In this document: positions 1 through 64,000 of the stretch, piece after piece
Numbering within the stretch: the stretch's first letter is position 1
Layout of the letters: each line of letters opens with the position of its first letter
Assembly (NCBI GenBank): GCA_029582155.1
Contig: CM055906.1
Location: 17,072,937 to 17,136,936, forward strand
Direction of reading: 5' to 3'
Length of the DNA stretch: 64,000 nucleotides
DNA from: Panopea generosa
Lineage: Eukaryota; Mollusca; Bivalvia; Adapedonta; Hiatellidae
Notes under the pieces: generated by a model
Told to the model about the DNA's origin: nothing
The model's input: only the letters and a program-made list of their open reading frames with translations
Databases searched by the model: none
Program-made: the position numbers and the translations under genes

Positions 1-229
1 ACATTTGGTTTGCCATGCTCCTACCCACCCACTCAAACTTGCAGCTACCAAAACTTTTTATATTGCCTTCAAAGCCTTAATTTTTTTTTCATGATTTCTG
101 TTCATTTTTGTTTAAAATGACTATGCAAAATGAAAAACAGGGGTAAAAAATAAAACAGCTACCATCCTACCCACATGAAAAATACTGGATTGGAGCCCAA
201 CAAACAAACATTTTATTTAGGGATGGCCT
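1..229 (+). mobile_element. MITE family 1, 5'-cut by window
   Basis: The sequence matches copies at 5834, 15334 and 31103: a left part with the words gctcctacccacccactcaa and gcagctacc, a centre with aaaatgactatg, and a right end ttatttagggatggcc. The complete copies end in inverted repeats of the form ggccrtccttaaaaaa, giving a non-autonomous element of about 240 bp with no coding capacity. Confidence 0.65.
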
Positions 230-1122
230 AATTAATATAGGACCAAGTAATAACGTCCTCGAAAAAAACATTTTTTTCCATAACTAATATTTCAAATCTA
301 TAGAGTGTTTTCAATATTTATATCTTTCAAATAGCTTATATAGAATAAGTCTTATAATGAATTTATGAAAAAGATTTTAATAACCAGGTTTTCAACAATC
401 TAGTTGTGAGATTGTCAAACTTATGGTTTCCGTTCAATGGCTTCATGCAGTTAGAATCGACTGAGCTATTTGAATGAAACTTTGTACATAGTAAATTATA
501 TTGAGACGAAGGTTGCGAATGCATATATATGGGGACACTGAGGTCAAGTTCACAGTTAATAAAAATAGAAAATAAAAAAAGTTTCTCGGGACAATAACTT
601 AAGGACGAAATGAAACATCAGGATGAAACTTCATGCACAGGTGTATCTAGACAGAGGTATAAAGAACCCTGCTGTCAAGTTAATTGTTGCTTAAAATACC
701 GAAACCGATTTTGCCCAATAGCATTAGTTTTAAACAACTGAATGGATCAAAACAGAATTTGTATGTTGCCTGTACAAAGATTTTAATTTCTATTTAGTCT
801 TCTTCATTTAGTCTCATATTTTTCATTTCTTATAAATGTTTGCAGTGCTTTTGCTGAATTGTATCTGTCAGCAAAAAAAACCAAATAATATTTTAATTGT
901 AATTATATATGCACAAAAGAATATAATAGAGAACAGAATGTATAAACAATTATTGCACCCCTCTTGCTGAGACTTCCCGAGTACAATCAATTCAACAAAA
1001 GTGACCTACCTTACTGGAAACATTTGTTTAGTCTGTAAGATTGAATATTTTACAGTATTTGTTAAAACTGTTAGGGTTTTGATAGGTAGAATATGATAAC
1101 TAGAAGACAATCTTTGGTTGAT

Positions 1123-1250
1123 CTTTATCACAAAAGACAGTGCATTGCAAAGTTGCAAACTGAAACTTTATCACAAGAGACAGTGCATTGCAAAGTTGCA
1201 AACTGAAACTTTATCACAAGAGAAAGTGCATTGCAAAGTTGCAAACTGAA
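1123..1250. repeat. 43-bp tandem repeat, 3 copies
   Basis: Three consecutive units of 43 bp carry the word cagtgcattgcaaagttgca. The first is slightly diverged (caaaagac for caagagac). Confidence 0.9.
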
Positions 1251-1807
1251 AACATGGAACCTGTTGTACTAACTTCGGTGAACTTTTAAAACGTTTTAAA
1301 AAATTGTCATGAAATTCATGTAGTGGCCAACTTAGGTCATCATTAAAACTTTCTTGAAGCATAATTATTATTGGTATTCAAATTTGCACAAAGTTTACTT
1401 TAATGACGTCTATGTGTTCGTACAAAATCTTAGTCTTCTATGTCTTTGTTGTGAACTACTTTTGTTATCTCGTGGCTTTTCTCTGCAGGCAAAACAACTT
1501 TGTTTTTTTGTATTGAATTATTTGATATAAACACTACATCAGTCTATATGCCACCTTGTGCTCATAACATTTAAACTTTATCGCTATGGCTGTTACAAAG
1601 TTGGGTATTAGTTTCTAGTGTGTTGATAAAGCTGAACCGGAAATTTGAAAAGAGTACTTTTTCTTTAATATAAAGAGTTTTATGTGATTTGCATGCCTTG
1701 TATAACAATGTCATATAATGAGCGTGCCATGAATGTCTTATTTTTACAGCCATTATAACAGGTATATTCTGTTGCTAGATTAGAATAAACAAGTTTATTA
1801 TATGGTG

Positions 1808-2122
1808 TTTTGTGTGGCCTTCAACCTTTTAGCTGTATAATGATTGTCACATGACAACAGTGTAGGCTTGAAATATATTTGAAGCGCTGCTACACTTAAG
1901 TATCATGTGACCGATGCAGTGCCTGATTCTTCATTCTATCACATTAACACTGGCACTGGGGCAGCAGTTTTACAGCTGCCCTTATAATGCCAAGCATCTG
2001 CCACGAAAACTGTAATGACCATGTTTTGGGGTCTTTAGTATGACATGACAAAGGATCGAACCCGCAACCTTCTACTTGTAAGGTGGACAGTTAGTTCCAC
2101 CTTTAAACCAAGGTTACGGTGC
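1808..2122 (-). mobile_element. SINE family 2, diverged copy
   Basis: The reverse complement begins with a decayed tRNA-like head (box-B-like cgggttcgatcc, about 2050-2065) followed by the body words shared with copies at 16277 and 50390: the cataccaaaga-type motif, ctaggtc-like text and a tail leading to gaaggccac. It is old and has many substitutions. Confidence 0.55.
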
Positions 2123-2329
2123 CAGAATACAAGTATGTATGACTATTAAAATGCATTCTGACACATGGGTTGAAAATATTGTTCCATAAACAGTAGACAC
2201 AGTGTAATCTGATGGTATCTAATCATTGCCTATTTTATTAAAAAGCAATATTGTTTTATATACATGATATATGAAAGGATATTTATTCGAACATCATATG
2301 ATAACTGATATATCACTGATTTCTGTTTC

Positions 2330-3020
2330 ATATGAATACTGTTTTATATGATTACTGTTTCATATGGTTGTATATGATTACGGTTTCATGTGATTACTGT
2401 TTCATGTGATTCTATATGATAACTGTTTCATATGATTACTGTTCTATATGATTGTATATAATTACTGTTTAATATGATTACTGTTTCATGTGATTGTATA
2501 TGATTATTATGATAACTGTTTCATGATTGTATATGGTTACTGTTTCATATGATTGTATATGCTTACTGTTTCATGTGATTGTATATGATTTTATAGCTAT
2601 ATGCTGACTGTTTCATATGATTACTGTTTCATATGATTACTGTTTCATATGATTCTATATGATTATTGTTTCATATGATTGTATATGCTTACTGTTTCAT
2701 ATGATTATATATAATTACTGTTTCATGTGATTGAATATGCTAACTGTTTTATATGATTCTATATGATTACTGTTTCATATGATTGTATTTGATTGCTGTT
2801 TCATATGATCACTGTTTCAAATGATTACTGTATCATATGATTGTATATGATTACTGTTTCATATGATTGTATATGATTACTGTTTCATGCGATTATTGTA
2901 TCAAATGATTGTATATGATTACTGTTTCATATGATTACTGTATCACATGATTGTATATGATTACTGTTTCATATGATTACTGTATCATATGATTGTATAT
3001 GATTACTGTTTCATATATTT
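2330..3020. repeat. AT-rich variable minisatellite
   Basis: About 690 bp is built from the modules tgattactgtttcata and tgattgtata in irregular order, so the effective unit varies between about 16 and 26 bp. There is no open frame. Confidence 0.9.
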
Positions 3021-3567
3021 GTATTAGGCTCACATGCCTGTGTGATTATTAAAGAAAGTAAACAAATATCAGGTGCAGAAAGATAATAAACATTGAGTCC
3101 TTATTGTGAATATAAATTACTTGTGCAGGTAACAGAGGTGATGGTGAATGTATAGCTGTAGGCTTTTACAACTGTGTTGAAAATATAACTTATTATGTAC
3201 CACAATGGATAATAATAAATATATATGTTACTGTTGCTGTGTTTAAGATATAAAATTGATTTTGATTTTATTTTGTAAAATCAACCATAAACAATTGTTT
3301 GTTTCATTATTATTACTTGTATGACATGTCCTATTGACATGAAAGCCTCATGGCCAATTCAAACTTTCAAATCACCACAACTTTCTGTCTATCCAAGGTT
3401 GATATTTTAAGTTTTAACCTATTTTATTAGGATTTAAAAAAAATGCATTGCGATAAACTAAATTACGTTTCAGATTTTACAGATGCTTTTATAAGTGCAT
3501 AATGTATAACAATCTGTTGTCACTGCTGCTGAACACATGATTGAAACGAATCTGTAAACTTTTGCAG

Positions 3568-3712
3568 AATTGACAAATTAGATTTTGCACTGCGGTCATT
3601 GCAAGCCCAGCACCAAGTGTCTGAGACAGAAAATTTGAAACGAAGTAATTTACTGGAACAAACCACTTCAGCATTGTCAATGCTGGAAAATGAAAACACA
3701 AGGTTAAAAAAG
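3568..3712 (+). CDS. Exon 1 seen here of a long coiled-coil protein (partial gene)
   Basis: This exon follows an acceptor ending ttttgcag and ends at AAG|GTGAGT. Its first base completes a codon begun in an exon outside the window; the other 144 nt encode 48 residues starting IDKLDFALRSLQAQ. Hydrophobic or permissive residues fall at a/d positions 1, 4, 8, 11, 15, 18, 22, 25, 29, 32, 36, 39, 43 and 46, an unbroken heptad pattern with Leu at 4, 8, 11, 29, 36, 39 and 46. There is no start methionine or signal peptide, so the gene begins upstream of base 1. The family is not recognised. Confidence 0.82.
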
Positions 3713-4370
3713 GTGAGTTTTATTAAGGGAGAACGGGGTAGTTACTAGGGCCAAGTTGGAAATTTAATAATGTGATAAAATAAAGGCATGAAATGAAAAA
3801 ATAAAACACTGAAGTTTTTGCTAACATGATCCTGACACACCTTTGAACTATCTACATGGATGTAAAGTATCTTGCTGCAGGACACCACACATGGTCATAA
3901 AGGGGAATTAAACTCGCGACCTCTGACCCTGCGTCTGATGCTCCTCCGCCAGACCAAGCTATTATCAAATATGTAACAAATATATTTATTTAATGCTTTC
4001 TGATGACTTGTAGAAGTTTATCAGTGACTTGTTTTTGATGATAATTTAAAATAGTGAAATTATATATGATATTTCACTGTTTTCAGTCATGTAATAAAAA
4101 AAGAAATGTTGGTTTCACTGAAATACCATTCTCGCATTTCACTCCAAAATGATATGGCCTTACACTTGTGGTCATACCACTCATAAGTTATTGTGGTGAA
4201 ACAACAAGAATATTTCACTGAAGCTGACAATTAATCTCCGTATATTATATTGATTTTTAATTTTCCGCTGTGATCTTTGGGTTATAAAACTATATAAACA
4301 AAAAATAATGCACTTGTTCTTTAAATACCTCATGACTTCTATATATGACTTGTGCTGTATGATTTTCCAG
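3713..4370 (+). other. Intron 1
   Basis: An intron of 658 bp with gtgagt and cag ends. Bases 3825-3962 look like a tRNA-derived repeat on the minus strand (reverse complement reads gcttggtctggcggaggagc, then a cgcgagtttaattcc box-B-like word). The rest is AT-rich. Confidence 0.6.
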
Positions 4371-4496
4371 GATAAGGATATGCTACGACAGGAAATACTC
4401 GTTGCTAAGGAAGCTATGGAGTTGGCACGGGAAAAATTTAGTCCGATGGAAGAACAAAACAAAAATCTCAAAGATCAAATGGAAAGAACAAAAGAG
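4371..4496 (+). CDS. Exon 2, coiled-coil segment of 42 residues
   Basis: Acceptor gattttccag and donor GAG|GTGTGG bound 126 nt in phase 0 at both ends. The 42 residues begin DKDMLRQEILVAKEAM and continue exon 1's heptads without a slip: K2, L5, I9, A12, M16, A19, F23, M26, N30, L33, M37, T40. A longer open frame runs on both sides into intron, but the splice sites and codon content restrict coding to these bases. The length is exactly six heptads, as in exons 3 and 5. Confidence 0.85.
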
Positions 4497-5573
4497 GTGT
4501 GGATCATTTTCATTTTCTTTTATCACATTGTGAAAAATTGGATGATATTTTATTATTTGTGATTGACATTTGCTGTGAAATGAGTTTAATCAAAGATTTG
4601 TTAAATATGAGTTATATATAGTAGGTGGTCCTCCACGATGTAAGAAACTGCTGTCTAATGACCTCTGACCTCTCAGGTTATAGGTTGATGTATTCCTCCA
4701 CAAAATTGTAACCTTTCATGCATTGAAATTCCCATTAGTGTGTGTTACTGGAATGTGAGAACACTGAAATTCCGCCATGTTAATTGGGTAATGACTATTA
4801 CATACCTTGTACAATGTCAACACTGAGGAAGGAAGTCAAACCCATAATGTCTTATTTCTATAATGTTTGGAATGAGTTTTTGTTAGCTCGTTAATGGTGT
4901 CCTGTACATTATTGGACAGTTAGCCATCAAAATGTCCTTACAAATACTCAAAAACACAAGTAATTACATGTACACAGTTGCAATACACACAAGTTTACTG
5001 CAGATTGTATAAGCATCAAATTTATTGTATACACAATCAGTGTTTACATTACAATATGTTTTACATGTGGCATTCTAAGTATAATATGTATCAATTCAAA
5101 ATTGAATTTTATATTTATTGCAATTCATAATTATGTTCCCTTTTAGTGCAAAGTTTATCACAAAACAAATATATTAAATGTTTGTAACATACTGTAGTAT
5201 ACAGTAAACTGTTACAGCTGTACAAAACTTGCATGGATATAATTTGCATGGATATAACTTGCATGGATAAAGGTTAGGGCATTATAAATTAATTGCTAGA
5301 TTATTACCCAACTTTTTGTTAAAAACGGGGAGGGCAGGAGAATTTTATTTTTTTTATATTTATAAAATTTTTGATGTTTTTTTAATATATATTTTTTTTT
5401 AATTATTTTTTTATGAAAATAAAAAGTTTAAGGGTGGCATGAAAATAAGAGGACGGGGTGATTGTCTAGTAATTAATTTATTATGGCCCTAGTATTCCAT
5501 TTTGAATGATAAAACTGAACTAAAGGCATTTTGAAAATGTTGAGTAATAGTTCTCTGACACTAACATTTACAG
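4497..5573 (+). other. Intron 2a, before the first micro-exon
   Basis: The intron begins at a GTGTGG donor. Apart from a 14-bp triplicate near 5224-5268 (ttgcatggata) and the MITE at 5275-5490, bases 4500-5220 show no exon or recognisable repeat. Confidence 0.6.
5275..5490. mobile_element. MITE family 2
   Basis: The ends are inverted repeats: left agggcattataaattaatt, right ttaatttattatggccct. The centre holds T/A-rich sequence and the words ggggagggcagg and gggtggcatgaaaataag. Other copies lie at 16193-16702 (interrupted) and 48276-48388 (internally deleted). About 216 bp, non-coding. Confidence 0.75.
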
Positions 5574-5594
5574 AAATTCATACTGATGAATGAG
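5574..5594 (+). CDS. Candidate 21-nt micro-exon encoding one heptad (KFILMNE)
   Basis: The 21 nt lie between a very good acceptor (branch-like ctaac, then atttacag) and a consensus donor GAG|GTAAGT. They are in phase with exons 2 and 3 and encode KFILMNE, exactly one heptad. F2 and M5 fall at the a and d positions predicted by counting from exon 2, and exon 3 continues in the same register. Skipping it would also leave frame and register intact, so a cassette exon is plausible. The call rests on sequence logic only; there is no transcript evidence. Confidence 0.65.
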
Positions 5595-5833
5595 GTAAGT
5601 CCTGCTGCAGACAACTAACTTTGTTATTTGTTATTTTATACCAACCGTCTTATTTCATTCTTGTTATATTTTAAATTTTAATAATCACACTATTTTTATC
5701 TCAGGCAATTGTTAAATGTCACTAACGTATTATATGGATATGATAATTACAGAATTTCTTGCTTCTGACTAGTGCATCCTTGGTCAAGGGACTTCCTAAT
5801 TAAATCCTCAGACCATACGATAATTAACTCATG

Positions 5834-6039
5834 GGGCCGTCCTTAAAAAATAAATTGTTGCCATGTTCCTACCTATTCACACAAAATTGCAGCTACCCAA
5901 ACTTATTTATTGACTTTCGAAAATGTTTAATTTTTCTTTTAAATGACTGCAAAATCAAAATTTAGGGGAAAAAAATATCTACCCACACGGAAAATACTGG
6001 CAGGGAGCACAGCAAACAAACATTTTTTTAAGGATGGCT
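5834..6039 (+). mobile_element. MITE family 1 copy
   Basis: Terminal inverted repeats gggccgtccttaaaaaataa and ttttttaaggatggc flank a diverged centre containing gcagctaccc and aaatgactgc. It is a few tens of bases shorter than the copy at 15334. Confidence 0.7.
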
Positions 6040-6101
6040 TGATGGTCTGGTGTAATTGTAACTTAAAAATGATTAAAATTATATGGACCAAGATGTTGTG
6101 G

Positions 6102-6388
6102 ATTAACCCTTTACTTCATATAGACGCCTTTGGACACCTCTAATATAGTCCTCCTTTGGACACCTAATATAGTCCTCCTTTGGACACCTCTAATATAGAC
6201 CCTTTGGACATCTAATATAGAAGGCTTTTGAATTATTGGCTGAATTATGTTTAAATTAACTGACAGAGTGGAGAACAGTGCAGGAAGTGTTCAGATTGCT
6301 CGTCACGAGCAATCTGAACTCTTCCTGCACTGTTTTCAAAGGCCTTCTGTGATTGGTGAAAACGCGTATCTTTGGAGTAAAGGGTTAA
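6102..6388. mobile_element. piggyBac-like MITE with central palindrome
   Basis: The element is bounded by TTAA and inverted ends ccctttacttcatat / agtaaaggg; TTAA target sites with CCC-starting ends are typical of piggyBac. Near the centre (about 6276-6332) is a near-perfect palindrome around the word gattgctcgtcacgagcaat. The left arm carries four imperfect copies of cctttggacacctctaatat. Related copies are at 33914 and 41797. Confidence 0.7.
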
Positions 6389-7467
6389 GCACTTTCCTTG
6401 TTAACGTTCCATTATAACACTTTTATTTCAATATTATAATTTAACATCTTCACTCAGTAATATACCATTGTTTAGGCTAGTTTTACTCTTTAAATGAGAC
6501 CAGGATGTACTTTACTCCCTGTAACATTAACAGATTCACTGTTTTATCATTTAATATTAAACCTTTCACTGTTTATTCTATGTTAATGTTTTGGTTTGAA
6601 TATTTACAATTGGTTTAAACAATATTTATTGTAATATTTGTTTTTATATATACATATACAAGTACATTGTATGTTGTATTTAAAAATCAATCTTAATTAA
6701 AGTTTGTGACAGACATCCCATGTGTCATTCCGACAGTGGTCACAATAGGGTACGGCAAATTCTATTCATAATGTGATATCAGTTTCAGCAAATGGCAACT
6801 ATCTGTATGTTTATTTAAGTATAATTAAACAACAAGTTGCAAAATTGGTAATAGTTCCAGGATTTTACTGTGAATCGAAAAGATGACAGTAGTCAATGAC
6901 GTTTCAGTCCTCAAGCACTAACTTGACTTAGTCCATGACAGATGCCAGCATGTAGATTTGATTTCAGATAAAAGCTCCAGTCATAAATTCTACATTGCAA
7001 CAATTTGTTTGTTGCAAAGTCATTCTCTGTCTGTTAAAAAGGGTGCGTAAAATTGTTTATGTAACCAAATCGACTGTTTTGTGATTTGAATACTGGTAAT
7101 TCTAAGTTGCATCAGAAGCAGGGGTCGCAAAATCTTATGATGTGACGATATAAACAGATCAGTAAAATGTCACTGGTTAATTTCACCTCATGATAAAATC
7201 AGTAAACTCATCAATTATGCAACATGTAATTTAGGAAGAAAACATCATGACATAGTTTTCTTTTAAATCAAGTATATTTGACACTACTGTCTTTACATGC
7301 GTTGGTCAATATTATGTTTCTGTCCTTTTATTGAGATATATCCAGCTGCAGTAGTTTGATCTGTAGATTTATGTCTGTGATCGTTTATTTTCTTTTTTAA
7401 ACATATTGTAAAAGTAACCAAGACTGTAACCTCGTACTGTTCAATTGAATATATCCAACCATTCATA

Positions 7468-7712
7468 ATGAGTGCATGGGTCCCTCAGTGGGCAAGTGAT
7501 CTAAGGTCCAATCTCTACATCCCTTCACACTGCTCAGGTCATAGGTTTGAGTCCTGCTCTGTCAAAAAACTTAATATGAGAAAGTTTGCCAGCTACATGC
7601 GGAAGGACTGGTGGTTTGGTGTTGTTTAATAGCTCTACCTCTATCAATAAAACTGAATATGTCATAAATAACCTGTCATGTGTGTTAAACCTCATTAAAA
7701 AATATATATGTA
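7468..7712 (+). mobile_element. SINE-like repeat family 4
   Basis: It shares an ordered set of words with copies near 16692, 36955, 56415, 58588 and 60945: ctaaggtc, ggtttgagtcctgctc (box-B-like), tgagaaagtttgccag, a tcttcctccac-type word, aataaaactgaatat, and a tail gttaaacctcattaaaaaa. A tRNA-derived origin is likely but the 5' head is decayed. Confidence 0.6.
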
Positions 7713-7867
7713 AGATGCTGTTTACCCATGATGTATTGTTGGGAGATTAGCTCAAATGTATCGAAAATGGTGTCAAACCCTATGATTAGACTAAGTGCAA
7801 TAATTCTCACTGTTTTCATATTCACTCAATTTTTAAAGGAATAGTATATAAATTAATTATTTTACAG

Positions 7868-7993
7868 GAAAATGAGAAAATGATGAAGAAGTCTTATCAA
7901 GTAACCAATCAGATGAGTGATTTGAAAGAACTAACAGAAAAAATGAAGGAAGAGAATGAAAAATTAGCTGGTTCATGGAAAAATCTCTCAGAG
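7868..7993 (+). CDS. Exon 3, coiled-coil segment of 42 residues
   Basis: Acceptor attattttacag and donor GAG|GTATGG enclose 126 nt in phase 0-0. The peptide starts ENEKMMKKSYQV; core positions are N2, M5, S9, V12, M16, L19, T23, M26, N30, L33, W37 and L40, the same offset from the exon start as in exons 2, 4, 5 and 6. It is rich in Lys, Glu and Met and has no proline. One Trp at 37 sits in a core position, which is unusual for a canonical dimeric coil. Confidence 0.87.
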
Positions 7994-8737
7994 GTATGGT
8001 ACAAGCAGGCAGGGGTGGTTTATTAAACATATGGCGCGGAGATTAAATAAAAATACTGTATTGTGTTCTCACCAATGAATAATAGTGGTATCACAAGGAA
8101 TATAATCGTCAAAATTACTATATCTTGCATATCGAGTTAAAAGTTTTGAATGTATACATGGTTTCCACTCAGTATAAAATAAAAATGGTAGCTTTTTTCA
8201 CTGTTCTGATAGTTTTGATTTGAAAGTCATCGTCCAGCTCCTACTTGCGTCCAATTGGTATTGATTAGCTAACGGAAACATTCTGTAGGGAATTGGCTTT
8301 AAAAAGTTGTAGTTCACCTATTTGCATATCTGATGTGTTAATTAACTTTAGGCTTCCCTCCATGAGTTTTATTTTGTGAATACTTCTGATATATTCTGTT
8401 ATTCTTAAGAAAAATAATTAGGTTAGTCAGTAATACTTCCTGCAAACAATACCGTGGTTGTGAATTTGAATATTACCTGGTCACAAGTCCCGGTGTTGAT
8501 TTATATATAACATTGCCTCTCATTGTGCTTCGTCTCCTATGGCTGATTAAAGTGGGAATGTTATCAGTTACTTGTGCAGATGGGTGTGCTCAAGTATTTG
8601 TTAACATTCCAGGATCCCAGGAAAGAGTGGTTAGGTCGACTGATCGTCTGTAAGCCCTCAATGGCATAAAAATGACTAAACATTCAAAGAAATTTAATAA
8701 ATATATTACAAAATTTGGCAATTTTGCTACATTTTAG
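7994..8737 (+). other. Intron 3
   Basis: A 744-bp intron. Bases 8465-8695 are a 5'-truncated SINE family 1 copy: gttatcagttacttgtgcag, then ggatcccaggaaagagtgg and the end ccctcaatggcataaaaatg. The rest is unremarkable AT-rich intron. Confidence 0.6.
8465..8695 (+). mobile_element. SINE family 1, 5'-truncated
   Basis: It carries the body and 3' end of family 1 (gttatcagttacttg, tgtgctcaag, ccaggatcccaggaaagagt, cctcaatggcataaaaatga) without a recognisable tRNA box A. It ends about 40 bases before exon 4. Confidence 0.65.
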
Positions 8738-8905
8738 GAGAAACAAAAGTTGGTGCGTGAAATTGACAATAACCAAGAAAACCACCGAGAGACTCGGGCT
8801 CGTGTGACGAATCTTGCAACAGAACGAGACAGATTGTTCCACGAGAAGATGGAGATGAACAGCAAATTACAACAATTGACGATTGACAAGGAACAAATAG
8901 AAAAG
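8738..8905 (+). CDS. Exon 4, coiled-coil segment of 56 residues
   Basis: Acceptor gctacattttag and donor AAG|GTAAAG bound 168 nt, phase 0-0, eight heptads. The peptide starts EKQKLVREIDNNQ and ends KEQIEK. Core residues L5, I9, V23, L26, L33, M40, L44, L47 and I54 stay in the register of the preceding exons, with a polar stretch around residues 10-20 that should weaken the coil locally. A (GATT)n microsatellite starts about 12 bases after the donor. Confidence 0.88.
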
Positions 8906-8915
8906 GTAAAGTCTG

Positions 8916-8916
<1 letters not shown>

Positions 8917-8954
<38 letters not shown>
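8917..8954. repeat. (GATT)n microsatellite
   Basis: About nine and a half perfect GATT units start 12 bases after the exon 4 splice donor. Confidence 0.98.
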
Positions 8955-8957
<3 letters not shown>

Positions 8958-9476
8958 AGAACGATACTGTCACATTAAGACATTAATTTTGTGTATCTGC
9001 ATTATTATAAATAAACAAAGTTTCCTTTCATTGAAGGAAATGATAAATTCTTTGGAAAAATGCCTGTACCATTGTGTTACTGACCACCACAACTGTCTCA
9101 TAGCATTCGAGACGAGCATTCCAACCAAGGTTGTACGAGTGAGAACTGGGTGTAATCTAGTCTGTCAGAATCAGACATCTGTGCAGATTCAAAATTGAAA
9201 TCAACAGGTGCACAGTACTGCGACAAAAAATGGTTATATCTACCTACATTTAAATGTATGAAAACTAATGTCTGTGAATGCCTTTGAGGAGATAGTATGA
9301 GTTGTTTCCCTTCAACTGTCAAACTATATGTCTATAACTGTATATAGTGAAAAAAATAAGACTGGAAGAGTTACTCCCCTTCCAAATCAATGAAAGATAA
9401 CTGTTCTGGTCAGGTAATTTGTAAAAATGTCAATTCATTGTTCATTGATATCTCTATAATAACCACAACTTGATAG

Positions 9477-9518
9477 GATTGCCGACTCCTGATGCAGAAA
9501 AAGATGACCATTGAGAAG
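9477..9518 (+). CDS. Weak candidate 42-nt exon (two heptads)
   Basis: Bases after a plain acceptor (acttgatag) encode DCRLLMQKKMTIEK, 14 residues, in phase 0-0 and in heptad register with exon 4 (C2, L5, K9, I12 at core positions). It ends TIEK, resembling the EQIEK end of exon 4. The donor AAG|GTTCAT is poor, and a second acceptor-like gatgcag lies inside, which would leave a 21-nt exon (KKMTIEK). It could be a decayed or duplicated exon rather than a used one. Confidence 0.3.
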
Positions 9519-11140
9519 GTTCATTTATTGTCACATACTTCTTTTTATTTTAATACATAACCTATACTCAGATGTTGGTGGAGAGTTTTACCTCAGTGTA
9601 GACATAGAGAAGACATTAATGTAGTTAGTACAGAAATTGAGTGTTTGTGGTATATGGGTTAATTATGTATTGTATACTTTAATTATTGGATATATTCAAG
9701 TAAGAAAATATGCGGAGATGTCAAATGTTCAGTATAGGGATTGAGGTTTGAGTTAAACCCTCATTTTCATAAGATCTTTGTATCTGAGTATTGTGTAATG
9801 AGCTAAAATATAAACATTCACTAAACTTAAGGTATTTTCGGCATTCCTGTCAGATTTTTTGACATTTGGCATAAATTATCAAAAATCTATGCACTGGTAC
9901 TATGAAGTCTTTTCTTTGCTTTCATTTGAGTTATTTTTTTTTAAATATAGTTCTGCATTTTTATGTTAGCAAGCACCCCAAGGGGTACATATTATTCTGA
10001 CATCTGTTGCTGTTTTTCCCTTAGAAAATGATCAAATTGCATACTACAAATGTAGCAGATTATTTCATAAATTGTTTTATACTCAATAGTTTTACATCAG
10101 ATTGTGAATCAAATTCTTACAACTTAGAAAACATTAATGTCAGTGTCTTTGAAGGTAGAACCAGTAGAATAATGCAGAAGGACGGTGTGTGTAGTGTCTA
10201 CTAAGATTCACGTACATGTGTCCAAGTTTTCCTCCACAAGTTAAACTGGTCACCTTGTATAACCTGTAATATGTTGAAAATGATGTTAAACCTCAATCAA
10301 AAACACACATTCACAAAACCCCAAAAATATAATTAGTAATTAAAACACATTCTAAACATTATTTTGATTTGTTTTGTAGGCTGGAAAAGTAAAACGTATA
10401 TAGTATTTTAGAAGCATTTCATTCCCTTTAGGAGGATTATATACACATTAGAAGCGCTTGGATATAAACTTGTGTTATCACCAGGGATCTCTCTCCACTT
10501 CATGTATTTGAATATATTAATGAAATTTGGCAGATAAACATATGGATACCAAGATGTGTGTAAATATACATATAATAATTAAATAAGATGTGATATATAG
10601 GACTGATATAATGATGGCTTGTTGTAGTGGCTGTTTCTTACATCAAATTTGTTTCTGGTTAAAACTGACTAATTGAAAATGAAGTACCTGTTATGAGAAC
10701 AAAATCAAACTGTAAGAATTATAGAGAATTGTCAAATTATAATGTCATGTTGTAAGGGATATTTCTAATTGAAACAATTATTTAAAAAAATAGACAATTC
10801 GTGTAAGAGAAGTTATATAAAGCATTTTCCTGAGATGTTTCAATCATAAAATCTTCACTCTAGCCTAAGATGAGTGCTTTCTGATTGCTGTTAATATTAT
10901 TATATAATAGACATTAATAATCCTGACTGCTATTTTATGACAATGTATTTCATCTTTTTATAAATATTATTCAAATGGAGAATTGAAATATCTTTATTGT
11001 TATTGTTAATATCAGAGATATGTCAAGGTAAAAATCATTTGCTATAGATGCTAATAGGAAGTTGCCAGAGTTTTTTAGATATTGACATTAATATAAAAGG
11101 AATCAAGGTTGAAGACTGGTGATTATATTTCACTTTTCAG

Positions 11141-11161
11141 CGATTAGAAATGATAGAAAAG
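11141..11161 (+). CDS. Candidate 21-nt micro-exon encoding one heptad (RLEMIEK)
   Basis: A pyrimidine-rich acceptor (atatttcacttttcag) and donor AAG|GTAGTC bound 21 nt in phase 0-0, encoding RLEMIEK. L2 and I5 fall on the a/d positions predicted from exon 4, and exon 5 then continues unbroken (L5, I9, L16, I19). It is the second one-heptad insert found in this part of the gene. The donor is weaker than that of the 5574 micro-exon. Inclusion or skipping would both keep frame and register. Confidence 0.55.
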
Positions 11162-11494
11162 GTAGTCTCCCAGAAATTGCTTTGCTTGTCTCATGACAAA
11201 TAACTGTTATAGTTTTTGCTTGCTGCAGACATTCAATAATATCTTAAAATAATCCATTTGGTGATGGAAAGCTGCCTTTGTAGATATGACTGGGAACAGT
11301 TTTATTCTCTTTTTATTTAGGAAATGCTGGGTTTACCTTAATGAACCAAACTTTGAGCGTAAAATTCAGAATTAAAATTTCCAATTTAATAGGATGTAAT
11401 TGAAATACTTTAAAAAAAACTAAAATTTGAATGGTACATTTATATCTAACAAAAAATTATTGTAAACCACTTTTGTTCACATAATAATCGTGTA

Positions 11495-11822
11495 ATTACA
11501 CAGAATCAGTCTGGCAAAATTGTGCAATTACAATGAATCAGTCTGGCGAAAATTGTGCAAATACACTGAATCAGTCTGGCAAAAATTGTGCAAATACACG
11601 GAATCAGTCCGGCAAAAATTGTGTAAATACACTGATTCAGTCCGGCAAAAATTGTGCAAATACACTGAATCAGTCTGGCAAAAATTATGCAAATACACTG
11701 AATCAGTTTGGCAAATATTGTGCAATTACAATGAATCAGTCTGGCAAAAATTGTGCAAATACTCTGAATCAGTCTGGCAAAAATTATGCAAATACACAGA
11801 ATCAGTCTGGCAAAAATGGTGA
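11495..11822. repeat. 33-bp minisatellite, about 10 copies
   Basis: Units contain aatcagtctggcaaaaattg; the period is 33 bp with one 32-bp unit. Because 33 is divisible by three, two plus-strand frames and one minus-strand frame stay open, creating spurious repeat peptides of 65-100 residues. Confidence 0.95.
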
Positions 11823-12250
11823 TTCTGAGTCTTAAAGACGAAAAGTTAGATTCATTCTGGTGCTAAGTTCCCAGCACATGCCTTTATGGAGATCCAGTGG
11901 CCATGGTCAAAACATTCCTTAGCGATTCAGAATGTTTTATAATAAATGAAGTTCCCATAATCTTTTGCTGAAATAGATAATTTATAAGCAATTGATTTTC
12001 TGGTACGGTAAAGCGTGTTCATGTGATATTTATGTGTCACCATTCAGGGTATTAACTGTTACCCTGTCCATCTGTCCATCTGTCCACACTCGCACTAATG
12101 GATATTTAAGTGTCTAGGGTTTAGGGCTAATAATTGTTTTGGACAGTTGAAAAACAGTTGAAAACAAATGGTGTTGCTAAAAAAATGGTTTTATGTGGCT
12201 AAATATAAAAACAAATCAGCTAAGATATATAGATGATTAGCTAGGTACTT

Positions 12251-12522
12251 AAGATGGCATGTTTGGTGGAATAATTACCTGTATGATACAAGACTGTAAC
12301 TTGTCAGGGGAGATAATAAAGATGGCATGCTTGGTGGAATAATTACTAGTATAATAGAAGACTGTAACTTGTCAGGGGAGATAATAAAGATGGCATGCTT
12401 GGTGGAGTAATTACTAGTATAATACAAGACTGTAACTTGTCAGGGGAGATAATTAAGATGGCATGCTTGGTAGAATAATTACCAATATAATACAAGACTG
12501 TAACTTATCAGGGGAGATAATT
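12251..12522. repeat. 68-bp tandem repeat, 4 copies
   Basis: Four units of exactly 68 bp start at 12251, 12319, 12387 and 12455, each opening aagatggcatg. Divergence is only a few substitutions per unit. Confidence 0.95.
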
Positions 12523-12649
12523 AAAAAATGAAAACTGTACTTGTGTTAGCTTGTTTGCTTATTGCGATACTATTGCTGTAATATTTTGTTTTTATTTTGT
12601 TTGTTAACTAACCAATCTTCAGTGTTATGGTTGTTACTTTTCTGGCATC

Positions 12650-12888
12650 AGTTTCACTAAACATCTGATCTTGAGATTTTCCTCAACTCAAATGTTTGCA
12701 TTGCTTGAACTCCAATAAATTTACATTGATCATTTTGCCTGTATTCCTTTACATGTTATGACTTCAATCATTTATTGTGTAATGATTGTAATGTTTCACA
12801 AGTAATCATTTGAAGAATTTGATATTTTTTGAGTTGAGGAATATCTAACCTTGAGATGTTTAGTGAAACTGACCCCAGATACTCTATT
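12650..12888. mobile_element. MITE-like inverted-repeat element
   Basis: The left end reads catcagtttcactaaacatc and the right end gatgtttagtgaaactgacc, its imperfect reverse complement, with a second inverted word cctcaactcaaa / gagttgagg inside. A diverged copy lies at 14107-14335. Confidence 0.6.
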
Positions 12889-12908
12889 TTGTACACCTGA
12901 CAAGAGAT

Positions 12909-13194
12909 TGATTGATTGAATATTGAGCGTCATTTTTATGGAATCAAGAGCTAACAGACAATCTGTTAACCTAAACACTGCTTCATGGGATCCTGAAAGG
13001 TTAACCGATACTCGAGCACACCGCATCTCCGCAAGTAACTGATAACTTTCTTGCATGAATCAGCACTGAGAGACAAATAATAATGAGACAATTTGTATAT
13101 CAATCATCACGGAGACTGTTGCTGGGCGGAAATTCGAACTCATGACCCCTGGATTGATAGTAAGACGCGCTACCGACTGAGTTAATCCGGCCAG
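12909..13194 (-). mobile_element. SINE family 1, complete, with 14-bp target duplication
   Basis: On the minus strand a tRNA-like head (box A taactcagtcggtagcg, box B gagttcgaat) is followed by the family body and the 3' end catgaaaaatgac-type tail. The element is flanked by a perfect 14-bp direct repeat, cacctgacaagaga, at 12895-12908 and 13195-13208, indicating a fairly recent insertion. Confidence 0.85.
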
Positions 13195-13961
13195 CACCTG
13201 ACAAGAGAGTGAATATATTGTACATGTATTATTGAATATGTGTGTTGCTACATTTTATGGTTTTGATTATGAAAACTTAAATTGCAAAAAAAAAAGAAAC
13301 AAAAACATGGTATAAAAAAATTAAGAAAAAAATATGGGACCGTTTTGATTACAACAAAAAATTGGCAACATTTACTACTGTTTTTATTTGGCATATGCTG
13401 CACAATTATACGTTGATGAGAACGTGCGTCTGCCTCCGTTCACATATCCGTCAGTCTGTTTGTGCTAAAACATGACTATGCTTATAATCCAACTATAATA
13501 TTGTTGTTATGGGACAGTTGATTTTGCTTTGATCATTAAAGTTAACTACATGTATAAATTATGTGTGTGTGTTACAGTTAATACAGCTTGTATTGTTATC
13601 AATAACATGCAATATTTTTGCTATTTAAATAACAGGCTTAGTTTACCATAACATTTCAAGATAAATACATACTGTGTTGTTGTAGGTTGACTGAAGTTGT
13701 CATAGAAACAAACATATTTGTGCATATCCATTTTTATTTTGAAAGGATTGTAAGTAGTACTTTGAAATGATTTGAAATAATAGCCTTGATATTGAAATTT
13801 GTCTGGTGCAATATGCCCTTTAACTATACCAATAAGTTTATTCTGGTAAAATCACAATGGTTTACTTAGCTAATGGTTTATTGCACAATTTAAAATCTTT
13901 TTATTTGTTTGTTGAGTTATTTCCCATATTAATTCAGAAACCTCTCTTGTACATTTAATAG

Positions 13962-14087
13962 ACAAAAATTGCCTTGGAGGAACAGATAGCAGAACAAGAG
14001 GAAGAATTGATGCGCATTAGAAAAGGTGTGAAACGAAAAGACGAAGACAGACGTGCGATAGAAGAAACTTTACAGGAGTCGAAGAAT
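13962..14087 (+). CDS. Exon 5, coiled-coil segment of 42 residues
   Basis: Acceptor gtacatttaatag and donor AAT|GTGAGT bound 126 nt in phase 0-0. The peptide begins TKIALEEQIAEQEEELMRI; core residues L5, I9, L16, I19, V23, I33 and L37 keep the shared register. A strongly basic patch (KGVKRKDEDRR, residues 21-31) follows an acidic one, a charge switch that could dictate pairing or partner binding. It is six heptads long. Confidence 0.87.
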
Positions 14088-14106
14088 GTGAGTTTTAAAT
14101 TAACAG

Positions 14107-14335
14107 GCCTTAGTGTTACTTAATTTCTCAGCTCAAGAATTTCCTCAGCTCAATTTTTGGAAATGCTACAACTTCATTTACATTGACCTTTTTGCATGTT
14201 ATCCTTTTTGCTTGAGTAAAGATTTGTTATGACTTCAATTCTGTTTGGTCCTTTAATGTGCAAGAAATTGATATTTTTAAGTAGGGATAAATCTCAGATT
14301 CAGATGCTTAGTGAAACTGACCTCAGGATCTCAAC
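14107..14335. mobile_element. MITE-like element, second copy
   Basis: It shares with 12650-12888 the words tcaatttttgg, gttatgacttcaat, gaaattgatattttt and the end gcttagtgaaactgacctca. It fills nearly half of the 551-bp intron between exons 5 and 6. Confidence 0.55.
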
Positions 14336-14638
14336 TTAAGTTAGATTAATATTTATTTTCAAATACCTATATAAGGGCTAATAAAGGTCCTTTCCCATTC
14401 AGGTAATATTCAGGTACCCCTGAAGTATGCCATTTCTATTGCGTTCTTTGGTTTTGATGATGTTTATTGTATTGAAATAAAAAATTTGGATATCAGGAAT
14501 CATGTTTTAAATTTTCCAATTAACAGCACATAGTGTACTCAGATATTTATCTATGCAGTTGACACCCATAGAAGACTTACATGTGAAATGATTAAAAACA
14601 TATCAAATGTAAACCACCATTAAAAATTGCTTCTTCAG

Positions 14639-14806
14639 AACTATGATGACCTGTACAAGGAGCTGTCCAATGTCCGAGCCTACTATGAGAGATCTCTGGA
14701 ACAGATCAGCGTTCTCGAGAACAACAAGCAGTTGGCGATGCAGCAGTTGGAGTTGTCGGAGCACGAGAAAGAAAGGCTACGTTCAGATAATGACAGGCTA
14801 CGTGAT
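14639..14806 (+). CDS. Exon 6, coiled-coil segment of 56 residues
   Basis: Acceptor attgcttcttcag and donor GAT|GTAAGT bound 168 nt in phase 0-0, eight heptads. Starting NYDDLYKELSNVRAYY, it has core residues Y2, L5, L9, V12, Y16, I23, L26, A33, L37, L47 and L54, making it one of the cleanest coil segments of the gene. Base composition is richer in G+C than the surrounding intron, as expected for a conserved coding exon. Confidence 0.9.
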
Positions 14807-15118
14807 GTAAGTTGGAAAGTTTTTTTTTTCATCCAAAATATTTCACTTCATCTTAAAAACTGTTAATTTGCTTGCAATTGATAATGATACAAGATTAGTT
14901 ACAGAACAATTGCATAGATTTTTATTAATATTGTTTGTAGAATATGGAGATAACCAGTCAGAAATCAGACTAATTCATAATTCTGTGTCCCAATTCAAAC
15001 AGAAACTCTATATATCATTGTAGTTTTGTTGCATGTAACAATTTAAATTACATTTTCATTACAAAAACAACATAATATTTTCTTGACAAAAATATTGAAT
15101 AATTACTTTTATCGGCAG

Positions 15119-15190
15119 ATCGCAGAAGGTAAATCACGAGATTTGAAACATGAGAGAGAACAGCTGGAAGAGGCGGTGCTAGACTTGAAG
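15119..15190 (+). CDS. Exon 7, coiled-coil segment of 24 residues
   Basis: Acceptor cttttatcggcag and donor AAG|GTAAGC bound 72 nt, phase 0-0. The peptide is IAEGKSRDLKHEREQLEEAV followed by LDLK. Core residues A2, L9, L16 and L23 keep the register of exon 6. The length is not a multiple of seven residues, so the strict heptad-per-exon rule ends here. Confidence 0.85.
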
Positions 15191-15333
15191 GTAAGCAAAC
15201 CTGTCGGCGAGAGTGTGAGAGTGTCTCTATTACAGTTACTCCAATGCTGTGATCATTGCACACACGTATCTAAACATGAATTACAGTATTAAGAATCACA
15301 CACTTCACTAGACTATTTTGTAAAACTGAATAA

Positions 15334-15572
15334 GACATCCTTAAAAAATAAACTGTTTGCTGTGTTTCTACCTACTCACTCAAAATTGCCGCTACCATAA
15401 TTTTTTTATTGACTTTCAAAGTGTTTGTTTTTTTTTCATGATTTATGTCCTTTTTTCTTTAAAATGACTATGAAAAATAAAAATGTGGCCAAAAAATAAA
15501 TTAGCTACCTACCTACTCACATGAAAAATACAGGGTGTGAGTACAGTAAACAAATATTTTTTAAGGAGGGCC
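15334..15572 (+). mobile_element. MITE family 1, complete copy
   Basis: It is bounded by acatccttaaaaaataaact and ttttttaaggagggcctt, imperfect inverted repeats. The centre contains ctacctactcactcaaaatt and aaaatgactatgaaaaataa. Confidence 0.75.
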
Positions 15573-16192
15573 TTATTAGAAACATTAATATTTTATTTAT
15601 TGTATTTTAGTTACCTTGCCAATCTTACTGCTGTGCCATACTGCTTTAAACACCTTTGTTTACTCAGAATTGAATTTTAAGTTGTCTGCTTGTCTCATTT
15701 TGATTTCATGATTTTTGAGTTAAGATCTATATAAAAACCTTGTTATCTTCCCCACATACTTTAACTTGGGAAACTTCAGTGCACAAGTTAGCTCAAGACT
15801 TCTGTCAATTTTTTAACAAATTATTGAAGTGACAGTGAATATTATACCTTGTCCAACTTGTATAACTGTAAATATTATCCCACCCAATGTGTTCATTAGC
15901 TGCTTCCTACAACCATCATTGTATAATTACTTGAACTACTTAATTTAATATCATTATAATTTGCTTATTGTCATCTGTCACCAGATGTAGTCTAAATAAG
16001 TAACTTGTCTACTGCAGGGTTTTAATACTTTATATTGATGAAGGATGTTTTATAGTATGTCAATATCATGTGACTTTTGTTGACCAGCATGTTGTAATAC
16101 CTTATCTAATTCTGGTATAAAAGTGGTAGTTCCATTATTGTTTGTCCAATTGTAAATCTACAAAGTAAGGTTCCTCCGCGGCTGCCTGGTCT

Positions 16193-16702
16193 AAGGCCAT
16201 AAAAAATTAATTGCTAGATTATTATTCATGCCCGCCACGTAATTTTCATGCTGCCCAAACCCTTTTTATTTTTATTGTTGTTGTTGTTGTATGGTGTTTA
16301 GCGTCGCTTTCAACAATTTTTCAGTCATATCGCGACGGTGTCTATTTGAGACAGTATTCTAAGCGCTGTCACACTTGAGTATCATGCCACAGACACATGG
16401 TATGATACCCCACCCAGTCACATTATACTGACACAGGGCCGACCAGACCTAGAACTCTCCTCTAAATGCTAAGCGTCAAGCGAGGAAGCTTTTAGTACCA
16501 TTTTTAAAGTTTTTGGTATGACCCGGCTGGGGATTGAACCCACGATCTTCTGCATGTGAGGCAGACGCTCTACCACTAGACCACGCTGCGGTCTTATTTT
16601 TATTAAAAAAATAAATAAAAATAGAAAATAAAATCCTCCGGCCCTCCCTGTTTTTAAGAAAAATTTGGATGATAATCTAGCAATTAATTTTAAATGGCCT
16701 AA
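16193..16702. mobile_element. MITE family 2, split by a nested SINE
   Basis: Terminal inverted repeats aaggccataaaaaattaatt and caattaattttaaatggcc, plus the internal word attttcatgctgcccaaacc (reverse of the family's gggtggcatgaaaat), identify the element. A SINE at 16277-16593 interrupts it. Confidence 0.8.
16277..16593 (-). mobile_element. SINE family 2, complete, with 11-bp target duplication
   Basis: On the minus strand the head reads gtggtctagtggtagagcg (box A) and gtgggttcaatcccc (box B), tRNA-like. The body ends in a short (aac/aat)n tail. A perfect 11-bp duplication, ttatttttatt, flanks it at 16266-16276 and 16594-16604. It lies inside a MITE, so it inserted later. Confidence 0.88.
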
Positions 16703-16940
16703 TGGTCACTTGCCTCTTGCCGCTGAGGTTGTTGGTAGGTGCCCAGTTTGGTTATAAACAATTCATGTGAGGAAGTTTGTCAGTTACTTTCAGATGTCGT
16801 TTTTGAAAGGTTGTTTTGCTCCGATTCTTTCCGAGGTTTTCCTCCACTAATACAACTAGATATGCCTCATATAACATATCATGCATTGAAGATGGTGTTA
16901 TATAACCCATTCAAAAATATAATGTTACATATTGTTTACC
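16692..16940 (+). mobile_element. SINE-like repeat family 4
   Basis: The words tgtgaggaagtttgtcagtt, ttttcctccactaatacaac and gaagatggtgttatataacc match the order seen at 7468 and 58588. Confidence 0.5.
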
Positions 16941-17121
16941 CATCAGTGTATGTTTGTGAGGTTGATTGAAATTGTTTTTTGCAGAATTCATTTTTGTGGG
17001 GATGGTATTCTCAATAACTACATACATGATTTAACAATAAGCAGTAGGCATGGAGTTATACTTGCCTCAATCATGCAGTGCTCTCCACACAATATTAAAA
17101 TTGATCAAGAAGTTAGTCAGA

Positions 17122-17380
17122 CCCGATAAGCTCAGTTGATTACGCGTTTGACTATCAATCCAGGGGTCATGAGTTAGAAACCGCGCCTGGCAACAGTCAT
17201 TATCATTCGTCTATCACTGCTGATTCAAGTAGGGAAGTTATCAGTTACTTACGAAGATGGGGTGTGCTTGAGTACTGGTTAACCTTTCAGGATCCAAGGA
17301 AACAGTGGTTAGGTTATTTGATAATCTGTTGGCCCTCAATGGCATAAAATAATGTTAAATAAGCAATAAAACAATCAATA
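17122..17380 (+). mobile_element. SINE family 1, complete but diverged
   Basis: It opens acccgataagctcagttgat (box A), has ggggtcatgagtta in the box-B region, then the body words gttatcagttactta, ggatccaaggaaacagtgg and the end ccctcaatggcataaa. Confidence 0.75.
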
Positions 17381-18438
17381 AATCAAGAAGTTATGAAATA
17401 TAGAAATAATAACTACTTACAGAATGGGGTAATGGTATGTTTAGTTCCATTTTGAAGCATGCTTGTTAGAGAAAGTCCTGTGTTTATCTGTGTTTACCAC
17501 AGATAAGTTTTATATACAAATTGATATTCTATAATGTAACAATCTGCTCATTTAAAAATATATATTTCTGATGATAAAGTTGTTCTTTGATTTAGTAGCT
17601 ATTACAAGGTTTCTGAAATACCAAGCTTTTGATTTTCTTTTACAAATTATTTCTGACATCAAATTTGAAAATAACAGTTTCTGGTGAGCTCAGTTAGTAG
17701 TATACTAAAGTTAATTGAGCATTTTGTATGAACAAACTTTATAATTAAGGTTTTACTTTTAATTGACTTTATTAATTAGTTATGTAATAAGTCAGTTACT
17801 AATTATCATCATAGAGCATTGATTATACCTACATGTATTTTCTTTTTCAGTTTCATATATATATATATTTTAAACTATTACTTACATTTGAACCTATTTT
17901 AGAATCATTTTCTTGTCAGTTTAATTTTACTTGAATGATACTTGCTAGTGTCACAGTTACACATTTTAATGTTGCTTCTGTCCAAATTTTCCAAACTAAA
18001 GTGACACATGGCAATTTAATTAAATTTCACCTAATTCTGTATCTGAAAACTATATATTTATATGTCGCAAATATGAAATTAGAATACCCCATATAGTTTG
18101 CAGGATTTTTTTTTATATTTTGGAAAGGGGCATTACTCTTGTAAATGGTTAAAAGGCATTATATTACTTAAATGGTGATAACATGTTACAGAAATGTTAT
18201 TTTTGTAAGTTTTATAATGAGCCTAACATCACTTGTTTTATAAAAAATGTTAATAATTTCTGAAATATGAAATTTCATATAGTAATACTTAGATATTATT
18301 ATCTGCATTTGGTTGTACGTTCATAAATGTAAAGATTGATTTGATGCCCAAAACTTGAGAAAAATAAGATTTCCACATTGCCATTTGTCCCTTTTATGTT
18401 GCAAAAATTTTACATTTTACCGGCATGTCATATGACAG

Positions 18439-18465
18439 GTGATACAGACTATTGCCCAGCTACAG
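18439..18465 (+). CDS. Candidate 27-nt micro-exon (VIQTIAQLQ)
   Basis: Acceptor tcatatgacag and donor CAG|GTGAGC bound 27 nt in phase 0-0, encoding VIQTIAQLQ. V1, I5 and L8 line up in register with exon 8 (I3, I6). The last nine residues of exon 7, LEEAVLDLK, would fit the same downstream register if this exon were skipped, so inclusion adds nine residues and shifts the phase of the upstream coil by two. The donor is good and the acceptor tract is modest. A cassette exon is the best reading. Confidence 0.5.
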
Positions 18466-18770
18466 GTGAGCCCAGCGTGGCCTCCCTTTGTTCAGGAGCT
18501 GTCTCCCGTGCTGAAAGATTACATGTTTATATTTATATCTAATGGCTCACTGTGGCAACTTACCAATGATCATTCATTGCAACTTCGTGATTCATTTCTT
18601 TACTATATTAAACATCTGCATGATTTTTCTTCATGTACAGTGTCATGCTCTGTGCTTTATTAATATTTCAATGTTAAAAGAGGAATTTTCTTGTAAATGT
18701 CATGTGTGTGGCTTAAACATCATTTTACAGTGCCTGTCAAATGTTCATGAACTAATGGTTTCGGTCATAA
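18466..18770 (+). other. Intron stretch after the 18439 micro-exon
   Basis: Short open frames here overlap each other on one strand and have no splice-site or codon support. No feature is supported. Confidence 0.5.
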
Positions 18771-18774
18771 TAAT

Positions 18775-19275
18775 GTTATCTTTGAGGAGAAATGGAAGCA
18801 GTTGCCATGTGATAATTTGGTCACAATAAAGTCTTCTTTGAGGAGAAATGGTTGGAAGTTTCCATGTGAAAATTTGGTCACAATAAAACCATCTTCGAGA
18901 AGAAATAGTGGGAAGTTGCCTTGTGATGATTTGGTCCATTAAAGTCATCTTTGAGGAGAAATAGTGGGAAGTTGCCATGTGATGATTTGGTCCATTAAAG
19001 TCATCTTTGAGGAGAAATAGTGGGAAGTTGCCATGTGATGATTTGGTCACAATAAAGTCATCTTTGAGGAGAAAAAGTGGGAAGCTGCCATTTGATAATT
19101 TGGTCACAATAAAGCCATCTTTGAGGAGAAATGGTGGGAAGTTGCCATGTGATGATTTAGTCCATTAAAGTCATCTTTGAGGAGAAATGGTGGGAAGTTG
19201 CCATGTGATGATTTGGTCACAATAAAGTCATCTTTGAGGAGAAATAGTGGGAAGATGCCATGTGATAATAGAAAA
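18775..19275. repeat. 56/57-bp minisatellite, about 9 copies
   Basis: Units contain tctttgaggagaaatagtgg and gttgccatgtgatgatttgg. Lengths alternate between 56 and 57 bp depending on gtccatt versus gtcacaat, so two sequence types are interspersed. Confidence 0.92.
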
Positions 19276-20344
19276 TAAAATGGTCAATCTAGGAATTATT
19301 TCCTACTCTTCAAATGTATTTAAATGATTGTCAGTTCTGCTCAGAAGTTAAATATCACTTGTAATACACTGACTTACTCCATTAATGTTGCTTAAAATAG
19401 TATGTTATCGGATTAAAGCAAGCCATCACAGCCTTTCTATCTCTCAGTGAGTAATTGCACAGATACCTTAATCAGCTGCTCAAGTGAAATACTAGTATCT
19501 CTTGGCGACATCACTTGCAAACTTGTCATTAGCAATTAGACAAAATCTCCTTCTAACTTCTTCTTTCAACTGATTTGCAGATTTGAAATTAAGCTGTCAA
19601 TTTGACCTTTGCAGTAATTGATCACTGAACATTAGATAATGGTTTCACATACAGTGTGCTATAAACTAAACATGAGACTTTTTAACCTTCACCTTCTGTC
19701 ATACAGCTGTTTATATATGTTACCATTGTTGATTTGCAGAGAAAAGAGGTAACGGGTAAAATTAGTATGTCTAAACATCACAATTGGTTTGAAACTTCAT
19801 TTTGAATGTGAAAAGTTTGTACACAACAAGTATGGAGAACAAAGTGGACAAGTTTGAAAAAAATGTCATACATAAGATATGAGGGTAACTGAGCTATTTG
19901 TGACTTTGTTAGCTCATTAAAATTTTCTCCTTCTTCAGTAACTTATGTATAGTGCAAAACTTACACATTATTTTAGTCACAGTGTCAAACCTCGAGTCTG
20001 GCTACTTTATATATTGTCACATACAGCTGAGGGTCACTAAATTCATAAATGACAGCAAAAGCTTTAGTTTGAGTTGATGATGAACAAGAGGTCTGTCTCT
20101 GTTATGATCTATTATATAGATCTATCTCTATTCTAGTCATGATCACCATGTGCATGAATTTTCCAGACTTCTATTTTAATAGATTTGCCTTTATGTGCCT
20201 CCAACAGTTTGTGTATAAGTATACAGAATGAATGTTCAAATTGTTACAGATATTGTTAATTAATGATATAATTTGATTGAAATATTCAATAGCTAGTATA
20301 AGTAGTCAAAACCATGAAGTGTTCAAATCTTACTTAGTTTTTTA

Positions 20345-21095
20345 TCTGTGTAGTTTTAAGGTGAGGGGAGGGTGCAGGGCACATAGGCCAGGTATCTTTA
20401 AAATGTCTACTTTATTGATTCAAATTCAACTCTCTCTTGGGTCCATAAATAAAGCCTTCACCTTTGTTCATAAGTAAGGCCTTCTCCTTTGTCCGTAAAC
20501 AAGACCTCCTTTGTCCGCCTTCTTCTCCTGAGTCTGTAAGCAAGTCCTTTTCCTTGATTCATAAGTAAGGACTTCTTTTCATATATCCATAAGTTAGGCC
20601 TTTTGCTCTAGTTTTCCTAAGTAAGGCCTTTTCTTGCATCCATAGGTAGGCATTCTCCTTGTCCTTAAGTAAGATCTTATTCTCCTAAGCCCTTGTTGGG
20701 TCTATAAGTTGGGCATTTTTCTTGGCCCAAAAGTAAGGCTTTCTTCTCATTGGTCCATAAGTAAGGTCTCTTCCTGGATCCGTAAGTTAGGCCTTCTACT
20801 TTTGAATCTGTTAGGCAGAATTTTTCTCTCGGGTCTGTAAATAAAGCTTTTTTTTCCTGGACTTTCTACTGAGTCCTTAAGAAACGCCTTCTGTTTGGTC
20901 CGTAAGTATGGCCTCCTCCTTGATCTGTAAGCAAGGACTTCTTCTATGGATCTGGGAGTAAGACATTCTTTTCCAGGATTTGTAAGAAAGGCCTTCTTCT
21001 ATTGGATCTGGGAGTAAGACATTCTTTTCCAGGATTTGTAAGAAAGGTCTTCTTTTCCTTTGTCCATAAATAAGCTGCCCTTTCCCAGGAACCAT
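20345..21095. repeat. Degenerate roughly 24-bp repeat
   Basis: About 750 bp is made of diverged units of the form gtccataagtaaggccttct. The last part includes a near-perfect duplication of about 60 bp (atctgggagtaagacattct at 20950 and 21006). Confidence 0.8.
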
Positions 21096-23296
21096 TAAGT
21101 TTGAACACTTTATGTTAAACTGAGTGATACTGACATCAATAGCTAGTTATATTTTAGTAACATATCACTGAATAAAATGCCAGACACCAACCAAATAAAT
21201 AAAAAAAAAACATTATGCAAAAGGCACCAGTTGTATGTTTGAAATTTGAAATATTTCTTAAAATACTGTTTATTAATAAAAAGCAGATATTGGTTTAATT
21301 TGAATACAAGAACAAAATAATATCGAAATTTAGTATTCAATAGATAAAATATGGCTATTGAATAATTTTAGCATAAAATCATTTTTTCATAATGATCAAC
21401 ACAGATCTTGTAAAAAAATTGTAAAAACTCTTTTGAGTTTATATTCAATTGAGCTCTTCTCAAACCAACCAATCCAAATCTATGATAAAATGAAAGCAAG
21501 TCTCCCATTGGTTGAATTAAGGATTAACTGATTTGGGCATAAACTGTTGGTTTTAAACCCTCGGTCTCTGGAGTTGATTGTCCAAAAGTAGCGGGTCACA
21601 TGGCTGGTGTCTTGTTGCAGGGTGGTCACAATAATATTGAAATATATAGATGACACTGATTATCATATTTCATATTGCTCTAATTGATTATGTAATGCTA
21701 TGTATTAATTAGTATGTCAGCGTGTCATTGTGATGATGTTATGCTCATTAATACTGTGACATGTAAAATGCAGTATTGTGTATTATCAGTAAATGTCGTT
21801 TATCAGAAGGGGCAAGTTTGGCTGGGGGAAATTTTTGTTGAATTTGAAATTTGCTTTGGCCTTTCAGTATTTTAAATCTAACCAGACTGATTATCATATA
21901 TTGAGAGCAAAATAAGAATCTTTTATGGTTTGAGGTTTGGATAGAAATTGTCATCTCCCAGGAAAATTGTTTTGGCAGGAAAGAGGCTATGCCAAGTTAT
22001 TGAATGAAATGAAATTACCATATCCTGTAAAAAAAACTTGGAAATCTGTCTGGGATGCAAGAATGGGTTTTGAGATGAATTGATCATTTAACTTTTATGA
22101 ACATTTATATTGCATTTTACTTTTCTTGAATGTTTTTGGTTTAGTTTTGCTAATGATAGTCAATAATAATTTAAACTTTTTTTGAAGCAATTTGATATAG
22201 AAAAGTTAATTAATGGTAGTTGTGTTCTATAATTTTAATTAATTCTAAATTGGTTTGAAGAAAATTAGTAAGTTTTAATTATTGTAATTTGTTGAGAAAA
22301 TGGTTTTTCATTAAAATTAGTATAAATAACATAAATAGCTGGTGTAGTTTTAACTAATTTGGTAAAATTGTTTGAAACCTTTTTGATGCGTCATGACCGG
22401 ATGATCTTAAGATCTTTTGAGGCTCAAACCCAAAACCTCATAATTTACCTGATGTGAGAACAACTATCGCTCCACCCACCTGTCACATGACGTTACTATT
22501 ACTAAACCTGATCCACCTGTCTGAATAAATATGATGTAGTTTTCGTTTAGACATTGTCAGCTCGTCTAAGGAAAATGGCAGTGCTGGAACCAATATCAAT
22601 TGCTGATCTGATTATTGACTTGTTTAACTGACAGCTGGCATCAGGTCAAGTGAATGAGGTGTTGAGTTTGCGTCTCATTTTTGCCAAAAGGTTTAGATAC
22701 GAAAGTTTGTCATTTATCTGATTGAGGACTGTTCTTCATTTGCAAGTATATGGGGATTGTTAATATGGGGATTGTAAATTTGAGTGTTTGATTGTCAGTG
22801 TATGGTTTAGTGTGATAATGTTTATATAGGGAGTATTGTTTTACCCAGTGCAATTATCATTATTGTTGATATAACACAGGTTTGATAACCTATTTAACTG
22901 GTGAACCATACAGTCAAAAACACCATTGACACAATTATATGAAAAATAATGAAATAATGGTTCATTATTAAGAAAAGAATAGATGCAAGGTTAAGGATTC
23001 TTTAAGCTGGCTTTGTATCCGTATGTAAAAGAAATATAAATATATCACCTGTAGAGTAAGACTTGTAAACACCTTTACTATAACTTATTTTCATCATATC
23101 TTACATGTATTAGTTAATTAATGTAAAAGTTTTGTTTGCCACACTGTCTATTTTATTGCTGTGTAGGGATTTAGATGATTTTTAAAATAGCTCAGTGTTG
23201 AGTTGACAAACTTTTGTACATTATTCGATTCATTTTAGTGTATTTAAACTGCTTACTTTGAAATAAGTTAATTTAAATTGTTCGCTTACATTTTAG

Positions 23297-23362
23297 GGTG
23301 AAATTCGTCAGATCAGACAGGAGAAGTCCAAGTCTGAGGACAAAGTTCAGGAACTGGAAATT
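23297..23362 (+). CDS. Exon 8, coiled-coil segment of 22 residues
   Basis: Acceptor gcttacattttag and donor ATT|GTAAGT bound 66 nt, phase 0-0, encoding a peptide that starts GEIRQIRQEKSKSEDK and ends VQELEI. Core residues are I3, I6, V17 and L20, with Lys and Ser at 10 and 13. Exon 9 continues in the same register (L2, A5, I9). It is highly charged and has no aromatic residue. Confidence 0.85.
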
Positions 23363-24796
23363 GTAAGTGACTTAATTAAGGCTACACTAGTCAAGCTTCA
23401 GTGAGAGATCTGCAAGAACTACTTTTGTTCATATATTTTATTGGCTTACTGTTTCATACATTACTTCATTTCTTATACAGGGTACTCCACAGGAAGGAAT
23501 GCAAGCGCTGGGGTAAGAGTGCGTAAACCCTTTCAACACATTTTCAAGTGCTGTGTAACTGGCACAAATTGAAATATATATTTCAGTATTAAAACTTTGT
23601 ATAAATCAGTTAAAGTCAATCATCACATTAAGTATGTTTCAATTTAGGCATTTAAATGAGAAAAGATACGCAATAATAAAGATTTAGAGGAAAGTAAGCT
23701 TTTGTAAAATTTTGTTAAAGAATTCAAGCGCTAGGGGAATACCATTTCTGATAGTCAAGTGATGGGGTGTCCGTGTGCTTGAATGGCCTGTGGAGAAGCC
23801 TGTAATAAAATGAAAAAGATGTCAATCTAGATGTGTTTGTTTTCAGTTTTTGAATCAGATATTTTAAGTTTGATTTGAAAAATAAATTTGTTATATAAAT
23901 TCAACCGACCATCCTAGTTTACATCATTTTTTGTGAAAGAGTGATTATTTCACTCGGATGTATTGTATTCAATGTGCGTCTGACGTCTTCTGTCACATTT
24001 TTTTTAAAACTGGATGCCATAAGTAACCTCATCTGTTGAAGTTTACTTTAAAAACATTATTTCAGATAAAATTGTTATCAATATAATTATAAAGAAACAA
24101 AAATATTTTCAATATGGAGACAAAGTATCTCATTGTCATTAATAAACAGATTACAAATGTTTCGGTATTTTAAAACTGCCAAAACATGAGCAAAATTCAC
24201 GATGGTCATAATATAACTAATGACCTTTACCTCCTCATTCGGACTCTTTCTAGGGATGAACAAAATTCATCAATATCTAAGTTAACCTGAATGACAGGAA
24301 AATCAAAATTTAAACATGGGACTTGTGAGATGCATTTCATTTTTTTGAAGTTATAAAAGTAAGCGGGAAATGTATTTTTGTCTAGCACACGTAGGCCAAG
24401 ATAGGAAATTCCTTTTCAATGTATTATTTAGGCATGTTTATATAGATGTCATTGTGGCAATACAGGCTCATTGAGTATATATTATATACATTGTTCATTC
24501 GGATATGGCCAATTCTTTTTTTTTTTCAAATTGATTTGGCAGTATTTTGATTTTGATACATGCATGAGGGCATGACTGTTATGTTATGCTGAATGCATAA
24601 TTCATTTCACTTTTCATACCATTATTTCCTTTGTTGAAAAATGACCCCATCTGGACTGTGTGTTAAAGTTATACTATAAATGAATGTAAAAGATTTTAAA
24701 CCTATAGCAGTAACTGTTGTGCATTTTATATTTGGAAGTTTTTCTTCCTTCATTGCCCATAAGGAGTGCTTGCAAGTCATTGATTTATAATTGCAG
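23363..24796 (+). other. Intron 8
   Basis: It contains the possible 32-nt poison exon at 23481. The remainder is AT-rich, with no repeat family recognised and no further exon. Confidence 0.55.
23481..23512 (+). other. Possible 32-nt frame-breaking (poison) exon
   Basis: A strong acceptor (atttcttatacag) and a strong donor (GG|GTAAGA) bound 32 nt, which could read GTPQEGMQAL plus two bases after exon 8. Because 32 is not a multiple of three, inclusion would put exon 9 out of frame and meet a TGA about 70 nt into it. It is either a chance pair of sites or a regulated exon that lowers expression through nonsense-mediated decay. Confidence 0.25.
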
Positions 24797-24958
24797 AAAT
24801 TGGAAAAGGCAAATGATGACATTAGAGAGACGACAACAATCAAACAAGGGGAGATCGACATGCTGAAGTCTACTTGTGACCGTCTTTCTGCAGGGACCAC
24901 AAAGAAAGAAACAGAGTTACAGAACCTGACTGAAAAAGTTCAGCAGACTGAGTTACAG
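24797..24958 (+). CDS. Exon 9, coiled-coil segment of 54 residues
   Basis: Acceptor tttataattgcag and donor CAG|GTATAT bound 162 nt, phase 0-0. The peptide starts KLEKANDDIRETTTIKQGEI. Heptads hold at L2, A5, I9, then L23, C27 and L30; SAGTTKK at 31-37 is a small break; L41, L44 and V48 restore the coil. It contains one of the few cysteines of the main exons, at a core position, so a disulphide-linked dimer in an oxidising compartment cannot be excluded but is not implied. Confidence 0.87.
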
Positions 24959-26509
24959 GTATATTTGTAGACTGGTAAAATGTCTCATTTTTTTTTTTAA
25001 TTTGTAACCAGTCTCATACTTTGTTGCAAATATTGTACTTTGTAACAAGTCTCATATTTTACAGCAACCAGTTTCATACTTTATAGCAAATTTAAGTCTA
25101 TCCCAGAACCAGATATCTCTCGAATCTGGTCTGTTAAACCCCAAATGAATAAGCTGGGGATTCTATGCCTGTCCCACACAATTCATACAAATACTTACTA
25201 AACTGTGATATCATTAAAACTTCCAGTTGAAGCAACTGATCAATCAACATGCTAAAATGTGACTTTCCCAACATTGCTATTTAACAGACCCAACCAGGAG
25301 AGCTGAGTCCGTTCTACAGACTATAGCAAATTTATACTTCACAAGAATGCTAATACTTTACAGGAAGTATTATACTTTGCAACCAGTCTCTTATTTTACA
25401 GGAAGTATTGTACTTTGCAACAAGGCTCATACTTTACGGCAAACATTGTACTTTGCAACCAGTCTAATATTTTCTTGAAAGTCTTTACAATCATGTAATC
25501 ATTTCATGTGTTAGACAAGATACTTGTATTTTACATATTTCTGCTTACGCATGTTATACCAACTGTCATCACTTATTCCTGCCAATGTCTCTTGTAATTG
25601 ATAACCAGTTCGACGCTATTGGTAATTGGTAAACAGTTAGACACTATTGGTTTTTGGTAACCACTTAGACACTATTGGTAATTAGTAACCAGTCAGACAC
25701 TATTGGTAATTAGTAACCAGTTAGACACTATTGGTAATTGGTAACCAGTCAGACACTATTGGTAATTGGTAACCAGTCAGGCACTATTTGTTATTGGGAA
25801 CCAGGCAGACACTATTGGTTATTAGTAACCAGTCAGACACTAATGGTTATAAGTAACCAGTCAGACACTATTTGTTACTGGGAACCAGGCAGACATTATT
25901 GTTAATTGGTAACCATTTAGAAACTATTGGTAATTGGTAACCTGTAACACACTATTGGTTATCAGTTGGACACTATTAGTAATTGGTAACTACTTTGGCA
26001 CTATTGGTTATTGGTAATCAATCAGACACTATTGGTTATTAGTAACCATAGGCTATTGGTTATTAGTAATCAGTCAGACACTTTTGGTTATTAGTAACCG
26101 GTCAGACACTATTGGTAATTGGTTACCAGTTAGACACTCTTGGTAATTAGTAACTACTTAGACACTATCGGTTATTGGTAATCAATCAGACACTATTGGT
26201 TATTAGAAACCAGTCAGACACTATTGGTTATTGGTAACCAATAAGACACTATTGATAATTAGTAACCGGTCAGACACTATTGGTTATTGGTAACCAATAA
26301 GACACTATTGGTAATTAGTAACCAGTCAGACACTATTGGTAATTAGTAACCAGTCAGACACTATTGCTAATTAGTAACCAGTCAGACACTATTGGTAATT
26401 TGGTAATTAGTAACCAGTCAGACACTATTGGTAATTAGTAACCAGTCAGACACTATTGGTAATTAGTAACCAGTCAGACACTATTGGTATATGTTTTTCT
26501 ATCACCCAG
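24959..26509 (+). other. Intron 9
   Basis: It carries short repeats of the word ctttgcaaccagtct (24990-25085, 25325-25475), a remnant at 25085-25322 shared with 55400-55720 (tctacaga and gaaagtca words in opposite orientation), and the 28-bp minisatellite. Little unique sequence remains. Confidence 0.6.
25590..26490. repeat. 28-bp minisatellite, about 30 copies
   Basis: Units read about aattagtaaccagtcagaca plus ctattggt. The array becomes nearly perfect toward its 3' end and stops about 20 bases before exon 10, leaving only tatgtttttctatcacccag as the acceptor region. Confidence 0.97.
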
Positions 26510-26589
26510 AATGACAGACTGAAGGATGAACTGAGGAATTACAAGGATGAGTGTGAGCAGCTGGCAGACCAAGTGGAAGATGTGAAGAA
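26510..26589 (+). CDS. Exon 10, coiled-coil segment ending inside a codon
   Basis: Acceptor ttctatcacccag lies only about 20 bases downstream of a 28-bp minisatellite. The exon is 80 nt, starts in phase 0 and ends after two bases of a Lys codon at AA|GTAAGA. The peptide starts NDRLKDELRNYKDECEQL; core residues L4, L8, Y11, C15, L18, V22 and V25. Together with exon 11 it gives 59 residues. The split codon AA|A is completed correctly by exon 11. Confidence 0.85.
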
Positions 26590-27244
26590 GTAAGACACAA
26601 CATTTAATGTCATAGGTGTCCAAGGCTAGATATACTGTACTAACATTGTATACTAGAGCTGGGCATTTATTTCACTATTGTAGATCACATATAGAATAAT
26701 TATTTCATCAAGTGAATACTGAAGCCTATGATCGTGAACAAGCTGCCAATTTCAGTGCTCACGAGTGATGTTTAATTGATATTTCACTGAAGTAGTTTTT
26801 TTTTTCTTTTACGATTTAAAGTAGATATTATCGTTAATAAATTCAGTATCTTATTTCACTGAGAAATATCTATAATTCATCTAAAGCATAAAATTTTCAT
26901 TAATTTTAAAATCATAAACTTGTCATAAAACTTGCGTTTATTGCTCTCAGTGATATGGATCAAGATGGAGTATTGTTTTAACCTTCACAGAAATGTAAAA
27001 AAAAAAAGAAGAAAACCCATTGTTACTTTATGTACTTAATAATTGTTTTATTTAAGCATAGGCCTTTTGTGAAGAAGAGGGGTGTGTATTTTATTGCACC
27101 CATTACTAATGGCTTTGTGCACGTATTTGTGAAAACATGCTTAAATTTGAGATTTAGTAGGACAATTTCAAAGCAAAATTTTTGTGTATGAAAATTAGTT
27201 TTGAGAATGATAAGAGTAACAATTTACTTTTTAATTTTTCCCAG
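26590..27244 (+). other. Intron 10
   Basis: A 655-bp AT-rich intron; no repeat or exon was recognised. Confidence 0.6.
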
Positions 27245-27341
27245 AATTAAGGATGAGAATCGGCGCCTCCTTCAGGAAAAAGCGGAGAATGAACAAGTGA
27301 TAAAGCTGCTAGAAACACAAAAAGAAGTCCTGTCCAAAAGT
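27245..27341 (+). CDS. Exon 11, coiled-coil segment of 32 residues
   Basis: Acceptor ttaatttttcccag and donor AGT|GTAAGG bound 97 nt. The first base finishes the Lys codon of exon 10 and the rest encodes IKDENRRLLQEKAENEQ followed by VIKLLETQKEVLSKS. Core residues are I1, L8, V18, L22 and L29. Reading on past the donor would add about 23 residues before a stop, giving a possible truncated product if the intron were retained. The next main exon lies 13.5 kb away. Confidence 0.85.
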
Positions 27342-27642
27342 GTAAGGGACTCTACCTTGTATCTAGACTTGCTCACAAGCTTAGAAAATCCTGACCAAGT
27401 GTGATGTAGCTATAGTTAATCTCTAAAAAATAAAGGATGCAAACAAATATTTATTTTTGTGGCACTGTGACACTGTCTGAACTGTAGTCGGTAGCCACGT
27501 TTATTGAGCAGCTATATGTCTAAGTGAAGGCAGCATATTGTCATTTTCCATTTATAGGGATTTAATTTCAATCAACCTCGGTTACTGATTAGATCGGGGG
27601 GAAAAATTGTAACCATGTTTCCTTGGAAGTTTTGGTATAGTA

Positions 27643-27738
27643 GTTTCCTCCAGTAGATAATGTAGGTTTCCTCCAGTAGATAATGTAGGTTTCCTCCAGT
27701 AGATAATGTAGGTTTCCTCCAGTAGATAATGTAGGTTT
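27643..27738. repeat. 23-bp tandem repeat, 4 copies
   Basis: Four near-identical units contain tttcctccagtagataatgt, just before the large 64-bp array. Confidence 0.95.
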
Positions 27739-27739
27739 C

Positions 27740-29725
27740 ATTATGTGGGTTGGTTTAGGTGGGTAATGTTGGCTATATTTTGTGGCTGGATAGTGTGGGT
27801 CTTGCTATATGGGTGGGTTATGGTGGATAATGTGGGTCTCATTGTGTGGTGGGTAAAGAAATATCTCTGTATATGGGTGGGTTATGGTAGATAATGTGGG
27901 CGTCATTGTGTGGATGGCTAAGTAGGATCTCGGTATATGGGTGGGTTATGGTGGATAATGTGGGCCTCATTGTGTGGTGGGTTAAGTAGGATCTCGGTAT
28001 ATGGGTGGGTTTTGGTGGATAATGTAGGTCTCATTTTGTGGAAACTAAGTAGGATCTCGGAATATGGGTGGATTATGGTGGATAATGTGGGCGTCATTGT
28101 GTGTTGGGTAAAGTAGGATCCCGGTATATGGGTGGGTTATGGTTGATAATGTGGGCCTCATTGTGTGGATGGCTAAGTAGGATCCCGGTATATGGGTGGG
28201 TTATGGTGGATAATGTGGGCCTCAATGTGTGGATGGGTTAAGTAGGATCTCGGTATATGGGTGGGTTATGGTGGATAATGTGGGCCTCATTGTGTGGATG
28301 GCTAAGTAGGATCTCGGTATATGGGTGGGTTATGGTGGATAATGTGGGCCTCATTGTGTGGATGGCTAAGTAGGATCTCGGTATATGGGTGGGTTATGGT
28401 GGATTATGTGGGCGTCATTGTGTGGTGGGTAAAGTAGGATCTCGGTATATGGGTGGGTTATGGTGGATAATGTGGGCCTCATTGTGTGGATGGCTAAGTA
28501 GGATCTCGGTATATGGGTGGGTTATGGTGGATAATGTGGGCCTCATTGTGTGGTGGGTAAAGTAGGATCTCGGTATATGGGTGGGTTATGGTGGATAATG
28601 TGGGCCTCATTGTGTGGATGGCTAAGTAGGATCTCGGTATATGGGTGGGTTATGGTGGATAATGTGGGTCTCATTGTGATAATGTGGGTCTAATTGTGTG
28701 GTGGGTAAAGTAGGATCTCGGTATATGGTGGGTTATGGTGGATAATGTGGGCCTCATTGTGTGGATGGCTAAGTCGGATCCGGTATATGGGTGGGTTATG
28801 GTGAATAATGTGGGCCTCACTGTGTGGATGGCTAAGTAGGATCCCGGTATATGGGTGGGTTATGGTGGAATAATGTGGGCCTCACTGTGTGGATGGCTAA
28901 GTAGGATCCCGGTATATGGGTGGGTTATGGTGAATAATGTGGGCCTCATTGTGTGGATGGCTAAGTAGGATCCCGGTATATGGGTGGGTTATGGTGAATA
29001 ATGTGGGCCTCACTGTGTGGATGGCTAAGTAGGATCTCGGTATATGGGTGGGTTATGGTGGATAATGTGGGCCTCATTGTGTGGATGGCTAAGTAGGATC
29101 CCGGTATATGGGTGGGTTATGGTGAATAATGTGGGCCTCATTGTGTGGATGGGTTAAGTAGGATCTCGGTATATGGGTGGGTTATGGTGGATTATGTGGG
29201 CGTCATTGTGTGGTGGGTAAAGTAGGATCTCGGTATATGGGTGGGTTATGGTGGATAATGTGGGCCTCATTGTGTGGATGGCTAAGTAGGATCTCGGTAT
29301 ATGGGTGGGTTATGGTGGATTATGTGGGCGTCATTGTGTGGTGGGTAAAGTAGGATCTCGGTATATGGGTGGGTTATGGTGGATAATGTGGGCCTCATTG
29401 TGTGGATGGCTAAGTAGGATCTCGGTATATGGGTGGGTTATGGTGGATAATGTGGGTCTCATTTTGTGGAAACTAAGTAGGATCTCGGTATATGGGTGGA
29501 TTATGGTGGATAATGTGGGCCTCATTTTGTGGAAACTAAGTAGGATCTCGGTATATGGGTGGGTTATGGTGGATAATGTGGGCCTCATTGTGTGGATGGC
29601 TAAGTAGGATCCCGGTATATGGGTGGGTTATGGTGGATAATGTGGGCCTCATTTTGTGGAAACTAAGTAGGATCTAGGTATATGGGTGGGTTATGGTGGA
29701 TAATGTGGGCCTCATTGTGTTTTGG
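27740..29725. repeat. 64-bp minisatellite, about 30 copies (2 kb)
   Basis: The unit contains ggatctcggtatatgggtgg and a variable end: either tggatggctaagta, tggtgggtaaagta or tggaaactaagta. These end types occur in blocks, suggesting amplification of multi-unit segments. The G/T-rich strand is the plus strand. Open frames here are by-products. Confidence 0.97.
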
Positions 29726-31102
29726 AGTAATTATTGCTCTCTGTTAGAGGGTTGGTAATATGTCTCTCTGTAAGTGGGATGGGTAATGTGGCTCTTGTCA
29801 TTCTCCTTTTATATTGAATTGTATATTTGTATATTTATTATACAACACTACCTGATACTGATTCCCTCGGAAGCACAGTGTGTGCTTGAGAAATGTAAAT
29901 TTCCTATTTCTCCAATTATGAAAAGTAATTTTACTTCCCCATTTTGGTATGGATTATTTCACTTGCTCATTACCCTTATAAGATTTTTGTCTGGTGTAAT
30001 TTTAACCATTGATGATGGTCTGATCTATGGACATCTATAAAAATAAATTGAAATTTTTTATAGTATTTGTTTGCATCATTTACTTTTATTGGGTTTGTGT
30101 TTGGCTTAAAAATTCATTAACAATGATCTGCTAAATGTGCATAGTTATACAATCTTTCTTACTTTTATCACAGAACTTTCATTTCATAAAAATTGTGTTT
30201 TGAAAAATACATTTTTGAGGGGTGAAAGGTCATCTAACAAAAGCAAAAAAGATTTGTTGTTCACCAGTTAGATCAGTTGTTTTATGGTTTTAAAGCGTGT
30301 TTAATATAGATTTAACAAAAGCTTCATGTGCTCTCCTGTATAACATTTTAAGAATCTTTTATGGGTAGCCGTGTCCCTGCATGTAATATTTTTTACCTCT
30401 CGGTTGAGTTTTTTTACTATCCCACATGAATGGTTACGATGGATTCTTATGTTCTATATTCAATGGTGGCTTGGTGTGATACAGTCAGTTTCTCCATTAT
30501 ATATCCTTATCTAAATGAACAATACTGTGTTTTCGTGCTGCAGCCAGGCCTCGACATTCACTATAATTATGTGACAAAACTGTATATAGCAGACATTTGA
30601 TTCTGTAAGATCTTTGTCTGAAAATCTTTAAGATATTTTATCATCCTTTGTAAGACAACACCTGTTTGCAATGAAATGTTATTTGCAATTATTATATTTG
30701 GTTTGAAAATGTCAGCTGCGTAGATCTCTTCATGCTTGGTGATATGCACCAGACATTTTATCTACAATAAATTTACATTTTAGCATTAAAATGTTGTTAG
30801 TAAAAACATCTGTATGATTATTGAAACACTAGCCGTGCAATTAAAGTTACCTTTAGATTTAATGATGTCTGAAAATTTTACTTTTATATCGTGTATTCTG
30901 GTAAGATTTGTTTGTTTTTATTGTATGTAAGACCATTATGTTGCTGAGATGCGTCTATATAGGGAATGTCTGACATTTGAAACAGACAGGTATACTGTCT
31001 TGCATGCCGCATTTTATTGCGCAGTCTATTTCCTACAGGGTAGTCATCAAAGATCAATCCCAGTGATTATATATTATATTGTATTGTGTAATAACTCAAT
31101 AT

Positions 31103-31338
31103 AGGGTCATCCTTTAAAAAATGCTTGTTTGCTGTTCTCGGATCCATTTTTCATGTGGGTAGTTAGGTAGGTAATTTTTTTTTTGCTAGATTTTTATTTT
31201 ACATACCAGTAGTCATTTTAAACAAGATCATAAAAAAAAAATTCATCACTTTGAAAGTCAATAAACAAGTTTGGGTAGCTGCAATATTGAGTGAGTAGAT
31301 AGGAGCATGGCAGACATAATTTTTTTTATGAACGGCTT
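31103..31338 (-). mobile_element. MITE family 1, reverse orientation
   Basis: The order of words is reversed relative to 15334: tcatcctttaaaaaatgctt, catgtgggtagttaggtagg, gtcattttaaac, gggtagctgcaat, gagtgagtagataggagcat, then a decayed right end atgaacggct. Confidence 0.7.
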
Positions 31339-31458
31339 GGGGTTTTATTTCTTGTGAACGCCATATTTAAATAAATATACAATAATAACATTGTTCAAAG
31401 GAACATATTGTGCCAATTCAATCTACCCAAAGACTCATTTTCCTGAGCAATTTTGAGT

Positions 31459-32545
31459 TTTTAGCTCACCTGTGAGTCTTTTGTGATTGCCTGGTGTCTG
31501 TCGTCTGTCGTCCGTTGTTAACTTTTAACTTCTAACAACTTCTCCTCTAAAACCACTGGGCCAATTTTGATATAACTTCACAGAAGTGTTCCTTTGGTGT
31601 CTCTCTCCCAAGTTTATTTAAACCATCTTGATTCATCAAAAAACATGGCCGCCAGGCGGCGGGGAGAGTTTAATAAGTAAAATCTTAAAAAAATCTTCTT
31701 GTCAGAAACTACTAGTTCAGTTTTAAGATAATTTCACAGAAATATTCCTTGGGGGACACTTCACCAAGTTTGTTCAAACCGTATTGATTTATCAAAAAAC
31801 ATGGCAGCCAGGGGGTGGGGTTAGTTTACTATATAAGCTATAGTAAAAACTTAAAAAATCTTCTTGTGAGAAACCACTTGGCCAATTTTTATATTACTTC
31901 ACAGAAATGTACCTTTGGTGGCCCTCTACCAAGATTGTTCAAACCATCTTGATTCGTCAAAAAACATGGCTGCCAGTGGGCAGGGCATGTTAAATTAGTA
32001 AAAACTTAAAAAATCTTCTTGTCAGAAACTACTGGCTCGATTTTAAAATAATTTTGCAGAAATGTTTTTTGGGTGACCCTTTACTAAGTTTGTTTGAGCA
32101 GTTGTGATTTGTTTAAAAACATGACCGCCACAGTGAGATGCAAGTTTACTATATAGGCAGATAGTAAAATCTTCAAAAGCCTTCTTGTCAGAATCTACTG
32201 ACCTGATTTCGATGTAATTTCACTGACATTTACCATGGGTGAACCTCTACCAAGTTTGTTCAAGCCATTGCGATTAGTCAAAAAACATAGTCGCCAGGAG
32301 TGGAGGCTGGTTTTCTTTATATGGATATATAGTGAAAACTTTCTTTTGATATCTGATATCAAGATATCCGCACAAGGTTATTTTGTTAGTGCACAATCTT
32401 CTACGCATCTGTTACATCTTCAAAACAAATCAACATTTTAACAACTTGCCCATCTCATTTTTCTGGAATTTTGAGTGAACATGTATTATATAATCTACTT
32501 AAGTTGGGTGACTCAAGGTCCCTCAGGTGAGCTATATAGGTCCAT
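31459..32545 (+). mobile_element. 1.1-kb repeat element with internal tandem units
   Basis: The ends carry an inverted word, agctcacctg at 31462 and caggtgagct near 32525, followed by tcctggccctcttgtttt. Between them are about five diverged units of roughly 140-160 bp, each with cttcttgtcagaaactactg-like, ttcacagaaatgt-like, accaagtttgttcaaacc and aaaaaacatggccgccag words. It has no coding capacity. The transposon class is uncertain. Confidence 0.6.
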
Positions 32546-32764
32546 CCTGGCCCTCTTGTTTTGTTTTGATTTGTCGCTATAAATTAGTGTTGTTGTAGTC
32601 CACAAATTTATTGCTGTTTCACAACTATTTTCACTAAAAACATGTATAGTCACAGTGGTTCATAAACTTAAAGTTGCAGTCCCTAAAAGCAGTCAAAGAT
32701 AACAAACATTTCAAACCAAGATTTTCATCTATTTTTTTCTAGAACAAATTTCCTGTTCACATCG

Positions 32765-33042
32765 CCTGGCCAAATTAGCTCAGTCGGTTAGCGTCTGACT
32801 ATCAATCCAGAATCGTGAGTTTGAATCCCCGCCCGTGATGATTGATATACGACATTGTGTCTCATTATCGTTCATCTCTAAACCCTGATTCAAATGGGGA
32901 AGTTATCAGTTACTTGTAAAGATAGGGTGTGCTCGAGTACTGGTTAAGATTTCAGAATCCCAGGAAACAGTGGTTAGGTTAACTGATTGTGTTCGCTCTC
33001 AATGGCATAAAAATGACGCTAAATATTCAATCAGTCAATCTG
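32765..33042 (+). mobile_element. SINE family 1, complete
   Basis: The tRNA-like head has attagctcagtcggttagcg (box A) and gagtttgaatcccc (box B). The body and end (gttatcagttacttgtaaag, ctctcaatggcataaaaatg) match the family. Confidence 0.82.
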
Positions 33043-33261
33043 TTCACATTTTTTTAGATCAACAACTTTGGACATCGATACATTTTCAGCATTGTTGTAA
33101 CACAAGCTATGGTGCAAACACAGTCTTGGAATTTTTATAGATGAAAACCCTTCAGAGAATGTTTGCTCTGTATGTATAAACTGGACATGATGTTTTGTGG
33201 GATGACTCTACATTTGGTATGATGCTATAAAAGATAAAAAGAACAAATTCAGTTTTATAAG

Positions 33262-33490
33262 CCAGGCCCGGTTAGCTCAGTTGGTAGCAATTTCAAATCC
33301 CCGCCCGGCCATAGTCTCCATGGTAATAAACAACTTTGCATCTCATTGTCATTCGTATCTCACCACTGATTCAATTGGGAAAGTTATCAGTTACTTGCAG
33401 AGATGGGTGTGCTTGAGGTCAGGGTAACCTTCCAGGATAGTCTGTCAGCCATCGATGGCATAAAAAGATACTAATTATTCAAACAAATCA
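33262..33490 (+). mobile_element. SINE family 1 with a deletion in the tRNA head
   Basis: Box A (cggttagctcagttggtagc) runs directly into aatttcaaatccccgcccgg, so about 25 bases of the head are missing. The body follows to catcgatggcataaaaagat. Confidence 0.78.
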
Positions 33491-33840
33491 TTTTTATTGG
33501 TTTTTCTTTTAAAAAGATATTTTATGTTATTGATTTCTATTTTTCAGCGTAACTGTAAACTCATGTGCACCGTAAGACATTTTGAATTTTTTCTGTGACA
33601 TAATGATTATTGGGAGTTTTGGAAAATAAACACAAATGAAGAATATTCTAATATTTTTAATTAACTTTTAATAGAAAAAATGCATGTTTGTGCATGTTCC
33701 TTTGACCTTAATGCATTTCTATCCAATTTGTGTTTTTCCTTCTTTATTAAATTTTCAGTACTGAATCACAGGAAGAAAAATGAGATCTAGTGAAATATAA
33801 GTGAAACGTGAAAAATGAATTCATTGTTAACTTGATTGTA

Positions 33841-34230
33841 TAGTCAAACCTGTGTTTAGTGGTCACCTCTGTCAAACAACCACTGTTCCTAAATTTTTAT
33901 AATTTTGGTTTTAACCCTTTACTTCATAGATACACATTTTCCCGCACCAATCACAGAAGGCCTTAGAAAACAGTGCAGGAAGAGTTCAGATTGCTCGTAA
34001 TGAGCAATCTGAACACTTCCTGCACTGTTTTCCACTCTATCAGTTAATATAAACATAATTCAACCAATAATTCAAAAGCATTCTATATTAGGTGTCAAAA
34101 GGCTTCTATATTAGAGGTGTCCAAAGGCGTCTATATGGAGTGAAGGGTTTATCAACTTGTATTAACTAGGCACCTGCCTTTATGGATTATTTATACTGTT
34201 TCCCTTGAGAAGTTAAGACAGGTTTGACTG
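33841..34230. mobile_element. pogo-like MITE, split by a nested piggyBac-like MITE
   Basis: The inverted ends tagtcaaacctgtgtttagt and taagacaggtttgactg, next to TA, resemble pogo/Tigger-type ends that begin CAGT. The inner 33914-34151 is a separate element. Without it the host MITE is about 150 bp. Confidence 0.65.
33914..34151. mobile_element. piggyBac-like MITE, second copy
   Basis: It starts ttaaccctttacttcatag, carries the central palindrome around agattgctcgtaatgagcaa, and ends ggagtgaagggttta. It is in reverse orientation relative to 6102. The left flank keeps TTAA; the right flank is mutated to TTTA. Confidence 0.7.
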
Positions 34231-34500
34231 TATTTGGTTATTTCTGACCTGGTGATGTTACAGAAATGACTAGTACCATGTGGTATAACTCCTTACTTGT
34301 GATGTACATGTACAACTGTTTGTTATATTCTTATGTGTAACTTACCTTGTAAGATGCTGTTTCAGGACAATCGACACAGAAAGCAGGTACATGTATAGAC
34401 CTTCTTACAAACACAAGCACTGCTGGCATAGCTACTGCAATATAGGGTGAAGGATTTGTTTTTAACTCTTAGCTTGCTGTTCATGTCCATAAAACTGCCA

Positions 34501-34735
34501 GTGTCTGGTTATATCAGTCGGTAACTGCATCTGACTGAAATCCATGGGTCTGAGTTTAAATCAGCGCCTGACAACCGTGGTGTTTGATGTACTGGCATTG
34601 TGTCTCGTTGTCAGTCGTCTCTCACCAGTGATTGAAGTAGTTAAAGCTGTCAGTTACTTACAGAGAACAGGTGTGCTCAAGTAGTCTGGCTAACCTTCAA
34701 GGATGCCAGGAAATAGTGGTTAGGTTAACTGATAT
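34501..34735 (+). mobile_element. SINE family 1, diverged
   Basis: A decayed head (gttatatcagtcggtaactg, gagtttaaatcagcgcc) precedes the body words gtcagttacttacagagaac and gccaggaaatagtggttagg. The 56-bp minisatellite begins immediately after it. Confidence 0.65.
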
Positions 34736-34764
34736 AACTACTCAAACATATAACTATACAACTA

Positions 34765-36050
34765 TATAAAGACACATCAACCCTTAAATTACTTGTGGTC
34801 TGTTCATGTCCATAAAACTATATAGAGGCACATCAACCCTTAAGTGACTTGTGGTCTGTTCATGTCCATAAAATTATATAGGGGCACATCAACCCTTAAT
34901 TGACTTGTGGTCTGCTCATGTCCATACAACTATATAGAGGCACACCAACCCTTAAGTGACTTGTGGTCTGTTCATGTCCATTACACTTTATAGAGGCACA
35001 CCAACCCTTAAGTGACTTGTGGTCTGTTCATGTCCATAAAACTATATAGAGGCACACCAACCCTTAAGTGACTTGTGGTCTGTTCATGTCCATAAAACTA
35101 TATAGAGGCACATCAACCCTTAAGTGACTTGTGGTCTGTTCTTTTCCATAAAACTATAAAGGGGCACATCAACCCTTAAGTGACTTGTGATCTGTTCATG
35201 TCCATAAAACTATATAGGGGCACATCAACCCTTCAGTGACTTGTGGTCTGTTCATGTCCATAAAACTATATAGGGGCACATCAACCCTTAAGTGACTTGT
35301 GGTCTGTTCATGTCCATAAAACTATATAGAGGCACATCAACCCTTAAGTGACTTGTGGTCTGTTCGTGTCCATAAAACTATATAGAGGCACATCAACCCT
35401 TAATTGACTTGTGGTCTGCTCATGTCCATAAAACTATATAGAGGCACATCAACCCTTAAGTGACTTGTGGTCTGTTCGTGTCCATAAAACTATATAGAGG
35501 CACATCAACCCTTAAGTGACTTGTGGTCTGTTCGTGTCCATAAAACTATATAGAGGCACATCAACCCTTAAGTGACTTGTGGTCTGCTCGTGTCCATAAA
35601 ACTATATAGAGGCACATCAACCCTTAAGTGACTTGTGGTCTGTTCGTGTCCATAAAACTATATAGAGGCACATCAACCCTTAATTGACTTGTGGTCTGCT
35701 CCTGTCCATAAAACTATATAGAGGCACATCAACCCTTAATTGACTTGTGGTCTGTTCGTGTCCATAAAACTATATAGAGGCACATCAACCCTTAAGTGAC
35801 TTGTGGTCTGTTCGTGTCCATAAAACTATATAGGGGCACATCAACCCTTAAGTAACTTGTGGTCTGCTCATGTCCATAAAACTATATAGAGGCACATCAA
35901 CCCTTAATTGACTTGTGGTCTGCTCATGTCCATAAAACTATATAGAGGCACATCAACCCTTAATTGACTTGTGGTCTGTTCATGTCCATAAAACTATATA
36001 GAGGCACATCAACCCTTAAGTGACTTGTGGTCTATTCATGTCCATAAAAC
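34765..36050. repeat. 56-bp minisatellite, about 23 copies
   Basis: Units contain aaaactatatagaggcacat and gacttgtggtctgttcatgt with a strict 56-bp period. Variants ttaagtgac/ttaattgac and ttcatg/ttcgtg/ctcatg are interspersed, with few indels. Confidence 0.97.
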
Positions 36051-36857
36051 TCAAAAAGAAACTTACATAGACACGGATCCTCTGAGTGTGCTTAGGGCCT
36101 ACATCATTTGCCTCTCTGTCAGTAGTCTTATTAACACCTCTTCTAAATGATAATGGAATGATCCAAATAAGATGGAAGAATCTATTATGGACATTCAGCA
36201 AGCCAGGGGTTGAAAACTGAAATGTTAGTTTAGAATTTGCTGGTAGACCAAAAATAACAGCTATCTAACATTGTATTTCTAAATTTTGTATTTATTCATA
36301 TCATTTTGTTCTTTATTTGATTATGGTAAAAGTAGTAAGTTGACACCAAATCATGATCCAATGGAGGCTTGTCAGAGTCATGAAAATGAAGTGTTGTATG
36401 TATGGTTGTGTTTGAAATTCAAGAAACTGCACACATTGGATTCAGTGTTTTGATCAGATACAATTAGGCATTGATTCCTTGGGTTGAAATACATTTTTTC
36501 ATATGCACATCTAAAACTCAATACCATATTGTGCACATTACTTACAGGTAGTATAAACTATTGATGTCATTAATGTTTAGATTTGAGCACCTTTATATGT
36601 ATGGTATAGGGATGCACATGATTGGTTGAATTATATTTACATATTACCTATAATAGTATGTTGTTCATCTGTCTGTTTGTCTGCAGTTTCTTTTGATTTT
36701 AGGTACTCTGAACATATTTCATGGAATAAAGTTTATATTTTATTTGATACTTAAGTCTTATATAGTTTTGGATATTTCTCAGAATACGGTTAATGAAGAA
36801 GTTCAGTTCATTTATCCTGTATATTAATGGTATTTAGTAGAACCCATATTCATTCAT

Positions 36858-36950
36858 TCGTTCATTCATTTGTACATTCATCTATTTGTTCATTCAGTCA
36901 TTCATTCTTTCATTCATTAATTCATTCATTGACTAACTTATTAATTAATT
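36858..36950. repeat. Imperfect (ATTC)n microsatellite
   Basis: Runs of cattcattcgttcattcatt with interruptions. A shorter related patch (ccatccattcatccattcaa) is at about 37220. Confidence 0.85.
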
Positions 36951-36954
36951 CACC

Positions 36955-37215
36955 CAGTGCCCTCTGTCTGGGAGTGGTCTAAGGTACTGTTGTCAAATGA
37001 CCTGACCCGACTATTATCATGGTCTCAGGGTTCCAGACTAACTTCGTAAAGAAATTTTATGTGAGAAAGGTTTGCCAGTTGCTTACAGAAGGATGGTAAA
37101 CATTCTATGCAGATGTATTCTGTGGTCTTCCTCCTCCAGTAAAACTGAAAATGCCATATATTAGCTTTGTGTGTGTTGAAAATGGCATTATACCCTACTA
37201 AAAAAATAAATCCAT
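36955..37215 (+). mobile_element. SINE-like repeat family 4
   Basis: Contains gagtggtctaaggtactg, tatgtgagaaaggtttgcca, cttcctcctccagtaaaact and gaaaatggcattataccc in family order. Confidence 0.6.
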
Positions 37216-40200
37216 TCATCTATCCATCCATTCATCCATTCAACCATTCATTCATGTTCTATATATAAAAAATTATCCAAGGTTTTATAACCTGCTCCTA
37301 TATAGTTAAAGTGGTTTTATTACAATATTTTTTATACAGTATAACTAAATAAACATGTTATAACCAAGCAACTTTTCGTTTGTTATCAATGTATTACTTG
37401 TACCCTCCTTTCCAATATTATTAAATATCTATTCAACTATGTAAAAACAACCATACTCTGAACACCTTCTCTTTAATGTCCTTCATTCAAAATCAGTATT
37501 AAAGCTAACCCTATTCAGATTTCTGTTTGCCTTATCAGTTATTAAAATTGTCCAGTTTTATTCTGAATTCAAACCAAATATTGATTGCACCCCTTAATGT
37601 CCTCACGACAGGCAAGTATTAACAATTTCAAATTTTTGATACCATATAAATCTCATTTGCATGATTAAAAGTAACAAAATATGCCATCTCAATAGCAAAG
37701 TAAACAATCATATAGGATCACAAACGGCCTTGCTGTGAAGGTCAATCCTGATCAAGTTGATACAATCAATCGAAAATTGATAGGAAGATTTAATGTCACT
37801 CAATATTAATTGTCACATTGGTGCAATAACCAGTTAAACCCCATTAAAATAAAGAAGTATTATAATCATATATTGCACTAAGAAATGTTCAGTATGTTGA
37901 AATGTCATTATGGCTAAATAATTTATACATTATAAATTCTAGTATCATAATACTAGTAATAAGGTTTTTTTAGTTTTTTGGTTTTTTTAATTTTGATAAT
38001 TATGATCAGATCTACATAATGTTGGGTGTCAGTTAATAAATTGAATATCCCTTCTTGAAATATTACAAAAAATAAGATTGAAAAAGTTTACAGAGTCAGC
38101 AAGACAAACAATAAATTTGTAATAATTAAAAAGTGAAGATCATTTGATATTAATTAAGAAATTAACTCATTATGTGCAGCTGGCACGTTTACTGTTCATG
38201 TTTACTTGTCATATCTGGAGCTATCCCTGCTTGTTCCTGATGAAGGACACCATTTTTTTATATTTTTAATTTATTTCAGTTACTTACTGTTCATTTTGTT
38301 AATTAACATTAAAAAACTCTGAAAAATAAACATCATTCTACCATACCTACATTTTTATCATTTATCTTGAACTTGGATAAAAAAATTAACAAAAGGAACT
38401 TGAATTGAATGTCTTGAAAAATTTCAGACATTTAATGACATAAAAAACATTTTGTAGCTGTTTAAACCCTTAGTTGGTCAAATCAATGAAAATTACATAT
38501 CATTTCAGGAGACTTAATGTTCAAGCAACTTGATTTTAGCTTATAATGGGATTTTTAACAAAGTAAAAGAAAAATAAAGTTTTTAAAAAACTCTTTTTAA
38601 GAGAGAACACATTTTCTGAACCTAACAGTAATTATCTTGACATTGGAACTGACAGGCTCTGATACTATGGCAGATAAAATAGACCAGGCAATATTGGTAT
38701 TATGTGTCATTAAATATTAAAATTTGAGTAAAGTTAATCGAGGCCCTGATCATACTGTATACTGGTGATAGGATTTTAAAAATAACACGTTAATAATTGT
38801 TTCAAGGTCTTGCCATTTTAATATTATGACAGTACTCTTATCAATACTAAACATGCAAATAAAAATATGGTGAAATAGTACCCCATACATATGACCCTAA
38901 TAATTGATTTGCAATAATTATGCATAAGATTATAACATTAAATGTAATTAACAAAAATGGTATGTTCCCTTTCTTTACTCTAACACGACTCGCTACAAAG
39001 CAATTCAAGACTATACAGGCCAGTGAAAGTAAGCTACTCAATGTTTATCATTTATGAATTGAAGTTTATAAATAGATATGTTTAAATATATATCTATATA
39101 TGATAATATAAAAAAGAAATGCAAAACTGGCATTAACATAGTGTATTTAATTTATTTCATGTTGAATCAAGGAACCCTTCCAGGGCCTCATTTTATTTAT
39201 TTCTCTTATTGACCACTTCCAGAGCCTCGGCAAACCCCTTCCATAACCTAAAATCATCCTTCCAGGGAATTACAGTAAAGTTCATTAGTCATATTCCAGT
39301 GATGCTTCAATTTTTCTCTTTTAAGTTCTAGATGAGCTTCTTTCAAGAAAATAAGTTTATAAAATTCAAAGCAAACATTCTTGCATAGTCATTCTGATCT
39401 GTTGTATTGTTTTCATGTGTCTGGTTTATCATTTGGGTTTGGTTTTGTTTTTGTTACTCTTCTAATTTTCCATGAATATTAAAGCTGACACTGGACTGGT
39501 TGTAGATTTAAAATATTTGGCATCATCTTCAAGATAATGAATGATGACACTTGAGTTTGGTAGATTGGTTCCTAAGTTTATATACTCTGATGGTCATTAT
39601 GTGGTGATAGATGAATATTTTTATCTTTTAGATTGTGTTTAAAAGTACTTATATCATGCCCATGTTTATATATTCATAAACAAGATAATCATGATGTATT
39701 TACATGTAAATTGCTGTTTGCATTATTTCATTGTTTTGCAGATTTATGTTTAGAAATATTGATCCATTGTCTCAATCCATACGATTATTTAGTGTAAAAC
39801 TGAAACCTAGAGTTTTTATAAAACAAAATTATATGTTGTACCGCCATTTTTATTGTAAATGTTTGTGTAAAGTTAAAAAAATTGTGTTCTACTGCTTATC
39901 AGTTGTCACAAATTTATTCACAAATTTCAGACAATTTTAATTGTGATTTCTTTGACCCAAATATGAAATGGCCTTTTTTTCCAAAATGCATCGCACCCAA
40001 GTGGGAGTTTATTCAGGGGTTAATTAACGGTATTTTGATATTATTTTCAAAGTGTCAGATTGCATACAGTTTACAATGATTAGAACATGAATGTATTAGA
40101 AATTCACTTGCCATTTTATTATCATTTTATTCACATATTTTGTTGTGAAATTCAATAATCAATACTTCTTTGATCAGATAGATAAAACTTTTTTGAGAGG

Positions 40201-40421
40201 ATTTGCATGTAATCAGATTTATGTCATTATAATATCATTGATCTTTTGCAATGGTGTTACAGAGATGAGATTGACAGTCAGTCTAGAGTCAGCTTTTATT
40301 TGTATGAGTATTCAGGTTGATAACATGTAGACTTCATAAAGATGACATGTAAATAATCTGTTTAAGTAAAGACTTACTGATTTTTACATTTATTGTCAAA
40401 CAAGTTCTTGTAACTTACATA

Positions 40422-40625
40422 CAGTAGAACTTCGATGGCTCGAACTTGACGGGACTGGACAAAATAGTTAGAGTTAAGGGTTGTTCAAGTCACGTATTGT
40501 TCAACATCATACCATACATGTACATGCATATTCATTGTAATAGGAATTCGTTCGGGACCAGAAAAGTGATTCGAGCTATATATGTAGTTCGAGCCATCTT
40601 TGTTCGAGCCAACAAATTTCTACTG
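40422..40625. mobile_element. pogo/Tigger-like MITE with TA target duplication
   Basis: The left end cagtagaacttcgatggctc and right end gagccaacaaatttctactg are inverted, with TA on both sides. At 204 bp it has no coding capacity. A fragment with a related left end (cagttagattttattgactc) is at about 48016-48075. Confidence 0.72.
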
Positions 40626-40866
40626 TAAATTAATTGTGTACAGTTTTTCTGGGTAGAACCAGTGTTAAAGTGACATGTGACAATGTTGAAATCAATATAC
40701 ATGTATATTTTCCTCATATATCCCAGCACATGTATTATTTGTCAAATGTTATAATGTGAACAATTATTTCTTATTTATCCTAGCAGATGTATTTCTTGTA
40801 ATTATGAGAAAAGTCTTGTCATATAAGAACATTATCATTATAATCATTGTAAATACTCTTTTACAG

Positions 40867-40952
40867 GCTGAGACCAGTATTGATAAACTCAAGGACATAG
40901 ACAAACTCTCCGATAAGATTGGCCAGTACAGAAGTGAAAATGAACACCTCAG
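40867..40952 (+). CDS. Exon 12, coiled-coil segment of 28 residues plus split Arg codon
   Basis: Acceptor aaatactcttttacag and donor CAG|GTATGG bound 86 nt. It starts in phase 0 with AETSIDKLKDIDKLSDKIG and ends after AG of an Arg codon. Core residues I5, L8, then I11, L14, I18, Y21 and L28; the three-residue step between L8 and I11 is a stammer-like slip. Reading through the donor adds only a few residues before a stop. Confidence 0.85.
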
Positions 40953-41122
40953 GTATGGCAACACACATGTCTGTGTTTTATAGATTGTTATTCTAGTGCA
41001 TGTTACTTCTCAGTTTGTCCGTGAAATACATTATATATCCATATATTTACAATGTTACTGCAATCAGTCTAAACTGTTCATATATTTACAATGTTACTGC
41101 AATCAGTCTAAATAATATACAT

Positions 41123-41370
41123 CTGGACCCAGTTGGTCAAAGCTCTGTTAGCTTATTAACCAATTGTTTAGTGAAGTTTTCTTATTTCAATATTTTCAAT
41201 TTTTAATGATTTAATGGCAATTTAAATGCCTTTACAGAAACAAAATGGCATATTTTCACAATTTTCAGTAATATAATCACCTAAAATGCTATAAATCTCA
41301 AAATATCGAGACTTGAACATTTCACTTAACCCAGGATTAAGCTAACCAAGCTTTGAACAGCTGGGTCCAG
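41123..41370. mobile_element. MITE with 30-bp inverted ends
   Basis: The left end ctggacccagttggtcaaag and right end ctttgaacagctgggtccag are inverted repeats with a few mismatches, extending inward through gttagctta / taagctaac. It is about 248 bp and AT-rich inside. No second copy was noticed in the window. Confidence 0.68.
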
Positions 41371-41796
41371 CTGTATATCATTTCTCAACTGAAAAACAGT
41401 TGCATTTTGGTCTAGATAAAAGTACCAGTTTGTATATTATTGGCACCATGATAATGTTTTGCATGTGCAATACCACACGGCGTCTTTCACATGATGCTAG
41501 TGCAAGTTTCAATTAAAATGCAATCATTTATTTGACATGTTGGCAATGTCACTGTTCTAACAATGACATTAAATTAAAGATTAGATGTGTATACTGTGAC
41601 TTTAATATTAAAAATGAAAAAGCATTATATTCTATATCATTAAGAAGATATAAATAAATATAAATGATATATGCACAATTTTGAGTTTCATCTGTTGATA
41701 AAAAAAACATAAGTTTAATATTGCCGAGAAGCCTTTTCACTTAACAGATAATAGATAGCCTTATGTTTTTCATCACTTGATTTCAGCTCTTGTCCC

Positions 41797-42029
41797 TTTA
41801 CTTCATATAGATGCCTTTGGACACCTCTGATATAGACACCTTCGGACACCTAATAAAGAAGGGTTTTGAATTATTTGGTGAATTATGTTTATATAAACTG
41901 ACATAGTGGAAAACAGTGCAGGAAGTGTGTTCAGATTGCTCGTTACGAGCAATCTGAACTCTTCCTGCACTGTTTTCAAAGGCCTTCTGTGATTGGTGCA
42001 GTAAAATGCTGTATCTATGGAGTAAAGGT
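41797..42029. mobile_element. piggyBac-like MITE, third copy
   Basis: Same left arm (ccctttacttcatatagatg, cctttggacacctctgatat), central palindrome (gattgctcgttacgagcaat) and right arm (ggccttctgtgattggtgca) as 6102. The flanking TTAA is no longer intact. Confidence 0.68.
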
Positions 42030-42954
42030 TGAATTGTAAAACTTGATGTGTAGAATGAAACAATCAGGTTGCTATGATATAAACTAATATACATTACTTT
42101 TATTCTGCTACCATGGCTACATCTATTATCAAGGAACTGAAAACATTTAATTGTTGTGTTCATATTTGTAAAATATGCACTCGTGGGTCCTGTTATAATG
42201 CAAAACTCGTTATAGCGTGTTTTTTCTTTGGCTCACAAATTTAAAATTGATATTTTCAACCAGATTTAATAAAAACTTGTGGTATAATAGTTGATGAATT
42301 AATTGAAAATCTCAACTTAATCTCTAAGTGTTTGGTAGCTGGTTACATTTTTTCTAAACTGTGACCATGTATTTGTGCATCATTTACACATTCAATTTGA
42401 TAATTCTAGATTGACATGATAACAACTTATAATTGTTTATATACAACATCAGCTTTTAAAGGGGGTTGATGCAGGATAAAACACTATACATGTCTTAAAA
42501 AATAAAATAATTATCAAAATGGGTAAAAAGCATCTCATTATCATTAATAGATATAAATCAAATAGATTAGTATGTCTTATCCACTGTTTAAAGTTTTTAT
42601 AAGTCATTGGAATATAGGAATTACAAGGGAAAATGAAAATTCCAATTTAAAACATTTACATGTACTTTTCATAATATGTAAATAACTTTTTGTCCAGTAA
42701 GAGTGAAAGGTGAAGAAGGTCATAATATAAAATTTCAAAAACTACTACGGCCATTATCAGGCAGTAGAATGACCTCAGGCCCTTTTTGGCCTATGGTGTG
42801 TGTAGTAATAATCTAGTATTTTAAGCATGATCAAGAGGTTTAATGTTTTGATTCAATATTTTACAGCAGTGATACTGTCAAGACTGATAATTTTGTAACA
42901 GGACTAGAAAAGGAGAGTTTTAGATGTGAGATATGCTTATTGTGGCAGCTATGT

Positions 42955-43375
42955 CATCTTTTCCATGGAGCACGTGTTCCAGTGGTAGAGCAATTTGAAC
43001 CCAGGACTGGAGGATATGGATTTGATCCTTTACCATGGTTAGGTGTGATGTCCATGAGCAAGACACCTTTACCATGGCTAGGTGTGATGTCCATGAGCAA
43101 GACACCTTTACCATGGCTAGGTGTGATGTCCATGAGCAAGACACCTTTACCATGGCTAGGTGTGATGTCCATGAGCAAGACACCTTTACCATGGCTAGGT
43201 GTGATGTCCATGAGCAAGACACCTTTACCATGGCTAGGTGTGATGTCCATGAGCAAGACACCTTTACCATGGCTAGGTGTGATGTCCATGAGCAAGACAC
43301 CTTTTCCTCGTTATGCTGAGTACCCATTCTACCGAGGGAGACTTTAAGCATGATTTGTTTAAGTTGTAATAACTT
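42955..43375 (+). mobile_element. SINE family 3 with an internal 39-bp tandem expansion
   Basis: The outer parts match the copy at 59470: a head with ccagtggtagagca, gatcctttaccatggttagg, and the 3' part ttaagcatgatttgtttaag then acttgttttacaatc. Between them about seven units of 39 bp (taggtgtgatgtccatgagc plus aagacacctttaccatggc) are repeated. The other copies have one unit. Confidence 0.8.
43038..43310. repeat. 39-bp tandem repeat, about 7 copies
   Basis: Nearly perfect units. The period is divisible by three, so four of the six frames remain open and give misleading 13-residue repeat peptides of up to 143 residues. Confidence 0.97.
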
Positions 43376-43435
43376 GTTTTACAATCGAAGTAATGTGAAT
43401 AAATCTAAACTAATTTTTCCCTACTTATATTTCAG

Positions 43436-43499
43436 GAGCCGAATTGGAGAGCTTGAGAAGGTGAGAGACAATCTGATAGAACAGAAGGAGGAACTGCTG
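43436..43499 (+). CDS. Exon 13, coiled-coil segment of 21 residues
   Basis: Acceptor ccctacttatatttcag and donor CTG|GTATGA bound 64 nt. The first G completes Arg from exon 12, followed by SRIGELEKVRDNLIEQKEEL and a final L. Core residues I3, L6, L13 and L20. It lies about 60 bases after a SINE whose interior is expanded into a 39-bp tandem repeat. The joined exons 12+13 give 50 residues in phase 0. Confidence 0.85.
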
Positions 43500-43949
43500 G
43501 TATGACTGCTGATGTTGTTGTTGTTATTAATCAGTATAATGTTATAAATAGATAAAAATACAAAAGTAATCTGTAAAAAAAAAGTTAAAAATTACAAACT
43601 TAGACAAATCTGCCAGGGAATTAAGTAAACCCTTCCAATACCCTCCCCATCAAACTATTTATCTATGTAATAATACAAGATCTTGTATCATTGAGCAATT
43701 TTGTTTTATTGAATGTTGCTTTTGGTTGGCAAAAGTTTTGCCACACCAGACCATTTATTCGACAGGAATAAAATGAAATGAAAAATGTTGACTTTTTAAT
43801 TATGCAGCAGAAGATTGTGAAAAAATGTAAAAACACAAACCTTGCAAGCTTGTAACAGTCCAAATATTAGTCATAATTTGGAAACTCCATTATGTGTGTA
43901 CATTTATGTAATAGTTATAATAAGGAGGTTTTTGTTGATAATTATACAG

Positions 43950-44084
43950 GCAAACAGTGAGTTGATCTACAAAAAGCCACAGCTAGAAGAGTTAGAAGGA
44001 AAGATAGATGAACTTAGGGAGGCCAACAGACAGCTCAGGGAGATTAATGAACAGGTGAACGAGAAGGCAGAAGTCCTTGGACAG
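43950..44084 (+). CDS. Exon 14, coiled-coil segment of 45 residues
   Basis: Acceptor gataattatacag and donor CAG|GTGAGA bound 135 nt, phase 0-0. The peptide opens ANSELIYKKPQLEELEGKI. After a proline at residue 10 a regular coil runs through L12, L15, I19, L22, N26, L29, N33, V36, A40 and L43. It is the last heptad exon before the disordered linker. The Asn residues at core positions 26 and 33 are typical of parallel dimers. Confidence 0.88.
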
Positions 44085-45305
44085 GTGAGAAAGTGCAGCG
44101 TTGGCTTTATGTGTACATGCAGTATGTTGTTTTTTTCCAGAGATGATTTCCATAATGCAGTAATTTTGATTCATCTTGAAGAGACACATAGCAATGTTGA
44201 AATTGATTTTTTCTGAAGTTCACGCATCCAATCAAACTTGACACATGTGAAGCACCTGACTTTATGAAGATATTGATCTCCAAGTTTTACTCTCTGAAAC
44301 TCAATATTTAAAAAATTAATAATGCTTAATAATAAAACTAGTGGTCAGGCTAGTTTTGAAAATATGAATCAAATTTTTATTCTTTAAAAATTAATATGAA
44401 TTGAAAAACAAAATAAGAATATTTTTTTTATGTATAAAACTGAGAATATGTAAAAAATTTGATGCTTTAAATTCATTTACACGAGTAATGCCACTTTTCT
44501 AAAATAGAAACAGTATAAACTAATTTTCAGAAAAATGATAAAATATATTAATATTGCTGTGTGTCCCTGTAAAATAAAGGTCTCACTATCCTAAAATCAA
44601 AAGTGACCCATTTACCTGTTGATTCAATGTTTCATGAATTAAGTAACTAGGATTTGGAGAAAAGCAAATATTTCATTTTGTGATATTTTGTAAATGTTTG
44701 TTATCTTTATTCATATATGTGATATTTTCATGACCTCAACCTGTGAATTTAGTTGTCTTCCTAACGGAGATTCATGCCAAAATAAAAGAGTTTATTTTTA
44801 CAAATATTTTACATATATGTTGCATATATTTTAATGTATTTTACTTTGTAAATGAACTTAACTATGAGCATGTGTGCATTTAAGCAATTAACTTGACACA
44901 AGAGCGGCTATCACTCCGTCCACTGGCCACGTGGTGATGTTTGTCCAAGTAAATACAACGTAATACAATGTAGTGTATACTTAAGAGACCATTAGTTTGT
45001 CTCAGGAAAATAGTGACATAGCAACCAATATCAATCGGTGATTGGATTATATACTTGTTTGATTGACAGCTCACATCATGTCAATTATATTTGTTCATAA
45101 ATTAAATATCACTTGTATGATTTGTCGCATTGTGACTATGTGTATATTTGAGCAGTTTATTTAGGGTTTGAATTAAAGTAAAGTTGCCTTAAAATGTTTA
45201 AAATCATATTTTGAAATAGCTGCCAGAAATCATCCAACATCTTTAACAGTATGTCACATGACCCGCATAAATCATGCTATTGACCAATCAAATTGATTGT
45301 TTCAG
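44085..45305 (+). other. Intron 14
   Basis: AT-rich, 1.2 kb. No repeat family or exon was recognised. Confidence 0.55.
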
Positions 45306-45509
45306 CCTGATCAGGAGAGTGGAGACGAAGGTTTTGTCACAATAACCGAGTCACTTCCTGTGACTCGTTCTGAATCGCCCACCATGATCTCCCCATTAAA
45401 ACCTGTCAACTCAGACATTAAATCTGCAAACTTAAATCTGCAGTCTGAGAACTCGGAGTCAAATGAAATCTCTTCCATTCCCTCACAAAGGGATACAGCA
45501 GTCACAAAT
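45306..45509 (+). CDS. Exon 15, Ser/Thr/Pro-rich linker with an LIR-like motif
   Basis: Acceptor gattgtttcag opens a phase-0 frame of 68 residues ending at AAT|GTAAAG; if that donor is ignored the frame adds Val-Lys-Leu and stops at 45521. The sequence is not heptad. Residues 1-15 are PDQESGDEGFVTITE, where F10-V-T-I13 after an acidic run matches the [WFY]xx[LIV] LC3-interacting pattern. Residues 20-33 hold two Ser-Pro sites (TRSESPTMISPLKP) and residues 57-60 read SSIP, matching the SxIP form of EB1-binding motifs. These motif matches are inference. The exon probably forms a flexible, phosphorylated hinge between two coils. Confidence 0.82.
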
Positions 45510-45869
45510 GTAAAGTTATAAATATTTCTTGGAACATGCCAGTGAAAGTGTTTTGATCCATATATTGTTAATACGTTATAATGCATTTACTTTTATGCAA
45601 TTGAATACAAATTTGTTATCTTTTTGTATTTCCAAGTAAATAGGAATATACTGGGATCATATTTAACCAACAAAGATATACTTTTTACTGTCAAGCACTT
45701 TTGATTTTAGGACAAACTGATATTTTTAAACTCTCTTTTAAGTGTTGCTTATATTGGACGTGTATGCAGATTTAAAAAAACTATGTGAAATTTCCATAAT
45801 TTGATTTAGTGTTGAGTTCAATGTTATGAAACTTGAAAAAACAGTAACAAATGTTTAGTATTACTTAAT

Positions 45870-46085
45870 CAGGCCTGGCTACAGCTGTCCATAGTCTCCT
45901 TGATGATTGATATACAACATTACATCTTATTGTTATACTTCTTCCACTGCTGATACAAGTGGCACAGATGGGTGTTGTCAAGTACTGGCTTCCAGGATCC
46001 CAGGAAAGAGTGATTAGCTGAGGATAGTGGATCGAATGTTAGCCCTTGATGGCATAAAAATGATGCTTAATAGTCAGACAAACAA
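45870..46085 (+). mobile_element. SINE family 1, head deleted
   Basis: It begins aggcctggctacagctgtcc and skips most of the tRNA region, then carries gatgattgatatacaacatt, the ccaggatcccaggaaagagt word and the end cccttgatggcataaaaatg. Confidence 0.68.
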
Positions 46086-48275
46086 AACAAAGACTTTATT
46101 AAAGAAATTTTGTAAAGGTTACCTCCTGAACCCTGTCCCACTTAAATAAACATCCTACTCTTTGAGCTGTCTTAACGCTCGACTTACCAGAACCCATTAT
46201 AAGGCAGTTTACCCTGTTTTGTTCATTATCACAATAAATCATAATGCACTAGTAGTCTCTGCAAGTTTCATTTTTTCAATGTTAACTGCAGATTTCCGAT
46301 ACATTGGGTCTTACTTTGGAGAGGTGCAACATGTTCGTTAGATTTGCTTTCAGTTAACTCACAATTAGGTCAATGATCATACATGTAATTTGAAATGTGC
46401 AAAGCACAACTGAATTCTGTGCCTAATTTTTATTTGTGAAACAATATGTATCAATTAACTTCCTCTGAGCATGTGCTAAGAACTGTCATTGAGTATATTG
46501 GTAGATCTTTAACTCCTTTCTTTGACACCTGATGATCAGTTTAATACACAATCCTAGTTCCTGGTGTTTTTAGGCATTTGGGATGGATTCTTTTGATAAT
46601 ATTTTTATTTTTTAGGAGTTTAGTTTAAGTTTATTGCTTTCAGGTGCTTTAGATATAACATAGATTCTGGCTAAAGGCTGCTATGCAAATTATGCAATTA
46701 TTCTGATGTAAACAGAAGTTGGAACCAGGGATAATGTTTTTGGTTAATAATCTGGATAAGAACTGATGTGTTGGTTCTCTGTAAAGCTAATTTGATACAT
46801 TGAATGTATATAATGATGGATTTCGTCAAGAGTCAAAGATAGCATGGATAACTTGAATGCATAACTATCTTATTTGATACTTAGTTTATATGTAGCTTCA
46901 ACAGTTTTGCATTGAACTGATGGTTACTCTTTTTTATACTTCATTATGTAACTAGTCATGCATGGATTCTGTGATACCAGTTTTACGTTGTCTTTTACAT
47001 GCATGATATTTTGCAATAACTAATAACTAAAGTACTTCTTTTTCTGTTTAGAAAGTTTCTGATTGTAAAATTATTTTAACTAGTATTATGATAGCATGGT
47101 ATTGCTGTTGCTATTACATGATTCTGTCCTTCAATATTATACCATATATATATATGTATAGTAAGATATGTATAACACCCACATGTATATGCACACTCAC
47201 ATGGTATTTTAATTATCTATAAGTTACTTTACATCCGGTAGTTTATATCTACTTCCAATCTACCCTGGCAGTAGTGCCATAGTTAGTGTACATAGCCTGG
47301 GTACCAGATGTCTACTGAGCATATTAAAGAATCATAGGAAACTGATAATGGCATCAGATGAAGCTCATTGCCTTAATTCTAGTATATCAATTCCATTACA
47401 GATAGCTTTAAAAAAATGCAGCATTCACGCTCATGTCTGCTGATAGAAAATTTGTAGAGATTTTTATTAATTTTTTATTTTCATTTATTTCTCTGTGGAG
47501 ACATAAATGTCCAGTCTTGTGGTAGACAAGAATAAAAAACTCCATTCTGCACCATTTTCTCCTCAGATAAAGGGCAAAACTAAATTACCATCTCCGGGAA
47601 CTAGTGCAGTTTATAAGGCATTAATTTTAATGGCCGATGGGCTTATTTTCATTTGTCATTAACTTTCCTCAAAAGTTTTTATTTTATTTTATGATAATCT
47701 ATTTTAACTCCATTTTAAGTTGTTTATTTTGTTGTGAAGAAGCTGAATGATCCTGTAAATTATTCCCAGTTTGCATGTTCCCGACGCCAACAGAAATATT
47801 ACCAAGATGGATTAATGGATTTTTTCTTTGTTTACCCTTTCTCGTTACTGATTAAATTACTATTATATGTTACATTTGCATGGCAAAATTGTTCCAAAGC
47901 AAATTTTAATGAAATTAATTATCTTGCCAGTTTTCAAGACGTAATTTGCTGTAATTAAAGGGGCACACAGCAATTTTGATAAATTTTCACTTGACACTTT
48001 TTCTGAAAATTATATACAGTTAGATTTTATTGACTCAAACTCGCTGGGCCCTGAGAAATTTGTTTGAGTGATCAATCATCAAAATGTTCTATTATCAGAC
48101 AATATTTAATTTTGCCAGAAATTGTCTCGCTTACACCTACCCTACACCTTAGTGACCTTGCTCTATAGGTTTGACCTATTGCAAATTATAATAGAGGCCT
48201 CATTCTAGTTTATAAAAAGTTGAGTAAAAGAAAAATTTCAATATACAAATTGATATTTTCTTGGATTTTTGTAAT

Positions 48276-48388
48276 AGGCCATTATATATATATATATTTT
48301 TTTTTTATGAAAATAAAAAGAGTCTGGGTGGCATGAAAATAAGGGGTCTGGCGGGGATGTTAATCTAATTATTAATTTATAATGGATG
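48276..48388. mobile_element. MITE family 2, internally deleted copy
   Basis: Starts aggccattatatatatatat, keeps the right-half words atgaaaataaaaag, ggtggcatgaaaataagggg and attaatttataatgg. Most of the left half is missing. Confidence 0.6.
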
Positions 48389-49089
48389 CAATAAACAGCC
48401 GAGGTTCACTCTGTCACGGACAACTGCATTTGTGCAAAATAGGATTTCCTTTAACTTATGGGTTTGCATACTTATTACATTGTAGGTATAATAATATGTA
48501 ATTTTTGAGAAAAAAAATTGAATGACCATTTTATCTAAAATTGCTACGTGTCCCTTTAAAACATATTTTATGTGTAGTGTGTTGATGCAAATACGTAATT
48601 ATCCAATTATCTCAGGAAATGAAACTTCCTACTGCCAATTTTCAATGCAAGATTATTGTGATATTGTAATCATCAAAAGTATAAAAATAACTAAATTACC
48701 AAAAAGGAAGAATTTCTGATATCTCAAGCAATTTTAAGCTATTAATATAAAAAAAATTCCGCTTTCTTTTCTAAAACAGGAAAAAATTATTTCTCTTTCG
48801 AAATTGTTGATATTTAAATTTGTACTGGCAAATGAGTAAACAGATGATTTGAATTGCCAGAACTTGGTGGAAAAATAGTCATTGCAATTTGGTATATCAG
48901 TAGCTAAATAGGAATCATCTTTATATATTGTGACTGATGCAAACATCTATTTGGTGCTTCTCTGTGTTTGTGGAGCTCGTCATCCGGTCATAGAGGGACA
49001 TAATTTTAACGTACAGTTTATTCTAATTTATTTTAGCTTGATGCAGAAAAAGCTCATAGCTTATAAAAACTGCTCTTGAGCCTGTTATG

Positions 49090-49195
49090 TTATTTTAGGG
49101 GCCATCACATTGAGCTGGGGATCGAACCAGCAACCTCTTGTGTAAACAGCCAACATACTATCCACTGCACTACCGCCCCGCTTAACTCACAGTGG
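49090..49195 (-). mobile_element. tRNA-headed repeat, minus strand (family 5)
   Basis: The reverse complement reads gcggggcggtagtgcagtgg (box A side) and gttgctggttcgatcccc (box B). A related copy with the same layout is at 56215-56310. It lacks the overall length and anticodon-arm symmetry expected of a working tRNA. Confidence 0.5.
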
Positions 49196-49421
49196 ATGAG
49201 TATATACATTGTTTGTCTTTCATGTAATTGTAATCCTCCTTTTAAGTGATAATGTGATCATCCAGAATCATTGATGGCAGAGCCTATTGTATAAATGCAG
49301 CAAGGTTTTAAATAGTCATCGCAGTCATGTGACTTAAAATGTTAGATATGCATGACAGTCATATGACTCAAAACCTTAAATTTACATATCAGTCATGTGA
49401 CTTCTTCATTATTACCTCCAG

Positions 49422-49493
49422 TATGACAACTCATCTTCCTCTACCCCTGATTCATTCATACTCGTTCCTCAACACATTCTCATTAGAAAGAAG
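49422..49493 (+). CDS. Exon 16 (candidate), second linker exon with an LIR-like motif
   Basis: A pyrimidine-rich acceptor (cttcattattacctccag) and donor AAG|GTAGTA bound 72 nt with no stop, phase 0-0, encoding 24 residues that start YDNSSSSTPDSFILVPQHIL. Composition matches exon 15, and the phase fits both exon 15 and exon 17. F12-I-L-V15 after a Ser-rich, Thr-Pro-Asp context is another [WFY]xx[LIV] motif. It is too short to stand out as an open frame. Without transcripts it remains a prediction, possibly alternative. Confidence 0.6.
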
Positions 49494-50389
49494 GTAGTAT
49501 GTACGTCATGTGACGTGTTGTTACAGTTTTGTCTGCTCTTTGATAGCGTTTGTCATATAGGAAGTGTCTTCGATTGGCTTCATGTGAAAATTGTGTCTGT
49601 TTTGATTGGTCGATTTCATTTCAATGTTGTGACGTTTTGAATATTCATGTGTTTTTTTATCCATTATTAAATTGTGCACAACATAATTTCACTTGCTATA
49701 AGTTCTGTTTAGTTAGTTCAAACAAAGTAATTTAAATTTTATCATATAAGTCGTACAGGGGACAAAAATTCCACTTGTCTTCAAACTTTTAATAGCAAAC
49801 TTTACATTCTATTTTAATTTATCAAGCGGATGAATGTAATTTGTTCATAATGGTTTTGCTCGACAAGTAGTCATAAAAAGGAAGTTTTGTCCCCAAATAT
49901 TTATTTTGCTACATTGAAACTTTTCTGCTAATCTTTTCAGAAATGGTTGTCTCGTGTATATGTAATAGCAAGTTTTTCTATGTACAAAAAGCTGCTATTG
50001 TTTACAGCTAATCATGGGTGTATTAATTTTGCCTCCCCATATTTAAAAAAATTAAAATAGTTGATTATGCTGATGAAATAATGCTTTTTTACTCAGATAT
50101 TTCATGCAGGGAAGGGATCATATCATTTTGTATAATAATGTTTTCTGGTGGTAAAGTATTGGCATCAAATTTGGTATGTCATTGATTATATATTTACAGC
50201 AATAATTGTACTAAATATATAGCAGAAAGTTCTAGGTGTTGTCAGCTCATTCATCACTGTAATGTGAATGGTATCCAGGTATTGTGCCATATTTCTGCTG
50301 CCTTCAGTACTGGCTATGTTATGACTGAAAGATTGCTGAAAACAAATTGAAATACAAAACAATACACTTGTTTTACATGTTTATTAATG

Positions 50390-50695
50390 AAACTGCAGCA
50401 ATGGTCTAGGGGTAGAGCCTTGTATGAGGAAGGTCGTGGGTTTCATCCCCAATCGGGTCATACCAAAGACTTGAACAATGATACTGGAAGCTTCCTTGCT
50501 TGGCGTTCAGCATTTAGAAGATAGTTCTAGGTCTGGTCGGCCCGGTGTCAGTATAATGCGACTGGGCGGGATATTATATGATGTGTCATGATACTCCAGT
50601 GTGGCAGCATTTAGAATACTATTTCTAATAGACAACATCGCAGTATAACTGAAAAATTGTTGAAAGCATTGCTAAACACAAAACAACAAACAAAC
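50390..50695 (+). mobile_element. SINE family 2
   Basis: Head gcaatggtctaggggtagag (box A) and gtgggtttcatcccc (box B), then tcataccaaagacttgaaca, agttctaggtctggtcggcc, gtgtcagtataatgcgactg and the end gaaagcattgctaaacacaa with a caaacaaaca tail. Confidence 0.82.
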
Positions 50696-51102
50696 ATGAA
50701 ATGAAAAAAGATAGAAAAGTGAATGTGACAATTATCAGAGTTGCTACTACATTAACATGTCTAACATTGTAGTGCTTGTTCAAATGTTATGAAGGAAACA
50801 GCTGTAAAGTATTGTCCTGGTTGCTTTGGACCCAGGAATTAAGTCTCATGTTTGCTGACAATCAGTTTAAGTTCAGTTAAAGTAGACAAGAATAGGATAA
50901 AAGTAAAAGTAGTAATTGAAAGTCATACTACTAAGTATTTAGTTAAGTCTACATGGTAAACATTATCTACTAGTTCCACACGTGACTTTACCACAACTTA
51001 CTCTACTATATATCCATGAACAGAACAAGCAAGGCCCAGAAGGCCTTAGATTGCTTCAGGAAGCCTTTATTCATCTCCCTCCTAAAAACCTCTTTGAGGA
51101 GT

Positions 51103-51685
51103 TTGTAAGTTCTCATTGTTGGACATGGTCAAAACCATTAACACACTTTGTAAGTTCTCATTGTTGGACATGGTCAAAACCATTAACACACTTTGTAAGT
51201 TCTCGTTGTTGGACATGGTCAAAACCATTAACACACTTTGTAAGTTCTCGTTGTTGGACATGGTCAAAACCATTAACACACTTTGTAAGTTCTCATTGTT
51301 GGACATGGTCAAAACCATTAACACACTTTGTAAGTTCTCGTTGTTGGACATGGTCAAAACCATTAACACACTTTGTAAGTTCTCGTTGTTGGACATGGTC
51401 AAAACCATTAACACACTTTGTAAGTTCTCATTGTTGGACATGGTCAAAACCATTAACACACTTTGTAAGTTCTCGTTGTTGGACATGGTCAAAACCATTA
51501 ACACACTTTGTAAGTTCTCGTTGTTGGACATGGTCAAAACCATTAACACACTTTGTAAGTTCTCGTTGTTGGACATGGTCAAAACCATTAACACACTTTG
51601 TAAGTTCTCGTTGTTGGACATGGTCAAAACCATTAACACTTTGTAAGTTCTCATTGTTGGACATGGTCAAAACCATTAACACACT
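51103..51685. repeat. 45-bp minisatellite, 13 copies
   Basis: Units contain tttgtaagttctcattgttg and gacatggtcaaaaccattaa. The period is 45 bp, with one 42-bp unit near the end. Two variants (tctcattg and tctcgttg) alternate in the order A A G G A G G A G G G G A. Four frames are open by virtue of the period; none has coding support. Confidence 0.97.
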
Positions 51686-52858
51686 CATTACGTTTAAATG
51701 CGTTGGTGTTTTAATTGCTGTATTAAAGAAACTGGTACTTGTAAACTGGGTAAGATCTGGATGATAACTATGTATATCATTAATTTTATATTTGTTTTTT
51801 TGTAAGTTTTTATGTTACATAAACTGTAAAATAGTAATTAAAAGCATGATTGGTGTACATGTTGGGTGTAAACAAAAATCTGATTAATTTTTGTGTTGGC
51901 TTATGAAATAACTTTTATATAGTTGTTTTATTTTTGTACTTTTTTCAATTTTGTGCTATTAAAAAAGTTGTTCAGCTATTCACAAGTCTGTCATTACTTA
52001 TGCTTTATTAACTGACCTAACAAGGCTTTTATTCATTGAAGATTTGAGCATGTGAATCTGATTTAAATATCTGAAAGTTTCAGAAGTTTAAGAAATTGTA
52101 CATTTGACACAATAAAATGGAAAATTACTAGTTTACAATTTAAACTGAAAAGAATATAGCAGAAAAAATATTATTTTCAACTCTTTTTATTTATTTTTAA
52201 ATGTTTGGGCTCCCTATTTTAATCAAGATATGGACGTACCACAGTTGTAACTTGTCATAGTTTTCAGTGATTCAGATAAAAGATCAAGAGTAAAAATAAA
52301 TTATAAAAGCATTTAATTTTGCTTGTAACACAGTATTAATGGTTTCTGTTGGAAAAGTTGTACAAAGAATTGATGGACATAATATTTTACATATTTTTAC
52401 TTTTAAAATGTACAGTAAATGTACTATTGGTTTGTTAAGTGAACCATTTGAGTTTCAAAGGTTCAAGGATCTAAGTCTTGTTTGCTTATATTAAACTTAA
52501 TATTTTGAAAGTACCATATTGAATGACAATTTTTTATTGTGAAAGTAATATATGAAAAAGATTTGTAAAATGTGATCCCATTCTTAATTTGTTGATTTAT
52601 TTATAGCAGATTGTTTAAACATTATTGCACTTTATTAGATTAGAGTTCTTTATTAACTTTGGAACATGTACCAATGTTAATCACGTACATGTGAGGCTGT
52701 GTTCACGTCGGAATAAAATGATAACTAAAATGATGTCCAAAAACCATTTAAAATATCTGATTATTATTGCAGAAACTTTGTAATTGTTACACAAGTGAGT
52801 ATTTTACCTGTCGTTCATTGCTATTACGGAAGCTTCCATGGCTATGATTCTGTTTCAG

Positions 52859-52926
52859 GAAAATGCCACGTTGAAGGACGCCCTTGGAGGTGATGGTTCA
52901 GTGGTTCCCAGGGTGGAATTAGAGAG
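52859..52926 (+). CDS. Exon 17, return from linker to coiled coil
   Basis: Acceptor gattctgtttcag and donor GAG AG|GTAGGT bound 68 nt: 22 residues (ENATLKDALGGDGSVVPRVE followed by LE) and two bases of an Arg codon. The first part (ENATLKDAL) looks helical, and GGDGSVVP is a loop before the next coil. The following intron holds a 5'-truncated LINE. The split codon AG|A is completed in exon 18. Confidence 0.82.
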
Positions 52927-53570
52927 GTAGGTCCTATTGGTCTGTTATTATTATTTTTGAATATAAATACAATTTGAAAATTCACACATTGTTGCTGACC
53001 CCGAATATAACAAAAATTCCTCGAATAATTAGCCTCCATATGATATTTTTGGTTAAAATCAATTTTTGATTAATGCAGGATATTAAGCCTCATTTCAGAG
53101 GGAGGTTTATCGGGCAGTTGAATCGCTGATTAACATAGAAATTCAGTGAGATCTTTTATGTGCACTGGGTTTGACGGCCTGTATGTGGGACCGACTGCTT
53201 TATAACCCATCTGAAGGATTGCATGCTTTCACAGTATCTTGCCCGTATAAGACACTGTGTGAGTGCGTTTGAAAAAAACCTGACGAAACCCCAATGGGAA
53301 TAGAACTGGGACCTCAGGGACCAAGCATACTAACCACTTGACCACTGCAACATGCATATTTTGTCTATTATTCCAGGGATTGATTCATAAATGAAGGTTG
53401 GAGGTGCTGCAACTTGTGACAAAGTAGTTCTAATGTTTCATTTAGAAATAGGAACACATATTTATTGTGTAGTACTGGTATATATATCTCAAATGCATAT
53501 GTGTTACATTAAATATTTGTTATTGGAAAGCTACTCTCTGTTGTACAGATTAGATTATATAACTTAACTG

Positions 53571-54998
53571 AACCGTTTTGGTTAGATGTACTCAAGTCAC
53601 TACACACATTAATAAAAATAAAGAAACCTCAAAATATGGATAATATACTACAAACACCCATCTTTTTTAATGAAAATATATACGTATTGGAGGAAAACCA
53701 TTTTTTTACTCAAAATGGTACGATAATGGAGTTACATTTATCAACGATTTCGTAAACAATACTGGGGACTTTTATTCAGAATCGGAATTTAAAAATATAT
53801 TTAATGTAAAAACAAATTTTATACAATACAATGGAGTAGTAAATGCTATAAAATCGTTTGTACATAAAAACAATATGACTTTAAATAAAATATGTTTAAG
53901 ACCAATACAACCTCCAACATATAATTATATTACAAAATCTAAAAAAGGTTGTCAAGACATATACTCAATACTTAATAATAACAATGATGAACCTGCATCA
54001 AAGTTAAAATGGCAACAGATCTACGTCATAGATGAAGTAACATGGGACAAAATATTTGCGTCACCTTTTAATAACAATCTTAGTGCACAACAACAATGGT
54101 TTCAAACCAGAATAAATCATAGGATTCTACCATGTAAGAAATATCTACATACATTAAAAATAATTAACAGTCCTCTATGTACATCCTGTAACCAGGAAGA
54201 GACCCTCGTCCACATGTTTTGGACATGTCCAACAACACAAACATTCCTTAATAAACTCAAAACTTGGTTCTCTACTATTAATGTAAAATGCTCATTTTAT
54301 GAAAAATGTTTTATATTTAATACCAATATAGAAAACAACATGTCACAAACAGAAATCCAAATTATTCTTGAAATAAAATATTACATATTTTCTACAAGAC
54401 GACTGAATGGAACACTTTCCACTGTTGCTTTTAAAAACAGACTCAAATATACACTTTTATCACTCAAAGAAATAGCAATAAAAAACGGAAAAATTGATAC
54501 CTTTAAAGCACAGTGGCATAAACTTCTGAATATTTAAATTAATACGACATATAAAAGGATAACTTTATCCTGGTAATGAAAATATGTAAAATAATCTTTA
54601 ATAACAATGTTAGGACACTCGCAGAATCTGGACCCTGGCACATGACAATTTTCAATTATATTAGTGGATTACTACCACAAGACCGTATATGGAGAACATT
54701 GTGTAATATATTTAACCTAGTCAAAGTATATCAAATTTACCATTTATTTCCCACTAGAAAAACAATGATATCTAGAAAACTGTAACAAAATAAAAAAAAA
54801 ATCTACAACTTTTTTAAATTGGAGAAAGACTGAGAGAAAGAGATATGTTTTATAGCGAGAAAGATAATGATAATTTGTTATTTGATTACAACTATGCTAT
54901 ACTATGTATTTATAATGTAAATGAAAAGTGGAATAAATGTTAAATGTTAAATGTTAAAAAAAAAACAACAAAAAAACAAAAAAAAACAAAAAAAAAAC
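53571..54998 (+). mobile_element. 5'-truncated LINE (L1/Tx1-like) with 3' tail
   Basis: The fragment encodes the C-terminal end of a LINE ORF2 after the reverse-transcriptase core. A frame shift near 53715 separates an upstream piece (PFWLDVLKSLHTLIK) from the main open frame, which reads from about 53715 to 54537. Residues 102-118 counted from the Met at 53875 read CTSCNQEETLVHMFWTC, a C-x2-C-x7-H-x4-C zinc knuckle typical of L1/Tx1-type ORF2 C-termini. The 3' end has an (aaatgtt)n stretch and an A-rich tail. A 10-bp near-match, aacttaactg at 53561 and aactaaactg at 54999, is a likely target duplication. The copy is inactive. Confidence 0.82.
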
Positions 54999-55399
54999 AA
55001 CTAAACTGTCAAATCTACGCCATATATCAAACCAGTCTGGTTCTGGCCCTTGTTTCATGAAAAGACTTAAGTCCGTTCTTTTTTCTTAAACTCTAATATT
55101 GTGCTCAATATTAGCATGAAATTAAGCACACTATTCAGTTTAAGTAAAATAACAGACTTGAGTATTTTTGTGAAACTGATGCCAGTTCTTACAGGCCTAA
55201 TACTTCCACCCACTGTCAGTGTATCCCATTCCCAGACATCTCCAGATTTATGTCTGTTATACCCTAATGTAAAAACATGGATTTCCCTGCCTCACTCACA
55301 ATTCATTTGGTTCTCCATCTGGTAAAGCAACTGACTAAACAGCATGCTTGTATATCACTATGTGACAGTCCCTAACGAGAGGGCTGTTACTAGTCTAAC

Positions 55400-55720
55400 T
55401 CAGTTTGATCAAAGTTTGAGCACTGAATCAGTCATATTTAGATCTGTAGAGATCTAATCTGTAGAATGGACCAACTTTCCTGATTGGGTCAGTTAAGTTG
55501 CAGTTGTCACAAGCATGCTGTATAGTAGGAGGAAGCTGATTGGTCAGTGAATTTGGGAAAGTCATATTTAAGCAAATTGAATGGTCAGTTGCTTCAGGGC
55601 GAGTTAAATGAGGTCACAGTTTGGTAAGCATCCAATAACTATAAATTTTGAGACATATAATTCCCTGCTTTTTCATCAGAGGTTAACTAACCTGATTTGG
55701 GAGATGTCAGATTCTATATA
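55400..55720. mobile_element. Inverted-repeat transposon remnant
   Basis: It shares with 25085-25322, in opposite orientation, the word ctgtagaatggaccaacttt (reverse complement of the tctacag end there) and gattgggtc, ggaaagtcat words. The boundaries are uncertain. Confidence 0.4.
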
Positions 55721-55957
55721 TAGACTAGTAGATATCACACAACACATTAGGACATCCGCATGAACATTGGGTGACATAAACTACGTAAAAAATAAACTTT
55801 TTATGGTAATAGCATCATGAAATTTAAGAGTAGATTTTGTACAATATTAAACCCTTAATATAGCCTCTTTACCACCAATTTAGTTTGTTTATTGTATGTC
55901 TGTCCATTTTATTCTATATATAACGGTGCAATTTTAAGACTTGTTTATTTATATCAG

Positions 55958-56085
55958 ACTAACCCGGGAGAAGGAAAGACTTCAGAGTGATTATGAACAT
56001 ATGAAACAGGAACACGAGAATCTCGAGGAGCGACATCAGAGATTTATCATCCAGTACGGACATGAAGGATCTGATGCACAGAAAG
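55958..56085 (+). CDS. Exon 18, coiled-coil segment of 42 residues
   Basis: Acceptor tttatttatatcag and donor AAAG|GTATTT bound 128 nt: one base closing Arg, 42 residues, and one base opening Asp. The peptide begins LTREKERLQSDYEHMKQEHE. Core residues L1, L8, Y12, M15, H19, L22, H26 and F29; the coil fades in IIQYGHEGSD (residues 30-39). His is unusually common (five or six residues). The opening LTREKE also occurs in exon 19. Confidence 0.87.
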
Positions 56086-56833
56086 GTATTTTACGTTGAT
56101 AGGGTTTGTAGTTTATATTCATTTAATTTACTTGTAATGTGAAGAAAGCTCAGAGATTATATAAACCACTTTCAAGTCTGCTTCATGGGTAGAACCAGTA
56201 TGGAGTGTTGTTTTTTTGAGAGACAATGGGTCAAGCTGGTGATGGAACCAGCCCCCTCTAGCATGAGTGGCTAACATTCAATCCGCCACACTACTGCCCT
56301 GCTTAAAGGGTTTGATTCATACTAAATATATTAGCTGTTTACTAAGGACACGAGGATTGGGGATTCATAACCCAATATGAACTTGTGATGATAAGGATTT
56401 TTCTCAATCAAAGTATATTAGACAGCTTTTTTGTAATGCTGCTGTCATGGGTTCGAGCACAGCCCAGTCTTAAATAATAATGTGAGAAAGTTTGACATAA
56501 TCTTGCTGATGGACAGCGCTTCCACTCATATTCATGTATATGCACCTGATGTCTTCCTACATCAATAAAACTGGATTGTTTTGTGAATGTTTAAAGAAGC
56601 ATCCTGGCTTGATGTTGAACATTTAGAGGACAGATCTAGATCTGGCCGGTCTGCTGATGCAGCAGTGTGACAGGGTTGGGTATCATTCCATATGTCTGCA
56701 AAATGATACTTCAGGATGGCAGTGACAAGTAGACACTATCGTGATATAACTGAAAAATGTTTGATTTTAACCATACAATACAATCCAATTATAGATGTTT
56801 AGATGTCTACATAGATATGATTGATGTTTGCAG
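56086..56833 (+). other. Intron 18
   Basis: Almost filled by three repeat pieces: a family 5 tRNA-headed fragment (56215-56310, minus), a SINE family 4 fragment (56415-56595) and a 5'-truncated SINE family 2 (56600-56785: agatctagatctggccggtc, gtgatataactgaaaaatgt). Confidence 0.6.
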
Positions 56834-57011
56834 ATAAGGAGACGATAACAGCCTTGACAAGGGAAAAGGAAGCGTTGGAAAAGACTGTTGCTCTCATAAA
56901 TGGTCAGATGTTACTGGTAGAGGGAGGTAAAAAGCGTCTTGATGATGTTGTAGATGATCTCCAAACAGAGATTGTCTCCCTTAGACAACAACTGGAAGAG
57001 GCAGAGAAAAA
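56834..57011 (+). CDS. Exon 19, coiled-coil segment of 58 residues
   Basis: Acceptor gattgatgtttgcag and donor AA|GTAAGT bound 178 nt: two bases closing Asp, 58 residues, and two bases of a Lys codon. It begins KETITALTREKEALEKTVAL; core I4, L7, L14, V18, I21. A Gly pair at 30-31 (VEGGKKR) breaks the helix, then L35, V38, L42, L49, L53 and A56 form a second coil. The first residues repeat the TREKE of exon 18, hinting at old internal duplication. Confidence 0.87.
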
Positions 57012-58248
57012 GTAAGTATTGGGAGAATTGATTTGGAGTTAAGTGAAGTTATATTGAGAACATTTAATGGTTATGATAGGAGAAGTTACTAAGAGAGTTT
57101 AAAGGCAATGTTGGGGAAATAAAAGAGATACTACTGAAAGCATTAAAAAGCAATTTTTGGAGAGTAAAATAAAGATTGTATGATTGTTCAAAATGTCACG
57201 TTGTCAGAAAAAAATGGGTATTTCAATTTTAAATGGACCTTTATCTTTTGCATTTGCTTTATTCTACATTATACAGTTTTTATCCACAGTAGCTTATAAC
57301 GATGAGGTGCTACACAAGATTTGAATTGAAATTTAACCTTGGCCAAGAGGTATCTTTAAAGAGACAAACTGTTGTTATTGTCTGACCTCAAACAATAATT
57401 AAATGTGTTTATTTTACTCTTCCAAGTTGTATAAATACTTCTGAGAGCAATATTGGCAACTATGATAAGATGTTATTTGTGTTTATCTCTCTGTTTCTCA
57501 CATTTTTCATGATTCGAGCAAATTTTGAAATAATTAGAGACTATTAATTTTGATGTGTATAATTGCTTTCAAATAAAGGTGCACATGTACTGGCAGGCAA
57601 TTTTTTTTTAACCTTTTTTAAAAGTACCAAGGTCAACAATAGATGCATAGAGTTGCATGTTTATCTTTCTTGCTGTTTTTGTATACATGCCAGTTTAGAA
57701 GAAATATTGTGTGAAGTGTTTAGATTGCTGCAATTAAAATGTTTGCACATTGTTTAAAATAAATTAAGTTATCGGCACACTAATAGGCTTATAGACTAGT
57801 GATTTCTCTCGTCACTGAAGCACGTCATTTCATTCTTCTACGTAAGTTTGATCATCGTGTTTTACCTAAATGCCACAGGAATAAGAGTTCATCTGTTTAA
57901 GTCAAACAGTGTGATAGCACGGGAGGAAATCAGTTTAAAATGAATGTTTTCAATACTGCAAGTTACAGTATTGTTGCTTCAGAGACAGATAGTGCATTTT
58001 ATTACATACTTTGGTAAATATATGTTCTAAAAAGATCTAAGACTGAAAAAAACTTCTGTAACACTTGAAATTCACTTATTTAATATTTATATGTTTTTGA
58101 ATGAGAGTTTAAATCAAAATTTTAAAAAGATGTTTAAAATTTATAAATAACAGGGGATGGGATTTGTAACTCCTAGAATTCTGTGGTGTTTAGATGTCAT
58201 TCACAATATTAATATGTTATTTACAATCTCGTTATTCGTTTTCTAAAG

Positions 58249-58257
58249 GTTAACAGC
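58249..58257 (+). CDS. Possible 9-nt micro-exon
   Basis: Nine bases between ttcgttttctaaag and a consensus donor AGC|GTAAGT would close the Lys codon of exon 19, add Leu-Thr, and open an Ala codon that exon 20 completes. The phase fits exactly, and Leu falls on the next core position after L53 and A56 of exon 19. Sites this short arise by chance, so this is only a candidate. Confidence 0.25.
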
Positions 58258-58587
58258 GTAAGTTACAATTCATGTTAAAGAAAATACTGCTAGGTAAATT
58301 CCTCTCTCTGACATTTTAAAATAATGTATTCTTGCTGATTTAAAATAAATCATTGATTTAATGCCATGCATAATCTATATTCATGTATAATATATGTCTT
58401 GGATAATCTCATATTAATCGACATTTATTATCTAATATGTTTTTTTTTTCTTTATTTCCCATAAACTTTTCTTGAATATCTGTTTTCTTTCGCTGAGTCT
58501 CCTGCTACACATTACATATTATCTAATATATTAAAGATCATGTAATGAACAGCCTAGCTAAGTCTTCATTTCATTTACACTTGTCTA

Positions 58588-58795
58588 AGAGGCCGTCTAA
58601 AGATCACTGCTAAGGTTGTAGGTTTGGGTCCCGCTCGGTTCAAAAACTTTATGTGAGAAAGATTGGAAGTTACTTGCGGAAAGACAGTGGTTCTACTCAG
58701 ATTCATTCTGGAGTCTTCCTCCACCAATAAAACTTTATATACTTATAAAACCTGAAATGTGTTAAAATGGCGTTAAACTCCATTAAAAAAATCAT
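58588..58795 (+). mobile_element. SINE-like repeat family 4, best-preserved copy
   Basis: Ordered words: gtctaaagatcactgctaag, gtaggtttgggtcccgctcg (box-B-like), tatgtgagaaagattggaag, ttgcggaaagacagtggttc, gtcttcctccaccaataaaa, gttaaaatggcgttaaactc and an A-rich end. Confidence 0.65.
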
Positions 58796-59469
58796 TTACA
58801 CTAAAAGAATCCGGGAATAAATTTGGCTAGGGTAAATTTGTGTTTTCATGAATAAACTGTTGTATGTGAATTTGTTAAAAAAGTATGTACAGTGTAACAG
58901 ATATGGGCTCTTCTATCAAATATTGTTCTTTGATTATTAGCATCTTCTAAAATCCTCCCCAGTATAGCATGTTTTAATTACCATGAAGAGCCGAAATTTC
59001 AAAATTGAATTTTTTATGACTTAGCACAATAAAGCAATAAAATATTTATTTCTGTTCTGGTACATGTATTTGGAAAATAAGTCGGTTCAATGCAAATGTT
59101 ACATTTGTATGCATCATGAGGTCCATGATCTGTAACTCTGTTTTACATTTAGGGATTTTAAAATAGCTTGACACAGGTGATAAGCAGGTCATGATAATGT
59201 TTCAGCAGCACTTAACTGTTGAAATACCCAGACCATTACATCAGATGTCAAGGCCAAGGTTACACAAAGGTCAAGGTCACACTTTAATGTAAAAAAACAT
59301 GAAATTGCATGTCAAGTCTGAAACATCAGTCCAATACTCTTTATATTCATGGATACATCGCTACCTATTGTAACAATTATATTGTTATTTTTCAATGACA
59401 ATTTGGGGGGCAATGCGACACTTACCAGTGACATTTCTTCTTTTTTTTAATTTTAAAATCAGAAATTTT

Positions 59470-59655
59470 GGGCATGGTCCAGTGGCAGAGCATCATACCC
59501 ATAATCAGAGGGTCGTGGGTTTGATCCTCTAGAATAGCTATGTGTGATGTCCTTGAGCAAAACAATATCTGTATGTGCTTAGTACTGGTTCGACCCAGGA
59601 TGACTTTGAGCATGATCTGTCTAAGCTGTGGGAACTTGTTTTACAATCAATGTAT
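59470..59655 (+). mobile_element. SINE family 3, single-unit copy
   Basis: Head gcatggtccagtggcagagc (box A) and gtgggtttgatcctct (box B), one copy of the gtgtgatgtccttgagcaa unit, then gtactggttcgacccaggat, gagcatgatctgtctaagct and acttgttttacaatca. Confidence 0.75.
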
Positions 59656-59845
59656 AATAGATTAGTTTAAGATAAAAATATTGGCAAATTTATGTGCCCG
59701 TTGTCCTAAATATTGAGAGTGTGTCAACCATAAAGAACGAGATGACACGTTGTTTGTGCATCTGTTACATGTTTTTTTTGTTAGACATTTATTCTATAAA
59801 ACATGAAAATAATTAAATCATGTATGATATTTTTCCTTCCGAAAG

Positions 59846-59893
59846 GATTGAAGAATATGTAAAACAGGAAAAAGAAAATGAAACAAAGCCAAG
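59846..59893 (+). CDS. Exon 20, short charged helix segment
   Basis: Acceptor atttttccttccgaaag and donor CCA AG|GTATGG bound 48 nt: one base closing Lys, 15 residues (IEEYVKQEKENETKP) and two bases of Arg. Both phases match exon 19 and exon 21. I1 and Y4 (or V5) continue the coil; ENETKP probably ends the helix. It is small, but it has good splice sites and an exact phase fit. Confidence 0.72.
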
Positions 59894-60689
59894 GTATGGT
59901 ATGGAAAACTGAGGTGACAGCTTAATTAACCCTAATTAATGAATAATTAGAACAACCAGATTCATGTATTATGTTAATGACTAAACCATGCCTATGTTGT
60001 TCTTCCTGTAGACTATTACTATTATGCATTATGCTGTATATATTAAGACAGATGCAGAATGTTTCGGTGATTGTATTTTTCGAAGGTTTTAAGATTTGTT
60101 TTCAATACTGAAGAGATCCCTTTGTTCATTGTTTAAAAGTGCCAATGGACATTTGTTGACATTGCCCCTTTTTATTGAGATAGTTTTCGTATTAAGATTT
60201 TCAGTATGTTTCAGAGAGTATTTAAGATTTAATATGGGTTGGTGGGTTGGGAAATACCCAGTAGATTTTTGCCTAACTTTCAGTTATATGGTGAGGAGGG
60301 TACAGGTACTGAGATTATCGAGCGTCTTAAATATTCTTGCCAAATTTAAGGAATTGGGATCATTGGATGAGATCAGTAAAAGTAACATTGCTGAAATGGG
60401 ATTTTGTTCTTTTACAGGAATTGTTTCTTTTAAAGACGATTTTAACAATTAGCCCCAGAATACATATTGAACACTTGATAGCTGCATAAATTCTAGGATT
60501 GGTCTCGCAGATGTCAAGATGACATTGATTGTGGTGTCACGACATTATTTAAGGAACAGAGAGCTTGTTTTCCCAAGTAGACAATATAATTTAATCAATA
60601 CATTTATGCTTTTTGTGAACTTTATGGTTTACTAGCTAGGTTTGTGTTACCATAAAGTTACAACTTCATAAGTATATGCTACTTGTTAA

Positions 60690-60905
60690 TCTGAAGTCTA
60701 AGCTCACCACTTTTTGTTGAGGGGTTTGAGCCCAGCTCACCACTCATCATTAAGGGGGTTTGAGCCCAGTTCACCACTCATCATTGAGGGGGTTTGAGCC
60801 CAGCTCACTACTCATCTTTAAGGGGGTTTGAGCCCAGCTCACCACTCATCGTTAAGGGGGTTTGAGCCCAGCTCACCACTCAGTGCTGAGGGGGTTTGAG
60901 CCCAT
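60690..60905. repeat. 34-bp tandem repeat, about 6 copies
   Basis: Units contain gggtttgagcccagctcacc and actcatcattaaggg, with small differences such as the g-run length and atcttta/atcgtta. Confidence 0.93.
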
Positions 60906-62489
60906 CTTAATTAAAAGAAATAAATTATGTTGGATTTTTTTTATTTGCCAGTTACTTGGTAAAGGAAAAAATCAGTTAGAGGTCTTACTTCACAAATAAA
61001 ACCGGATGCTATCAATTATATCAGTTGGTAATATGTGGAAAATGGCATTAAACCCCTATTTAACATCTTAATTTTATGACATTTTGTGTCTGGCTGTATC
61101 CATTATAACAAAATTGAAAACTGAATGATCGAAAAGTTTTACCTTACTTTACTTTTATAACTACAAAATTCCATAACCTTTCACAAAAACTTACAATATT
61201 CAATATTCTGAGAATGAAATTAAATGATTAGGACCAGATTAAAGACAGCATATTATTTAAATCATTTTTCAGTATAGGCAATTTTATACAGGCGTACAGT
61301 TATTAATTCTGTGACTGGGTGGAGTTTCATGTCACATTCTCGCTGCATGATAAAAATATAGCAATGGTGTTATTTTAAGAGCTATCTTGGTTATCAATAA
61401 TCTTCATTAAAAATATTCTGATAAGATGGTCCTCAATTTTTGAGACACCAGCTGTACAAATATATGTTAAACTTAGCACATCGTATTTCAGTGGTAGAAA
61501 TATTTGGTAACACGTGCCTTGAGCATTGACTGGTTATATGCTTGTCAATACATATAACAAAAATATAGATGGTATCAAAGTTGATGCAATCCAGTCGTAA
61601 AATTGTTTCAACAGCAGACATGCTTTGGACAGATTACTGTTTGGTTGGTTCCTGGCTTTATGTTTTAAGTACATGTAATAGCTTGGACTCTTAGAGTAAC
61701 ATTTTTGGGTAATGGGATTTTGTAATTTTAAACAGATTATTCATTTAATTAATCAATTAACAATAATGATTTACTTGTTTTCTTAACAAAATAGAAATAT
61801 TATGGTGACTTGGTTTCTTACCACATATAATTATGTAATTAGAACATTTTTCCATTATTTCCCTTGTTTAAGAAATCACGGGAATATAACTAGATTTCCT
61901 TTAACAATTAGGAATCCTTTTATCAAATCAGAAAAGGTGGTTTGATGTCGTAACATATAAATTCTAATAAAGTAAAGGTTTTTTTTCTTTTCATTGTGTT
62001 TTATATTCTTTCATATTAAAACCTTTATGTCCAGTTTTGAATATGTTGAATTTAATTAACAAATGTCAAGTACTTCATTTATATATCAATAGTTAGTTTT
62101 TCTGTTGTATATTATTTTAATAAATTAATATATATACTGTTATGTTTTGTTTGGCTTTCTAAGTATTAAAGGTGAGACAAAAGCAAGTCTTGTAACACGT
62201 GCATGTTGCATGGCGATATTATGAAATCTCTAATGTGCAAATGTTCAATTTTTTAGTTTTCACTTTTTCACACGCATGAAATTTATTGTGACATTTTGAA
62301 GTAATTTTATTGAGTTTTTAATATTTTCTAAAAAGTATTTCAAGTTTTCTGTCATTAATATAGGTTTGATGATATTCCATTTAAATAGATATATGTTCTT
62401 TTGAGTAAAATATGTATTTATTCAGACCTGTTTATTGAAGAGGGATGATCAAAAAGTGTTATTGTTTAATTTAGTGGAGTGCAACAGCA

Positions 62490-62650
62490 ATATAGTGGCT
62501 AGTGTTTTAAAGGCTGATGCCAGAAATCACAAGTTTGATCTCTGGCTCAATCCAACAACACCCAGTACTGGTTCAACTCAGAATAGGGACTCCAGCAATT
62601 AACGAATGCTATAAGCTTACTTTGCAATCAATCTACTATAAATTGGTATA
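62490..62650 (+). mobile_element. SINE family 3, strongly diverged
   Basis: Recognisable words are atatagtggctagtgtttta, cacaagtttgatctctggct, gtactggttcaactcagaat and ctttgcaatcaatctactat, in the order of the 59470 copy. Confidence 0.5.
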
Positions 62651-63943
62651 AATTTAGTTACAGGGGTGTTGGGTCCTCTTTGTAAATTTGGTTCAGAGTC
62701 CCTTAATGAATATCACTTCCATTTGTGACTGAGATCTTAAATTTGTTTGAGCTTCAGCTCTGATTTATGTCTACCAGTAACTGACAACAAGAGAGATAAA
62801 AAATAGAGTTTAAAACTCTATTCAAAGAGTAAAAAAGGAGAACAAGTTGCAGATGCAGTACGAAATATTTTGATCATCCCTCCATTGTACAATATTAGTC
62901 AATAATCCACCATTATAGTCCACTGTGTACTGAGCATGACATTGTTGTAATTTGTAGTCAGGCCGCTGCACATTGTCCCAACTTACCCGTATTTCCCACC
63001 ATGCGGGCCAGGTAACCATGGCGATGTTTACAGTTCATCATTCATTCTTAATTTTTTTCTCAAATGCATCTAGCCCATTGTCATACAAACTGGTTACTGT
63101 TATTTAATAAAATAAAGACAATATTCAAATTCTGGAAAGCTCATTAAAGCATTCATGAAATAAATAAAATTAAAAAGCAGTCTGTTTTAATGATGGTTAA
63201 AGACTTTAAGTAAATTACGTTACCAGTTTCTACTGTGGTCTAAGTTATTCTTGCCTAAGGTCCACTTACCTGGGATCAAGCTCATCTCAGTCAAAAAACC
63301 TTATGTGAAAAAAAAAATTATTATAAAAAATAAAAATATAATCAGTGTTACAATTAAAGACAGATTTTGCTGCTTTAAGATACAGAAAATAAAAGTAACC
63401 AGTTTGCACTGTGCAGTCTAAGCTTGTGTGGTGATGCATTTTATGCCATTTACATGTTTGGTAATGTTATTTTAATTTTATTGTAGTTACAAAGCACCAA
63501 TTTTACTTATTTGCAAATTTTTTCTATTTCATTTTCATCAAGTTGTATTTTTTTTTAAATGCACCAATATTGTGGCATGGTTAAGATTATGTATTCTATG
63601 ATGATAAGACATATGTTTATTTGTTCCACACTTCTTCTGACATTTAAATTAATGTTTCTGGTGTGGTTTATTTATGTGAACAGGTTTTTATTTTTATTTA
63701 TTTCTTATTTTGTTTAAAGCAAAAAATAACATAATTACTGTTTTGAGTAAATCATGGAAGGGAGACTACTCATTTCCACACAGCAGATTGGAACTACTTG
63801 TTTAGTGCAAATAATATAGTTGTTTTCCCTTTCTTGCTCAAGTCTTAATAAGGATTGCATTTTACAGAATGTCATAAAGGTTTCCATGCTTCATTGATTT
63901 TTTTAAAGGTTTTCTGTTCATGACCCCTATTTCTAATTTTCAG

Positions 63944-64000
63944 AGAAATAAATAGACTTGAGATTGGTTTGTCCAAACACCATCTTGTAGACAAAAGCGG
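63944..64000 (+). CDS. Exon 21 (cut by window end)
   Basis: Acceptor tatttctaattttcag is followed by one base closing Arg and then EINRLEIGLSKHHLVDKS, still open at the window edge. The phase matches exon 20. I2, L5, I7 and L9 suggest more helix. No stop codon or polyadenylation site of the gene is in the window, so the C-terminus and any terminal domain are unknown. Confidence 0.72.

What the first reader, a model, noticed from the sequence alone, without database searches (positions are those of the whole stretch)
3568..14806. Exons built from whole heptads in one unbroken register
Exons 2-6 are 126, 126, 168, 126 and 168 nt, all multiples of 21 nt, all phase 0, and all have core a/d residues at positions 2, 5, 9, 12, 16, 19... 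from the exon start. Exon 1 joins in the same register, so about 290-300 residues run without a skip or stutter. Any one of these exons could be lost or duplicated without disturbing the coil. Such strict coincidence of introns with heptad boundaries suggests growth by exon duplication or selection for modular splicing.
Basis: partly seen in the sequence, partly recalled or inferred. Interest (0 to 1): 0.75.

Follow-up and report, generated by a model that had tools for sequence, protein, structure and literature searches.

The report
Coiled-coil gene with heptad-sized exons
A run of five neighbouring exons in a long rod-protein gene each encodes a whole number of seven-residue coil repeats, so losing any one should leave the rod's stripe intact; the pattern is real but stops after those exons, shows no trace of exon duplication, and has a stronger precedent in chicken BG genes.

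Summary
Exons 2-6 (4371-14806) are 126, 126, 168, 126 and 168 nt, all phase 0, with core positions at 2, 5, 9, 12. Exons 1-6 each prefer the same register alone; 0 of 2000 residue shuffles match any of them. The unbroken register is longer than claimed, about 384 residues, since the start codon lies 2.1 kb upstream of the window. But the claim is selective: the next exons (72, 66, 162 nt) break the rule. Over the gene as modelled, 7 of 25 internal exons, or 7 of 12 phase-0/0 internal exons, are multiples of 21 (post hoc p about 5e-4). Exons 2-6 resemble each other no more than heptad-class shuffles, so duplication is not supported. Neutral skipping follows from the lengths; no transcript was seen. 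The decisive control, other coil genes of this genome, could not run: the search machine stayed unreachable. Whole-heptad exons are known from chicken BG genes (PMC5938342, passages). Verdict: a real local regularity, best read as inherited introns in a length-constrained rod plus chance. One lead: with one break allowed in residues 51-559, the best is a one-residue skip at 22-residue exon 8.

The parts
3568..3712 (+). Exon '1' of the finding (fourth coding exon of the model), 145 nt, phase 2 to 0, 48 full residues; ends at heptad position f
4371..4496 (+). Exon 2, 126 nt = 6 heptads, phase 0/0, first residue g, last f
7868..7993 (+). Exon 3, 126 nt = 6 heptads, phase 0/0, g..f
8738..8905 (+). 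Exon 4, 168 nt = 8 heptads, phase 0/0, g..f
13962..14087 (+). Exon 5, 126 nt = 6 heptads, phase 0/0, g..f
14639..14806 (+). Exon 6, 168 nt = 8 heptads, phase 0/0, g..f
15119..15190 (+). Exon 7, 72 nt (3.43 heptads), phase 0/0; first exon after the run, breaks the multiple-of-21 rule
23297..23362 (+). Exon 8, 66 nt = 22 residues (3 heptads + 1); best single register break in residues 51-559 is a one-residue skip at its 3' end; in-silico removal leaves no break in residues 51-533
24797..24958 (+). Exon 9, 162 nt, phase 0/0, coil-like, not a multiple of 21
26510..26589 (+). Exon 10, 80 nt, phase 0 to 2, coil-like
27245..27341 (+). Exon 11, 97 nt, phase 2 to 0, coil-like; read-through would end at a stop at 27402-27404
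40867..40952 (+). Exon 12, 86 nt, coil-like
43436..43499 (+). Exon 13, 64 nt, coil-like
43950..44084 (+). Exon 14, 135 nt, phase 0/0, coil-like, not a multiple of 21
45306..45509 (+). Exon 15, 204 nt, phase 0/0, serine-rich, not coil-like by eye
52859..52926 (+). Exon 16, 68 nt
55958..56085 (+). Exon 17, 128 nt, coil-like
56834..57011 (+). Exon 18, 178 nt, coil-like
59846..59893 (+). Exon 19, 48 nt, phase 2/2; the model continues past the window end

Best explanation
This is part of an ordinary long coiled-coil (rod) gene. Shown here by computation: an open, phase-consistent chain of exons, one unbroken heptad register over about 384 residues, and six consecutive introns all between heptad positions f and g. 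Inferred: the rod's length and register are under purifying selection, so insertions and deletions that shift the register are lost and each old intron keeps its heptad position. Introns in such a coil tend to sit after exposed, charged residues (codons ending in AG at e, f or g), which raises the odds of neighbouring introns sharing a position from 1 in 7 to about 1 in 5. The remaining coincidence is local chance or a remnant of an early repeat whose sequence similarity has gone. By arithmetic the exons are register-neutral modules, but nothing shows that the cell uses them that way.
For: Register and exon facts. The rule fails in the same gene's other coil-like exons (72, 66, 162, 135 nt, and the phase-2 pairs 98/145, 80/97, 86/64). 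No exon-exon similarity beyond heptad class in any of 10 pairs. Of 29 AG|R codon boundaries between residues 150 and 433, 7 each follow e, f and g, against 3, 3 and 2 after a, b and c, which gives a matching chance of about 0.2 (my arithmetic). Depletion of indels in coiled coils is reported for synaptonemal-complex proteins (PMC8598163, passages seen).
Against: Random placement at proto-splice sites still gives the full pattern in only about 1.5e-4 of trials, and 7 of 12 phase-0/0 internal exons are multiples of 21 (p about 5e-4), so site bias alone does not explain it. Two of the six f|g introns do not follow an AG codon (AAT|, GAT|), and the wider AG-type sites are commonest at e|f (13 of 55), not f|g (8 of 55). 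Without a genome-wide control I cannot say whether such runs are as rare as the null implies. All seven x21 exons are also multiples of 42 nt (84, 126, 126, 168, 126, 168, 42), which chance does not predict, and hydrophobic power at a 14-residue period is the strongest of 14 periodicity tests (70 of 2000 shuffles reach it); I noticed both only afterwards.
Confidence: 0.5

Rival explanations
1. The rod grew by old duplications of exons made of whole heptads, as in chicken BG tails and (as hypothesised in print) the plant MIKC K domain; the copies have since diverged beyond recognition except for length and register.
For: Lengths recur (126 three times, 168 twice) with one phase and one heptad position. 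All seven x21 exons are multiples of 42 nt. Hydrophobic power at a 14-residue period is reached by 70 of 2000 shuffles, the lowest of 14 tests. [quoted passage not shown]
Against: None of 10 exon pairs exceeds class-preserving shuffles convincingly; the best pair is 2-6, reached by 38 of 500, before any correction for 10 pairs. Charge shows no 14-, 28- or 42-residue period (443, 375 and 1037 of 2000 shuffles reach it).
Confidence: 0.2
2. Selection for modular splicing: exons 2-6 are cassette exons whose inclusion sets the rod's length without disturbing its register.
For: Removing any one of exons 2-6 leaves frame and register breaks unchanged.
Against: No transcript evidence. Their donor sites are not weak (7.3 to 8.5 on my score). 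Exons 7, 8 and 9 next door are not whole heptads (24, 22 and 54 residues).
Confidence: 0.12
3. Pure coincidence picked out of many genes: five exons in a row fall on multiples of 21 by chance.
For: P of such a run is 2.1e-4 to 1.1e-3 for 8 phase-0 exons. If a genome has about 300 long coil genes (an assumption, not measured), 0.06 to 0.33 such runs are expected per genome, and the finding was selected for its pattern.
Against: Two further exons (B 84 nt, 21 42 nt) outside the run also fit.
Confidence: 0.15
4. The gene model is wrong (exon ends misplaced, or a pseudogene).
For: No transcript, no orthologue and no family match.
Against: A 1043-codon chain with no stop, every junction frame-consistent and AG/GT; chosen sites mostly the best available.
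Confidence: 0.03

Closest known systems
Chicken BG genes (butyrophilin family), cytoplasmic-tail exons (PMC5938342 and PMC5043582, passages seen)
   Same: Exons encode whole heptads of a presumed coiled coil, with a and d at fixed exon positions; exon-repeat number can change while the coil is kept.
   Different: BG exons are mostly 21 nt (one heptad each, a few 18 or 24 nt), 27-37 per gene in the passages seen, and their first codon is split; exon-repeat number varies between haplotypes. Here exons are 126 or 168 nt, phase 0, few, and not alike.
Plant MIKC-type MADS genes, K-domain exons (PMC10178880, passages seen)
   Same: Coil-encoding exons, one of which is hypothesised to have been duplicated, lengthening the helix.
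   Different: Shorter helices in a transcription factor; no similarity between exons was found here. I did not see exon lengths for these genes.
Long coiled-coil (rod) proteins in general; myosin rod with skip residues (recalled, not tested)
   Same: Long heptad register; a single extra residue (exon 8 = 22 residues) resembles a skip residue.
   Different: No Pfam family reaches its cut-off for the stretches searched, so no named family is assigned.

Membership tests
Long coiled-coil protein gene | Heptad pattern of core hydrophobics over long stretches | tested here: met
   Exons 1-6: hydrophobic fraction at a 0.51 and d 0.66, against 0.05-0.20 elsewhere; 0 of 2000 shuffles for each of exons 1-6. 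A published coil predictor was not available; the score is my own
Heptad-exon gene of the BG type | Exon length a whole number of heptads, a/d at fixed exon positions | tested here: met
   Met for exons 2-6 (g..f) and exon B (c..b); not for exons 7, 8, 9, 14, 15
Heptad-exon gene of the BG type | Exons of 21 nt, one heptad each | tested here: not met
   Smallest x21 exon of the model is 42 nt, others 84-168
Heptad-exon gene of the BG type | Split codon at the exon junctions | tested here: not met
   Exons 2-6 are phase 0 at both ends; BG first codon is split (PMC5938342, passage)
Heptad-exon gene of the BG type | Repeated, recognisably similar exons | tested here: not met
   None of 10 pairs of exons 2-6 stands out from shuffles after allowing for 10 tests
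Heptad-exon gene of the BG type | Copy number of exons varies between alleles or species | not testable with these tools
   No eukaryotic relatives held; the genome search unreachable
Named coiled-coil family (Pfam) | Profile score above the curated cut-off | tested here: not met
   16 families listed at E<=0.05 for two stretches (687 residues of exons A-14; 118 residues of exons 17-19), none above cut-off; 11 at E<=1 for exons 1-4, none above cut-off. Exons 15-16 and 20-23 were not searched

The most novel reading that the evidence does not exclude
A rod gene whose splicing acts on the coil's register: exons 2-6 are neutral length modules, while the 22-residue exon 8 is a cassette that inserts one skip residue and so switches the rod between one unbroken register (461 residues in the stretch tested) and a form with a local defect.
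Probability: 0.07. Interest if true: 0.6.

Novelty: new member of a known kind. Interest (0 to 1): 0.3.

Why it matters
If introns in rod genes generally sat at one heptad position, exon skipping would be structurally safe in rods, which bears on how such proteins evolve and on exon-skipping therapies. This one gene does not establish that. It supplies a clear case and a simple test: exon length modulo 21 and intron heptad position across all coil genes of one genome.

Tried and rejected
Exon duplication tested by register-keeping alignment of all 10 pairs of exons 2-6: no signal. Long-range periodicity (14, 21, 28, 42, 28/3, 56/3, 35/3 residues; charge and hydrophobics, 14 tests): the lowest was 70 of 2000 shuffles, hydrophobics at 14 residues, not corrected for the number of tests. 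Proto-splice bias as full explanation: rejected by simulation, though it raises the odds. Identification through Pfam and PDB sequences (best E 0.02 and 0.013): none. I also compared the peptide, by memory and eye only, with named rod proteins and matched none; that is no test. Papers: 8 searches; of what they listed (one search showed 20 of 37; one search found none), no title or abstract start was a survey of intron position against heptad register, and the library lacks most subscription journals. The paper on MIKC exon duplication (PMC10152394) is not held.

The planned control (coil exons of other genes in this genome, through PF01576) and the paralogue search never ran.
Full report
WHAT IS THERE. 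The window lies in a 1.47-Gb genome of 39 contigs, at C13:17072937-17136936. The finding is part of one plus-strand gene that begins upstream. In L009 (10 kb directly upstream) there is a start codon at window coordinate -2106 (L009:7894), followed by exons A (258 nt coding), B (84) and C (98). Inside the window follow exons 1-19, and four more (20-23) were modelled beyond it. The model runs to 1043 codons with no stop, every junction AG/GT and in frame. Its 3' end was not found, and exons missing from it cannot be excluded. The head is Ser/Arg-rich, most of the rest is coil-like in composition, and exon 15 is Ser-rich and not coil-like by eye.

CHECK OF THE OBSERVATION. Exons 2-6 have exactly the stated lengths and phases. 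Rival splice sites were listed for exons B to 10. For exons 2-6 the near-rivals are a donor inside exon 5 (14025) and an acceptor before exon 3 (7839); either would break the frame to a neighbour. With a simple core-hydrophobic score of my own choosing, exons A, B and 1-6 each pick the same global register. Exon C weakly prefers another, exons 7-11 pick others, and later exons vary. For exons 1-6, 0 of 2000 residue shuffles each reach the observed score; for exon 7, 43 of 2000 do. A Viterbi path over residues 51-687 with register-change penalties of 4, 6 and 8 has its first break at residue 435, and with a penalty of 12 at 480. Introns 1|2 to 6|7 all lie between f and g. The exon start is therefore g rather than a textbook heptad start, which does not matter for the argument.

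HOW SURPRISING. Exons 2-6 were chosen because they fit. Over the model, 7 of 25 internal exons (all after the first coding exon A, with exon 23 counted) are multiples of 21, and 7 of the 12 with phase 0 at both ends: B, 2, 3, 4, 5, 6 and 21 fit; 7, 8, 9, 14 and 15 do not (binomial 4.9e-4 at 1/7). An earlier count without the exons beyond the window was 6 of 11, giving p = 0.002 at 1/7 and 0.012 at 1/5. Random placement of six introns gives five exons of whole heptads in 5e-5 (uniform, 40000 trials), 1.5e-4 (46 loose proto-splice sites, 20000 trials) and 0 of 20000 (31 AG|R sites, a set that lacks the real introns after exons 5 and 6). A run of five among eight phase-0 exons has probability 2.1e-4 to 1.1e-3. 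For one gene that is unlikely. For the best of about 300 coil genes (a number I assume, not one I measured) it is not out of reach. The control that would settle it, exons of other coil genes in the same genome, could not be run: the genome search answered and no later request.

DUPLICATION OR NOT. If the exons were copies of one another, register-keeping alignments should beat shuffles that keep residues within heptad classes. All 10 pairs of exons 2-6 were tested; between 38 and 495 of 500 shuffles reach the observed score, the best being pair 2-6. Of 14 tests for longer periods, the lowest shuffle count was 70 of 2000, for hydrophobics at 14 residues; charge gave nothing below 172 of 2000. 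Recent duplication is therefore not supported; ancient duplication is not excluded. All seven x21 exons are also multiples of 42 nt (14 residues), noticed after the fact; together with the weak 14-residue hydrophobic signal this is a lead for the duplication reading, not evidence.

MODULARITY. Deleting any one of exons B and 2-6 in silico leaves the same two register breaks and the same frame. This is arithmetic, not evidence of use.

AN UNEXPECTED LEAD. Residues 51-559 (exons A to 10) are best described, with one break allowed, by one register plus a single one-residue skip. The skip starts at residue 480, the exon 8|9 junction, tied with residue 479; the next best places include the exon 7|8 junction at residue 458 (score 142.9 against 107.1 with no break). 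Exon 8 has 22 residues, three heptads plus one. Removing it in silico gives no break over the remaining residues up to 533 (461 residues). With two breaks allowed, a different solution (433 and 485-498) scores 8.2 units higher (151.1), and the Viterbi path over this stretch prefers two breaks up to residue 533 at penalties of 4-8 and one at 12, so the skip reading is one of two. Agreement of one exon with a continuous register has a 1 in 7 chance. I report it as a prediction: if exon 8 is alternatively spliced, it would add or remove a skip residue.

COMPARISON WITH WHAT IS KNOWN. [quoted passage not shown] PMC5043582, passages). [quoted passage not shown] The present gene shares the principle but not the unit size, the repeat similarity or the split codon. 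In plant MIKC MADS genes a coil exon is hypothesised to have been duplicated, elongating the K domain (PMC10178880, passages). Depletion of indels in coiled coils is reported for synaptonemal-complex proteins (PMC8598163, passages), which supports the inferred mechanism for keeping intron position and register together. Eight paper searches listed no title or abstract start that is a general survey of intron position against heptad register; one search showed 20 of its 37 papers.

IDENTITY. The protein could not be named: no Pfam model reaches its cut-off for the stretches searched (687 residues of exons A-14, 118 residues of exons 17-19, and exons 1-4 apart), and PDB sequences give at best E 0.013 for exons A-14 and 0.02 for exons 1-4.

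VERDICT. The strong claim ('strict coincidence', growth by duplication or selection) is only partly supported. Most likely it is an ordinary rod gene with inherited introns in a length-constrained coil and an unusually regular stretch.

Noticed in passing
window 23297-23362: Exon 8 (22 residues) is the one exon of those tried (B, 2-9) whose removal leaves no register break over exons A-9; a candidate cassette exon adding a skip residue.
   Followed up: partly
window 27245-27404: Exon 11 read past its donor continues 20 residues to an in-frame stop, a possible short isoform end.
   Followed up: no
window 3960-4149: The intron after exon 1 carries a dispersed repeat: of 40 scored places in the genome for the 633-base query (245 candidates), one is the window itself and 38 of the other 39 lie on this stretch, 71-85 percent identical.
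   Followed up: no
window 27742-29720, 34756-36051, 25594-26489, 51102-51685, 18755-19266, 11486-11821, 2330-3016: Introns hold many tandem arrays: 64-bp x 30.7, 56-bp x 23.1, 28-bp x 32.1, 45-bp x 13.0, 57-bp x 9.0, 33-bp x 10.2, 42-bp x 15.5.
   Followed up: no
window 53549-54540: A stretch with long partly open frames that looks like the end of a retrotransposon reverse transcriptase, judged by eye from the sequence and from memory; not tested.
   Followed up: no
window coordinates 76379-76420 (beyond the window, L014:2379-2420): A 42-nt phase 0/0 exon (14 residues, with a proline) further along the gene, again a multiple of 21 but not clearly coil.
   Followed up: partly
exons B, 2, 3, 4, 5, 6, 21: All seven exons that are multiples of 21 nt are also multiples of 42 nt; noticed after the fact, unexplained.
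   Followed up: no
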